Source of the DNA: Polytrichum commune | Taxonomy: Eukaryota > Streptophyta > Polytrichopsida > Polytrichales > Polytrichaceae | DNA: 64,000 nucleotides | Direction of reading: 5' to 3' | Assembly (NCBI GenBank): GCA_950295325.1 | Contig: OX485808.1 | Span: 15,704,527 to 15,768,526, forward strand | In this document: in pieces, positions 1 to 64,000 of the stretch | Layout of the letters: each line of letters begins with the position of its first letter | Numbering within the stretch: position 1 is the stretch's first letter | Made by a program: the position numbers and the translations under genes | Notes under the pieces: model-generated | Seen by the model: only the letters and a program-made list of their open reading frames with translations | Database searches by the model: none | What the model was told of the DNA's origin: nothing

Positions 1-2076
1 CAACCTTGACCGCTTCCTTGTCTCTAGCTTTCTCATGCTCTTGCCAAATTTGAGATTGATTGCTTGGTGAGTCTACAGTTGGATTGGTGTTTGTTGGTTG
101 TCAAGTTTTTATTTGTTTAGTATGAGGTAAATTTGGTATTTAAAGCCAATGTGATGGATGTTTTTCATGGTATTTTTGACAAGTTTAGGGGGGAACTATC
201 CATCCTTGTTCTTCTATTGTTGAAATAAAGGGGTTGTATTTGTCTTGTTTGGTTTTGATGGCTTGGTCCGTGCATATGTCATGCATGAATGTAGATTCTA
301 TTTATTCGTATGGCTAGGTTAGGAGCAGGTGGGAATGGGCCGTTTTGTTCTTGTGTTGCTCCTTGTATATAGATAATGTTTGGGCATAGTCTAGCTAGGC
401 ATGTGCATGGTAGGAACCACAAGGGGATGGTGTGGTCTTATGAGCGTTTTGCATTGTTACCAACTTTTGTGAACGTGCAGTGTCGTGTGTGTGAGTTTGA
501 CTCAAGTAAGTTGGTGATTTGTTGTGTGGAGACATTGTGTCTTGCTATTCGGAGGCCTTTGAGGAACTTGTGTGTTGCATAGTGATGGTAGATGGGGCCA
601 CGTGTCTTTGTCATTGTTATGGCATAGTGGTATTTGGGGTTGGGGAATTCTAGGGACCAACATAAAGCTTTTCCTATGGTTTCCTATGTATTTGCTCATC
701 TAAATTTGAGTATTTGAGTGATTCGAGCGTCAAGGGTTTGTTGTGTTTCCTATAATGAGTTGGATATTTATGATGCGTTTGGTCATTAAAGATCCATTTT
801 TCAACAAAATATATTGTTTAGCTTATTTTATTGTAAGTATATCATTATTTTATTTAAATGAATGTATGGAGGTCTCATATTATGCCAATAAAATTGGATG
901 TGGAGGGCGGCTTGGCTAGTCTATATGGTATGGTATGTGCAATTTGTATATGTGGGACTGGGTTGATAGTTGTTTTGGTAATAACATAGTATTCATGAAA
1001 ATGTCACATTCACATGTGACCTTTTTTTTCAAGGCCAACTTAGTTTCTAGTCTCGTGGAATGCACTTGAACTTTAGAAAAAGTTGTCTTTGGCAAAGACT
1101 GCCTCCAAAGACCAATTCAAGTTGCCCTTCCTTGCATTCGAAATAACAACATATATGACATTTTTATGTACCATGTGACATTTCCATGAGAACCATGTTT
1201 AGTGCCTTCATTGGCTATTACTACTTGGTTGTTTCCGTGGATGCATGTGTGATCTTGTATTTTTTGTATTTGATTTTGTGTGGGAACCATGTGAGGAGGT
1301 GTATTGTAGTAGCTATGAGCAGTTTGTTTGCGTGGTTGTCTTGGGAGGTTGGGCGTCTTATGTGGTTCTTTATTAGGTAGACATTGTTAAGGGTTTTCAA
1401 TGACGATATGTATGTCATGGGTTAGGTCTTTTTCTATTGGCTAGAGCTAGCCATATGGCATACAATTATGCTCGTAATATGATTTTGGAAACTAGGTAGT
1501 CTTTTCGCAATTTTTATGTTGTTAATTAGACTATGCACTCTTGAGCCTACTATATTTCCAATGCCTTTATCATCCGGCAGTATAAAGGAGTCATATGTGT
1601 GTAGATGCTTGCATAGGGGTTATATTTGGGTGGGTTTATGGTGTAATATTCAAGGGGATATCCGGTATTCGGGTGGGGGTGTAGGTATGATGGGTTTTTT
1701 TGGGTGCGATTGTCCATTTATTTGATGCTTTCACGTCGTATGGTTTTATGATGGTTGTTGGGTTGTATGTGATGGTTTTGAGGTTGCATGTGGATTGGAT
1801 GGCTTGTTGGAATTGGAGAGCAAGTGTTTGTCTTACGCAGAGGGGGGGGGGGGGTCTAGACTGTGTACACATATGATTGTTATGAAAGTTGGTTTAGGTT
1901 GGTTGTAGATAGATAGATAGAAACTCCGGTCCCTTTTTAGCAAGGGGCCGGCGTGAATAAAGTGTCCGTTCGTAATGCCAATGACCCGATGCCCACTGGA
2001 CAAGGGGACATTGGGACAATACTACTCTCCCCTTTCGAGGATGGACACTATAGTGACACACTATACTAGTTCCTAG
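1..2076. other. Intergenic DNA without a supported gene
   Basis: No open reading frame here looks like a protein family; the longest are under 80 codons. The plus strand is conspicuously rich in G and T and poor in C, which makes the spurious minus-strand frames rich in Pro, Thr, His and Asn. A run of 11 or more G lies near 1844-1855 and a short GATA microsatellite near 1909-1921. I see no tRNA, rRNA or recognisable transposon end. Confidence 0.6.
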
Positions 2077-2463
2077 CTAGCCACTAGTGCCTTGAAGATA
2101 CCGGACATGGTATCCCCCCACAGGGCTTTGAGGTACCCATACAACAAGGTCCAAGGACCCCCCACCATAGTTGGGTGGACTAAGGTGGTGAGGTTGGTTG
2201 TAATAGGGTGGCCATTGGGGTTCTAACGTATTTTCCAATCCATTTGGTGGGATGGCGGCAATTGTATGGATGTTTGGTTGAGTTATTACTAGTTTTATGG
2301 GGGTCCAATCTTTTTGGTTGAGGATTGTGATGGTGATATTTTTGGAGCTTTCTTTGGCAGATAATCTGGCCCAATGAATTGCCTCATTTGTGGTTCGGTA
2401 GTTGGTTGGATATGCTAGTATGGCTCCTTGCCATTGTGTTATTGAGCTAGTCCCAAAAGCCAA
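2077..2463 (-). pseudogene. Possible RNase H-like remnant of a retroelement (weak)
   Basis: A 128-codon open frame on the minus strand. Its middle part (a TNEAxxWARLxAKE-like stretch followed by an alternating hydrophobic strand) resembles helix A and the following strand of the RNase H domains at the C-terminus of plant LINE polyproteins. No catalytic aspartates can be placed with confidence and no reverse transcriptase is found next to it. The C-terminal third reads as low-complexity Gly/Val sequence. It may be only a chance frame in G/T-rich DNA, so treat it as a lead rather than a gene. Confidence 0.2.
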
Positions 2464-3725
2464 AGATGATGGGGTCTCTTAGGTGGGGTCAACAATATAT
2501 TTTTAATATTGTGGGGCACGTTCGTGGTGATGAGTAGTATGATTGTTGTGAGGTGGAAGGTATTGATAACTAGTGTTTTGAATTTGGTTTATGGAATGGT
2601 GGTGGTTAAGGGGGAGGATTTTTTTGGGTTTCTTATGAGGCACGATTGTGATGTACCTATGAAGGAGCCCTATGAGTTCGGTGGTGAAGTTTTTTTTTTT
2701 TTTTTGGGGGGGGGGGGGTTGCAATGTCTTAGTTTGCAAGTTGGTGTGTTGTTAATTATATATTTCCTATAGCCATGTGAGTGTTTCAATGGTAAGTGTG
2801 GCTATGTATGAACCTTTGTGATAAAAAACCAATGTGTTTTCTAAGCAAAATTGGATCATTAGATGATGTGTTTGAAAATCTTTGTTTGGGTTGCATTCTT
2901 GTGTTATGAGATTTAGATTGGGGCTTTTGATAGGTGGTCGGACGAATTTAGTATCTTTGGACAATAGGGTGTAGAAGTCAATTGGGTATTTCTTTATTGT
3001 ATTAGTAATGTGTTGTTGGTGCTAGTTTTTATGAACTAATGTGAGGATGTGTTGTTTATCAACCTATGTTGTGATATTGTGGTAAGGGGTATGCCGTGTA
3101 CACAAATATTGTTGATGGATGACTTGGACACCCCATTTGTCTTTTGCTTTCTAAGCTAACCTTTCCATCATTTTTGTGATGTATGTTTTGTATCGTGGCT
3201 TAATTTAATTGCTTTGAGGCTAAACCCCGTTAAAATGTTTTATTGGGTTTTCCTTTTAAGAATGGTTTTTGAAATGACCCAAAGTTTGGCCTCGGTGTGG
3301 AGGATAATCATAGGGTATAGCACTCTTTCAACTAACCACTCGTTGATTTGTAATAAACATATGGCATATGGAAATAACTAACCCCAACCTTTGAAAGTGA
3401 TTGAAAGGTACTACTAAGTGATTGAAACATGCATAGTTAAAAAATAACTTAATTGAATGGATCATTTAATTGCATGTGAGCAAGATAATAGCCCCCATGA
3501 AACAATTATACAATGTTTCCCGTAAGTCACACTAAGTGTCAGCCCCGTGAATCATATGTGGAGCAACTACACAAAGTGATGAACATTTGAATGCAAATAA
3601 GCTATCCGTAACGTTTTTATTACCAGAGAACCATTATGTCATTTGTCAATAGAATATAATATGTATCATTGTCAACATGATTATGATTGTATGCATGGTG
3701 TTGTGGGCTTTGAAGACTACACCAA
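2464..3725. other. Intergenic DNA with a T/G homopolymer tract
   Basis: Contains a poly-T run passing directly into a poly-G run (about 2689-2718). Otherwise G/T-biased in the first half and AT-rich in the second. No gene or complete transposon recognised. Confidence 0.5.
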
Positions 3726-3726
3726 A

Positions 3727-4206
3727 GGCCACTTCACACACAAGACTGACAGCCCATGACCATTGCACTTCAAGCACTCTCATTGGTGGAAAAGGTGGAG
3801 TTGGTCCAAGTTCGCTTCACACTACACTTGAGGGACCAACGGAGTATGTGAATGCAAGATGGATGTAAAAGTGTACATGGAACCTTACATGGCATCAAAT
3901 GGATCATCTTCATGGTCACTTGGATTATTTTTTTAAACCACCTCTTGGAGGTAGGCCTAACACAAAACTGGAAGACCATGGCACTCCGAACGCTTATTTT
4001 TATCATGTGTGAGGACACATATGAATAGAAATTCATTGAAATAGCACATGTTTGAGGGCCTGGTCACATATGACTTCACACTACACTTGAAGATGCGTGA
4101 CCACACTACATGATTTTGGAGGTGTGTTGGGACGGCCTTTGGACACTTTCTTTTGGGCTCTCACAATCCCATGGTCACAACTCTTGGCTTGTGTGTGAAG
4201 TGGCCC
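3727..4206 (+). mobile_element. MITE-A, full-length PIF/Harbinger-type copy
   Basis: About 480 bp bounded by inverted ends. The left end begins GGCCACTTCACACACAAG and the right end is its complement, CTTGTGTGTGAAGTGGCC. The inverted similarity extends about 35 bp, reaching a shared ATGACCAT/ATGGTCAC block. The same unit recurs at 4716-5134 and, inverted, twice at 13654-14656. One of those copies has a TAA target duplication, which fits the 3-bp TWA/TTA duplications of the PIF/Harbinger superfamily. It has no coding capacity; the small frames inside (for example 3677-3868 and 3770-4036) are shadows of the repeat. The flanks of this copy no longer show a clean duplication. Confidence 0.8.
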
Positions 4207-4715
4207 TAATATTGATTTTTTTTTTTTGGAAACCATGTATTGGACAAACATGGGTTCCTAGCAATTGAGAACTCCCACATGGGACACTTGGATTGGAATA
4301 TTTAGCAATTTCGAAAATATGTTTGTTTCCGGGATGCCCATATGAATTTTGCCATGATATCCATCTCATGTCCTTTTGTAAAAAAAAAAATGACATGGCA
4401 CTCACAATCGGCATGCAGGATAATGACCTCAAAAGGTTGGCTAGAGAGGGCAATTAAGGGAAGATGTATAAAAAGGCGATCTCCAACTCAAAGTTGAATA
4501 TTGTGAAGGAGCTTGGTATATTTTGTATCCTACCATTTATGTGATGAAACATTGCCATGGATGATTGAAATTTGGATCCAAAATCACTTAGTAAGTGGCA
4601 GTCGTTGCATGATTGTAAATCTATAATGACCAACTTACAAGGAATGGCAAATATTGTTCAAGGTTCACATTGAGTATTGGTGACACTACACAAACGGTTT
4701 ACAATTAGTCTTGGC
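4207..4715. other. Spacer with a degraded MITE-B fragment
   Basis: Bases about 4530-4715 match the interior of MITE-B (see 5579-5932): the 'gatgaaa.attg.catggatgattg' block, the 'aaatcact..gtaagtg.cagt' block and the 'ttgtaaatctataat' block occur in the same order, but the ends are lost. Position 4219-4229 is a poly-T run and 4380-4390 a poly-A run. No gene is seen. Confidence 0.55.
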
Positions 4716-5134
4716 CAAGTCCAAGTTCGCTTCACACTACGCTTGAGGGATCAACGGAGTATGTGAATGCAAGATGGATGTAAAGTCCACATGGATTCCT
4801 ACATGACATCCAATGGATCACATTTTATGGTTACTTGGACTATTTTCAAAAACCACCTCTTGGAGGTAGGCCTGACACAAACCATGAGACCATGGCACTC
4901 CGAACGCTCACAACTGTTGATTTGTTCTATTTTATCATGTGTGAGGACCCGTATGACTAGAAATTCATTGAAATAGCACTTGGTTGAGGTCCCGGTCACA
5001 TATGACCACACACTACACTTGAGGATCCATGACCACAATACACGATTTTGGAGGTGTGTTGGGATGGCCTTTGGACACTTTCTTTTGGGCTCTCACAATT
5101 TCATGGTCAGGGCACTTGGCTCACATGGGCCCTA
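4716..5134 (+). mobile_element. MITE-A, 5'-truncated copy
   Basis: Starts inside the MITE-A consensus, at the GTCCAAGTTCGCTTCACACTAC block. It runs through the same sequence as 3727-4206 to a diverged right end (GGCTCACATGGGCCCTAA). Same orientation as the 3727 copy, so the two form a direct pair about 1 kb apart. Confidence 0.75.
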
Positions 5135-5578
5135 AGTGGTAGGTGGAGCTTAGCAATGTTATGCCAATCCCTTAAGAGAATCCGACTAAATAAGAAGAAG
5201 AACAACAACAACAAGAATAGGAATATCAAGTGTGGCCACACTTATCTGTGTTGATCTTCTCGCTCCTTCTGTAAATTGCTTTCTAGTAAAACCCATGCCA
5301 TCTGGGAAATTGACGGAAAAATAATTTACAAAAGGAACTAGAAAAACCAACACAAATACGGGTGCCCGAAAATTGCCTCCATTTGGGGCAAGGTGTGAGT
5401 GTGAAACCCCACTTGATGGATGCAAGCATTGAACGGGAGAACTAATTGAACCGCTACATTGTTGGGTCCAATTAGTGTGGGTCACCAATTGTAGTTATGC
5501 GTTCCTATAACTTTTACCGACAATGTCGTTTTTTTACCAACTAAGTTATATCATATTCTTTGGTGTGCATATCAACTA

Positions 5579-5932
5579 CACTAATACGATATTTAGTGTC
5601 ATGTGGTATTTAATGTCACTACGGCAACTTTTTGGATGACAATTCTTACGAATAAGCGTACAAATGTAGTCATGGATTGATGGATGAGTTCATCCGTTGG
5701 CCAAAACCGTACCTTCTTTTGTCAGCAACTTGTGATGAAATATTGTCATGGATGATTGGAATTTGGATGAAAAATCACTTGGTAAGTGACAGTAATTGCA
5801 ACATTGTAAATCTATAATCCCCCCAAAAATATTACAGGGCATGACAAATAATGTTGGGTTAACATTTAGTGTTGGTGACAGTATACCGCGATTCACAATT
5901 GAAATCGGTGACACTAAAGACCATATTCAGTG
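5579..5932 (+). mobile_element. MITE-B, full copy flanked by TA
   Basis: A 354-bp element starting CACTAATACGATATTTAGTG and ending in its approximate complement (TGACACTAAAGACCATATTCAGTG), flanked on each side by TA. A second full copy at 48929-49301 has the same ends (CACTAAATATG...CATATTTAGTG), also flanked by TA. Fragments occur at 4530-4715. A TA target duplication would point to the Tc1/mariner group. The CACTA start could instead suggest CACTA elements (3-bp duplication), but TA on both sides of two independent copies favours the former. Non-coding. Confidence 0.7.
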
Positions 5933-6028
5933 TACTTATGTTATTTGGGTTTAAAATGAGAATCTCAGTAAAATATTAAAGCATTGTGTAACTCAAAATG
6001 ACAACCCACACAAATTACACAAAACAAC

Positions 6029-6140
6029 AAAGTTATAGATGAACCGGTCGAAGTTCCAGACTTCAAGGAAATTATTGATCATTCTAGAGGAATCTATGGA
6101 ATATACCTTGATTTAATAAATGAAAACCGAAAGATCATAC
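6029..6140 (+). mobile_element. MITE-C (hAT-type), truncated copy
   Basis: Matches the central part of the MITE-C elements at 54517-54748 and 20929-21154: the 'gttatagatgaaccggt.gaagttc.agact' block, then 'aggaatctat.gaatata' and 'gaaaaccg.a'. Both ends are missing. It lies directly against the left LTR of the copia remnant, which probably cut it. Confidence 0.6.
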
Positions 6141-6145
6141 CATGG

Positions 6146-6404
6146 GTTCCAAAAATGAGAAGACAAAGAGTAGTGACGTGTAAAACTCTAAGAGCGAAAG
6201 AGCAAACGACCAAGAGGCCACTTTTCATTTATTGATCTTCTACTCTGGTGTATTTAGAAGTATGATACTTTCATGGGAACATGCCTCGTCGGTAACAATG
6301 ACCATAGTTCCAAGATAATATGACTATAGTTCTAAGGTAACATCCTATGATGACGAAGTTGGGTCTTGTAACACCTAGCCACTGTCGACGGTGGTGTCTT
6401 AACA
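6146..6404 (-). repeat. LTR (3' LTR in element sense) of a decayed copia element
   Basis: About 255 bp that recur as a diverged direct repeat at 8288-8544. Shared blocks include 'catttattgatcttct', 'cggtaacaatgac.atagttccaagata' and 'ggtggtgtcttaaca'. Read on the minus strand it begins TGTTAAGACACCACC. It is preceded, in element sense, by a purine stretch (CTAGGGAGAG) that fits a polypurine tract. The outer limit is approximate. Confidence 0.6.
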
Positions 6405-6639
6405 CTCTCCCTAGACACAACAAGTCTTATTTTGGACATCACATTACCTTCCCTCATTAAAAAACCTTGTTATAATAAATATTCTTATAAATGAGGTAAA
6501 AACTCACGGTGAAGGAGGGGGGGAAATGGAAGGGTCTAGACATGATTATTTACATTTTAGATTGGAATGAAATCCTTTGCATTCCTAATCCTTCGATAAT
6601 ATGTTATGCCAAGTAGTTGGTAATGACTTAGTAAATAAG

Positions 6640-7230
6640 ACTGCTAGGTTGTCAAAATACTTAATATGCTTCACATCTATATTTGATTCTTTGATGTAGC
6701 CCGCCTTTATCGAAGCAATGTCTGTTGCATCGACTCCATATATTTGGGTTTGAAGATGTCAGAACATCTGGGCATGATCCATAAGAATTCTTGATGAAGC
6801 CATCAACCAATCGCAACCAAGTGCATTCACATAAAGTCTCATGTAGGGCTATCATTCTTTAATGGTTGAAGATGTGGCTGCAACATTTGTTTCGTTGACT
6901 TCCAAGATATCATTGCACCTTGTATGAGGAAAACATAAAATGTATGAGATTTTCCTTGATGTAGATCGGAGAGATAACATGCATCCATGTATCGGTTGAT
7001 CTTGCTTTTCTTTCCAACTTCATAAAACAATCCTAGATCCTCCATGCCTTTGATGCATCACATGATATGTTTGACACCATTCCAATGCTATTTTGTTGGC
7101 TTAGCACTAAATCTAACCAACAAATTAACGGCAATTGCACTGTCAGGCCTAGTGCAATTTTCCAAATATATCAATGCACCTATTGTTGCCAAACACGGGT
7201 CCCAAACATTTCTCCCCCCCCATCGCATGG
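6640..7230 (-). pseudogene. Ty1/copia reverse transcriptase C-terminus and RNase H, broken
   Basis: Reading the minus strand from about 7225 to 6661 in two frames gives the familiar end of a copia polyprotein. First comes a thumb region with an AVNLL-like motif and an HWNGVKHIM-like stretch. Then follow the RNase H strands MEDLGLFYEV and DACYLSDLHQGKSH, then GAMISWKSTKQ, then (after a frameshift near 6840) ALHETLCECTWLR. These correspond to conserved copia blocks with D, S and E positions of RNase H recognisable. At least one frameshift and several stops break it, and integrase and protease are not seen. It sits between two diverged LTRs, so it is an old, partly deleted element. Confidence 0.7.
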
Positions 7231-8287
7231 TTTGAAATCATCCTTCTTTAGGTCCAATGATTGTACCACCATTGGAGAACTTAGCGGTTGAGCCGCATCC
7301 ATGTAGAAACACTTGAGTATCTTTAGAGTGTACAAATTTTGATGTCAAAAAATGCCTCCTGCATTTTTCGTTTGTGTAATTGAGCACATTGTATGTGGGG
7401 ATGAAGATCTTTATCACGGCCAATTGGAAAATCTAAGTATCTAATAATGCTAGGTGATTTACACCCAACATATATCCCCTCTCTCATTTGGGAGGGCCTT
7501 CTTAGTTCTTTGTGGGGGAAGAATGGGTACTATCAACTTACATCCAAAAATCTACGAGTGTTTCACGCTAGGTATTTGAAGGTGTAATGGATTCTACCAC
7601 AAAGGATCTTGAATGAACCAATGTCCATGCATGAAGGATAGCGTAACCCCATGATGAAGTATGAAGGTCAAATCTCATAAGTAATAGTTTGGCAATTAAC
7701 TACAATATCTTGATATATTAGGATTATGCTAGAACATTTGTCTCGTGGACATGTTATATTTTCATTCGAGAGAAGCTTGAGGATGGAGAAAATCAAATTC
7801 CTAACATATCCATGTATAATCAATTTGCATACATTATGAACAAGGCATTACAATGCGATGAGTTTGAGCGTTTTTGCAACCACCTCACCATCGCTTCACT
7901 AAAAACAAGAAAAAACTAGGATTTAAGTTTATTTGGATTTATGCATGAATTTTGGACAATTCCAACCGCCATTATGACATACGCTAGATTGCAAAACTAC
8001 ACAAATATGGTGGTTGATGAACATAGAATACAAACATGTGGTTGTTGTTTTTCCTATTGTCGTTTGATGTTTTGGTCCCCACAAGTGTACATCCCTTATT
8101 ATTTTTGGACAAGTGGTTTGTCCAAATATACAGTTATAAGTTTTGTATGATACAATTGCAATCACAAAATAAGTTGGTGCAACCTAGCAATTCCTCCAAA
8201 TATTGTTGTGTTCTTGGATCACGATCCTCTCACTCACTGCACCTTTCTTTCTTCCACCTCACAACAACTAAACTGGTTAGAGCTTTG
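7230..8287. other. Rest of the copia interior, unrecognisable
   Basis: Lies between the RNase H remnant and the second LTR. No conserved gag, protease or integrase motif could be read. Next to the LTR end, at 8277-8290, a GTTAGAGCTTTGTG stretch may be a decayed primer-binding site in minus sense, but it is a poor match to any tRNA end I can name. Confidence 0.4.
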
Positions 8288-8544
8288 TGTTGATAAAGAG
8301 TTACAAAATAATGATAAAAGATGAAAGAGTAATGATGGGATTTTGTACAAGTCAAAACGCAAGAGTGGGAGAGGTCACTTCTCATTTATTAACCTTCTAA
8401 TCGGGTACATATAAGTTAGAAGGTTTGATACACTCAAGGTGGCACGCCTCATCGGTAACAATGACTATAGTTCCAAGATAACATTCTTTGACGACGAATT
8501 TGGTCTACTGACACCCAATCGTTGTGGATGGTGGTGTCTTAACA
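8288..8544 (-). repeat. LTR (5' LTR in element sense) of the decayed copia element
   Basis: Direct-repeat partner of 6146-6404, ending in the same 'ggtggtgtcttaaca' on the plus strand. The two LTRs differ at many positions and by small indels, so the insertion is old. Confidence 0.6.
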
Positions 8545-8711
8545 CCATGTCATTGGTTGAACTTAAAGACATTGGGACCTTAATCGATTATGCTAAAAAT
8601 GATCCATGGACATTGGACGCAAGTAAACTTGACAGATCCATAAGTCCCATGATCTCTATGTGGCCATTCATTGTACTCACTAAAAAACCGAACAAGTAAC
8701 CAGGGTTGTCT

Positions 8712-9464
8712 GGGGCCATTCACGGTTGGGGTACTACTTTTGGCCGTCTAACGGGAAACGGACTTTTTTGGATAACTTCACATGCTTGGTATGCTTAGAT
8801 TTGTATTGTGAAGCATATTTTGGATCATACCTACATTTCATACTCCATATCGAGTACACTGACAAAGTTAATTTAGAAGGAATAGGGTCATCTAAGATAT
8901 CCTTTTGATTCCTGAAAGGACATTCAGGAGTGTTGTCTTAATTGTTCACCTTAGGATCAAGGAATGAAAAGGACAACAAGAATCAATCGAAACGATCCCA
9001 ATTTTTTTCCTCACACTCATCGTTCAAGTGTGTACCAATAGAACCAAATATGTATTGAATAGCAATTGCCCAACTTTACATGTGGCACCAAACATGTCCA
9101 AATATACATATACTTACGGCCACACGTAAAAGGAACGTCTAGTATTAGAATTGGACAAAAAAATTTATATGAATGGACACATGACACTTTTACCAAGGTA
9201 CCAAGATACATAACAGTAAATAATTGACCACCAATGCACACCTAAATAACAAAAAAATGCCACTGATGTGGCCTAGGGTTTAGGGTTTAGGGTGATTATT
9301 AAATAATAATAAAAATATTTCTTGATAAAGCTTATGAACTATCTACTTATTTATGTAAAATTTATTGATCAAATAATAGTAAATCATGATAAAAACCAAG
9401 ATCAATGCGACAAAGTCCTTAAGTCCTTTGTCCCAAAAGTAGGACCCCAACCGTGAATGGCCCC
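8712..9464. mobile_element. MITE nested in the hAT-like element
   Basis: A 753-bp element with about 35-bp inverted ends: GGGGCCATTCACGGTTGGGG at the left and CCCCAACCGTGAATGGCCCC at the right, continuing into TACTACTTTTGG / CCAAAAGTAGG. It is flanked by GTCT on both sides; removing the element and one GTCT restores the hAT end. It contains a short interstitial telomere-like stretch (two and a half TTTAGGG units near 9276-9292). The small frames inside show no family resemblance. Confidence 0.8.
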
Positions 9465-9689
9465 GTCTATTGTGTCGTGACGGAGGCTAATCCCGACATA
9501 ATGTCGTGGCGTCACGACACGTATTTGTCACGACATTATGCCGGATGCCGTCTTTATCCTGACGAACTTGAATTTTACCGTATTTTTTTGTGTAATTACA
9601 TTACCCCAATCATGACACATAGGATTTACGATGTCCACGTATGGTGCCATGTTAGCAAAGTAGAGTTAAAGTGGGAAAAAAATTACTAG

Positions 9690-9935
9690 CGCCCGTCCCC
9701 CCCCGTTCCCCCCGCTCCCTACGTTCCCCTCCCCCATCCGGCCCTCATCCGGCCCTCATCCGCCCCCCTCCCCCACCCATCCGAACCCGGTCCCCCCTAA
9801 TCCGAACCCCCTCCCCCCCATCCGTACCCCATCCGGCCCTCCATCCGGCGTTCCCCCCGTCCGCATCCGTTCCCGCCCCCGTTCCCGTTCCCGTTCCCGT
9901 CCCCGTCCGCTCCGTTCCCCTCCCCCCCACACCCT
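9690..9935. repeat. C-rich microsatellite/minisatellite
   Basis: Almost pure C with interspersed T, G and A: arrays of CCCGTT, CATCCGGCCCT and CCCCCAT words, with a terminal array of CCCGTT hexamers near 9870-9915. Every reading frame is open, giving a spurious Pro/Arg-rich frame on one strand and Gly/Arg-rich frames on the other. The minus strand has many G runs and could form G-quadruplexes. Confidence 0.85.
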
Positions 9936-10207
9936 CATGTGTCATATTTTACTACTTTGATTTTAACAGAATGATAAACACAAAGGCAAAATGATTTACC
10001 TGGCAAGGGAAATATGCACATCCACGTCGGATTTTTCTACCACATTGGATGCCACCTTGGCAAGATGGTAAGTATTTTACCCACCCTACTAGCTTCCCCT
10101 TAGTATGACCCTATGTGGACCCTATTATGTCGTGACGGAGGGGTCCGCCCCGACACGACACGTCATGACGGTGGCAGGACGTCGCGATAGACAACCCTGC
10201 AAGTAAC

Positions 10208-10789
10208 TTATGACAAGTACAACCAATGTTGGTATGGTATATAGGTGAATGTATGTATCAATGATCAATATCCAAATTGGACTTAAAGAACTCGCACATG
10301 GGTATCAATTTTTTAATATTGGTATATGATATGTCAAGATGAGAGAATCTTTGTATACCCGAATTATAATTTGAATCAATAACATTATAAATTATGTTGA
10401 TATTGCGGTGATTTAATCTAGGCGTGAAGGTTATATTTCCCAAATTGATAATTATGTTAAAGTGGTGATCTCACATGCATGATGAGACAATCTAAAGGGA
10501 GTATCTAAGTTGTCCAAGTTTTTTTTTCAAAATTTGGGTACTAAATGAACTAAGTACTACATTGTTTTTGGTATTTAGCATCACTTAGTATTGGGGATTA
10601 CGCCGAGCTTTAAATTTTGAACCAAGAATACAAGTTATCATGAAGTAAAGTTGTTTGTTATTCATGATGTCCCAAAAGAATACCTGGTCTTGTTCTAGCA
10701 TTGCATGATTTGAAACAATGAGCGACACCAAATACCATAAAGTGTGGAGTTATTTGAAAGTGCCCATCACCTCACTAAGAAACTTTGGG
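10208..10789. other. AT-rich intergenic DNA
   Basis: No gene or transposon end recognised. It may belong to the outer part of repeat D, but no second copy is seen in this window to delimit it. Confidence 0.4.
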
Positions 10790-11985
10790 TGAAGGGCATA
10801 GCCTAACCGAAAGGAAATTGATGCATGGCAAACGTACCTATCACCATCCAACATAAAATTTGACCCCAATTGGTTTGTGGTCGATTCTTCTTAAATGGGT
10901 TTGACAAAACTAATTGGGAGATCTTTGAAGCTAATTCTAGCATCAAACCCACTAAAACAAAATAACATTTGAACTTAACACTATTTTCATGATTTTTGTA
11001 GCTGATGAACGAGATTAGTCCATGTCACCACACCTTAATCTCTTTCCAACATCAATTATGTGAGTTTTGTTTCACAACACCTATGGAGGGGGAATAGGAA
11101 TTACTTGCCCTCTACATGTTTGTCGATGATTCATCCCAATTTAGAGACGCTTTACACATGGACCAAGATCTGTGACCATGAGAATCCAAGGGCCCTTGAA
11201 AATCATCCAAAGGCCTCACCGTGGGAAGAAGGAATCCAATTCCATAATTGATGGGGCCTTGAGCTTCAAGGTGTAAAGTGAAAGTGGACCATGTTGAGGA
11301 ATCACAATATATTTAATGGGCAATCCATAACAATAGGTAATCCCCTAGTTTTGTGTAAGGTTCACCTCTTTTTGACGGACCTAACACAATATTCAATAGA
11401 GCATAGAACGTTATCCACTTAGTACCATGTAGGACATCAAGTACAATTTTCATCCATTCAATCATTTTGGGTACACCATGTACCTCTTTTTTTCTTTTCT
11501 TTTTTCTCTTCTCTTCTTTTTTCAAGTAAACTTAAACATTTCCGGCATCTCGACCAATCACTTAATTAATATCACACGAGTCAAGGGCTCTCAAGCTCGA
11601 GTGTAAAGTGGCACTTGAGTGATTTGGGGCCTTTGCTAACCTTGATTTAGGGTGTAACCGAACTACGAATAGCAATCACCATGCTCTACAACACTACAAT
11701 TGGTTTCCCCCTCCCCCTCCGGAGGTGTTGGTAGTGAACCTACACCACTTACGTACTACACTATAGAATACCTATAACCATCACGAGATGACTGTAATAA
11801 GAAAGGGAATATTGTACATTCTTATCACTACATGACAATGACGATAACCCAAAATTAACACAAAGAACTTGTTAAAAAACCTTCATCTCGATCTACCTCA
11901 GGTGTCCGGTGTGTGGGTGTCATTTGGTTACTTTCTAAATCAGACGCCTCTAAATGACTGGTGTTTGGTTCAACGAGGTTTAAAA
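10790..11985 (+). repeat. Repeat D, most complete copy
   Basis: A ~1.2-kb non-coding sequence of unknown class. Another copy lies in the opposite orientation in three pieces: 43708-44430 matches about 11510-10790, 32711-32909 matches about 11745-11545, and 21618-21820 matches about 11975-11760. A more diverged trace occurs at 63720-63865. Landmarks are the palindromic GGTACATGGTGTACC block near 11470-11485, a pyrimidine tract at 11485-11522, the CTCCCCCTCCGGAGG block near 11710, and the block read inverted at 21660 as ACCGGACACCTGAGG. No clear terminal repeats or target duplication found, so the class (LTR, MITE or Helitron) is open. Confidence 0.6.
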
Positions 11986-13653
11986 AGTAAGCATCATAAT
12001 GACACACGTTCAAAAGAGGTCGGAATACGTTTCCGAGCTCCATTGATTACTCCCCACTTGATGTTGGTTTAGACAACGGTGAAGAAGTGAACAAGTTGGT
12101 CAAGAATTTAATGTCACTTCTTTATTTGGAGTTACAACATGTTATATATATTTTACTACGAAAGTCAATTTTTACCAAGTAAAGATTTCAATGTTCTATA
12201 ATGTCCAAACAATCCATTTGATCTTTGTTGGCAAAAAATGAAGTATAAGTACATGGTTATAGCACTATGTGATTGTAAGTAGTAGGTGGCACTAAATACA
12301 ATGTTTAGTGTAGTGCTCAAGTTGAGAGCTTGTCAACTTGCAGTTTTCGGGACTTTGATAAGTGGACTTGATAAGCTTCATTCAAAGCTCAAACTGTTCA
12401 GAGCTCAACCGATCGTCAAGCTTAACGAAGTTCGAGCAAGTGGTAAAATGACCATGCTCAATGTGACATAACATTATTCAGTTGTATGGTTGTGCTCAAT
12501 TCTATATTTAGCATATGACATGGACCTCCACTATCTCACCTTCATGGGAAGAAACCAACGCTCGTACAAATAAGGAATGGTGACGGTATGAGTAGCTAGA
12601 ATATTGTGAATCGTGTGGGTATTTTCAGTGATAGTGTTGCTATGAATAGTATTTTTAATGAATAATACCATGATGAACAATGTTTCATGTGAATATGGGG
12701 ACTTACCACCTCCCACAGGGTCCCAAATCCCAAGTCCCAAGTATGACATAGATTCATACATGGGAACTGTTTTCGGAGGTGAGGGTTGGGATTTGTGTTG
12801 AGGGTTGGGTTGAGCAAAAAGCTCTACCCAACTCTCAACAAAAGTCCTGTATTATATTTTTGCATAAAATAATCAAGATCCGACTTTAAGGATGATTGGC
12901 CATATTTTAATGGTTTCTTGAGGCTCAAAAGTTGGGGCTTTGCCTCCATGTTGGGACTTGCTAACATGAGTGGGACTCAAGACCCCATGTGAACTGGCCC
13001 TTAGTATGCAAGAGGAAGACATTCTTGAGCATACCAATGCCAAGTGTGACAAAGTGACACTAATGGTGACATTGTTGATAATTAATGTAGCCTAGCATAC
13101 AACTCAAAATAGGATAAGTGTTACGCATGTGACATTGACACTCGTAGAAAACCATGCCCAAAAAAATCATAGTTGAAATTGGCTATGGATTCTTTGACCA
13201 ACATGATTTGCAGTCGTTAAACGACTACACATTTTCCTTTTTTTTTTGTTATGGGACTGCAATTTCCCAAAAAAAAATGGCGTGTAATAAACTATTGAAG
13301 AGGTATTTTCAAGACCTTTGCAACAATATGTTACATGCCCCCAAAATTCCTAAAATTTCAGCCGCTAAACACAAAAAACAAATTTGTAGTTGTTTAGCAA
13401 TTGCAGATCACGTTGGTCGAAAGTACCGCAACCGATTTCGATTGCAAATTTTTTTTTTGGCATAATTTTCTACTAGTGTAAACAACATAAAAAATAGTGT
13501 AATGGAATGGGGGTCTTAAGCCTTAGAGTAACCCACGTGGGGAGGAATTGATCAGGGTGTAATCGTCCATGCCATCACTGTGAATTCGGGTGCTCAACAA
13601 AGTACAATGCAAAACTGCAATTCCCTTACAACATTGAAGTCCATGAAACCCAA
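11986..13653. other. Intergenic DNA without a supported gene
   Basis: AT-rich. A short palindromic CACTAAATACA...TGTTTAGTG word near 12292-12312 resembles MITE-B ends but has no element body. The 103-codon frame at 13154-13465 is rich in Lys, Asn and Phe from poly-A/poly-T tracts and matches no family I know. Confidence 0.5.
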
Positions 13654-14656
13654 GGCCACTTCACACACGAGCCAAGAGCCGTGACCATGAAATTGTGAGA
13701 GCCCAACAGAAGCGTCCAAAGGTCATCCCCATACACTTCCAAAACCATGTAGTGTGGTCACGGGACCTCACATGTTGTGTGAAGGCATATGTGACAGGGC
13801 CCTCAACCGAATGCTATTTCAATGAATTTCTATTCATTTAGGAGCCACATACATGATAAAATATAATAAATCAATGGTTGTGAGATTTTGGAGTGCCGTG
13901 GTCTCCCGGTATTGTATTAGGCACGGACATACCTCCAAGATGTGGTTTTTGTAAATAATCCAATTGACCATGGAACATGATCCAGTTGATGCCATGTAAG
14001 GGCCGCTTCACACACGAGCCAAGAGCTGTGACCACGAAAGTGTGAGAACCTGAAAGAAAGTGTTCAAAGGCCGTCCCACAACCACCTCCAAAATTGTGTG
14101 GTGTGGTCTTGGACTCTCGAGTGTAGTGTGAAGTTGTATGTGACCGTGCCCTCAACCAAATACTATTCCAATGAATTTCTATTCATGCGGGGTCTTCATG
14201 CATGATAGAATAGAATGAACCAACGGTTGTGAGCGTTCGGAGTGCCATGGTCTCCCGGTTTTGTGTTAGACCTACCTCCAAGAGGTGGTTTTTGAAAATT
14301 GGTCCAAGTGACCATGAAACATGATCCATACGATGCCATGTAAGAACCCATGTGGACTTTACATCCATCTTGCATTCACATACTCAGTTGGTCCCTCAAG
14401 CGTAGTGTGAAGTGGACCGGCTCCGCCTTTCCCACCAATGAGAGTGCTTGAAGTGTGCCGGTCACGGGCTCTCAGTCTCATGTGTGAAGTGGCCCTAAGA
14501 ATCCATGTAGACTTTACATCCATCTTGCATTCACTTACTCCGTTTGGTCCCTCAAGCGGAATGTGAAGCGAACGTGGACCGGCTCCGCCGTTGCCAGCCA
14601 TGAGAGTGCTTGAAGCGCGATGGTCACGGCTCTCAGTCTCGTGAATGAAGTAGCCC
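13654..14656 (-). mobile_element. MITE-A outer copy, split by an inner MITE-A
   Basis: Inverted relative to the 3.7-kb copy. The outer element runs 13654 to about 13999 and resumes at about 14499 to 14656. Joining the pieces restores the 'gatgccatgtaagaaccc' context seen intact inside the inner copy. It lies 360 bp upstream of the start codon of the EXO-CUB gene. All small frames here are repeat shadows. Confidence 0.8.
14000..14495 (-). mobile_element. MITE-A inner copy with TAA target duplication
   Basis: A 496-bp element with ends GGGCCGCTTCACACACGAG and its complement, inserted in the outer MITE-A. It is flanked by TAA at 13997-13999 and 14496-14498. Because the host sequence is another copy of the same element, the empty site can be read directly, so the duplication is certain. 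A 3-bp TAA duplication with GGGCC ends supports a PIF/Harbinger (Tourist-like) origin. Confidence 0.88.
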
Positions 14657-15012
14657 CCGTGGTGATTCATCGCAACAAACTTCGACTACCAGTTTCGAGG
14701 ATGAAACTTTACTTCGAAACCACCATTTTCTTAAAATACAACCTCCCTAGCTCCTTCGGAATTCTCCTTTTAGCATATACGCCACCGATGGAGGCACTAT
14801 GATCCCGGGCCAACTCGCAATGGCGGTTTTCACCGCTCAGATCAACCTAGTCAATGGACCTGCATTGATCATATATAACGAGGATGCGTTCTCTAGGAAC
14901 GAGAGAGGGCAACCTGCAAAGCCACTGAAGATTGCGGATCCATCGATCCCCTTTGTGGATTCCGAAGATGGTGAGCGCTGCGGGGATGCCTCTCCTCCGG
15001 GGGTCTGTGTTG

Positions 15013-17989
15013 ATGAAGATGATGACGGTTGTAGCTCTGATCCCATTGTTTCTGGGCTTGTTGTTGGATCCGATCGAAGCCAAGCATTTGATGTACCCGA
15101 CGTTCGATCGGAGCAGCCTTCGGACAGCCGAAGTGGGTGTGCCGCCTGCTACTAGTGCGCTTGCAAACCACTCCAAGAAGGGCGCGGAGGCTTTACCCAT
15201 TGGACCCCCCAAGAGTGTTGGTGGGGCGACGGCGGCGCCATGGAGACCACCTGTTGTGAATCTCCAATACCGAGGGGGACCTGTCATGACCCAGCCCATC
15301 AAATGTATCTTCATCTGGTATGAATCTAAATTCTAGAGATCGCGTGGTCAATAATGTATTTTTTGATTTTAGTTTTCGAGGTGGGAGCGAGGTGCATTGT
15401 CGATAGAAATCATCACAATCGCAACTACAACTTAAGTACCCTTATTTCATCTTGGGTCTTGAGGTTGAGCCGAGGGTGGTCGTGATGGTTTGTAGTTTGT
15501 TGGCTTTAATGGGGTCCAAATCTTTGAGAGGAATAGGAGGTGCGTCGATGACAACCACAACTACAACTAAGTATTCTTCTTTCATGTATGAACTATGATC
15601 CCAGGTTGAATTGTGCGTGGTCGTGATGGTTTGTATAAGTTTGTTTGCTTCAATGTGCTCATATCTTTGAGGATTAGGAGGTACATTCATAACCACCACA
15701 ACCACATGTAAGTATCAATTGATTATAGTCCAAGCTCATTTATGAATTACGATCCAGGGTTTAGTTGAGGGTGGTCGTATATTTAAATTGCGTTGGTTCT
15801 ATATTTGAGTGAGTAGTGGAGCGAGGAGGTGCGTTGATGACAATGACCAGAATTTACAATAACTAGGTGAACTATAATTTAGAATTAACTATAACTCAAT
15901 GCTGCGAGGGTGTGGTCGAGATTGGTGGCTCTAAATAGTTTGTTCTCGTTGTTGTCAATTAATTATCATGATGTAGATGGTTAGGTCACGATCATTCTGA
16001 TACCTCAAATATTTGTGACAAATTGTGACAAACACGTGCTTTGATTAAATTGTGGCCATACCAGGTATGGAACATGGAGTGATCACACGAAAGCTGTGAT
16101 TCGCACGGCGGTGAACTCGCTCACTCCCGCAAAACCAATCACACAAACCCCGAACCTTGCCAACTGGTGGAAGATTGTGACGAAGTACAAGCAAAAAAAC
16201 GGCCTACCCGTGACCAGCAAGGTGACCATTGCCAAAGAAATCAACGACAACTACTCGGTTGGAAATTGGTTTGGCGCCTCGACCGGTGCAGACCTGGTCT
16301 ATAATTCAGTCGTAAAGAGAGGTGGGCTCGGGTTTGACACGAGTGCCATCTATTTCCTGATGACAAGCTCAGATGTGGGATTTACGAATGCGGGTTTCTG
16401 TGGCTACCACGATGATATGTGCAATGATAGGACACATCCAGACAAATCAGCCTACTGCATCAACACGAACAATAGGATTGTCTGGGCATTTATGCCATTC
16501 CCCGGGTCGGGCAATGGCCTTCTTAGCGGCTGTAACGTGTTCTCGCCTTACGGACCAATTACATTCACACCACCCAATGACGGACCTGCTTCACCAGATA
16601 CCGGAGCTCTCGATTCTTTTATCAGTGTTTTCATGCATGAGCTAATGGAAGCCGCCACCGACCCATACGTTACTGTTGCCCCTGCTTATTTGCATAACTT
16701 GGCAGAGAATTCAGAGGCGGGTGACATGTGTGCGTATACCTATGGAGAGGATAGCTTCAATTATTGTGGATTGCAAAGCATTTATGGCACATATCACGGT
16801 GGCTTTGACTTCAGTGTGTGCGCAACGTACCCTAACTACCATGCCATGGTATATGTGTCAACCGGAAAGATTTTCAATGTCTTTGGTACTGGCGGGTCGA
16901 TGTTCCTTGTTCAGAAGATTTGGAGCTTGGCCAACAAGGGATGTCAGTTGCAACTCCAGGGTAAGCTCTCAAAGTCTAATAACGCAATATTTCTATGCAT
17001 AGTATTGGTAGTTCCAGGGGGTCTCAGAACCTCCCAGGTTTGTGATGCAGTGCTGTGTGCTGTTAATTGTCTTGAATGTGAACGCCCCTTTCGTATTCTA
17101 ACCTCCCCGTAAATTAAGGTCCTTGATTACATGCATGATTTCCGAGCCTCTCAAATCAGTTAATACCTTGAGCACTAGTGCCTATCTTTGGACATGAAGC
17201 CTTCTCCCATTCAACAAGTTTCAAATTAAAGGGGTGGCCCGGAATTGGGATCATGCTTAGGATATCTAGGTAAATTATAAATGATCGATCCAAGTTTACC
17301 TTGTGGCTGCTCAAGATTTATGAGAAAACTCCTCCATTCTCCTATAAATAGAGATACAGATACTAGGATGGATCATCCCAATTGATTGAAGCCTGTTGAT
17401 CTGAGCATGTGGAAGTTATTGATGAACATGCGGGGGAGTTGTGTTATGTTATGGTCTATCTGAGATACAAATGAGGAGAAACCATACTGCTGTAAAGGAA
17501 GATGCGTCCCAATAACCACTCCATTTCGTTTGACGGGCATTTGTGGAGCATGTTGAAGCTGTTCCGAACATGCAGGAGAGATTACTGATTTGATTTGTTT
17601 CTTTTGTTTATTCGGTTGTTACAGAGGGCTGCGCACCACTGACAAAACTGACAGCTCCCGGGGGGGTGATCGAGAGGTCCGTCCACGCATTCACCACCAT
17701 CGGGCTACAGACATACGCTCCGGGAGAGAATTGCGTATGGATGATCACGGTGGCCAATGCGAAGTGGATCTCGTTGAACTTTGAGACCATCGGCACTGGG
17801 TATGACACGCAAGACTACGTGAATGTCTACACAGGGAAGAACGTACTCTTGAAGAGCTTCTCAGCCGTAAGCACAAAGGGCACGCTGAAAGTTATTGGAA
17901 ACATCGCCATCGTGAAGTGGGTGAGTTCCGGGCTAAGAAGCCCTTACCCCGCCGCAACCGGATTCCATTTGACCTACACTTCGGGCTAG
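15013..17989 (+). CDS. Secreted EXORDIUM/phi-1 domain protein with C-terminal CUB domain
   Basis: Three exons: 15013-15317, 16065-16960 and 17625-17989. The introns are GT-AG (phase 2, then phase 1) and join to one 521-residue frame. Residues 1-23 form a signal peptide (basic start, then a long Val/Leu/Ile core). Residues about 83-400 match the EXORDIUM/phosphate-induced-1 family: LQYRGGPV and FIWYGTW at the start, NWW, the Cys-rich GFCGYHDDMC, the HELMEAATDPY helix (His near 293), then GDMCAY and a C-terminal KGC. Residues 403-519 form a CUB fold: ENCVWMI, ISLNFETI, YDTQDYVNVYTG, and a final strand FHLTYTSG. Only the first CUB cysteine pair is present. EXORDIUM proteins are apoplastic and tied to growth control; CUB domains bind proteins or glycans. 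The fusion is unusual. ATG 15013 was chosen because it directly precedes the signal peptide; in-frame ATGs at 14986 and 14968 are alternatives. Confidence 0.85.
15318..16064 (+). other. Intron 1 of the EXO-CUB gene, with tandem repeats
   Basis: Donor GTATGA and acceptor CATACCAG. Between about 15465 and 15870 the intron holds three to four degenerate tandem units of 125-150 bp. Each has a GGGTGGTCGT(GATGG) block, a TTTGAG block, a GAGG(T)GCGTTGATGACAA-like block and an ACTATGATCC(AGG)-like block. Frames inside the repeat, such as 15442-15705 on the minus strand, are not genes. Confidence 0.7.
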
Positions 17990-18180
17990 AGGATTAGGCG
18001 GTTCCTGCGAACGAAAATCTTCTTACACGTAGGCTGTGATATAAATTGTACGATTAGAATCATTTTGTATGACTATCAGATGTCATTCAAGTGAATATTG
18101 TAAGTCGGGGCATTAGAAGACTGTACACAACGATGTACTGTTCTCTTGATTAGCATCTTGCCTCACATTAACATTCTGCT

Positions 18181-18188
18181 GAATAAAG
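18181..18188 (+). promoter_or_regulatory. Probable polyadenylation signal of the EXO-CUB gene
   Basis: An AATAAA hexamer near 18182-18187, 192 bp past the stop codon, the first canonical hexamer downstream. Plausible, but plant signals are loose. Confidence 0.4.
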
Positions 18189-20476
18189 TTTGGCGAGGAT
18201 CAAAGACCAAACGCCTTAGAACAAACATCATTATAGATTTGCTAATGCAACGCAAGACTTGTGGTGTAAATCTGATCGGTAGAAATTGAACATGATTCCT
18301 GCGATTATCAGATGCAAGTGCCATCTCATAGTCAGGATGTTAGAAGATGTACTGTTCCGAGGTCAACTCTACTTACATTATCACAAATCTGCTGAAAAAA
18401 CTTGCACCGACACCACCAAAGATATGATTTCGTTGAATATTTGACATTGCAGAATGAGAATCGTTTTCCCTTTCTTGCTTTCTGCGCATATTTTATGCAG
18501 CCGTCAGAAAGGTAGATGGGTCTTAAATGGTTACCATTTCCTACGAGCCCACTTTCGTAGGATGCGAAACACGCGATCAGTACGAGATGGTTAGGAGATT
18601 CAAATTGAGTTGTAGCTGTTCTTCATAATTTGCAGCGCCCATAGGAATATTTTAGGGTGAATGTTTTTGAATGTTCTTCATTACGAAAGTGAATGTTTTT
18701 GTGCTCATTAAATGAGGTCATATATGCATCCCACGTATGTTGGCTATTGAACCTCAAATGTTTTGAGCATGTAGTCCAATCTCCTTCAGCATTTTTTTTG
18801 GTATCCATTCTCGGAGCCACTCCAACCCACATACCACTCAAATATACATGTCCGATCAGGAGAATTAACCAATTAAGGATGTCTACCTCATGACAAAGAA
18901 GGTTTGCTTTGTGCTGTGGCTGTCATTAGAGTTCCAGTTGCATGTCCCTTGGAAGTTTTCCATGAAGCAGATGTCGGGTGTAGACATGAGTGCCGTGGAG
19001 AATGTGAATTCTTTGCAAATAATGCTTCTATTTAGTTTTGAGGATGACGTTTGAGAGCTCAATGCTCTTTTAATTTAAACACAAAATGGTGTTAATGGAT
19101 AACTCTCTGATGACGTCAACCTCAATGTATTGACTACACTATACATCTGAAAGCCTTGGTTGGTCCACACTATTCATCATCAACAAGGCACACCAATTTT
19201 AATGCCACACCAATTTTAATGCCACACCAAATCAACTATTTAATGCACTTTGTTTAGATATATGGTATCATGGGTTTTAAATGCAGTCAGTCTTTTTTGA
19301 ATGGAAACTTATATTTCAATATTATATGGCAAGGTTTGTAGTTAAATTTGGACACCGAGAAGAAATGTGTTTAACTTACAATGAAATTGAATTACATGTT
19401 GATAATGTAGACATGATTCTAAGTTCATTGCTTTACACGTACAATTGGAAGGGTCTATGTGATCACTCAAAGAGAAGATAACCTTCACTTTGACCTCCCA
19501 AGCTTTTGCATCTCAACTATGATCTAGAAACTTGCAATGCCACTCTACGTGATTTGTGAATGTAAGTGGAGAGTAAGCCAATAGCATAACGAACACTTCG
19601 GTTTTACCGAGGTGTGCTGGTGCATTCCGCCACACAAAATGCACTAATAGTATTGCATGATGTAGTGTGATGCACCATCCCGAATGCATTCCACTTTGAA
19701 GAACGCCCTTAAACTCCCACCCTAGGGAGGTAGGCATGCAAAACCCTAACCCAAAACCAAATGAGCACTATGAACCAATGTCATGCATGTGAAGCCGCCC
19801 AAAATGTATGGTTGTGGTGCATAGTGTTGGTTTTAGGTCCAACATCGACTTTAAGTGTATGTGTGAAAGGGCACCCATCCTAGTGCATTCATTTTTCTAT
19901 ACGAGATTGTTTCACATAAGCCTTCAACTATATATGGTTGGCCTAATAGTGGCTAGAGTTCGCTACCCGTCTATTGGCACCCACATCTTGGAGCACCGGC
20001 ATTGACTCTGGGTTCTTAAAATGCCACACAAATGTCACATGAACAAAATTTGCGTATTTATAACAAGTAAAGAGTGAATGCAAAAATCCTTCAAATCACA
20101 AATGTGTGATACATTGATCACCCAAATGTTGTCCTATTGTTGAGAATTCTGTGTATAGTTCCAACAATTTCCTTGTGATCAGGACACTCCAATACAATCT
20201 ATCACTACAAGGATATGAGTCCTAGGCAATTGACATGCATCTGTGAATGAGCCATGCAAATATATCATTATGATATATTTGGAAAAAAATTAGTGGGGTA
20301 AGGCAAGTTTCCAATGACACATGATATATTGTCTAGAACCCATATGCTTGTCGTACATGTTGCACACAATGGATATTGGATAATCTACCCCAACACAAAC
20401 TTTCATCACACTACAAAGTGGGAGCAATCACCGAAGGGTGCGCCGATTTATGAACTGCCACCAATATTTAGGATTT
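18189..20476. other. Intergenic DNA; one ancient duplicated segment
   Basis: No gene recognised. About 18530-18740 resembles 55280-55470: both hold 'cgtaggat/cgtgggat...gaaacac.cgatca/acaatgagtacga.atg', then 'gtttttgtgctcattaaatg..gtcatata'. The small frames (for example 19281-19481 and 19808-20005) lack family resemblance. Confidence 0.45.
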
Positions 20477-20559
20477 GAGCAAACCAACCCATACACTCGT
20501 TCCTTGTTGGATGCCTAAACCCTTGCCTCCAAGAAACCAGTGTACAGGTTGGTTCGCTC
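20477..20559. mobile_element. Miniature 83-bp inverted-repeat element
   Basis: Ends GAGCAAACCAACCCATACACT and its near-complement AGTGTACAGGTTGGTTCGCTC, giving about 21-bp inverted repeats around a 40-bp loop. A second copy sits at 62886-62970 with the same loop (CGTTCCTTGTTGGATG). No target duplication is obvious. Confidence 0.6.
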
Positions 20560-20920
20560 TAGCCCAATATTTAGCATTCACATAATGCTTCAAAAACACC
20601 TAATATGTACCTTTGACAACCATTACTACCATTTGCCCCTCCGCGCAAAGCAACTCACGAGGAGCTGATGCTTAGGTACATTATATACCAGGTAACATTA
20701 TTAAGCCTTGTGAGCTCGTTCCCTTTTCTATTTAAAGTACCCTTCAAGGAACAAATCTTCAGGGGTCCTCAATTTCAAGAATGCATGCCGAGCATAGGCA
20801 AGTGGCAAGGTCCTGTTCGTCCTCATCTCATTATGATCCTATCTTTAAGACATGTGTGATTAAACCTTCACACATTCTCGTATTACGATTTGAAATTGCA
20901 AAATGCATATTCTTACACGG

Positions 20921-21162
20921 CTCGTGATCAGTGATGGGGGAGATTTTTGGGCATAATCGGTTGAGATCCTAGTGTTTGCAAGTCCAACCGGTTACATGTT
21001 CACATCCTCCGGGTTTCCTTTATAAAATTGGGGTATATTCTATAAATTCCTCTAAAATGATCGGTAATTTTCCTGCAGTCTTGAACTTCAACCGGTTATT
21101 TCTCAAACTCAACCGGTTCATTTGTAACTAACTGCCGGTTCTCCCCGATCATTGCTCGTGAT
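20921..21162 (-). mobile_element. MITE-C (hAT-type) with perfect 8-bp target duplication
   Basis: Element 20929-21154 (226 bp) starts CAGTGATGGGGGAGA and ends CTCCCCGATCATTG. It is flanked by CTCGTGAT at 20921-20928 and 21155-21162. It is the inverted copy of 54517-54748 and keeps the CAACCGGTT words repeated inside. The 8-bp duplication and CAGTGA-type ends indicate hAT. Confidence 0.88.
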
Positions 21163-21200
21163 GGTTGCATCAAATGTCTTAGATTTACAATCTCACGGAG

Positions 21201-21600
21201 TTAGAGCATCCTCAGTCGGTCTAGGTAAAGCTCACTGCAAACCAAAACCTATCTTCTGACTGACCTAAAATTAGAAACTGAAATTACCATCATTAGAAGC
21301 ACACCTAAATAAACGTGAGATATTTCTCAAGAAAAAAGAATTGTAAAAATTTGACGTAGGTGAAATCCCTCATTGAAAACACCACATTTTCAAAATTTAG
21401 AGGGAGTGCACCAAATCTTGCTTAAAAATGGAAAGATCCTCCCACACTCCCTCCAAATTTTTGACATTTAGAGGGAGTGTGGGAGGATCTGTCCATTTTA
21501 AGCAAGATTTGGTGCACTCCCTCTAAATTTTGAGCAATTTTAAGCAAGATAGGTCTTGGTTTGCAGTGAGCTTTACCTAGACCGACTGAGGATGCTCTTA
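21201..21600. mobile_element. MITE-E, foldback PIF/Harbinger-type element with TTA duplication
   Basis: Element 21204-21597 has ~54-bp inverted ends, nearly identical: GAGCATCCTCAGTCGGTCTA at the left and its complement at the right. It is flanked by TTA on both sides (21201-21203 and 21598-21600). A second inverted pair (about 21395-21460 with 21468-21530) makes most of the element a long hairpin. The closeness of the arms implies a recent insertion. The TTA duplication suits PIF/Harbinger. Confidence 0.85.
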
Positions 21601-21617
21601 CATGTATAGAAGAATTA

Positions 21618-21820
21618 ACCAGTCAATTAGAGGTGTCTGATTTAGAAAACAACCAAATGACACCCACGCACCGGACACCTGAGGTAGATCAGGATGGATG
21701 TTTTTAAACAAGTCCTTTGGGTTAATTTTGGGTTGTCGTCACTGTCATGTAGTGATAAGAATGTAAAATATTCCCCTTCTTATTACAGTCATCTCATTAT
21801 GGTTATAGATATATTCTATA
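21618..21820 (-). repeat. Repeat D, left piece of the broken copy
   Basis: Inverted match to 11975-11760: 'gaggtgtctgatttagaaa', 'ccaaatgacacccac.caccggacacctgaggtagat', 'tcactacatgacagtgacgac' (inverse) and 'tcttattacagtcatctc'. It stops at 21820, exactly where the Tigger-like terminus begins. The sequence continues on the far side of that element at 32711. Confidence 0.75.
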
Positions 21821-22059
21821 ATGTTCTCCCTCTTTAGTATGACAGGTTTGAGAAACACAAAAAATGTCGTAGTATCGAGGTGTTGTCTTCTCATGAGTAT
21901 GACAAATGGCGTAAAATTGTCGTACTATTGAGGGAATACAAAAACATAAGCAATATGAGCTTAAAAATATATACAACGAGTTTAAGCAATATAGATTGTA
22001 TGAAATAATAATTTATAACTCCAAACAAATACAAATATTCTCAAGAACTCTTGAAATAG

Positions 22060-22874
22060 GACTTTAAAGGATTTTGGTGTTGTTTACGCAAGTTAGCAAT
22101 TGTCATCTTATCTAAATTCCCTACTATCTTTTGAAAACCAATAATTTCATGAACACCATACATTTTAGACAACAATGATGCATGACGTTTAGCATCACTA
22201 AGCTTTACTGTAGGTGGAGCAACATCATCTACATCTATTGATTGTAGATCAACATTGAGATAAAAGCCTTATGCATAATTGATTCCCAAAGCAACAACCA
22301 CCAACTTATCAATACTCAATTCTAGCTCAGTGTTCTCTTCCCCTTCCATCTGAATGTAAGTCTCGATTGACATCTTACTATCACCCAATCGCAACTTTGA
22401 AATCAGAGCAGCAAGTTCATGTAATTCTTCTTGCATTCTATTCTTCTCCCTTTCATCAACTAGGATAAAATCAACATACTATATTGCAAGTAATATACAC
22501 GTCATCCTCCAACAATTCCTTACTATATGTGCATGCAACTCAGTCCATACTTCGTAACTCCACATGATAGTCTGTTTGATGTTGGGCACCACCTTCCTTA
22601 AGTCCTTCAATGTAACATCATCATACTATGTTAAAACCCACTGCAAAAGTTTCTACTTGTATTGAATTTTGAAAGATGCTATTATACCTTGATCCAAAGG
22701 TTGAACTACTCCTGTAACATTGGGAGGAAGGAATACCAAAGTCATGTTGCTCAATTTTAAAGGGGGAGTGCTATCATGTGAGCGGTAACTTGTGAACAAC
22801 GAGTGAGGAAACATATTTGGAAATACACACACTAGTACCCTATATCCGTGGTATTTTGGCATAAATAATAACAT
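22060..22874 (-). pseudogene. DDE_1 (pogo/Tigger, CENP-B-like) transposase, C-terminal remnant
   Basis: Read from 22874 on the minus strand, the frame reaches LSNMTLVFLPPNVTGVVQPL followed by DQGIIASFKIQYK. This is the highly conserved block just after the second catalytic Asp in Tigger/jerky/CENP-B transposases. Past the stop at 22653 the family C-terminal helical region can be followed to about 22080, with a few stops: DVTLKDLRKVVPNIKQTIM, then WSYEVW, then MQEELHELAALISKLRLG, then ELELSIDKLVVVALGINYA. The N-terminal helix-turn-helix domains and the first catalytic Asp region are not found upstream (22875-23280 is AT-rich non-coding). The gene is therefore dead or split by large introns. 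Confidence 0.75.
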
Positions 22875-23289
22875 ATTTGTTCTATAACAAAATTAATGAA
22901 GAGTTAAAAAATGCAATTATCCTAATGAATGCCTAACTCTACTTTTAAATCCAACAACCGTAAGCTTGGCATGAGGGTTTGAAAAACGATTTTAATATTT
23001 TTGTTGGATTCAACATCCAATTTTAATAACAATGCAAGCACCTTCCAAGTATTGCTTTAAACTGTATTTCTAGAATTCATGTAAGTTTGAGAAATGAATT
23101 GATGGAGGTAATTAAGTTTTAGGTAATTAAGAGGAAATTGCTCACACAATTCAATGTCCACTAGTTGTGGTAATTTAAAATGAAGAATCCAAACTTTGCC
23201 ACACATCCAACCAAATAATATCCAATCCAATCAAACATATAGTGGATGGTATTGACAACTATCTTAATGTCCCTAAACTAGTCTAGCTT

Positions 23290-25191
23290 AATTAATCATT
23301 CAGATCATCGCATTGAACCGCCTCATCATCTATATACAGGTAATGAGCAATTCGTGCAGACATATGGCGAGGAGTTGGCATCGCCGACCCTGCCATGATA
23401 TGAGCAACATACTGTGCATATACTAGCAAACTCATAATCCGAGGAGAAGTCATGTTTATTTTTTTAGCAAAATAAAATCATAGGTGTTAGATTTCTAGTG
23501 CACACACACCATACATTGGAGGCCAAGTTAGCAAACAATATGGAGAAATTGAAAACTTACGTACGCAATCGATTTTTTCTCGCAACCTTCTTAACATGCT
23601 CTTCATCGGAATCGATGGAGGCATTATGTGGCATAGATCCACCTACACTAGGATTTGGCAGTGGATTATTTAATGGGGATAGAATGGCATCAAATAGTGC
23701 AAAGTCTTCCTCATATGCAACTAGATGATGGCCACTATTTCTGCAAGCATGAATAGATGCACATGCCAATGAAAAATTGAAACGCCAATTAATTTGCACA
23801 AGCCACTACCAACACTACAGTGACTTCATTGAGACACATTGAGAGATGATATAATAGGTCGTTGAGTAAGAGATAAACCAACCTGTAGATGCGTAGCATC
23901 GAGGACAACCAATGCATGAGTTGTTAAAGCCTCTATTAAGATTTGCATCGATTCCGAGTCCTTCTCCCAATCACCTCTCTGTGGCACTTTTCAGTTCATG
24001 AGTTGAGTGCTTACCGATGTGAGATTGAAATACACGTCCAAGGCCTCCACATCCACCTCAGAAATTGCATTTTTCTTTTGAAAAACAAACTCCAACTTGG
24101 GAGTAGAACGAAGAAACAACATGATCCGGAAACGGCGAATCTATAAACCACGAGAAAACATTCAGCGGGGGAATCGATTGCAAAATTAAAGAGAACATTG
24201 CAATACAATTAAAAAACAGAAATTGAAGTAATAAATAATAGAGTTTAGTGTGTACCGTCAACACTGTATCAAGTGGATAACAAAAAGACAACTTGTTGAT
24301 ACCCTACCAATCTTTTCACAATACAATTTCATAAGAGGCCGCGAATGTCCTTACATCGTCTCTGACATCTTTCTTCTTAGGGACGAACAAAAACAAGGGC
24401 CATCATCGGTGAGATATGCACATGCAAATTCAAATAGTGCCTCAATGTTTTTTATCTTATGGTAGTTCCAAGCTGGGATTACATGTGGAGGAGATGAAAC
24501 ATTAGGCATAGGCAAACCTTCTGGCGAATATGCAATAATAAAATCAAAACTCCCAAAATTACAATCCTATGAAGAAACCCTCCTCTTCTGTCCGGAAACC
24601 ACCTATCAAAAAAAATTTAAAAAAATAATAATTACACTCAAGTGCAAAGTATGTTGTAACAACAACACCATATTTATAAAATAAAAGTAAGTTCGACAAT
24701 CAATATACTACCCTTAGTCACAAATTTGAAGGTTTTTAACATTAACGGACACTCATGACCACCACTCTTCATCAATGTTCATATGAAAATCTTCTCCGAT
24801 ATCACTGAACAAATTGCCCCGGAAGGTGAAGCACCACTAACAATAGTTTTTGGCACATGTTGAGATTGTAATGATCTTGAAATGGGAAAAACTTAGATCC
24901 ATCATTACCTTGAGTGTTAGGTGTGGATGTTGGACGGCTAGGAATGCGTGCCATGACACTACTTTGAGAGGATGGTATTGGGTTAGCCTCATCTACTTTT
25001 GAGCCATGTTTACGTTTAGTTTTTTCCTCCAATTTGACTACTTTCACCACACACACATCCTCATCGTCTATCATGTCAATATCATCAGGAGGCAAGTCTA
25101 TTGGACGTGACTGTTTCTTGAGCTGCTCCTCCTTACTTGAACAAAATGTAAGAAGATACTCAATAAACGATGAATAAAACTTTAATATCAT
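23290..25191 (-). pseudogene. DNA-methyltransferase-like gene remnant (C-terminal part)
   Basis: A string of minus-strand segments with consistent character. 25191-24802 begins in an acidic linker (PPDDIDMIDDEDVCVV) followed by a Ser/Pro-rich basic stretch. At 24475-24240 come FEFACAYLTDDGP and, after a frameshift, FVPKKKDVRDDVR and a KDW element. At about 24110-23900 come EVDVEALDVYFNL and RGDWEKDSES (spanning stops), then LVVLDAT. At 23799-23557 come IHACRNSGHHLVAYEEDFALF and AILSPLNNP. The last part has the form of the motif X/I region of N4/N6-type DNA methyltransferases (acidic D.TA...A.ACR..GRH.V..E.D...F...L.P). Several stops and frameshifts show decay. The assignment rests on pattern memory and is moderate at best. 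Confidence 0.4.
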
Positions 25192-25863
25192 ATTCTTATT
25201 TGGGTTTTGTCAATCCATGAAAAAAATCAACTCGGAATGGAGCCAAGGAAGATGGCGCTTGAAGCCAATAGCTCGTTTTTTTATGTATCTTTGAAATAAA
25301 ATAACTAGTTGATTGAAAATAATTAATTAATTACTTAAGAATAAATTTGAAGCATGCGAAGAAAAAATTGAAGCCATGAGAGAGAAAAAAAAATTACCCA
25401 AATACTATCCGTTTGATAGCAATGCTTCCTCCAAAAACTTTACCGAGTAAACTAGATTTTTTAAATACACTTATGCCACAAAAAATGACTAGAATGTTTT
25501 TGTCCAAAGCATAATGCGTTATTTTTCAATGTACTCAGCAGGCCTAAGTACATGTGCGTCCCAAAGAATCTTGACCATCATTTATTTTTCCATATTTACA
25601 AATTGTTTCACAAAATCATCTTCCATCTGCAAAATGACATATACGCATCACGACCATTGAACAAATCATAAAATATTCAAAATTCGAAATAAAAACACAT
25701 GTACATTTAAGAATAAGAGAACATCTGGGTCCAAAAGGATACTTTGATCAACTATTTTTCAACGTCATTTTTTTTTGTATCTCCCAATAGGAAGTGCAGA
25801 GATTCACGGGATATGTCGCTAGAATTCTACCACCTCAACCATATAATTTTAAAGACTAATCAT

Positions 25864-27091
25864 TTACAGTTTCCCTAGGGTCATGGCAAACTTAGAATGA
25901 TCTCTAATTTTTTTATTAATCTCCAAAATGGAGGGTAAAAATAATGAATGACTTTCATATAGGACGCCAAAATAAATATTACATAGAGAAACACAATGTC
26001 TTACCTCATTCAAGAAGTTGAGGCCATTGGCTAGATTAGCGACAACGATAAGTTTTTTAAATTCTTTTACACGAATTGATGATATTTTTTTCTTGTTGTA
26101 TTTTGCATAACGTCCCAAATACCTTTTGTTGTTCTTGATTGAAGTGGAGTTTTCTCATTGTATTTACGAGATGTCTCTTTGGACATAGAAGCTATCTCAT
26201 GCTACATAAACAAAAATAAATTAGCTAAAAATCCTATAGCAAAAATATCTTGAAGATTAAGGCTTAGCATGAACTAAAATACTTATTTCGTATAAGAATT
26301 GAATAGAGACTTTCAAAGAGATGGTATACCAAATCTCATTTCCACCTTTCTTCAAACATTTGGAGTATTAATCAGGGGTAAAAAAAATTTTAAATTTCTC
26401 TAACATCCTAATTGCAAAAATTTGGACAAAATGTAATTTATTAACCAAATTTTTCTTAATATGATGCAATTTTGTAGACCTTACAAAGATGACCAAAAAA
26501 TGAGAAATATTTATAATTTTATAATCACAAATAAAAAGAAATGAAAATTATGGATCATAAAATATACATGTTCATATAGTGCATAGCATTTAGAAGAAGG
26601 GCCACCAAACCAAATGATTCAAACACTATACAATCAACAAAGAATTGTCACTCTGTATATTTGTCATGAAGCCTATTGATATGACAACGCCAAGTTGTGA
26701 CGTGATGGTTACCCTCCCAAACAAAAAATATTTTACCACAAAACCTTTCATAATTCTTGTTGTTCTTAATGATTTCTTCAAATGATTTATTGGAAGATTG
26801 CCAGTATTCTTTCCAAATATCTACATCTCGAATATTCATAATTTTTTCATCTTTGTCATATAGAAACGTATACAATATTCTATCACGTTCCCTACAATTA
26901 TTGACAAATTTATTTTCTAAAAGTTGGAAATCGACTTTCAAGATTGGTCTCACAACAAACGACAATATCAATTGATAAAAGATAATTAAAAATCTTGACT
27001 TTGAAAACAACTTCATACAAAGTCTTCCAATCAAATAATTAAATTTTTGTATTTTGCAAATGTTGCAAGTGAGATATAGTCTCTTGCACAT
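25864..27091 (-). pseudogene. ParB/sulfiredoxin-like domain remnant, probably same gene as the methyltransferase
   Basis: The 147-codon frame at 27091-26648 (-) contains VDFQLLENKFVN, IMNIRDVDIWKEYWQ and ERFCGKIFFVWEGNHHVTTW. A strand pair ending in an EGNHR-like turn (here EGNHH) followed by a helix is the core of ParB/Srx-fold proteins. After the stop, the frame goes on to FVDCIVFESFGLVALLLNAM. A further piece at 26118-25864 (-) is Lys/Asn-rich with NEVRHCVSLCNIYFG. The order on the minus strand is ParB-like first and methyltransferase-like second, the arrangement of phage and prokaryotic ParB-methyltransferase modification proteins. Introns or decay separate the pieces. Fold assignment is inferred, not computed. 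Confidence 0.4.
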
Positions 27092-27289
27092 TCAACAAAT
27101 CATTGGGCAGATGATGACCACTATCGTCATTCCTACCATCGTCAAATATAAATCACAAAGGAAAAATAAATCAACATATGACTATTAAACAACAAACATT
27201 TTTCAATCTAATGAAATAAGTATTATTCCTAAAAAAAACCATTTAAAATAAAGAAATAAGCAAGTTAGGCAAACTCAACTTTGAATGTT

Positions 27290-28195
27290 TTTTACTTAAA
27301 ATTTAGAGCACACAACAATCATCAAGCGAACATCCCAACTACTTCTAATCACAAAAACCAAGACAAAACACCATGAGAATATACAAAAAAGTGCAAAAAT
27401 GCAAGAAATAAATCATGAAATTTCAAAAAAACTTATCTTTAAACCGAGATTTAAAAAAAAAAATAACATTCGGGTTTTTTTTTAATGCTTCTTTCTTTGT
27501 TATATTTGTGACCATTAGAGTCCATCTTGCTGCATCTTATGAGACTAAGTGGAGGGGAAAGGTAATCAAATCCATCCTCTTAACCTTCAAGAAACTTTAG
27601 AAGCTTCAAGCTTCTTGATTCAAATTTTGAAGCATACAACAACTATCAAGTGAACATCCCAACAACTTTTAACCACTCATACCAGGAGAAGAGGCAAGCA
27701 AGGTTTCCAAACAAGTGCAAGAAATCAAAGAACTAGCAAAAAAATAAATAAGAAAAAACCCTAAATTTTCAAAAAAACTTGTGTCGGAACCAAGAGTCAT
27801 TTTATTGAAATTTCAAAAAAAATTCTTGTTTTTTTATTTTTTTATTTTTGTACGCATTAGTCTTTTTGTTGCTGCATCTTATGAGAGTAAGCGGCAGGAA
27901 AAGATGATCATTTCCATCCTCTCAACCTTTAAAAGAAATTGAAGCTTTTTGATTCAAATATTGGAGCATACAACAACCATCAAGCGAACTCCTTACTACT
28001 TCTAACCACACATACCAAACACAAGATACAAGAAAGATGTACAAACTAGTGCAAGAAGGTGAAGAAAACTAGCAGAAAAAGAAGCAAGAAAAAACCTTGG
28101 AATTTAAAAAAAAATTGTCTAGGAACCTAGACTTATTTTTTTGAAAATTCCGGATTGGTTCTTGCTTCTTTCTTTGTTGTTTTTGTGGGTATTAG
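27290..28195. repeat. Tandem repeat of about 320 bp, three units, the third split by a solo LTR
   Basis: Each unit has 'gcataca.caac.atcaagcgaacatccca', '...caagaaa', 'aaccgagat/aacctagac', 'cttctttctttgttatttttgt', 'ttgctgcatcttatgaga.taag' and 'aatccatcctcttaacctt'. The third unit breaks at 28195. It resumes right after the LTR at 29853 (ctcttggtgcatcttataagactaag...atccatcctttcaacctcaag), confirming the later insertion. Confidence 0.75.
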
Positions 28196-29852
28196 TATTC
28201 TGTGAGCCCAAAATGGTGTTCACATGTGTTCTTAAGTCTTTGAGACCATTAGAAGTTATGTTTTAACGGTTATTAATTATTCACAAAAATATAAAAAGAG
28301 TGAAGTGTGTTGTGGATTAAGTTTAGACATTAGGGGGTGTTGTGTGATTGTCTCAAGGTTTAAGTTCAATGAGATAATGCCTTGACTAGGTGAGTATGAA
28401 GTAAGGTGAGGCGAGAGGGGATCCGCGGGTTAAATGCCCATATTAGGATCTACCTTGTTGATTTAAGAATGGAAGAGCCTTGTGAATGGTATGAGTCCTT
28501 ACTTAGAAAGAGAAGGTTAAGGGGTTGTGATTGGAGGCTCTAATCCTCTCACCCTATCCTTACCTTATGCCCTCTCCTCCTCTTTGCTATTTAAGACCTC
28601 GTTCTTCCCTCATTCATCATCTCTTTTCTTCGTACTCATTGGCACCCCATGTGTTATAAGTGTGGGTGTGTGGGAAGCAAGATAAGAGCACGTGTGTGTG
28701 CATGGATGTAAGGTTAGGAGCCAAGGCTAGTTGGCCTTGAAGAGGGCTTGACCTTCTGTTAGTAATAGTCGGGCGTGAATGATTTAAAGTTCAATTTATG
28801 GCTTTGTTTGACTACTTGGATTTACATTGATTAGCCTTATACTTATGCGGATGTGAAAAGTCTCTTATTGGAGCATTTAGTTTTGTTGGACTTCTTATGA
28901 ATTTTTTAAAGCCAAAAAACCGAGACTATGTCCAAACTTCCAAAAACTAGTCAAAAAATGTAGATTAAAAGGGAACAGCGTAGAATTGCGACCATATACT
29001 TTTTGGCAGTAGAAATATTATTGCATATTCATGTAGAGGACTTTATTACCTATCCATGGATACCAAGAACTCATTTTTTGGACTTCATATGAATTTTTGA
29101 GAGCCAAAAAACTGAAACTATGTCCAAACTTCCAAAAACTAGTGAAAAAATGCAGATTCAAAGGGAACAGCGTAGAATTGCGACCATATATTTTATGGCA
29201 ATAGAAGTATTATTGCATATTCATGTAGAGGACTTCATTATCTATCCATGGATACCAAGAACTTATTTTTTGGATTTCATATGAATTTTTGAGAGCCAAA
29301 AAACCGAGACTATATGCAAACTTCCAAAAAAATAATGACACATTCTTATAGTTTTTGATTTATGATGTTTAGACTTAAAGTGTTGGATTCATTAGGCAGG
29401 AAGGAGTGTGTGTAACTTTTAAATATGTTGGTCATTGACCATTGAGGTTGAACTTAGTAATGGAATGTGAAGGCCTGTGAAAGAAAGGCCACCATAAGTT
29501 ACACAAGTATTTGTTAATACTTAAACTTATGTGCTTCATGGAATCAACAAGCGAAAATTCGTGCAGTAGTGTAGAATCAACGGCAAAGACTCGATTCACA
29601 CGAGAGAAATCATTGAAGCCAGGCGTAGCCAAGGCGGCCGGGTGGACATTGGAGAAGGCTAAGGATGTGACCTTATCCGAAGTTAAAGAATATAAGATGA
29701 CATAGTGTGAGATTAGTCAAGTTGTGTATATTCCAAGGGTATATTGGAATCATACATTGAATTACCGAGGGAGGATTTTCTACGTGTCATTATAACTTTT
29801 CCACTCGGGCTAGGACGAAATCGAAGGGTGAGAAATTTTTTGTGACATATTC
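28196..29852 (+). mobile_element. Solo LTR of the TGTGAGCCC family (copy 1)
   Basis: LTR 28201-29847 (1,647 bp), starting TGTGAGCCC and ending in a decayed TGTGACA. Flanked by the 5-bp duplication TATTC at 28196-28200 and 29848-29852. It shares with the copies at 45286 and 45622 the opening TGTGAGCCCAAAATG..., an ATAAAAAGAGTGA block near 28290 that could be the TATA region, the GAAGGTTAAGGGGTTGTGAT block near 28516, and the GCCAAGGCGGCCGGGTGGAC block near 29625. No internal coding region adjoins it, so recombination between LTRs removed the body. Two ~235-bp direct repeats ('ccaaaaaactgaaactatgtccaaacttcc' and neighbours) lie near 28880-29330. Confidence 0.85.
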
Positions 29853-29997
29853 CTCTTGGTGCATCTTATAAGACTAAGAGAAGAGGGAAGATGATCAAAT
29901 CCATCCTTTCAACCTCAAGACATTACTCAAGCAAATTGGCGGACAATGCTCAAGCAAATTAGAATGCGGTCATGAAGATATATGGTGGAGGTGGACC

Positions 29998-31720
29998 ATG
30001 AAGATATATGGCGGTCGTGAACGCATTTGCTTTTTTGATTGGTCACAAAGCTTGGATAAGGTGACGCAGAATGATATCAAGGCATCTTTACAGTTTCAGC
30101 ACAAGCAGCTATGCAAAGATTACAAAGATGCAAAAACAATGGACGAAGCCAAAACTAAATATCATGTCATTTATTCATGGTGGTTGTCATCCAGAGCTGC
30201 CACAAAAGAAGACATTCACAGGCTCTCCGAGTGATTGGGGTTCATGCACTTCCGTTATGGGCAATGAGGTGGTCATATGATTCTTGTAAGTGCATCGCCA
30301 CTATGTATTTTTCAATGTTCTTTAATTTGAGTATCCATGATATATATATACAATCTATTATAATTTGTGTAATGTTTGCATGAAATGACTATGGATGAAC
30401 GCGCAGAAATGCCAACGTGTAACCTTGCAGAGACAATGCACAACAAATGGCTTTAGCAGTTTGGAAACAAGATGACTTGTCTATGTAAAAGGACAGTGGA
30501 CGACTTGATCTGTGCATTCATACACATTGCAAATTACAAATCGTAATTGAGAGGTGATTCTATTGGTAAAGACCCTGATTCCGTGTCCTTGAAATTAAAG
30601 GCTATTGCTCAGTGTGGAGATCCGAAGCTACTAGTAGATGCCATGAAGTCCTATCCGAGGGCGGAAGATCTCAATACTAAGGATTGTGCGTTGGAGGGAT
30701 CTGAGCTGTTTGGATCCACCAAATGGAACCTTGATCTGCCACCGGGTGTGGATTGCTACTCACATTGACCCAACAAAATGAACTACTTGATTCCTCACCC
30801 CACTAGAGTTAAAAAAGCATGCACAGAGGAGTTTTTGAATTTTGCAGAGCATGGTGTGACACATACCATATCAGTGTAAGAAACTGATTGCCCTTCTTCT
30901 TATTGGTATATTGCAAGATGTTGGGCAATGCAAGCCAATATAGGGACTTTGTGTAATGCCAAAGTCGGAACTTACAAACATGGCACCCCTGCTCCTATGT
31001 ACAAAGGATTGAAGAAGGGATACCGCTCCACCAACAATGTGGAGTACAAGATTTTGTTTTGCCCTAACGACATCAAGCATCGTGTAAATGACAACAAAAG
31101 GAAGTACGTGCTAGACTGACGTGTAGTACCCAACACATGGCATGTGAAGATAGGTACCAATCTCTCAAGGCAGGAGGTATTGGCGCTCGAAGACGTTGGG
31201 TTCCAATTGCAACAAAGGGAGGTTCTTTCTTCTCCAAGTAGGCTTTCCACAATTGCGACGCTCCCAATCCCTCGGACGGATTTCCGTGTGCCACTAAAGT
31301 CGAATGCTCATCCAACTTCCAGGTTTGGAAAGACAGTGCATCGCAATCTTGGAGCACCGACATCATATCACAAAAACAAATGGGAGAGCGCCGAACTCAT
31401 GGACGATTACTATGTGGTTGGAGTAACTACCATTTCATATCCTGGATTTAGAGTCCTAATCATCATCGTCTCCAAGGAGGACATCGCATATTATATCACA
31501 ATTGCTGACATGCTACATGGTACATGCCCTGACTTCACGAAAATATCATTTTAGTCTTTGGGAAAGAAAAGGAAATGGGTGTATTGCAAACATCTTTATT
31601 ATATGTTTAAATTTTTGTTTAAGGTGGATTACGCTAATGACAAGTTCATTCACACTCCAAGTGTTGTATTCAACCGCATGTTTAAGAATTTTAGTAAGTG
31701 ACATGTATTGGTGTGGATTA
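29998..31720 (+). pseudogene. SWIM-type zinc-finger protein gene, decayed, transposon cargo
   Basis: A series of plus-strand pieces in collinear order. 30038-30234: FDWSQSLDKVTQNDIKASLQ, then a helical DAKTMDEAKTKY stretch and WWLSSRAATKEDIHRLSE. 30384-30545: NLAETMHNKWLQQ, then a helix ending in ANYKS. 30547-30768: DPDSVSLKLKAIAQCGDPKLL. 30940-31119: KVGTYKHGTPAPMYKG. 31144-31690: the C-terminal part, with DYYVVGVTTI, DMLHGTCPDFTK, WVYCKHLYYMFKFLFKVDY and NDKFIHTPS. The Cys in TCPDF and the CKH fit the second half of a SWIM finger (CxCx(n)CxH). SWIM fingers commonly occur in MULE-type transposases and in transposon-borne proteins of plants. At least four stops plus a possible intron (GTAAGT at 30287) interrupt it. 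It is convergent with the methyltransferase-like gene. Confidence 0.55.
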
Positions 31721-32579
31721 TTATAATAAAAATCATCAATGGATAGATGGTTTTAAAAAGTACCTATGATAATAGGCTCCCTTCACTCTTGTTCAATCAA
31801 AATGTGAGTATTTTATAATTCCTAAATTGAAAAAATACAAGTGCCAATTTTAGAGTATGTACCCTAAAACTGTGCCCAGTTACTATATTTGGCATCATTG
31901 CTCACATGGTATTGCTCACTGCTCTTTGCTCACTGCTCATCGCTCATGTCTTAGCTTCCCTCATTCCAAGGTTGACAAACCACAAGACTTACGAACTTTG
32001 GCAAAGCTAACAACATGTGAAGATGCATTATCCAAAATCATTATCACCTTTCAATTTTGGCCTTTGAAGTGATTGTTGAGCTGCAAAATCCAAGCTTCAA
32101 ATATATCCCCCTTCATCCAAGCTGTTTCATTTGAGTGCCACCAAACATACTCATGAGGTTGCCTCCTTCCAAAACATCATGGTTGCTTAAACATATAAAT
32201 CACAAGCAACTTCAACTCATTAGTCCCAGTTGAATTAACGGCAAGAGCAAATGTTCTCGAGCAAATGTTACACATTCCTTCTGTAACTTCTGACCCTTCA
32301 CCTTCCCTTGTGCTAATGTTTTATTAGGATCTAGTCTCATCCATGTTCTAAACATCTTTAGGCTCATAATTTGACAAAAAAAGAAAGAAGGAGGCCACTC
32401 TAACCCTAACCAGGTCCATTCTACACTAGTATCCCTAATTATCAATAAGTTTCCAATGATAAATGAAGTTCCCAAGTAGTTCCCAAGTGAAAATGGATGT
32501 ATTTTAGATGTACATAACATAGATGAAAGGAATGTATGCATTAATTACATCTTGAATATGACAAAACAGAGATTTTAAA
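31721..32579. other. Non-coding part of the Tigger-like element
   Basis: AT-rich, with a triple 'gctcactgctc' microrepeat near 31913-31945. The 109-codon minus-strand frame at 32212-32541 has no recognisable domain. Confidence 0.4.
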
Positions 32580-32710
32580 TGTTGTATTATTGAGAGTCGT
32601 AGTCGTATAAAAGAAGGAGTTTTGAACTAAAAAGTTTGGTCGCGCAAAAATTTGTTGTAATATCGAGGATGTCGTATAAACAAGTGCCGTACTAACAAGG
32701 TTAAACTGTA

Positions 32711-32909
32711 GTAAGTAATTGGTGTAGGTTTGCTACCATCACCTACTGAGGGGGAGGATGAGAACATTTTTTACTGTTGTAACGCATGGTGATTGCTATT
32801 CGTAGTTCCATTAAACCCTAAATCAAGGTGACATGAGGACCCTTGACTCGTGTGATATAAATTTAGTGATTGGTCGAGATGCCGGAAATCGTCCAAGTTC
32901 ACTTTACAC
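32711..32909 (-). repeat. Repeat D, middle piece of the broken copy
   Basis: Inverted match to about 11745-11545: 'ggtgtaggtt.gctaccatcacct', 'ttgtaacgcatggtgattgctattcgtagtt', 'ccctaaatcaaggt', 'ccttgactcgtgtgatat' and 'gattggtcgagatgccggaaat'. Continues at 43708 after the LINE/gypsy block. Confidence 0.78.
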
Positions 32910-33460
32910 TACACTTGGCGAGAGTCAAAATGATGCCGGCCGGAGAGATGGAGTGGGGGAGGAAGAAGAAACGTTGCAAAGAGATCAGGGTTGTTATGAA
33001 GCAAATGTGAAGTGGAAACAAGGAAACCTCTTGAGATTAGAGCCGTAGTGGGGAATGGAGAGTTAGGTTTCTATAGATCTGAATTAGGGCACATGATCCG
33101 TAAGCAAAAGATCCAGGGTCACTTCAAAGTGGTAGAAGGGTAGTTGTAGTAAAGTGCAAGATCCAGATCTGGAGGTATTTGGAAAGAAAGATCAATAACC
33201 AGACGATTGTGTGAATCACATTGTGGAAAACCAATACAAGGGAAATGGAATCCTTTGCATCCAAAGTTCGTTATGGGAATGCACCACGCTTCAATCGGAT
33301 GATGGAGGAGTGAATAGGCTGGATCATGTGAGAGGCACAAAGGCAGGACATCGAGATGGAAGATGCAGTGATCGAAGGGTTGGCAGAAGCAAGCCAATGA
33401 AGCTCTAGAGGTGTACTTAATCCTTTTAAAAAACACAGTGTTGAGATCCTTCCAATAAAC

Positions 33461-34048
33461 TTGGAAACAAATTTCACTGGTTTCTTAGTGAGGAAAAAGG
33501 CCATTAAATTCAAAGTTAACACAGAAATGTTGCTTGCAAGAATTGAAGTGTTGAAGGGCCAACTCTTGATTGGAAAATTTGTTGGATCCAAGCCCCCACC
33601 ACAAGCAATGAAGCTTTGGATTCAAGCACTAAATTATGAGCTAAGAGGAAGTGCATTGTCATTATGTCGAAATGTTGGGAAAAGATTCTTCCTCCTTAGT
33701 GGTGAGGATGAAGATGTTTTAAACAACGCATTGATGGTATCTCCGTTAAGATCCAAATGGGATACGTGTATGCTTCAAAGCTGGGTGCTAGGATTCAACC
33801 CTAACAATCCCAGTAATCTAGCATTCCCAACGTGGGTCAGCCTGAGGAACTTACCACAGGAACATCAAGATCAAGCGATCGGAATAGCGGAAACCCTAGG
33901 GGAAGTCATTGGTATGGAAACAACAAACGAAAGTGCAAAGGATCCAACATTCTACATTAATATGGAGATTAGTAAAGGATGGGCAACCAACATTGAGCTG
34001 GAGATGGAGGGAGGGATTTTGCCACCACAAACGATTTTGATCGATTAA
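33461..34048 (+). pseudogene. LINE ORF1 (DUF4283, nucleic-acid-binding) fragment
   Basis: 195 open codons. It matches the DUF4283 domain of plant LINE and retro-gag-like ORF1 proteins: GQLLIGKFVGSKPPPQAMKL early, GKRFFLLSGEDEDVLNNAL in the middle, then LQSWVLGFNPNNPSNLAFPT and WVSLRNLPQE, then IAETLGEVIGME. The protein is expected to bind the element RNA. The zinc knuckle that usually follows is not readable past the stop at 34046. A basic, stop-interrupted tail follows to about 34800. Confidence 0.75.
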
Positions 34049-34867
34049 GCAAGTGACTGCAAGGAGATGCAAAAAAGCCAAACTTGGGCAGAGAAAGACC
34101 AGTGCAGACCCATCAAATACAATAGCCGTGGAAAAAAGGTCAGGAAAGAGCAGGCTTAGGAGAGTCTAACCCGGGGAGAAGAAGGGAAGAGCGGCACGAA
34201 GAGTTGATCGTAAGAGCGGCCAAAGGGGCAAGCAAAAGTCCCGCCCCAGAGAAGTGGTAGACTGGGCAACAAGAAAAGGTGGCAAGATAGCTAAGCCAAA
34301 TGGCGAGGAAGAAACGGGCGGTCAACGCAATGAGGCGGGGCCTAGTAAGTCAAAAATAAGAAGGAGCAGTTTGGGGAGAACAAACTACCTCCCACTAAGA
34401 GAGGTAAGTTTAGCAGAGAAGCACAGTAAGGGGGGAAAATCTCCAAGGCTCTACGAACTAGAGGACGTATAGACAAACACTGAGATGGGTTTCGAAGGAA
34501 GTAGGCCCATAGGTATGGAATTACCTCCCCCTGTCGGGTATGCACCCACAAAGGTAACTCTTGAGACTCAACTAAATCAGTTAAATGGCAATGGCAAGGG
34601 CAAGGTGTATAAGGAAATACTAGCAAATACTGGGTTAGATAGCCCCACCTCATCACATGAGACAAGAGGTAATGTACAAAGGGCAGGCCAAGGCATGCTT
34701 CAAGTGAACACACCAATTCGTAATAGCGCGGCTAGCCTAATGGCTTTAGGTAAACATGTGTTTTACCCCAAGCAAGGTAGGAGTTGGGAATATAGAAGTA
34801 AGTCCCCAGTGGGGAGTTAGGAAAGGAAGACATGTGACTCTCATATTCTTTTATTATAAAGTGGAAT

Positions 34868-35690
34868 ATGATAACACATAATATATGGGGGTTAAACGAC
34901 CCGGAAAGCATCTCCAAAGAACGGTGTTTTATTAAGCCTTTAACACCCAAAATTGACATTGTCTTGATTCAAGAGCATAAGCTAAGAGGTAAGACCATGG
35001 AATATTTAGGAAATAGACTTATGCTAGGGTGCACAAGTTGGGTATTGGAATCCACACCAGGTGAGAGAAGTTGGATTAACTCAAGCGCAGTAGGTAAAGG
35101 AGGGGTAGGAATATTACTGGCCCATAAGCATGCGAGGTTAATCACAGATGATGGTGCTCTCTATGATAATAGGGTAATATGGATTAAACTTGAAGGGATA
35201 GAGGGAGGAAATATAAGAATTGCTTGTATTTATGCCCCAAATATTCCCACGGATAGACGACACCTATGGCACATAATGGTTGATGCCTTACCCGAAGATT
35301 ATGAATAAATTTTTAGGGGAGATTTCAACATGACCAAGAGACCACAAGATAAATCCAATGATTGTGGTAGAGGCATTAGTGATCTTGAAAGATATTCATG
35401 AAACAAATTGCTAAATGCCTTCCAAATCAAGGATACATTCATACACCAAGGGGGTCCTAGGTTCTCATGGAATAATGGCTAGGTGGGACAGGCAAGAAGA
35501 CTTGCTTAGTTGGATAGATTTTACACCATGGAGGAAAGTAAGTTGGAGATTAACCACAAAGCATACTTCGTTCATGGATATCCCGTGGGCTCCAACCATG
35601 CCCCGGTACAAATAGAATTAAACATTGGGAGTACGGAGGTAAGGAAATCGGCATTTAAGTGGAATATTGCACACCTCAAAGGAGAGACGA
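34868..35690 (+). pseudogene. LINE endonuclease domain (exonuclease-endonuclease-phosphatase fold)
   Basis: The frame reads ITHNIWGLNDPESISKERCF, then DIVLIQEHKL (catalytic Glu after the Q), GKGGVGILLAHKHARL, and IRIACIYAPNIPTDRRHLW. After a stop at 35306 come FRGDFNM (the GDFN motif), a decayed WLDRFYT-like stretch, and GYPVGSNHAPVQIEL (the catalytic SDH site, here SNH). Stops at 35306 and later break it. It would nick target DNA to prime reverse transcription; this copy is inactive. It ends at the gypsy LTR at 35691. Confidence 0.8.
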
Positions 35691-37512
35691 TGTGAGCCAC
35701 AATCACCCCCACCCTTCAATTGCGTCCTAGTCCGGGTGGGAGATCATGTGCCACATCCGAAGCTTAATATCCTCATAGGCAAGTCCACTTCAATTCAAAT
35801 GGGAGAAGTAGTGTGTGTAACATGTTTTTTTCTTTTATTAAAAAGTGTGAGCATTCACAAATGCTCAATCACATACAATGTCACTCAACACCCAAATCCT
35901 CAACTTGCTTCCCTACCTTTCCAATTAATGTCACTGATTTCCCACAAGTGTGACTTACTACCTAATCTACACTACACTGCAACAAGATTAGTGCCCAGGT
36001 AGAGTTGACAGTTTGAAAGCATTGACACGGCCACAGACATAGGCCTATTAACCACCCGGCTGCACATGGAAGGATGAAGCACCGTTAAAGCCTTGAAGTG
36101 TTAGCCACTAAGACTGCAAGAATCATCAAGCCTCGCTGAAGTAGGTGTCGGCTGCACCAAGGGACTACATCTGAGAGTCGTCTCTGAGGTAGGAGGATGG
36201 GACGTACTAATCCCAGGAAACCAGCAGTCTTCCAACCCTGTTGTTCACTGAATCAATTGCACTAACAACTATCACCATCCGTAGACTGTGATCCCCAATG
36301 AATCATCCGTAAGGTGAGGAAGGTTGCCCGGTGCTGGACACCGGCTTCCGCCCGCTGCCTCTCCTACGACTGCATTCATCACCGGTTTCTCCTTCCGGGA
36401 ATCAAGCCCAGACCGAGGTTGCGCCTGCACCTATGTAGCGTCTCTACTACACAATTCACCCGTTGGTGAATCTCCGAAGGGGTCCTCCACCAGCGGCCCG
36501 CAGCTCGCAGCCTTTTCCCAGATGATTCCCGGTTCCTCACCCACAATGCCACCAAAAGACGTCAACCTCCCCTCTTTCCTGGCCGACTCTCACCGATGGC
36601 CGAACCGAACTGTCACTCCATGGTTGACTCCTACAAGCGACGACTAGTAGCGACGACATCACGACTAGCCTCCACCTGAATCAAAATCGGTTGAATGTTG
36701 TGCCTCATTGCTCTCCTCTTCCCTGCTGACCTCTCCGGTCCATCTAGAGACAAAAAGATAAAAACAAAAACTGGTTTGCTCCAATGCATCGATCACGCTC
36801 CAGGGCACCTCTCGAAGCAACCTCTGATCCTTACCACTTCCATTCCCGATCCGCGACATTCTCGCCGAGTGGTGCCGCATCGTCAAGCCTTCGCCCACTT
36901 TGGTCCCAACTTAGTGCAATCACCCTCCATGTTCTCAGTACCGTGCTCCTGACACCACCTCCTTCCGCTGCGCCAACATCGCGGTCGCCCCAACCGAAGC
37001 TCCTCCTAGTGCTCCGACCCCGGATTCGGTACCGTTGTATTCCTCCGCTCACAACTCTCTACTCTCCTGCGCCCTGCCAAGAACAACCCGCCATACACAG
37101 AGCAGCCATTCCCTCCGGAGGTAACACTTTCGCATCGCCTCTACTCTCCATCCTCCATTTTGGCAGGGCTTCGCCCTTCTACTCCCTCTCTCTCTCCTCT
37201 TTCCCCTCCTACATGCATAATGAGGCCTCTACCTCCTACCTCCCGAGACCCCTCCAAGCTCCTCAATTTTTCCCGCGTTGCCTGGCATCTTTCGGGCCGC
37301 CCGGAAAGAAAAATGGGTTTGGACTCCTTCCTTGCCCTTTCCTTCTAAGACCCCACTTGCCCACACCCTTTAAGTGTACTTAACTCTTTTTCTTTTTGTT
37401 TAATTTACCTTACCACTTCCCAAAGGTAAAGTTGACCTTATTAAAATTGTTTTCCATCTCTTACCTTTACGGTAAAACTAACAACCATGTGAGCACGACT
37501 TTAGGGCTCACA
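35691..37512 (-). repeat. 3' LTR of a Ty3/gypsy element, TGTGAGCCC family (copy 2)
   Basis: 1,822 bp. On the minus strand it begins TGTGAGCCCTAAAG at 37512 and ends CACCCGGACTAGGACGCAATTG...GGCTCACA at 35691. This is nearly the same end as the outer solo LTR near 48768-48810 (CACCCGGACTACGACGCAATTA...GGGCTCACA). It directly follows the gypsy pol frame, which fixes orientation. No GACGA duplication is found on the far side. All frames here (36324-36647 and 36784-37383 among them) are Ser/Pro-rich shadows of C-rich LTR sequence. Confidence 0.8.
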
Positions 37513-39345
37513 TAATTGGCGACCATCAGGGGAGGGACACATATTTTTTTGCTCTGGAGGCAAGATGTCCATCTTCAGGTCCTACACTCCTTACAACGGC
37601 TCCCAGAGGTGCGGGTTGGGAATGGTTCCCCGTTGAATGTCTCCAATTGGATAGAGTTATTTGGGAATACCTCACTAATGAGATATAGCCCTAGCCACAT
37701 CGCGTCGAACTTACTTGGGAAGTCTAACTTCCTAGTGTCCTAAAGTAGGACGAGCATACCTGCTCTTAGGGTGCGTTTCTTGTGTTTTTTTTTATCAAAG
37801 GTGATTTTCCGCCTTCGTTGGATAGCCTCAATATGTTAGACACTCCTATGCCGGCTTTCGTCCAAACACTCTAACACAACCAATCTACTTTTTAATGACT
37901 GACTATTGGTTAGCCTTGAATCAATAGCCACTCTCAACGACTCTACCTCGAATTCGATGGGGAGGGTGGTTTCAATGTCGTAGACCAGTGAAAATGGAGA
38001 GGCTCGAGTCGTTACTTTAAAGATCGTTCTATAAGCCCGCAAGGTAGTTGTGAGTTTTACGTCCCAGTCGCGTTTAGAATCTTACATTGTCTTCCTCAAT
38101 ATGCTCACCATGGTTTGGCTCACTCTCTCGGTCTGGCCGTCTGTCTGTGGGTGGTAAGGTGTGGTCTTCCGGTGATCAATTTGGAACTTCTCAGTCATCT
38201 CGCGGATCATATCGTTCAAAAAGTGCGTGCCCCTGTTGCTAACTAGGATTTTGGGACAACCAAACCGAGAAATGATGTTCTCGTACAAAAATACCGCGAC
38301 ATTCGCGGCGGTATCCGTCCTTACAACCTTGGCCTCTGCCCATTTGGTTAAATATTCCGTCGCTACCACAATATAGGCCATGCCCTTAGATGATTTCGGG
38401 TGCACCTCTCCTACATAGTCGATGCCCCACTTTTCGAATGGAATCAGGGGTAGCGACACGTGCAAGGGTAACTCCATCATTAGGTCGTTCCTAGCATAGC
38501 GCTGACAGGCGTCGCATTTCCTAGCATGAGTGTGAGCATCCTCGAATAACGTGGGCCAACAATATCGTGCTCTTAATATCTTTTGGCCAGTGAGTTACCC
38601 CGAGAAATGTCCACCACATGCACTATCGTGACAGGCTTCTGAGATCGCTAGCACCTCCGTGGCGGCCACACAACGGCGAAGTAGGCCATCTACTCCCCGT
38701 CTAAACATATGATTTCCCAGTATTGTATAGTACCTACTGTGCACCCTTACTTTACGGCGCTTCTCCCTTGACCACTCAGCTGGCAACTGTTAAGTGATGA
38801 GGAACTCAACTATCTCCGCATACCATTATGGTTGGATGGTCACCACGAAGAGATTCTCATCTACAAACCCATCATTTACCGGTGCCGTGGCCACTTGTTC
38901 CGACAATCTTGACAGGTGATCCGCATGCAAGTACATTTTCTCGGGTTTGTATTCGACGGTGTAGTCGAACTCCTCTAGCAGCAAACCCATCGCGTTAATC
39001 TACCGCTCAACTCTAACTTGTTTACTAAAAATTTAATAACCATATGGTCCACGAAAAAAACTAGCGGGTTACACAGTAGATAGTGACGGAATTTTTTCAC
39101 CGAGAAGACTATAGCCAAGTATTTTGTTTTCGTGGTGGAGTAGTTACGCTCAGCTATGGTCAGTTGTCTGCTAGCGTATACCACTGGTTGATCCTTCTCC
39201 ATCTTTCCGCTAGGCTGACACAATGCACTATCTACAACCACTGCGCTAGCATCACAGAATACGTGAAAATGAATGCTCCTATTCGGGGGCATTAAGACTA
39301 GATACGAAACATTAACGATTTCCGATATCAAGATGATTATGGACT
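37513..39345 (-). pseudogene. Ty3/gypsy pol: RNase H and integrase, broken
   Basis: Minus strand. 39331-38975 is RNase H: FHVFCDASAVVVDSALCQPS, YASRQLTIAERNYSTTKTKY and FRHYLLCNPLVFFVDHMVIK, the start of the tether. 38786-38595 has the end of the linker (RRGVDGLLRRCV, then ACHDSACGGHFSG). 38480-38082 is the integrase core: FEKWGIDYVGE (first Asp), YLTKWAEAK, GCPKILVSNRGTHF (second Asp changed to Asn in the usual SDRG motif) and TTPYHPQTDGQTERV with the distal Glu. 38042-37836 is the C-terminal domain. The sequence then decays but can be followed as far as PFPTRTSGSRCKE just before the LTR. Frameshifts and stops abound; reverse transcriptase, protease and gag are missing beyond 39345. Confidence 0.85.
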
Positions 39346-42001
39346 ATCCGGTAAGTATGGAGCTTCTCTTCATGGTAGTGTTTAAGTTCATACCCTAATA
39401 TCTTCCATTTATCTTACACCTTACTTATAAATTTCTCTCAATGTTGGCCTACTATATTTTAGATACATATAACTCTCAACTAGCTCACTTCTTTTATGTG
39501 AAATTTTATACATTTATATAATACCTTACTAAGAATTTATACACCAAAAATTAGCACTAATAAAGCTCTAATCAAGATGTTATACATGATTTACTAATTT
39601 TAACTTCCTAACATGAACGACGTCTTATAACATCCGGTTACTAAAAGTCTTATAACTTCTAACATTTAAGTCCAATGAATTTCAAATTTTGACACACAAC
39701 AGATAAGTAAGATCAAAAGGTACTCTCAATTTCTTGTAGTTATACCTATAATACTCTATAAGATCTATGTTTTCTAACATCTTTTTTTTAGCTGCTTTTG
39801 TTTCTAGACATCATTCACTTCAACTTTTTGTATTTTTTTCTAGACAAAGACTAAAGCCTCTAAAGTATAATGAACTTAATTTATCACCCAATGTTCTCCC
39901 ACACTCAAGTCATCATTTCAACCCTTTAAGTTGGTGCAAAATCAATCAAAAATTCTAGTCAGCACCTTTCCTCTAAAGTTAGATGCACAATAGCTCAAGA
40001 ACCATCAAAAGGGTTCAAATAAGCCTTTTGGAATTCAAGACACCTCAAACTAAGCATAGAAGTTTGAAATATCTCAAGTCAACACCTTTCCTCTTAAGTT
40101 AGACGCAAAATCTCTCAACAACCATTAAGAGGGTATAAATAAGCCTTTTGGAATCCAAAACACCTCAAACTAAGTATAGAAGTTTGAAATCTTTCAAGTC
40201 AGCACATTTTCTCTCAAGTTAGATGCACAATAATTCAACATCCATCAAGATGGTACAAATAAGCCTCTTGGAATCCAAAACACCTCAAACTAAGCATAGA
40301 AGTTTGAAATCTCTCAAGTCAATACCTGTCCTCTCAAGTTAGATACAAAATCACTCAACAAGCATCAAGATGATGCAAATAAGCCTCTTGGAATCCAAAC
40401 ACCTCAAACTAAGCATAGAAGTTTGAAATCTCTCAAATCAGCACATTTCCTCTCAAGTTAGATGCAAAATATCTCCAAAACACATCAAAGAGCTAATTTA
40501 AGCCCTTTGGTACTTGAATGTCCTCAATCTAGTGTAGAAATGAACCAAATACTCAAGTCAACACCTTTCCTCTTAAGTTAGATGCAAAATGTCACCAAAA
40601 CACATCAAAGAGCTAATCTAAGCCCTTTGGCATTTAAATGTCCTCAATCTAGTGTAGAAATGAACCAAAACACTCAAATCAACATCTAAATGATCTAGTT
40701 AGGTGCACAAAACTTCAAAACACATCAAAGAGCTAATCTAAGCCCTTTCGCACTCAAATGGCCTTCAACAACTCAAATACGGATTTGATGTACACTTAAA
40801 CATTCGAAATGGTATGGACATATACCTAAAGAAATCTAGAATGTAGAAATACTCCTCTAAGGTCCCTCACGTTGGTCTACTCCTCCAAAAATGCTCTAAG
40901 GCACTTCAAAAGCTTCAAGACTCCGCCACAAGTCCTAAAACACCTCTAAAGTACCTCCAATCAAATCCGGCCCTCTCCAAGCTTTTCCTAAATCGATCTC
41001 CTACCTCTAAAGTAAAGTGGGCCCATAGCCTCTTATATCTCATAAGAAACACCTTCTCAAAATTTTATATAAATTGAACACTCCAATCATTTACAAATTA
41101 CAAAAAAATTCACTCCGAAGTTCTGCTTACTTAATTACCAACGAAATGGTATAAATAATGCACTTAATGCAACCTATTCATTCTAAAACTCTCACTTCCA
41201 CATCCTCACGTATAGTAGAGCTTCCTAAACACTTCTATCTTTCAAATGATTAATCATCTTCCAAATTCCACACAAGTACCAACTCTCCCGACAACACCAT
41301 TCTTTCACCCCTTAAATATTTTTCTTGCTTGTCCCTTCGGCCAATAAGAAACAATTGGGGTTGAGGCTTCTAGAACCCTTAAGCGGATAGCCAATATGAA
41401 ACCATTGGAATATGAGCTTCTAGAACCTTTAACCGGATAGCCAATAAAAAAACAATTGGGGTTGAGGCTTCTAGAACCCCTTACCGAATAGCCAATAAGA
41501 AACCATTGGGGTAAGGGGTTTTAGAAACCTTAATCGACTAGCCAATAAGAAACCTTTGGGGTAAGGACTTCTAAAACCCTTAACCGACTAGCCAATAAGA
41601 AACCTTTGGGGTTAGGGCTTCTAAAAGTTGTAAACGGCTAGCCAACAAGAAACATTTGGATTTAGGGCTTCTAAAACCCTAACCGGCTAGCCAATAGGAA
41701 ATCTTTGGTTTTAAGGCTTTTAGAACCTTAATTGGCTAGCCAATAGAAAACCTTTGGGGTTTGGGTTTCTAGAAACCCTAAATGGCTAGATAACGGCCAC
41801 CGCCGAAAAACCCTATCCTTCCCAAGTCCTACCTACCAAATTCTACATACTAAATCTTTTCTACCAAATCTTTCATACCAAGTTCTCCCGGACTTGAACT
41901 CAAGACCGGTTCTTAACTTAAATAATTAATTATAACATCATATTAATCTATATTTTGAGAATAACAATAATATACATAAATGCCTATGTTTTAACTAGGA
42001 G
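39346..42001. repeat. AT-rich block of minisatellites replacing the gypsy 5' part
   Basis: Where gypsy reverse transcriptase should lie there is unrelated AT-rich DNA with two tandem arrays. At 39950-40790 are about seven 120-bp units (AAGTCA(G/A)CACCTTTCCTCT.AAGTTAGATGCA..AT, then CATCAA.AGG and AAGCC(C)TTTGG, then CACCTCAAACTAAGCATAG). At 41330-41800 are about eight 55-60-bp units (CCAATAAGAAACCATTGGGGT, then GGCTTCTAGAACCCTTAACCG). No target duplication or terminal repeat is certain, so this may be another LTR or an unrelated insertion. It ends where LINE coding sequence resumes at 42002. Confidence 0.6.
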
Positions 42002-43705
42002 CCGGCCCACATCACTTCACTGGGTCTAAAATATGGAGACATATTAGTAAAATATAAAAAATTATGGTTGAAGGGCTATATCAAATTCCGCCACGAACAT
42101 GGATGGAAGTTTTGTATTCAAACATTTGATGGTCAGACGGGGTGGACCTTTTTAATAAGGAGTTCACCTATAGTAGAAGCCTCCACCTCTACCGCAAAGG
42201 GATTAGATGTGTCGACGATATATGAGATAGCAATCAACAGAACTTTCAAACATGAAAAAGAGCACAAAAAAAATTTAGGCTTACTAATACAAATCGAGGT
42301 GATTGGGATGAGTTGACTAAAACTATTGCAGATCAATGGCGTAACCTTCTAGAGGAAGATGGAGACATTGCATACCCTGGACAATGGCTCGGATACTATG
42401 TGGAAAAAAAAACCCGGTATGTGTTTTTCAATGTGAATCGAACTTCACACCAGAATGCCTACAATGGCATAACAATACGCTCCATTTTCCAGTGCAGTGC
42501 TACATGATGGGCACTCACTCTAGATGCCTTAAAGTTTGGGAACGTCCCCTAGGAGAGATAGAAGGCTACTTTCATAAAGTTAAGATTATTCATACTAATA
42601 TAGGGCCAAAAAAAGAAGGGAAAAGAAAAAAAATCATTTTCTTCTATGACAAATTGGCTACACTTGGTTGGGACCCGGACCGGTGGCAATGGATTGATGG
42701 TGGCCACTTTCTAAATTGTATTACCAAGGATGGCGGAGATGCTATCATTAATAGGAATCCGGGCACCACCCGCGCGGCTGATAAATGGCAGGGTTACTTT
42801 CCGGGCAACTACAGGTTTTACTGGTCGCAAGTTTGGGACCCGCTCCGGTCAGGGAAAAAAACGACGTTCATTTGGTTAATCTGGTACAAAGCAATAGTTG
42901 TCAATGAGTGGATGGCCCACATTGCACCATATTCAATCTCGAAACAATGTGTGTATTGCCTCCCTAACACCGGCAAGTTGGTCAAATATAAATTTTGGGA
43001 CTGCATCCAAGCTAGAAGAGCATGGAGATGGGCCACATTCATTATGTACAAACTTTGTGGTGTTAGAACGGGTGGCTACGATAGTTTCAATTGGAAACAT
43101 GTTTTATTTGGGGAAAGGATCCCCAAAAAATATGACAAAATGATCAAAGTTTGGCACCTCCTTAGAGGCATTACGCATTGGACCATCTGGATTAAACGTA
43201 ATGACAAAGTATTCAACCATGAACAATGACATGAGTCTAAGGTCAAGCAAAAGATTTGGGATGAACTCATCATTTATGCCAAAGCGGTGGGGAAACGGGT
43301 ATATAGGCATATCAAGACTAGTCATTTTTCGGTGGCGACCATGCTTCAAGTCTTCGACAAAACTTGGGGGGCTGAGAGTGTTCTATGTAGGAGACACAAT
43401 TTGCATATTGAGTGGAATTGAAAAAGACGAAGTGGATAGGTAGTTTTTCCCTTGTTTTGCTAAGGGGGCTAGGGGGGGGTTTTTTTTTTTTGGGGGGGGG
43501 GGGGGATCCTTGGTTCGGTGGGTCGGTGGGTTGTCCTTGGTGGTGGTGGTTGCTTGGTTCTCTTCACGTGGCGGTGTCTCGCACCCGAGGGGTTCCGCCT
43601 CCCCTCGGTGAGGGCACATTTTTGCTTTGATTTTTATTCATTGGCGCTAGCTAAGTTGGCCTTCTGTCTCAAAAAATATTTATAAAATTAAAAATTAAAA
43701 ATTAA
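42002..43705 (+). pseudogene. LINE reverse transcriptase C-terminus with zf-RVT domain and 3' tail
   Basis: Plus-strand coding remnant in two overlapping frames. 42002-42316 gives SLGLKYGDILVKYKKLWLKG and an AINRTFKHEKEH stretch. 42330-43430 gives WDPDRWQWIDGGHFLN, LRSGKKTTFIWLIW and VVNEWMAHIAPYSISKQCVY, with the zf-RVT pattern (CVYC, then FWDCIQARRAWRWA), followed by HLLRGITHWTIWIKRNDKVF. After a frameshift near 43228, HESKVKQKIWDELIIYAKAV follows. The zf-RVT domain lies at the end of plant LINE polyproteins. A 3' end with AAAATTAAAA repeats at 43676-43700 looks like the LINE tail, directly before repeat D. The RT palm is absent in the window. Confidence 0.75.
43479..43507. repeat. T/G homopolymer tract
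   Basis: Poly-T passing into poly-G in the LINE 3' untranslated region, much like 2689-2718. Confidence 0.7.
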
Positions 43706-43707
43706 AA

Positions 43708-44430
43708 CCAAAAAAAGAGGTACATGGTGTACCCAAAATCATTGAATGCATGAAAATTATACCTGACGTCCTACATGGTGCCAAGTGGATAACGTTCTAT
43801 GCTCTATTGAATAATCTGTTAGGCCCGTCAAAAAGAGGTAAACCTTACACAAAACTAGGGGACTACCTATTATTTTGAATTGCCCATTAAATATTTTGGA
43901 ATTCCTCAACATGGTCCACTTTCACTTTACACCTTGAAGCTTAAGGCCCCATCAATTATGGAATTGGATTTCCTCTTCCCACAGTAAGGCCTTTGGATGA
44001 TTTTCAAGGGCCCTTGGATTCTCGTGGTCACGGATTTTGGTCCATGTGTAAAGCGGCTCTGAATCGGGATGAATCATCAACAAACATATACAGGGCAAGT
44101 AATTTGTATCCCCCCTCTATAGGTGTTGTTAAACAAAACTCACATAATTGATGTTGGGAAGGAATTAAGGTGTGGTGACCTGGAATGATCTCATTCATCA
44201 ACTACAAAAATCATGAATATAGTTTTAAGTTCAAATGTTATTTTGTTTTGGTGGGTTTGACGCTAGAATGAGCTTTAAAGATCCCCCAATTAGTATAGTT
44301 GAACTCATTTGAGAGGAATCTACCACAAACCAATTGGGGTCAAATTTTATGTTGGATGGTGATAGGTATGCTTGCCATGCATCAATTTCCTCTCAATTTA
44401 TTCTTCTAATAATTTCAACTTCTAGTAAAT
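43708..44430 (-). repeat. Repeat D, right piece of the broken copy
   Basis: Inverted match to about 11510-10790: 'agaggtacatggtgtacccaaaatcattgaatg', 'gtcctacatggt.ccaagtggataacgttctatgctctattgaat', 'aattggattcctcttcccac', 'gtgtggtgacctgg', 'aaccaattggggtcaaattttatgttggatggtgataggta'. With 21618-21820 and 32711-32909 it makes up one former copy. Confidence 0.8.
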
Positions 44431-45280
44431 GAAGTTATTCTTACTAGGTCAGGAGCAACCATCCAGTGTTCGGAGGTGCATTAAAACAAAACTCTTCGGT
44501 CCAAACAAATACTTCAGATATGGACATGATATGCCACCAACCTCGTGGTTCCCAAGAAGTTCCCAAGCTCAAGTTACGTGTTTCCCAAAAAAATGGATCA
44601 AACTAGGGAACAAACTCTGGTGAGATCAAGGATAGAAAAAGAAAAAGAACACTTCGATTGCGTATTCGTTTATAGGTCCCAACACATGAGAGGCAAGCTT
44701 TACAAGAATAAAAATTCTATGAAACTCAAGATTTTTCCTTGTGTTTCACCCACTACTATACCAACCTCTTAAGGATAGTTTTATTATATATAAAAAAACC
44801 AGTCAGGTCTTTCCGACATCAAAATGGGTGTGATAGCTCTATCCCTTGACTTTCGTGGCCCTCTTCCAACCACCATACAGTTGCTGGGACCATAAGTAGT
44901 ATCACTTTTGTTGTGAATTAAGTTTAGAAATCTCCATGGGAATCAAAATTCATTCCTGACCTTGAATTCAATACCTATTAAGGTATGTAGGAGTTATTCA
45001 GTTGTTTTCACGTCCTCCAACTTCTGCTGATTAGATTTACACGACAAAACTTGTATTACATTAGCAAACCTACGATAAAACATATGCAAAAATTGGATTG
45101 AAAATTGGACGTATCATGATTTAGTTATGGTTATCGGAAGTGCATGTTTGTTGATTTATAAACTGGAGACATAAGTCCTCCCGATTGTGTTCACTTTTGA
45201 ATGAAAAGTAGGTACTCACTTTTGAAGACCTAATCCAATCTCTTTTAAACACGTGTCTTCATGATGTTTGCTCTTTGATC
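44431..45280. other. Intergenic DNA without a supported gene
   Basis: AT-rich; frames at 44429-44623 and 44545-44772 are Lys-rich without family resemblance. Confidence 0.45.
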
Positions 45281-45616
45281 CTCACTGTGAGCCCAAAATG
45301 GGTGCTCACATGTGACCTTATGCTTAGGAAGTATTTAGAATTAGGATTGGACCTTAGGATTATTTATTCAAAACATAAAAAGAGTGAGAGTGTGGGTTTT
45401 GAGTTGGAGTTGAATTTAAGCTTGAGCTAATGGTTTTTAGTGGTTTTGGGGGGGTAGTGTGTTCGATTAGAATGTGTGGAAAACCATTCAGGGAGACTTG
45501 TTGTAAGGGGAGCTGGGTATTTCTAGAATTCAGTTAGGCTGCCATGTGGTTAAAATTGGGGAAGGGTAGTGTTCGAATTAAGATATACCAACATTCATTT
45601 TGAGGTGGGACCACTG

Positions 45617-47427
45617 TACGCTATGAGCCCAAAATGAGTGCTCATATTTGTTTTATGTTTAGAATTTAATTAGAATTGCAATTGGAGTGTTATTGAAACA
45701 ATCAAAAGTATAAAAAGAGTGAGGCTTGGTGTGGATTTATGTTTAGGCCTTAAGCCATTTTGTGTGGTGAATTAGAAGCTTAGTGACATTAGGGAGTATT
45801 TTGATCAGAGGAGTAGTGCTTGATGAGGCAAGGGGAAGTGCCTTTGATTTAATTGTTTGAATTAGAACGTCTTTTTGTTGGTTTAGGGGTTGAAGGGTTA
45901 GCGGAGAGGATGAGGTCCTACTAAGGGGGAGAAGGTTAAGGGGTTGTGATTGGATGCCCTATCTCTCCTCTTCCTCCCTTATCCTCCCTTCTCCTTAAGT
46001 TCCCTCTCTTTACCTTTTCTTCTTTCTTCTTCAAAATCTTCCTCTCTCTCTCAATGCTCTCTCTCTTTATCTTTTCACTCTCACCCCTTCCCTCTCTTGT
46101 GTGTAGAGGTGTGTGTGTGGGTTGTGGGTGATACCCAAAGGAACGTTAGTCATTTGATTGTTAGTCCTTAGTTGTTTAGGCTTATAGTTTAATCTAGTTT
46201 GATTTAGTTTAGTTTGAATGGTGTTTATGGTTTTATGGTGGTTTAGCTAAGTTGAGTATTCACATGCAAGGCTTAGCCAGCCCCTGGACTAAAACGGCAG
46301 CTGGGCCGAAGGCTTAGCCAACCCCTGGACGAGACTGCAGCTGGATTGAAGGCTTCGCCAGCCCCTGGACAAAACGGCAGCTGGGCCGAAGGCTTAGCCA
46401 ACCCCTGGACGAGACTGCAACTGGATTGAAGGCTTAGCTAGCCCCTGGACAAAACGGCAACTGGGCCGAAGGCTTAGCCAACCCCTGGACGAGACTGCAG
46501 CTGGATTGAAGGCTTAGCTAGCCCCTGGACTAAAACGGCAGCTAGGCCAAAGGCTTAGCCAACCCCTGGACGAGACTGCATCTGGATTGAAGGCTTAGCC
46601 AGCCCCTGGACTAAATGGCAGCTGGGCCGAAGGCTTAGCCAACCCCTGGACGAGACTGCAGTTGGGTTGAAGGCTTAGTCAGCCACCGGACTGGGGTTGA
46701 GCAGTCCCGGTCACTGCAGCCGGTTGTTGGGTAGCAACCACAATAAGGAGTGGGAGCCATTTGAACTAGGGCTTAGGTAGGAGCTGGGTTATGAGTTAAG
46801 GGGGGTAGCTAGGTAGAATTTAGGAAGTTAGCGGGGTTAGCATTGGAGTTACAATTAGGAACCCCTTAAGTTGGAGGTTGTTGACGTTAGGGAGTGAACT
46901 TGTGAGTGAATTTAGAAGTGACTTGCAATAGAGGAATGCTAAGATAGTGATAAGAGAGAGAAGTGTTTTTAAACACTTGTATCCTTATCATGGAATGAAT
47001 TGATGTGCTAAAATTGATGTAAAGCACCAGGGTGAGTTGTGTGGTTCCCCACAAAGAGGACGGCCTTGGGTGACGATTGCGGATTAAGGTATTAGAAATT
47101 TAATTGTCACATGAAGTCGACAAGCCATAGCCTCACGGAGGCTAAGATCACTAATGAGAAGGTCTTGGCTAATGTCAAGGTCTCAAGAGGGATATCACTA
47201 AGGGCATGTGTAGCCAAGGCCGCGGGGTGGACCCTTGAGAAGGCCAATGCTCTACCTATTCAAGAGGCTAACATCAATAAAACATCATGATTCTAAGTAA
47301 GTTGGGAGTTCATTGAGATGGGAGTTACATTCCATGTTACCGCGAGTTTTGGTATGACACATGTGATTCTCAAAACCACCACCCGGACTAGGAGGCTTAA
47401 GGGTGGTGGGTTTGGCCTCACATACGC
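45617..47427 (+). mobile_element. Solo LTR of the TGTGAGCCC family (copy 4, nested in copy 3)
   Basis: LTR 45622-47422 (1,801 bp) begins TATGAGCCCAAAATG and ends GGTTTGGCCTCACA. Flanked by TACGC at 45617-45621 and 47423-47427. Same orientation as the host LTR. The ATAAAAAGAGTGA putative TATA block recurs at 45711 in this copy and at 45373 in the host copy. Confidence 0.88.
46262..46692. repeat. 41-42-bp minisatellite inside LTR copy 4
   Basis: About ten units of the form AAGGCTTAGCCA(G/A)CCCCTGGAC. Two alternating versions: one continues with (T)AAAACGGCAGCTGGGCCG, the other with GAGACTGCAGCTGGATTG. This gives a higher-order period of about 83 bp. It is not a CRISPR array: the 'spacers' are themselves repeated and the context is an LTR. 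Confidence 0.9.
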
Positions 47428-47483
47428 CCTAGCAAATTCCGGGCTCGGGGACTGGGCAGTTGAGTTGCGGCTCTCCCCCGAAC

Positions 47484-47489
<6 letters not shown>

Positions 47490-47521
<32 letters not shown>
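47490..47521. repeat. (CT)n microsatellite
   Basis: About 16 CT dinucleotides in the right half of LTR copy 3, just beyond the nested LTR. Confidence 0.9.
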
Positions 47522-47525
<4 letters not shown>

Positions 47526-48928
47526 TCCCAGGCTTCTGTGGGCGCAATGCTGCACCGAGGTGGTTGGCAGCTCTCGGAGAGGTAAGGGGGGAATTTACAA
47601 TGCAGCTGCGGAATCAAGGAAGGGAGGATAGGCCAGAGCCCTCGGCTAGAGAGTATGGATTTTTGAGGGAATGCCCCCAGAAAGTCAGATCCACAGAGAA
47701 GAGGGCTTCAGGGACGAGGAAGGGGGCAACATTAGGAGTTACAGCCTCGGAAAACGTTCAGAGCTATGGGGATTTTGGTGGTTAAGTAGGGAATCATATG
47801 GAGGAATCCCAACGGGAGGCAACCCACTGTTGCGGTGGGAGGAGGCAAACAAAGGAGCTGAGACTGGTAGAGAATAACCCCCCAGCTCGGGGAGAGCACA
47901 GGGCAGCAGTTGTCGCATCCGAGGATTGAATGTTGGCCTCACCAAAACCTCTGGCCAAGTAAGGATCTGCGGGGAGGAATGCCCCTGATCAGGAGGGCAA
48001 CGGGTGTGAAGGACATGATCAAGAAGAGAAGAGAGAAGTGGATGGGCGTGAATCCCCCACACACGGACCAGTGAATTCATATTGCAGTTAGGATTTACTT
48101 GAAGGCGCAGCGGGAGGGGAGAAGTGATTGGAGAACCAAGGAGAGCCGCCACTGAGCTAGTAGAGACAACCGCAATGCAGGGGGCCATCTACTACATTAC
48201 GAGGGCGTAGTGCTATGGGCGGACAGCCCAACACCCTGAGGGCTCAATTTCGAGGTCAGCAGCAGCTCTGCAAGCTAAACTCTGGTGAGAGCGGTTAGGA
48301 GCTGGATGTGCTGGGAAGGACGGGGTGCTAAGAGCCTCAGCATACAGGACCTACGGGCAGCCCGAGGCTGTGGGCATGTCTGCCGGGCAGCTAAGGGTCT
48401 GGGGCGGCCAGGGGCTTCTCAGTGGGTAACTGGGACCCTGTTCGGACAGGGGATGGTACAGAGTAGCCGAGGTTGATTAGTAGGAGTTTAATTAGGTTGA
48501 GAGTTAGCTAAGGACCACCTAAGGGTGGTTTAGGGTAGTGAGAACATTGGGAATCAGTTAAGTAGACTAGCGGTTTTATGGACATTGATTAAGAATTGTT
48601 ATGAGTGGCGAAGTAAATAAGCCACATTAAAGTATTTTTTAAATACTTGTTTTCTTCTTGCTTTCTAAATAAACAGTAGTGCACAATGGTTGGTTTTGGG
48701 GCATTACGAATTGGATCTTCCAGCTACATGAGTAGTTAATCAAGTAAATGTGAGCTATGGGCTCTCACCCGGACTACGACGCAATTAAGGGTGGGAGTTT
48801 AGGGCTCACACTCACCGAACCACATACCAATCAAATATAGGGGTCCGACTAAGAGGACGAGGCACTTAAGACCCATCTACCTTAGCCACTTTAGGTTGCA
48901 TCACAGGAAGGCCAAGGTGTTTGTAATA

Positions 48929-49301
48929 CACTAAATATGAAATTTAGTGTCATAAGGTATGTAATGTCACTATGGCAACTTTTCATATGACACTTCTTAT
49001 GAATAAGTGAACAAAGATTGTCAGGGATGATGGATGACTTCATTCATTGGCCCAAATCCTACCTTCTCTTGTCAGCATCTTGTGATGAAATATTGTCATG
49101 GATGATTGAAAATTGGATGAAAAATCACTTACTAAGTGACAGTATTGCAACACTGTAAATCTATAATCCCCCAAAAAATTTACAAGGAATGACTAAGAGT
49201 GTTGGGTTAACATTTAGTGTTGGTTTAACATTATACCGTGGTTTACATTCAGTATCGAGCAAGACAATTGGAATTGGTGACACTAGATAACATATTTAGT
49301 G
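48929..49301 (+). mobile_element. MITE-B, second full copy
   Basis: 373 bp with ends CACTAAATATG...CATATTTAGTG, flanked by TA on both sides. Collinear with 5579-5932 over its length ('cttgtgatgaaatattgtca' and 'ttgggttaacatttagtgttgg' blocks). Confidence 0.8.
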
Positions 49302-49772
49302 TAGTGTTTGTGGCACAATGCACTGAGAGTGGGAACCCCACCTTTTGAGTCTGCCCATGCAAAAGTGCGACCCTGCACAGGCGCCCTATAGTTCATCTGC
49401 AGTGGTACAATCTACACGAGTCCTAGATATTGGACATCCTTTAAGTTGTTCAGTGCAAAAGAAAATTTCTTCAAAAATCTTGCACAATAGGTACATATAC
49501 ATTTTTAGAATATCCTCCCCATTACATCATGGTCCCTTCTGTCCCCATATCTAGGATATAAATAGTTGATCCACTTTCACTAGTGTAACCATCTGCATCT
49601 CTCCTACATAATGGCCAATTTTGAGGGTATCCATGCAACTTTAAAGTGAGAGCCCACACATGTGGTCTTAAATTCATCTCCTCTATCCCAATATTTGGGA
49701 TATTTGTAGATGAACCGATCTCACTACATTGTTTATGGTATTTAGTTCACATGCGTAATATTATGTAACAAC
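49302..49772. other. Intergenic DNA without a supported gene
   Basis: No gene or element recognised. A 'gatattggacatcctttaagttgttcagtgcaaaag' word resembles one at 51337-51372. Confidence 0.4.
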
Positions 49773-50813
49773 TTAGAGCATCCGCAACGCACTTGCCAAT
49801 GACTCTCGCCAACCGCGCTTGGCGGGCGTGGTAATTTCAGCGCGCCTCAACAGGCTCGGGAAGATTGCCGTTAGTATCCCGCGTCTCGTCAAATACCTCC
49901 CGGTCTCGGCAAGTTTTGTCCCTTTGCCATGAGCTTTGTTCCTCCCGCTAGACACAGTCAACGCCAGGATGGCAGTCATAACTGCGTTTTTGCTGAATTC
50001 GCAGCTCTAGCTGCAATATGTAATTTTTTGTGGGGTTCTTTCTTGATTGTACACCTATAGGTGTAGTAAAAAGATTGTATCGCGACTCCCTGTTGGTTTT
50101 GTAGCTACAACCTCTTTTTTTCTTTTTTGGTTTGCCATGTTCAGTTGATGTCGCAGCTACAACTGTAATTTTTAAAATTTTGCCCTGTCCTGGTTGCTAT
50201 CTTCTTGATTGTGATTTTTTTGGGTGTTTGTTTTGTGTCTTGATGTTGTCATGATTTTTTGCTCTCCATTTTGTGTCTTCATGCTGGCCAAATTTTTGCT
50301 TTTCGTTTCGTGTCCATATGTTGGCCTTTTTTTCCATCTTTGCTCTTAATCACAGTCGCATTAGTGCACTATGATTAATGTGACTAATGCCCTAACAAGG
50401 CATTAGTCACATTAGTGCATTGTGATTAATGTGACCAATGCCCTAAAAAGGCATTAGTCATATTAGTGCGTTGTGATTAATGTGACTAATGCCCTAGCAA
50501 GGCATTAGTCTCTAGGCATTAGTCACATTAGTCACAACGTACTAAATCATCCATAACCCTCACACAGTCATTCTAAAATTCATGCAATTTTTTTGACTTT
50601 TCCTTTGATTTGTGCATGTCTTTTCCTTTAATTTGTTTTTACTTTGTTGCTGCTCTTCATGCCTCTACAAGCTCAAACCACGAAGGCCGTAGGAATGGGT
50701 CCTAGGACTCCATGGCAAGTGTTGTGTTGAGGCGCCTGCCCGGCACGTCCCCACGCCACTCGCCCGCACTGTTCCAGGGGCCCGTCAATGGGTGCCCATT
50801 GGCAATGCTCTTA
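49773..50813. mobile_element. MITE-F, PIF/Harbinger-type, GC-rich ends and TTA duplication
   Basis: Element 49776-50810 (1,035 bp), flanked by TTA on both sides. It starts GAGCATCCGCAACGCACTTG and ends CATTGGCAATGCTC. The outer ~100 bp at each end are GC-rich and inverted relative to each other in pieces (GAGCAT, GCCAATG, CGCCTCAACA). The centre holds the palindromic tandem array 50345-50540. It shares the GAGCATCC start and TTA duplication with MITE-E. Non-coding. Confidence 0.7.
50345..50545. repeat. Palindromic tandem array in MITE-F
   Basis: Three to four units of about 64-66 bp, each an inverted repeat of the word GGCATTAGTCACATTAGTGC (complement GTGATTAATGTGACTAATGCC, loop about 5 bp). 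The array can fold into consecutive hairpins. Confidence 0.85.
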
Positions 50814-52241
50814 CCCGATTTTGAGGTGTAGACTAGGTTACTCTAATGATCAACAATCTCATCATTAGCGTCATCACCTCATGACACTTGGCATTCAAGT
50901 GCGCTTACTAATATCTTGGCATGAGTATGTTCAATAATTTTTTGAGGTGTATGGCTAAGTTACACAATGGTCTACAAGTTAACCAATTCTTTTTACAAAT
51001 GTTAGTTGGCATTAGTATGCTCAAGAATATCTTCCTCTTGCATACTAAGATTGTAAAGACATGACACTTGCCATCAATATGCTCAATGATATCTTCCCCT
51101 TGAATACTACTATGCAAAACTATCATCTCAAGTATCCCAATGTGTTACACTGATTGTCATAATGCAAATATTTTCACACTTCAAAAAATTACCTATGTTG
51201 ACAAATATTATCATGTTGAAATTAATGGATGTGACACTTTGAGACCTCTAGGCATCTAGTTTAGATTGTTCGCCAATAGTGTGCATGATACTAAATACCG
51301 TAAATGGTGTAATGGTACCATCGATCATTGTCCTCGATATTGGACATCTCTTGAGTTTAGTCATGCAAAAGATATATAAAGCATGCACATGGCCTTTAAA
51401 GTTCATCAACACTTTACCAATATCTTGGATTTTGATAGATGTACCACTTCCGTCAATGATACCATCTACACTTTGTCTTGGATATTGGATAGATGTGATG
51501 AACTTCATGGCCCTTGTGTTGGTAGGTATGCTCTAAGACCTACAAGGTATCTTTGCAAACCCCGACCAATGAAAACAAGGCCACATAGGCAATTTTAATT
51601 TCTTTTGAAGATTAATTGGAGGGGGGGAGGGATAAAAAGAACTGACACCAACCTAGCATTTGGTCATTAACCAAATAAGAAATTAGCCATAAATAATAAA
51701 TAAAATCTTCAAAAGGATGGGATTTTGTCTCAAGCTTAGGACATGTTTCCATGGGCTGGTTGTTCCGGCGAAAGAAATTAAATTTCATTAATGATGATGA
51801 ACTTGAAGGTTTGGAGGGCCCAGGATCTCCTGATATTTTGTTGGCTCAACATTTTCATCTATGGGGGCAAGGGGTGCGTATGAGAGCTTGTAAATCTAGG
51901 ATTGTTGTCAAACTTGCAAGTTGGGACATGGTTGCCATTATATTTGTTTATTTTAAATGTTTCATAAAAAGATTTATTGAAATTTTTATCTTTGATACTA
52001 GAATCTCAAAAACAAAATGTGGGTGAAGGGTTGATTAATCATCATGAAAGAAATCGGACAAAATGCAACACTTTTGACTCTTTCTCAATCAAACACAATA
52101 TTCATTAAAATGAGAGTTTTCCAGTGAACTGAGAGTACATAAAGCAAACTATTAATCCAAGAATGAAATGAAAACCACTGGAAAGTTGTAGAGTACAAGT
52201 AAAAAAATAAGATTTGATTTTCCGCCGTAAATTCCACCGTC
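50814..52241. other. Intergenic DNA; short diverged repeats only
   Basis: Around 50920-51120 and 51280-51520 short phrases such as 'ggcattagtatgctcaa.aatatctt' and 'tggatattggacatctc' recur, but no element ends or genes are clear. Frame 51751-52026 has no recognised domain. At 52090-52111 lies a lone copy of the foldback end (attaaaatgagag). Confidence 0.45.
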
Positions 52242-52473
52242 GTTTCCATTAAAATGAGAGTATGTTAAGCTGGGAAATCGACTCATTTAGGTCGACTCAA
52301 CCTAAATTAACAACATATTGTCCTCATTTAGGTCGACTCAACCTAAATTGACAACATAATGTCCTCATTTAGGTCAACTCAACTTAAATTGACAAACTAT
52401 TGTCCTCATTTAGGTCGACTCAACCTAAATGAGTTGATTTCCCAACTTAACATACTCTCATTTTAATGGAAAC
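52242..52473. mobile_element. Foldback element with 41-bp internal tandem repeats
   Basis: 232 bp. Inverted ends of about 50 bp, nearly perfect, start GTTTCCATTAAAATGAGAG and mirror at the right end. Between them lie three 41-bp direct repeats plus a partial fourth, carrying TCATTTAGGTCGACTCAACC. Because that word is itself a palindrome-like pair with CCTAAATGA, the whole element can fold. No target duplication is clear. Confidence 0.75.
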
Positions 52474-53149
52474 TACACGTCTGAAGTATAATCTAGTATT
52501 TATCAACCTAACATGACTTTTAGGTGTCCAAATGGCCAATATTATTTTGAGAGGATCCCACTCTCTCAAAATATTGAATATCGTGTTATCAACTGTCTGC
52601 TCATACGAACGTTATTCATGGTTTTGAAGTAGAAAAGCAGTCAACTACCCTCTTGAAACTTCTACAGCCCCCACAGTTGTGTTGATACCCAACTCTCATT
52701 CTCTGGGCAACAATTAAGCACAAGAGGAGAGGAAGATCGATTTTATATTTATATATATATATATATAGATGCCTTCCTATTGGTTGCCAGTGCTTTCACC
52801 GACTTGGCCAGCACATGGAACTGTGCCCTCAAACAAGACAAAAACACAGTCGTTGAGGATATTGGGGATCAAATTCTGGTACATAATTATAAAGGTTGCT
52901 ACTCCTACCATACGATACTTTATACTGCGTACTTGGTAACCTGGTAGCCTAAAGTTCCAATTCTGAACTGGAACTTTGTTTGGTCAATGCAGACATCCCC
53001 CCGGGCTTCATGGCATTTAACACTCGTTTGACGAGCCCGTGGGAGTCGCATGCTAGCTAGTCCTTCAAGAATCCCTGGCTACAGTGCTGAATCCTGATGC
53101 ATGAAGTCTTTTCTGACTCTTCGAGAGAGATTTATCATTTGTTTCTTCT
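52474..53149. other. Intergenic DNA without a supported gene
   Basis: A short (AT)n stretch occurs near 52746-52767. Nothing else recognised. Confidence 0.4.
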
Positions 53150-54060
53150 CGCATGTTTGGCTTCTTCAAAGTCTCGCGTCCAAGGAGAGGCCTCCAAGGC
53201 AAGTAATGAATGGGGGGGCCTCTGAAGCCACGAAGCTCTAATTCAATGTGGAGAGATACTAAGCTCTATGATGGTGACTAGGATCGGGGTGACCCCTGCT
53301 CATGCTGTTTCAACTGTCTCGTTCTTCTTGGCTGCAACTGTGCAGTTTCATACATAAGTCTGTCTTGTGAGATTGTGGCAGACGATTCTTTTACACACCG
53401 TCTGATACCCAAGTAGGGTACATAGACATGCAACTCTAAGCGCATGTTAACTTTGAAATGTTTGGTTTTGCAAAGTTTCAGACCGTAGGAGAAGTTTTCA
53501 AGGCGGACGGTTTTTTTAAGGTCTCTTGGAAGTCACGAAGGCTCTTCAGCTCAATTCAGAGAGATATTATGTGGATGATGATGAGTATGTAGGTTATGGA
53601 TGACCCCTGCACATGCAGATTTATCCGACCCCTTCTTGACTACAAATGTATGATCTCAAAACACAATACTTACTCGTCAGAACACAGGAAATTACTCCTT
53701 TGTACATTGTCTGACACTTGCTCGTGCATATAGAAATGCGATTCTAAGCACATGTGAACTTGGCGATGATTGGCTTCTTCATAGTTTAGAAGAAGTCATA
53801 GGAGGGGCCTTTGAGGCTAGTAATAATGAATGGTGCATTTGAAACCATGAAGCTGTAGTTCAATGCAGAGAAACATCAAGTGTATGGTGATGACTAGATT
53901 CTGGGTAATTCTTGCACATGTAGTTTTTGCCAAACCCATTCCTCTTGGCTACAAACATAAGACCCACGTTGTTAGAAGTGACAACCTATTCTTTTTATGG
54001 GCATTTTACATATTCACTCAAGTAGGCACATAGAAATGTCATACTAAGCACATGTGAACC
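53150..54060. repeat. Degenerate tandem repeat of about 300 bp, three units
   Basis: Units begin near 53155, 53460 and 53765. Each carries 'gcttcttca.agt.t', 'aggcct', 'tgaagc.acgaagct', 'ttcaatgcagagagata.taagt', 'gatggtgactagg', 'cctgcacatgcagttt', 'cgaccc.ttcttggctacaa' and ends with '.acatagaaatgc.a.tctaagcacatgtgaac'. A partial fourth copy is at about 54945-55060. No coding capacity. Confidence 0.65.
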
Positions 54061-54269
54061 TCGGTCCCCTCCCCTTTTATGCTCCCGCTTTTACACGGCC
54101 ATTTTTACGAATCATGGAATTCGCACTTAAAATGAAGACCTTAGGATCATATGAACACCAATCACAAATTTCTGACTGACGTCTTTTCTCATTTAGAAAT
54201 GCTCGGGGGACGAGTTCTTTGTGATTATTGATCCAACTACCATATTGGTTTGTGGGAGTTGGGAGAAAT

Positions 54270-54764
54270 ACCCACGGCTATGTCCAGGAAGAACCGGCGG
54301 TTAGTTACAGATGAACCGGTTGAGTTTCAGAAATAACCGGTTGAAGTTGGAGACTTCAGGAGAATTACCAGTCGATTTAGAGGAATCTATAGAAGCATAT
54401 ACCTCAAATGAACAAAGCAGCAAAACCGGAAGATTATGTCAACATGTAACCAGCTGGATTCGGAATCACTCGGATCTTGACCGACTATGCCCAAAAACTT
54501 CCCGGGCACTGACCCACAATGATCAGGGAGAACCGGCAGTTAGTTACAAATGAACCGGTTGAGTTTGAGAAATAACCGGTTGAAGTTCAAGACTGCAGGA
54601 AAATTACCGATCATTTCAGAGGAATTTATAGAATATACCCCAATTTTATAAAGGAAAACCGGAGGATGTGAACATGTAACCGGTTGGACTTGCAAACACT
54701 AGGAACTCAATCGATTATGCTCAATCTCAAAAATCTCCCCAATCACTGCTGACCCACAGTAGAC
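54270..54764 (+). mobile_element. MITE-C outer copy, with a second copy nested at its right end
   Basis: The outer element runs from about 54278 to 54511. It is flanked by ACCCACGG on the left (54270-54277) and, after removal of the nested copy, by ACCCACAG on the right (7 of 8 bases), the remains of an 8-bp duplication. It has the same CCGGTT words as the inner copy but is more diverged. The right target remnant begins in the base shared with the inner copy's duplication. The 80-codon frame at 54311-54553 lies wholly in the MITEs and is not a gene. Confidence 0.7.
54509..54756 (+). mobile_element. MITE-C inner copy with perfect 8-bp duplication
   Basis: Element 54517-54748 (232 bp) starts CAATGATCAGGGAGAACCGG and ends CTCCCCAATCACTG. 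It is flanked by CTGACCCA at 54509-54516 and 54749-54756. About 90% identical by eye to the inverted copy at 20929-21154, so both are young. hAT type by duplication length. Confidence 0.9.
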
Positions 54765-57700
54765 ACACATGCCTGCCTTCAATGCGGAGAGATGTGCGCT
54801 TTGACTGCACACTCTGGGAGCAAACGATTTCCGATCGCAACCTTCTCACCAGCGTTCTTCCACAGTTGGAAGAAAATGCGAGCGGAAAGTGGAAAAGGCT
54901 TCAGCTCGTCGATCTAACCGTCAGATTTGGGAGTGCCTGCAATTAATAGCACACATACCTCGCTTCAATGCAAAGAGATTCAAAAGATATACGGTGGTGA
55001 TGACTAGCTAGGTCTGGGTCCTGCACACATGCAGTTTCAGCCGACCCATTCGACCTCGAGCTTCGCTAACTTATTACAATGTGCACATGTGTGTTGTCTA
55101 ATTGTCTCATGGCCTTTTCTTCCAGCTCCATTCTCAACCATTTGGAGACACCAACAACAAGACAAATGTCCGATGTAATCAGAACTCAAGTCTCGCTGGA
55201 TTTACCAGCGGTTTGACTGCACTGATTACCCCCAATTAGTGCGTGTTTTTATTTGGAGTTACAAGTCATCGTATATTTTCCTCGCTCTCTCTGCATCCAC
55301 TTCTCGTGGGATATGAAACACACAATGAGTACGACATGATTAGCATTTCCAAACTGTGCCCAGAGACATATCATGCCTGATAATTTTCGGAGCTCATATG
55401 AACGTTTTATTCTTTATCAAATTGGAAGTTTTTGTGCTCATTAAATGGTCATATACAAACTCCCATGGTCCTGCTTATATTAGGCCTAGAATAGATGACA
55501 TGCTTTCATCACATAGTACCTAGGTACGCAACTCCCATATTATACGCAGGGGGCATCCAATTAAAAGCGGCTTAGAGGACGGCTTTTGTAAAAATTACAT
55601 CAAATTATATAAAAATAAAAGAACCAAAACTTGCGTGAAGACAAAATTAAATAAAAAGAGATATAGAATAAGTTGGATTGCATATACATTTATTTATTGA
55701 AAACACGACAACGTATATAAAAAACTAAAACACCTATTTTTTTAACCTATGCCTATGCATAATTTTAAAAGATCCACACGGGTAGTTGCCTCCAATTAAA
55801 ATTGAAGGTCATTGGCAATGTTTTATGTATTTAAAAAAAAATCTTTTAAGAAAAAAACCCAAAGAGTTGGGTAGTTTGGCCTATGATACATGTATTGAAA
55901 AAACTCGTATAATTAGATTTTTAATGCAATTATTTGCTTCACGGAATATTCATTTCCTATATAATTTTACATTTTTGGATTCCTTGTAAGAAGGGCTACA
56001 AGAGTTTCCTACATTAAAACAAATTATATCACTCGAGATTGAACTAAAATGCATTATAAGTAATTATGATCAGGGCCATATAATACAGGAGTTGCGTACC
56101 CGGGTTTATTACAAGTGTTTGATGAGGTGATCTTGATGCAAGATGTGAGATAGGATATACATGTTAAATTTATAAAATGTTGTCAAAATGAAGTCAATCA
56201 TATTTTATCTCATACCAATATGCTTACACAATATAAAAATAATGATAAAGCTTATAGTAATTTATTTATTTATTTATTATTACTACTATCATTATTGAGT
56301 ATATTAATAATTATGTTAAGACTTTGTTTGTACAATATAAATGATCGAATAACCAAAAATTAATTTGGCAATCACGACATGTTATAGTGACTTATCATAT
56401 GTTACATGTGTGGACACTTATATTATTAATTAAAATACTAGCTACATGGAATGTAATGCCACATATGGCCTTAGTGGCAACTTGCAGGAGGTTAGAATAT
56501 GAGCCTAAAATACCCAAAGCCACATCTCCCTTCTTTGTTATTTATAAATTAACCAATGCTTCACACTAGCTAGGAGGGGACAAAGGCGTCTTACATGCCA
56601 ACTCGAAGGTGCTTACCTCGACTGAGCTGCACCCAGATTCCAAGTCTCATTACAGACTCATCCGGTTTTTGTTTACCAATTGACAGTACTTGAAGTGCCA
56701 CAACTTCCTGGCCAGTGGGTTTTGACTTCATACATTGAAAGGTAAATCTTGGCAAAGTGTGGAGTGTAGGGACGTCCTCTCATACTCAAGGTATGTGTGT
56801 GGGCTCATTGTGGACACCTCCCAACTCCAAAGTCAAATTGGATTGTTGGATTGGAATTAGAAATCAACTCATTTAGTTAAAATTGCAAATCACGAAGAGT
56901 GGCAAATTGAAGTTTCAACATTGATGTTGAGATGCCACTTTAAAGTGTAAGCATATAGGGCCCTCCCAATCATGTTAACTCATGAACTTAGAATGGTTAA
57001 CATGTTTTGAGCACATGTTCAATCTCATCGTAGCACATGTCTTTTTCATGTCCACTCATAGCTACAAACCTTGCCATATACAACACAAATATAGGTGTGA
57101 GTGACCAATATATATTGCCAATGTATCTTAGTGAAGATAACGAAGAAAGAAAGGGTTAAGTGGTAGCTTAAGTCAGAGTAATGGGTTGGTGGTTTAAGTA
57201 TTTAGAAGGACATGAGGTAATCCTACCGTTTATAAGGTGTAAACTCACGCTTTGGAATTGGTGGACATGCATCTCTTCTACTAAACTCCATAAACCCTGA
57301 ATCCACTGCATGACAAGAATGTTGAACTAAACCATCGACAAGAGTGCAAGTTGGGTAATCCTCTATCCCTCGGGACATTACCGTAGGGCTAGAAACAACA
57401 TGCATCAAAGATCTGCACAACCCAAGGAGAAACTCAGCTCATACAAAACAGCATTGCAAAAACATCGAGTCATCGAGTTTTCAGTACACAGATAATTTCA
57501 TGCTGCGGCAATGGCTAGCCATAGCACCTGGCTTTCATAGCTTCTGAAGACTTTGACATGCCAGGATAATTCTAAATCCTGAAGAAAACTCCGAAGAATT
57601 CTTTAAATCCTGGATACCTGACAAATCACCAAAACTTCCTCACGCAGTCCTCTATCTAGCTGTAGAAAATTACTACCTATGTACAAGTAATCCACGTCTT

Positions 57701-57842
57701 CAGGATGGAGACGAAACTTTTCTTTGACCCTAAAGGTCACTGCTTCCTAACACTCACTGATAAATCAATCGCTGTCATCGCCATGTACAAGGTTGGTCTC
57801 TATATTACACACACTACAGACAGTCTTTCAAATTAGCTGCAG
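54765..57842. other. Intergenic DNA, mostly AT-rich
   Basis: A partial copy of the 53-kb tandem repeat at about 54945-55060. About 55280-55470 is an ancient match to 18530-18740. 55550-56560 is strongly AT-rich with an (ATTT)n stretch near 56263-56282. Frame 57223-57420 (-) has no known domain. Confidence 0.45.
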
Positions 57843-58058
57843 TCACCAATGAATCTCCAATTGAAAATTGGAGATCCTGGGTCTCAAGTTTGTAGCAGAT
57901 GGGAGGAGGGTGTACTGAAAACCTGGATCCTTCGAAGAGAATGACATCCTCTCAGGTGAACCTTGAGGGAATCTGGTCTGAACTTTCTTCCACATGTCCT
58001 GCAGGTAAGTAGATAAATCATCAGGATTTTGTGAGGATGGAGACCATTGATCTACTAC
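57843..58058 (-). other. Probable 3' untranslated exon of the SOSEKI gene, or alternative C-terminus
   Basis: Downstream of the SOSEKI stop, an acceptor (GAGTGCAG) at 58059-58061 could join to the donor GTAAGT at 58172. The joined frame meets TAG at once. Read on its own in another frame, the segment encodes an open 73-codon stretch (SPSSQNPDDLSTYLQDMWKK and onward, ending at 57843) with protein-like composition. It could be an alternative last exon if a different splice is used upstream. Confidence 0.3.
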
Positions 58059-58168
58059 CTGCACTCAACTCTTCACATGAAAGGACGGTAAATCATGACC
58101 AGAATTTCGGAGCGTTCACATTTCCGTTTGACATTTGTTGTGAATCATCAACATTGAGGTGCAGTGAC

Positions 58169-61100
58169 TTACGAGCACTCTTTCAGGATACGTTTGAAGT
58201 CCGGAGGGGGCATTGAATTTTTGACAGCTTCATGCAGACTTTTCTCCCAATCCAAGGTTGTTAATCCAGGTGTTATTGGCCTGCAATGGCAAAGAGAGCG
58301 CCGCATTGTTAGTTATCGATTACAGCATAATCCACCGGCACGCTCCCCCATGATCCATTTGACGTGCTAAAAGGTGTACAGGTGCAGAACTAAATATTTT
58401 GTCTAAAAGAAAATCAATAGGAAGTGAGCTGCGTGCTCAATGTCATGTGTCCTGAGTGCTGTTATTTGATAGATGAAGCTTTTGAGAAATTCTGGAAGTA
58501 TTACCTTTCGTCCATTGCACGGAAGTCGGTCACAACTGTATCGACACCGATTCTGTTTAATTCAGACAATTCGTGGAATATTGTCCGTCTGCCACTGGAA
58601 CTTCCCACTCCATTTCTGCTTACAGAGCGTGCGAGTGTTGGAGATGATGCAGTGCTAGGGCTTCTTGTACTTCTCCTTGGTTTTGTGTCGTTGGTGCCTT
58701 TGTGGAAGCCAGGAGGAAGAGGCTTCCCTGCTGAACCCGTCTCCCTCGCCGGATTGGGAGTGTGTTCAACACTTCTTACATGTATTCTGCAAAAATGCCC
58801 AGAACCGCTGTATGAGAAACAGAACAAGAAACATTATCCCGACTCTACTCCACCATTTGATCGAGATGACACAAGAAACTATGATCCTATACAGAAAACT
58901 TACATGAACTGCATTGAGCCTGTATTCAAGAATTTATCAAATGTTATGTGCAATAGCAGGTAAAGTGGAAAAGGTTTTAAACCTGGCTATGGCAGGACTT
59001 GCAGAGGATTCGAGCGGTGGAGTCATTGGTTGTGTTTGACATAGTGGTGTTTGAGGCATTTCTTCCAAAGCAGGTGTAGAAGCTGTTTTCAATTGTTCTA
59101 CACCTGGTTGCGGTGAAGAATCTGTGAGATCACTGTTAACATTTGCAGGACAAACGTCGTTAAGTCTGGGTGTAGCAGGCTCCTCAACAGTATTTGATGC
59201 CTGCTGTTCTGAATGGTGATCAAGCAGTTCCTTGAGAATGTCGGATCGTCTTCCGCCAATGTCGCATGTAGTATTGCCCTCGAAGATCGATCGGCATGCC
59301 GATGAAAATGATCTTCGTAACGAAGCTTTTCTCCCATTGCAAACCGCTTCCGAGGCAGAACGGGAGAAAGCAGAGGCAGGAGGAGCATCTCTTTTGACAT
59401 CCTTGTTTGTGTCTCCAGAGAACTGCTGCTCGCATGTCGTCGCAGAATGTTTTTTGTGCTTACTACAACCACCAGTCCAGCGAGCCCAAAGCAACTGCAC
59501 GACATTTAGATGTGGCTTAAATGTCTGCTCAGTTTTCTTCTCCGTCTGCACAGTCGGCGCATCTACAGCATCAGCACTGAGGTTCTCTGATTTGACATCA
59601 CTAGAAAAGAGGCCTATGGAAATGCCAGATGGATCATTGAGAGCTCCGTCGTTGACATTGTTCTCTCGTTCTCCAGAAGCAGATTTAATGCTATGCGACT
59701 CTGTTCGGAACAGGCTCCTTCTAATGTCTTTTTTCCATATTCTCCGCCTGCCACTGGGAGAGCCGAGTGGTGACTCCGGCGATGTGAAAGACGAGGACGA
59801 ATTCGAAGACTCAGAACCTTGCGCTGTTAATGTTGACGATCGCGTGCTCAGAACGAGAGGATTTCTGACATCCTTGACGAGTGCGGTGTCTTGACGAGGG
59901 GAAATTTCGCTGTCAGACGAGGAGAAGCAGAAGTCGGACCTCTCAAGATCTATTGTCTCTTGCTCGACGGAAATAGTCGGCGGTTTCTCCTTCATGGTTC
60001 TCAGAGCTCCTACCGATTTTTCGCCCTCGCTTGAAGTCTCTGACATGTTCGCTAAGGTGCTCAAGGTCTCACCACCGTTTGGAAGAACTGGCAAATTGTG
60101 GCAGACTTCTTGAGCTCCGTGAAATTTTTTTGGAGTGCCGAGGTGGTACTTGCTGTCGGCGGACTCTTGAGAGAGTGACGAACTCTTCTGGTTTAGTTCA
60201 CTCTGGCACTTGTGGTGCACACGGTCCGTTGCGGCTGCGAGGACACACAGGTCAGCTCAGCTGAAATTGTAAGAGTACATGGCCACGCAGTAATAATGCA
60301 ACACTTGCAAACAACGATGGTAGATTTGTTAATGAGGTTCCTGGTAACTAATTAGGTTTGCAGCACAGTTTACTACTTACTCTGCAGTGGAGGAAAACTT
60401 ACTTGCAAAGATGTCGATAAATTCAGAAGCTCTGATTACGTACTCCCCGCTTCCGGGCAATGGAAGTATCACGTCATCGTCAATCACGTCGCTCCAAATA
60501 AAAGTACTCTTATAGTTCCTGCACGGCGGCCATGACATGATGTGATGAATAATCTTTGCGACAGATGTACAACTCGTCAAGCCGATAGTCGGAAACAAGA
60601 ACATCAGAAACATTCGAGAAACATTCACGAACATCAAGAACGTTCGCAAGATTGCAGACATAGCTATAACATGTGCCATTAACGAGGTAACATTAGTGCG
60701 GCGCTTGAAAGAGTGAGTTTAGACACGGCCTCATCAACACCGGTAGATATTTACCGTTTGTATGACCAGGAAAACAACTCGATTAGTCCTTTCCCTCGCA
60801 ACGTGGATAGTCGATGTTTTACATCTGTAAGAACCATACAAATTAGGATGATTAGACACCAATCGCTGCCAGCGTTCTCTCATGAGATGGTGTAGACTGT
60901 ATGCAATGAGGAACTGGACGAGAAAAGAAAATGCAAGAAAGCGTTGCTCTGAAGCTTCTTGAGTCTTGCAAAAAAAAATAATACAGCTGTATGTAACGAA
61001 CATATGCATCGAAAGTCCACAGAAAGTAATAATGGCGGGATACAAATTCTACAGCTAGAGAATTGCCTACCTTTCAGGCGAAGCCCGTCTTGTTTGGAAG

Positions 61101-61200
61101 GGTACTGAACTTCAATTAGGTGCGGATCCTCGAGCTCTCCATTGCGGTTGAGCTGGTACACAACCTGTGCCCTTGCAACGTCTATCTCTTGATAATTCAT
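58169..61200 (-). CDS. SOK: SOSEKI (DUF966) DIX-like cell-polarity protein
   Basis: Six exons on the minus strand: 61200-61071, 60824-60755, 60518-60403, 60234-58983, 58786-58505 and 58280-58169. They join through GT-AG introns with matching phases into 653 residues. Exons 1-3 encode the SOSEKI DIX-like domain (residues about 9-105): AQVVYQLNRNGELEDPHLIE, the KHRLSTLRGKGL helix, SWSYKRNYKSTFIWSDV, then DDVILPLPGSGEYVIRASEF. SOSEKI proteins polymerise through this domain and mark cell corners and edges in land plants. Exon 4 (417 residues) is Ser/Glu-rich and disordered, with a KHKK/RRSFSS basic-serine character. Exons 5-6 encode a conserved-looking tail: HTPNPARE, RTIFHELSELNRIGVDTVVT, DFRAMDER and PPPDFKRILKECS. 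The ATG at 61200 is the first in frame. Exon 4 donor GTTTAA is weak. No neighbour is functionally related. Confidence 0.88.
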
Positions 61201-62860
61201 GTTCGCGGTTGTTGCCCTTCCTTCGATGTGACGGAGATTGCTAGGAATCGGAGTTGGCTGGAATGAAATGCAAAGAGTTTCCAACTTCTCCAAAGTAGCA
61301 AGTTCAGCTCACGTGACAGTCAAGTGCTTTCAGGTTCCAAGAACGTTGAGGTGATGTAGATAATCTCTCTCGGAGTAAAGTTCCAGTGCGCGCGTCCACA
61401 TAGGCACCGTAGCAGGTCACTCATACGGAAATGAGGACAACAACAATAACAACAATGAAGAAAAGCACGAAGTAGATTTTGAGGACAAAAGAAACCGCTT
61501 ATGGGTTCCTCTTTATGTACTCAACGAGGTCACAAACAGGAGTCGAAAGTGAAGTGGTACTGCTATATGGACCAACCTGTCTTTTCACCAATGAGACAAA
61601 CCGAGCCTACGATGGAAAGTAGATGATAATTATTATGCAATGTCGCTCTCTTTCTGGCAACGGACAGCTCCGGCAATCATGCACAGAGAAGGATGCAATG
61701 GGTGTCGATGCAATGGCAATCAAATGTCACACTCTCAGTCTACAGCCTACACGGCAGGTCCAGATAAAAAAAGAAGTCGGAATTAACTAAACGGCTTTAC
61801 AGAGAATAAAGGCTGGAAACTAAGAGATCAGCAATACTGAACAGAGAAATACGGGCAAGGAGGAACTGCCTTATCATATCCTCTAAAGGAGCCTAGCCAC
61901 TGGAGAATTCAATTCTTCGAAGCTGGAAAATCATCAAGAAGCATGTAAAAGTGTAAAAAAAACTCGGAGAATGCACCAGAGAGCAGAAGACCCACTAGAA
62001 ACAGTGATTCCACTAGGAGGAAAAACTAAGACTCGTTTCACAACCAAAAAAAAAAAAAATGGTTACGACAGGGGCTCAAATTGCAGCAAAATTCTCTTTC
62101 AGATTGACGAATGAGAGGTGATGATAAAGTAAAGCACCCATTCACATGCAAGGAAGTGTAATGTGCATGTAGGGAGTAAATTACTACGCCATCTCCATCA
62201 CAAACAGAGTACTACTCACACTGTTCACCTCAGATATCAAAGTACAAGGGATTGGAAATGAAGCCAAATAAAATCTGCAAAGCGAGAAGGTGGCAACGCG
62301 AGAGAGAGCGAGAGCGAGAGCGAGCTATAGAGTACAAGCTGAAACCAGCCTGAGGGCGTGCGATTGAGGAAGCCAGGACTGTGCATCGACTATATATCCA
62401 CCCCCCCCCCCCCCACTCCCCCTACTACCAACCGAATTAATAATAGATTATCCGCTGTCCCGCACTCATCAAGTCCCCTTGAGGCAGGCCAGCCGCCATG
62501 AGGCTCAACAAACTGGGGGGCCATGAGTTTACCCGCCGGTAGCCGTCTCTGACCGCAGGTAAACACTTGCTTAACGGAACTCCGTTCAGTCGGGCGGCCA
62601 CTGTAGCGCGCTCCGTCCGGGAGACGGCGGGGAAGAGCTCCGGTCGCCGGGGGTGCGTCCGGTGCCGACCGCAGCTTGTTTAATGCACAAGAGGATCTTT
62701 TAATGCCCGCAAAGTGGTAGAGTGGTCATAATAGTGTCTGAGTTTCCCCTTGTGTGTCAGGGCGAGAGGAAGAAGTTGGAACTCTCCTGAGCTCTGCAGC
62801 CAGTAACCAAATTTTGTCTTGGGTGAAAAAGTGTAGGAAAAGGCTCAACTAGCTAGGTCT
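61201..62860. promoter_or_regulatory. Upstream region of the SOSEKI gene
   Basis: No coding sequence seen. It holds a GA/GCGAGA purine microsatellite at 62301-62326 and a CTATATATCC box at 62388-62397, next to a 14-C run (62401-62414). The TATA-like box lies 1.2 kb upstream of the start codon, so if it is used the 5' leader is long or contains an intron. GC content rises sharply from 62450 to 62690. Suggestive only. Confidence 0.35.
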
Positions 62861-62861
62861 T

Positions 62862-62886
62862 GGGGGGGGGGGGGGGGGGGGGGGGG
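62862..62886. repeat. Poly-G tract
   Basis: About 24 consecutive G, directly against the miniature inverted-repeat element at 62886. Confidence 0.9.
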
Positions 62887-62970
62887 CGAACCAACCCATA
62901 CACTCGTTCCTTGTTGGATGACTACAGCCCCGCTGCCCTCTAAGGAACCAATGTACAGGTGTTGTTTCGC
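62886..62970. mobile_element. Miniature inverted-repeat element, second copy
   Basis: Shares GCGAACCAACCCATACACTC and the CGTTCCTTGTTGGATG loop with 20477-20559, ending AATGTACAGGTGTTGTTTCGC. The right arm has diverged slightly. Confidence 0.55.
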
Positions 62971-63719
62971 CCCGGCCGAGGGGATTTGCCTTCTGCACAA
63001 GAGACCCGCAAATTGGGTAACTTGGTTGTTCAGCAGATTAAAAAGGTCACGCAAAAGTCTAGTATGTGTGAAGGTTTCGTGACCTCAAATATTTTGAAGT
63101 TGGATTTTTTTTTCTTTTCATATTTCTTGAACTTCTTGTAAACATGAGTGCAGGCAATACAAAATTTTCTAGAAACGAATCAGTTTAATGTAATTTTATC
63201 ATGTTTTAAAAAAAATCTAGATAATTATGGGTTTGTTATATCTACTTGCACACTACTTGCACCATCTTCTAAAATATGTATAGTTTTATCACTATATTCG
63301 TTAATTTGAGACTTTCTCTTGTCTCAAATTAATATATGGACCACAACAACATGGTCTAATGTTTGGGTCGTCCTACCTAAACCACCTTGATATGAGTTCT
63401 TAATTGGGTTCTTGATATGAACACCCCTTCAAAGTATTTGCATCTTACAACATTCTCCAATATTTGTGTGATTTTATCCATGTTCTTATATTTGTAATTG
63501 TCTCAAAATGCCAAAAAAATCCCAAATTAACGAATATAGTGATTTTTCATATAAAAAAAATTGGCAACATAAATTGCTTGGCTTTGTAGATCAATGTGTT
63601 TTTTTAAAAACAATTATGATTTTTTCCTTCACATAATTCAAAATTAGTATATAGTTTTGAATCACTTTCGCTTAAACCTCTGTAGGATAATGGAGTTGTA
63701 TGCTTGACCATGCTTGCGC
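62971..63719. other. AT-rich intergenic DNA
   Basis: Contains a short inverted word pair (about 63298-63332, TTAATTTGAGAC...GTCTCAAATTAA) that can form a hairpin. No gene seen. Confidence 0.45.
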
Positions 63720-63865
63720 CCTGATTTGACACCAGAATTAGCTTAAAGAGCCCGATTAAACTACTCAAGGTCATTCGAGATGAATCAATGTCAAACCTAA
63801 AGGGGATCAAGTATACATGTTTGATGGATGAGATGTATGCTCGTCTGATAATTTCCTCTCTCCAT
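63720..63865 (-). repeat. Repeat D, diverged fragment
   Basis: Matches the block at 44255-44420 in the same orientation: 'tttgac.c.agaatgagctttaaagatccc', 'actcatt.gagaggaatc', 'ggggtcaa.ttttatg', 'atttcctct'. Much more diverged than the other pieces. The rest of the window to 64000 shows nothing further. Confidence 0.45.
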
Positions 63866-64000
63866 ATCATAAGTCTATGTTGGCATTTTGCGACTCGGGG
63901 TCGTGGTGTCTATGTAAACCCATCATCATGGATGAAGGGGCTTTAGTAAAATAAGCCCTCTATAGCTTGAGGGTTGTTTCATTCCAATTGAATCCCTCTA

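Follow-up and report, generated by a model that had tools for sequence, protein, structure and literature searches.

The window, a 64,000-nucleotide stretch of Polytrichum commune DNA, contains a 10.9-kb insertion that consists of two nested transposons, not of a single giant Tigger. The outer one, a pogo/Tigger-like element, spans 21821..32708 on the minus strand, and its own DNA is made up of 21821–22762 and 31963–32708. TA stands at both of its edges (21819–21820 and 32709–32710), and the flanks that end at 21820 and start at 32711 correspond to a single uninterrupted repeat copy on the minus strand of the same window (11962..11524), in agreement with the outer edges that a sequence-only reading of this DNA had placed there. 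The DDE_1 transposase C-terminus seen near the left end in that reading is also borne out by Pfam (E 1.2e-8, 35.2 bits, cut-off 22); besides DDE_1, the Pfam search of the window pieces gave only sub-threshold matches to unrelated families. The gene lies on the minus strand and is interrupted by the inner insertion, with its C-terminal part left of that insertion at 22653..22762 and the Pfam match extending ~28 bases beyond it. Both the TA edges and DDE_1 are common to pogo/Tigger elements.

The left end of the outer element (200 bp) is a high-copy repeat, with 40 scored matches of 1422 candidates at 91–100% identity. Eight of the ten copies fetched are only 1.35–1.7 kb long and run uninterrupted where the window has 9.2 kb extra, joining the equivalent of window position 22756 directly to 31963. 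TA directly abuts the left edge in 8/8 of these short copies and the right edge in 6/8, and in copy C1_61.0 the DDE_1 frame crosses the junction with no stop there. The sequence-only reading had taken the 10.9 kb for one element with SWIM and methyltransferase genes as Tigger cargo. What lies at the junction is instead a later insertion with its own target duplication, and both genes are absent from the eight short copies; the pogo/Tigger-like element itself encodes neither.

The inner element, hereafter X, is a decayed Mutator-like element on the plus strand at 22763..31962, bounded by alignment to a relative, by its termini and by the duplication. Its 9-bp target duplication has also decayed: the left copy (22754..22762, ATTTTAAAG) is three transitions away from the right copy (31963..31971, ATTCCAAGG). 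The terminal inverted repeats, both annotated on the plus strand at 22763..22786 and 31939..31962, are imperfect, with 15/24 positions paired by eye. Internal repeat units of ~330 bp occupy 27281..28186. A solo LTR, correctly recognised in the sequence-only reading as a later arrival, lies within X at 28201..29847, with TG...CA ends and the duplication TATTC at 28196–28200 and 29848–29852. On the minus strand are the remnants of a gene that we call gene 2: a ParB-like exon, assigned by motif only (26720..27140), and three methyltransferase blocks, the first at 24256..24602, the second at 23881..24138 and the last (ACRNSG..VAYEED) at 23661..23769. On the plus strand are the remaining end of a transposase core exon (29937..30319) and, carrying stops, a SWIM-finger exon that forms the C-terminal part of the X transposase (30373..31660). 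The methyltransferase-like and SWIM remnants are present and broken, as had been read from the sequence, but they are arranged back to back (divergently) and do not face each other. The copy is dead, as that reading also said, and is missing the transposase core, the upstream core (7541–10957 of the relative X1) having no match in it.

X1, an 11.5-kb relative in the same genome, aligns with the window across precisely the bounds of X, has a perfect 10-bp duplication and repeats the ~330-bp units. Its SWIM-finger transposase is split, and the gene that stands back to back with it encodes an N6/N4-type DNA-methyltransferase domain. Eight further copies with the same termini were found, six with exact 9–10-bp duplications, one with 8/9 positions matching and one partly readable, in which all 6 flank bases fetched match; in two more X copies gene 2 was found in the left 5 kb. 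X is a multi-copy family, some copies being 93–97% alike. A second family, Y (15.4 kb), has the layout of X1 and a 10-bp duplication, although its transposase is only ~50% identical to that of X and its methyltransferase domain ~41%. The terminal inverted repeats of Y are imperfect as well (16/25), and inward-pointing GAGCR arrays, situated just inside each end, are shared. Among the nine best SWIM copies outside the window, left ends were paired with SWIM stretches in 9/9 (by eye, the other 30 loci being left out).

The SWIM gene of the sequence-only reading is therefore real and does lie inside a plant DNA transposon, but as the C-terminal part of the X transposase and not as Tigger cargo. 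The C-x-C and C-x-H of the SWIM-like finger are invariant in 14 homologues, with all Pfam SWIM matches below cut-off. The stretches FDH, FMADS, RTCxFHW and NLAE are conserved between the transposases of X1 and Y. MULE transposases have the residue order D...D...C-x-x-H...E, with which the putative D...C-x-x-H...E order in X and Y would agree. The SWIM-like finger and the G-rich inverted repeats fit MULEs, and so do the 9–10-bp duplications (10 bp in X1 and Y, 9 bp with three differences in the window), which fall within the 8–11 bp given for MULEs in the accessible text of PMC6446971. These features speak against a superfamily apart from MULEs for X and Y, with a DDE transposase, SWIM fingers and 9–10-bp duplications, which we regard as unlikely. 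Such a superfamily would draw on two results: the X1 and Y core, searched at E up to 10, matched neither PF10551 (the MULE transposase domain) nor any other Pfam transposase, and the C-terminal (SWIM) half of the transposase, modelled from 14 sequences at a mean pLDDT of 69.5, matched no PDB fold at E ≤ 0.001. KDZ (Kyakuja-Dileera-Zisupton) elements have 8-bp duplications and do not fit X and Y by duplication length, the copies tested having 9–10 bp.

The methyltransferase-like part of gene 2 scores 27.3 bits against PF01555 in Y, above the curated cut-off of 26.7; X1 (19.8 bits) and C7 (14.9 bits) fall below it, and the L047 ORF gave no PF01555 match. Gene 2 matched a PHROG family at E 3.8e-5, and its profile finds DpnA (E 5e-4) and also CcrM; Y reaches E 4e-6 with the NCBIfam CcrM model, but at 26 bits against the model's own cut-off of 830. 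Against 5.8 billion proteins, the joined window methyltransferase pieces gave no match at E ≤ 0.001, and the X1 piece gave 6 matches at E ≤ 0.01 in the same set. Matches of the window pieces to the PDB were due to chance. Relatives were not found in the viral contigs scanned with P0001 and P0046. A tblastn search of phages with the methyltransferase returned 186 records, the 20 best at E 0.1–7; many of these 20 are annotated as DNA methylase or methyltransferase and some as hypothetical.

The catalytic motif of N6/N4 methyltransferases is [DNS]PP[YFW]. Gene 2 lacks it: the corresponding residues are D-L-P-E in X1, C7_1.02, Y and P0046–P0049, D-L-P-K in C5_31.65, D-I-P-E in L047 and A-Y-S-P-E-G in the first block of the window copy. 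In X1 the SAM-binding motif closes the second block; C7_1.02 has V for D in this motif. In most of the copies seen the catalytic motif is D-L/I-P-E, so that methylation by the gene 2 product, and with it the possibility raised in the sequence-only reading that the element methylates its own DNA, appears doubtful. Gene 2 has the motif order and SAM-binding half of beta-class N6/N4 DNA methyltransferases (DpnA, CcrM, phage DNA methylases), from which it differs in D-L/I-P-E, in its introns and in being encoded by a plant transposon. The ParB-like gene of the sequence-only reading fared less well, as profile searches returned no ParB match and the sole ParB feature of the exon is a G-N-H-R-x-x-A-W motif. 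Weak rows from a ParB sequence search (E 0.26 and up, unrelated proteins) were set aside as chance, and a single-sequence structure of the window ParB-like ORF was unusable (mean pLDDT 44.8).

How regularly the two genes travel together was counted for 40 of 45 SWIM matches (the other 5 being second fragments) against 125 methyltransferase places, taken among the matches listed, of 207, with 150 of 2409 candidates scored and most further exons of listed copies left out. Thirteen of the 40 SWIM loci paired with a methyltransferase match on the list, in divergent orientation in every case, against 0.6 expected by chance (random placement within 25 kb either side, orientation ignored). The other 27/40 lack a partner among the matches listed, through undercounting or real absence. 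For P0015-type loci the figure among the matches listed is 10/83, two of them not divergent, and the linkage counted for Y- and P0015-type elements may be too low. Between the window and X1, dN/dS is 0.17–0.46 for gene 2, similar to the 0.40 of the SWIM exon; among recent copies it is 0.31–0.91, on few changes.

Judged by sequence comparison, gene 2 belongs to the element lineage, because Y, a second family, has the same layout with a methyltransferase above the Pfam cut-off. A captured passenger, functionless in the element and carried by chance in a few families, would be quite unlikely as an account of it. MULEs do often capture pieces of host genes, according to the accessible text of PMC6446971, and the non-canonical catalytic motif, the ratios of up to 0.91 among recent copies and the many transposase loci without a listed partner would all suit a passenger. 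Against it stand the same position and orientation of the gene in two families whose transposases have diverged so far, the ratios between the window and X1, and the conservation of D-L-P-E in P0046–P0049.

We are highly confident of the nested structure and the two-gene make-up of the X lineage. In the sequence of events that we propose, a short pogo/Tigger-like element first inserted at TA. Its DDE_1 gene was later entered by X, a Mutator-like DNA transposon of the cut-and-paste type, which duplicated 9 bp of its target and afterwards gained the solo LTR, lost about 3.4 kb and died. One giant pogo/Tigger carrying methyltransferase and SWIM cargo, with the short copies as internal deletions sharing one breakpoint, has next to no probability: the outer termini and the TA edges do exist, and large elements commonly give rise to short derivatives, but it is refuted by the empty site, across which the DDE_1 frame is continuous in short copies, and by the independence of X, which is bounded by termini and a duplication of its own and occurs at other sites in at least nine further copies, again with their own duplications.

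The X lineage comprises 11–15-kb elements whose two genes are transcribed divergently, gene 1 encoding a probable DDE-type transposase that ends in a SWIM-like finger. The 9–10-bp duplications show that integration involves a staggered cut; the GAGCR arrays are probable transposase binding sites. The gene 2 protein joins the ParB-like exon to a beta-class-like N6/N4 DNA-methyltransferase domain in which the SAM-binding half can be recognised. It is possible, at somewhat less than even confidence, that this protein has an accessory role, binding DNA and depending on or sensing SAM, and that it acts on the element's DNA and, by analogy with VANC for VANDAL, helps it escape silencing or licenses its transposition. 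A bolder and less likely reading is a eukaryotic cut-and-paste lineage with its own aimed methyltransferase-fold protein, with a ParB-like head and an N6/N4-type domain, that marks or shields its own DNA against host silencing by a chemistry altered through D-L/I-P-E.

The proposal of the sequence-only reading that a plant DNA transposon carries methyltransferase-like and SWIM genes holds for X, where the second gene recurs, and not for the Tigger. As far as the available accounts go, X and Y have 9–10-bp duplications, terminal inverted repeats, a SWIM-like finger and a second gene beside the transposase in common with MULEs, including plant MuDR and VANDAL; they differ in lacking a Pfam MULE match and in having a methyltransferase-like second gene. 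Extra genes of MULEs include FAR1, OTU, SET, PMD, DUF, VANC and Ulp1, and the accessible portions of PMC6446971 and PMC13317346 do not name a methyltransferase; a literature search for methyltransferase-like cargo in Mutator-type elements found no description. VANDAL would be analogous to X as a Mutator-type element with an accessory DNA-acting protein, but VANC, unlike gene 2, is not described as a methyltransferase in the available part of PMC13317346. Marchantia MpDN4MT1 (4mC), likened here by description, is, like gene 2, a bacterial-type N-methyltransferase in a plant, but is described in the accessible text of PMC8885841 and PMC8566409 as acting genome-wide and as having no extra domains.

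DNA methylation keeps plant transposons silent, and only a few countermeasures encoded by the elements themselves, among them VANC, are known. A multi-copy family with a methyltransferase-fold accessory gene would make it possible to ask whether transposons can write, read or block a mark on their own DNA. Gene 2 of X and Y may also be relevant to the way in which N-methyltransferases of bacterial type, such as the one in Marchantia, entered plant genomes.

The left 200 bp of the pogo/Tigger-like outer element (window 21821..32708) is a high-copy repeat in the 407.8 Mb, 64-contig assembly, with 91-100% identity in 40 scored matches out of 1422 candidates genome-wide. We retrieved ten copies, 20 kb each. 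In eight of them window 21821-22756 is fused directly to ~31963-32709, reading GTTGCTCAATTCCAAGGTTGA or a near-identical sequence at the point where the window has an insertion. Six of these short copies measure ~1.7 kb; the two others, missing a further ~345 bp towards the right, come to ~1.35 kb. In the last two retrieved copies only parts of the ends match. All eight short copies have a TA immediately at the left edge and six have one at the right edge too, and in one (C1_61.0) a single minus-strand DDE_1 frame continues across the junction. The repeat targeted by the outer element, which the sequence-only reading had described as cleanly cut, is found unbroken at window 11962..11524. Given the direct junctions, TA edges, continuous frame and contiguous target repeat, we identify the outer element as pogo/Tigger-like and the 9.2-kb middle as a later arrival inside its transposase gene. 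The same reading had taken the whole for a single giant Tigger carrying cargo genes, which fails on the absence of the middle from the short copies. A nested near-perfect hairpin just left of the outer element (21200-21601; 56-nt arms at 96%, with more arms inside) is probably a small foldback or MITE element. Elsewhere in the window, by eye, ORFs at 16045-17989 look like an EXORDIUM-like secreted protein with a CUB-like domain after it, and minus-strand ORFs at 37836-39343 like parts (reverse transcriptase/RNase H and integrase) of a Gypsy-type retrotransposon.

The inserted middle, X (22763-31962), is a discrete transposing unit and a nested insertion. With a slash at each boundary, its left end reads ATTTTAAAG/GGGGAGTGCTATCATGTGAGCGGT and its right end ...CTTCCCTC/ATTCCAAGG. 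The window copy has imperfect terminal inverted repeats, a 9-bp duplication whose left copy is three transitions off, and a solo LTR. A relative, X1, covers window 22760 to 31932 in alignment; from terminus to terminus it measures 11,468 bp, and a perfect duplication, TGGTCACAAC, flanks it. Both ends were read in eight further copies: six have an exact 9-10-bp duplication, one matches at 8/9 positions, and one, with only six flank bases retrieved, at 6/6. When the SWIM stretch was matched outside the window, each of the nine best copies could be paired by eye with a left X end that lies upstream and points the same way, at a distance of 10.6-13.9 kb counting the SWIM stretch. Two copies, C7_1.02 and C5_31.65, are 93-97% identical to X1 across the main blocks of their left 5 kb. 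X1 abuts a 575-aa ORF, hAT-like by eye, and contains a 334-bp palindrome that C7_1.02 lacks (L029/L030; X1 coordinates 3-1727 and 3544-3877).

On its plus strand X1 has ORFs of 548 aa and 458 aa, which we read as two exons of one transposase. The SWIM gene noted earlier does lie inside the insertion, but as the last exon of this transposase rather than as Tigger cargo. A search with the window SWIM exon found 45 homologous proteins (E <= 0.001), the best sharing 68% identity over 99%. In an alignment of 14 homologues none of the four SWIM ligands varies; matches to Pfam SWIM all fall below cut-off. In the window-X1 alignment nothing in the window copy corresponds to X1 7541-10957, which takes in the bulk of the transposase core and the initial exons of gene 2.

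Gene 2 is a multi-exon gene on the X1 minus strand; its exons recur in the left 5 kb of C7_1.02 and C5_31.65, mostly open, with some blocks broken. It matches a PHROG DNA methyltransferase family (E 3.8e-5). PF01555 scores X1 at E 8.4e-4 and C7_1.02 at 0.026, both below cut-off; gene 2 of a second family, Y, reaches E 4.1e-6 (27.3 bits, cut-off 26.7) and also matches the NCBIfam CcrM model (E 4e-6, yet far under that model's own cut-off). PF01555 had no match in the Y-like gene-2 ORF of locus L047, which lacks the last exon. Against the PDB, a three-sequence gene-2 profile found DpnA (E 5e-4) and CcrM (E 0.01). The matched region is chiefly the SAM-binding half. The catalytic motif is D-L-P-E in X1, C7_1.02, Y and the homologues P0046-P0049, D-L-P-K in C5_31.65 and D-I-P-E in L047; P0050 and P0051 do not span it. 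In P0051, an ORF from a contig of 10,176 bp, the last methyltransferase exon is fused to the SWIM end; it resembles an element carrying both genes that has suffered a deletion.

As judged from codon comparisons, gene 2 is under constraint. Between the window and X1, the three methyltransferase blocks have dN/dS values of 0.46, 0.31 and 0.17, the ParB-like block has 0.25 and SWIM 0.40, with neutral decay of the window copy supplying part of the divergence. When X1 is compared with the two recent copies, the ratios are 0.31-0.91, on few changes and with one block lacking synonymous change. At C4:43309566 and C5:38659033 the SWIM exons have 82-83% DNA identity to the window, and their methyltransferase partners only 52-53% protein identity to the C7_1.02 query; perhaps gene 2 evolves faster, or has been exchanged between families.

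Y (C6:3330700-3349500) is 15,365 bp long, with a 10-bp flanking duplication, AGCACAAGGG, and G-rich inverted repeats matching at 16/25 positions. By tblastn its transposase shares 49% identity with X1 in the core ORF and 42% in the SWIM ORF; in an alignment of 610 residues that takes in the core and the start of the SWIM exon, identity is 50.2%. Gene 2 occupies the same divergent position as in X1, to which its methyltransferase domain is 41-42% identical and its ParB-like exon 42%. Inward GAGCR arrays lie close to both ends of both elements: the outer 160 bp hold 3 and 3 in X1, 4 and 6 in Y and none on the other strand, against an interior mean of 0.19 per 160 bp and strand (maximum 3). By these alignments, the two-gene layout is common to two diverged families. 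One Y-type gene 2 (L047 964-2343; L048 5796-7043) has its methyltransferase core in one exon. On one side of Y lies a kinase ORF and on the other an NBS-LRR-like ORF containing many leucine-rich repeats; together they may be a single host gene that was interrupted.

A genome-wide methyltransferase query gave at least 207 matches, with 150 of 2409 candidates scored. Among the matches listed, a methyltransferase match lies within 12 kb of 13 of the 40 SWIM loci (0.6 expected by chance), divergent in all 13 cases, and 27 loci have no such partner. A further transposase type, represented by P0015, has 83 genome matches; 10 have a methyltransferase match within 16 kb (8 divergent, 2 not) and 73 no partner, again among the matches listed. 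Dozens of the listed places align in a single frame to query 15-211, with 37-41% identity and many of them scoring the same, which suggests a recently amplified family.

In duplication length, and in having a SWIM-like finger, X and Y resemble MULEs, for which passages of the survey PMC6446971 give 8-11 bp duplications and SWIM fingers. Neither X1 nor Y matches the Pfam MULE transposase. The order D...C-x-x-H...E is kept between X1 and Y, and we take it to fit MULEs; since this order, the duplication length and the SWIM-like finger fit, yet the Pfam match is lacking, we call X and Y Mutator-like by anatomy and regard them as candidate members. Extra genes of MULEs are FAR1, OTU, SET, PMD, DUF, VANC and Ulp1 in passages of that survey and of a review (PMC13317346), whose main texts do not contain the word 'methyltransferase'. 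We recognised no methyltransferase-carrying MULE in a full-text literature search (subscription journals, preprints and Repbase outside its scope). Plant N4-methylation is reported in Marchantia sperm, in parts of PMC8885841 and PMC8566409. That a methyltransferase-fold protein marks or shields its own element we consider rather unlikely, because the motif is D-L/I-P-E. The transposase would bind the GAGCR arrays, and gene 2 may encode an accessory protein working on element DNA, in anti-silencing or licensing.
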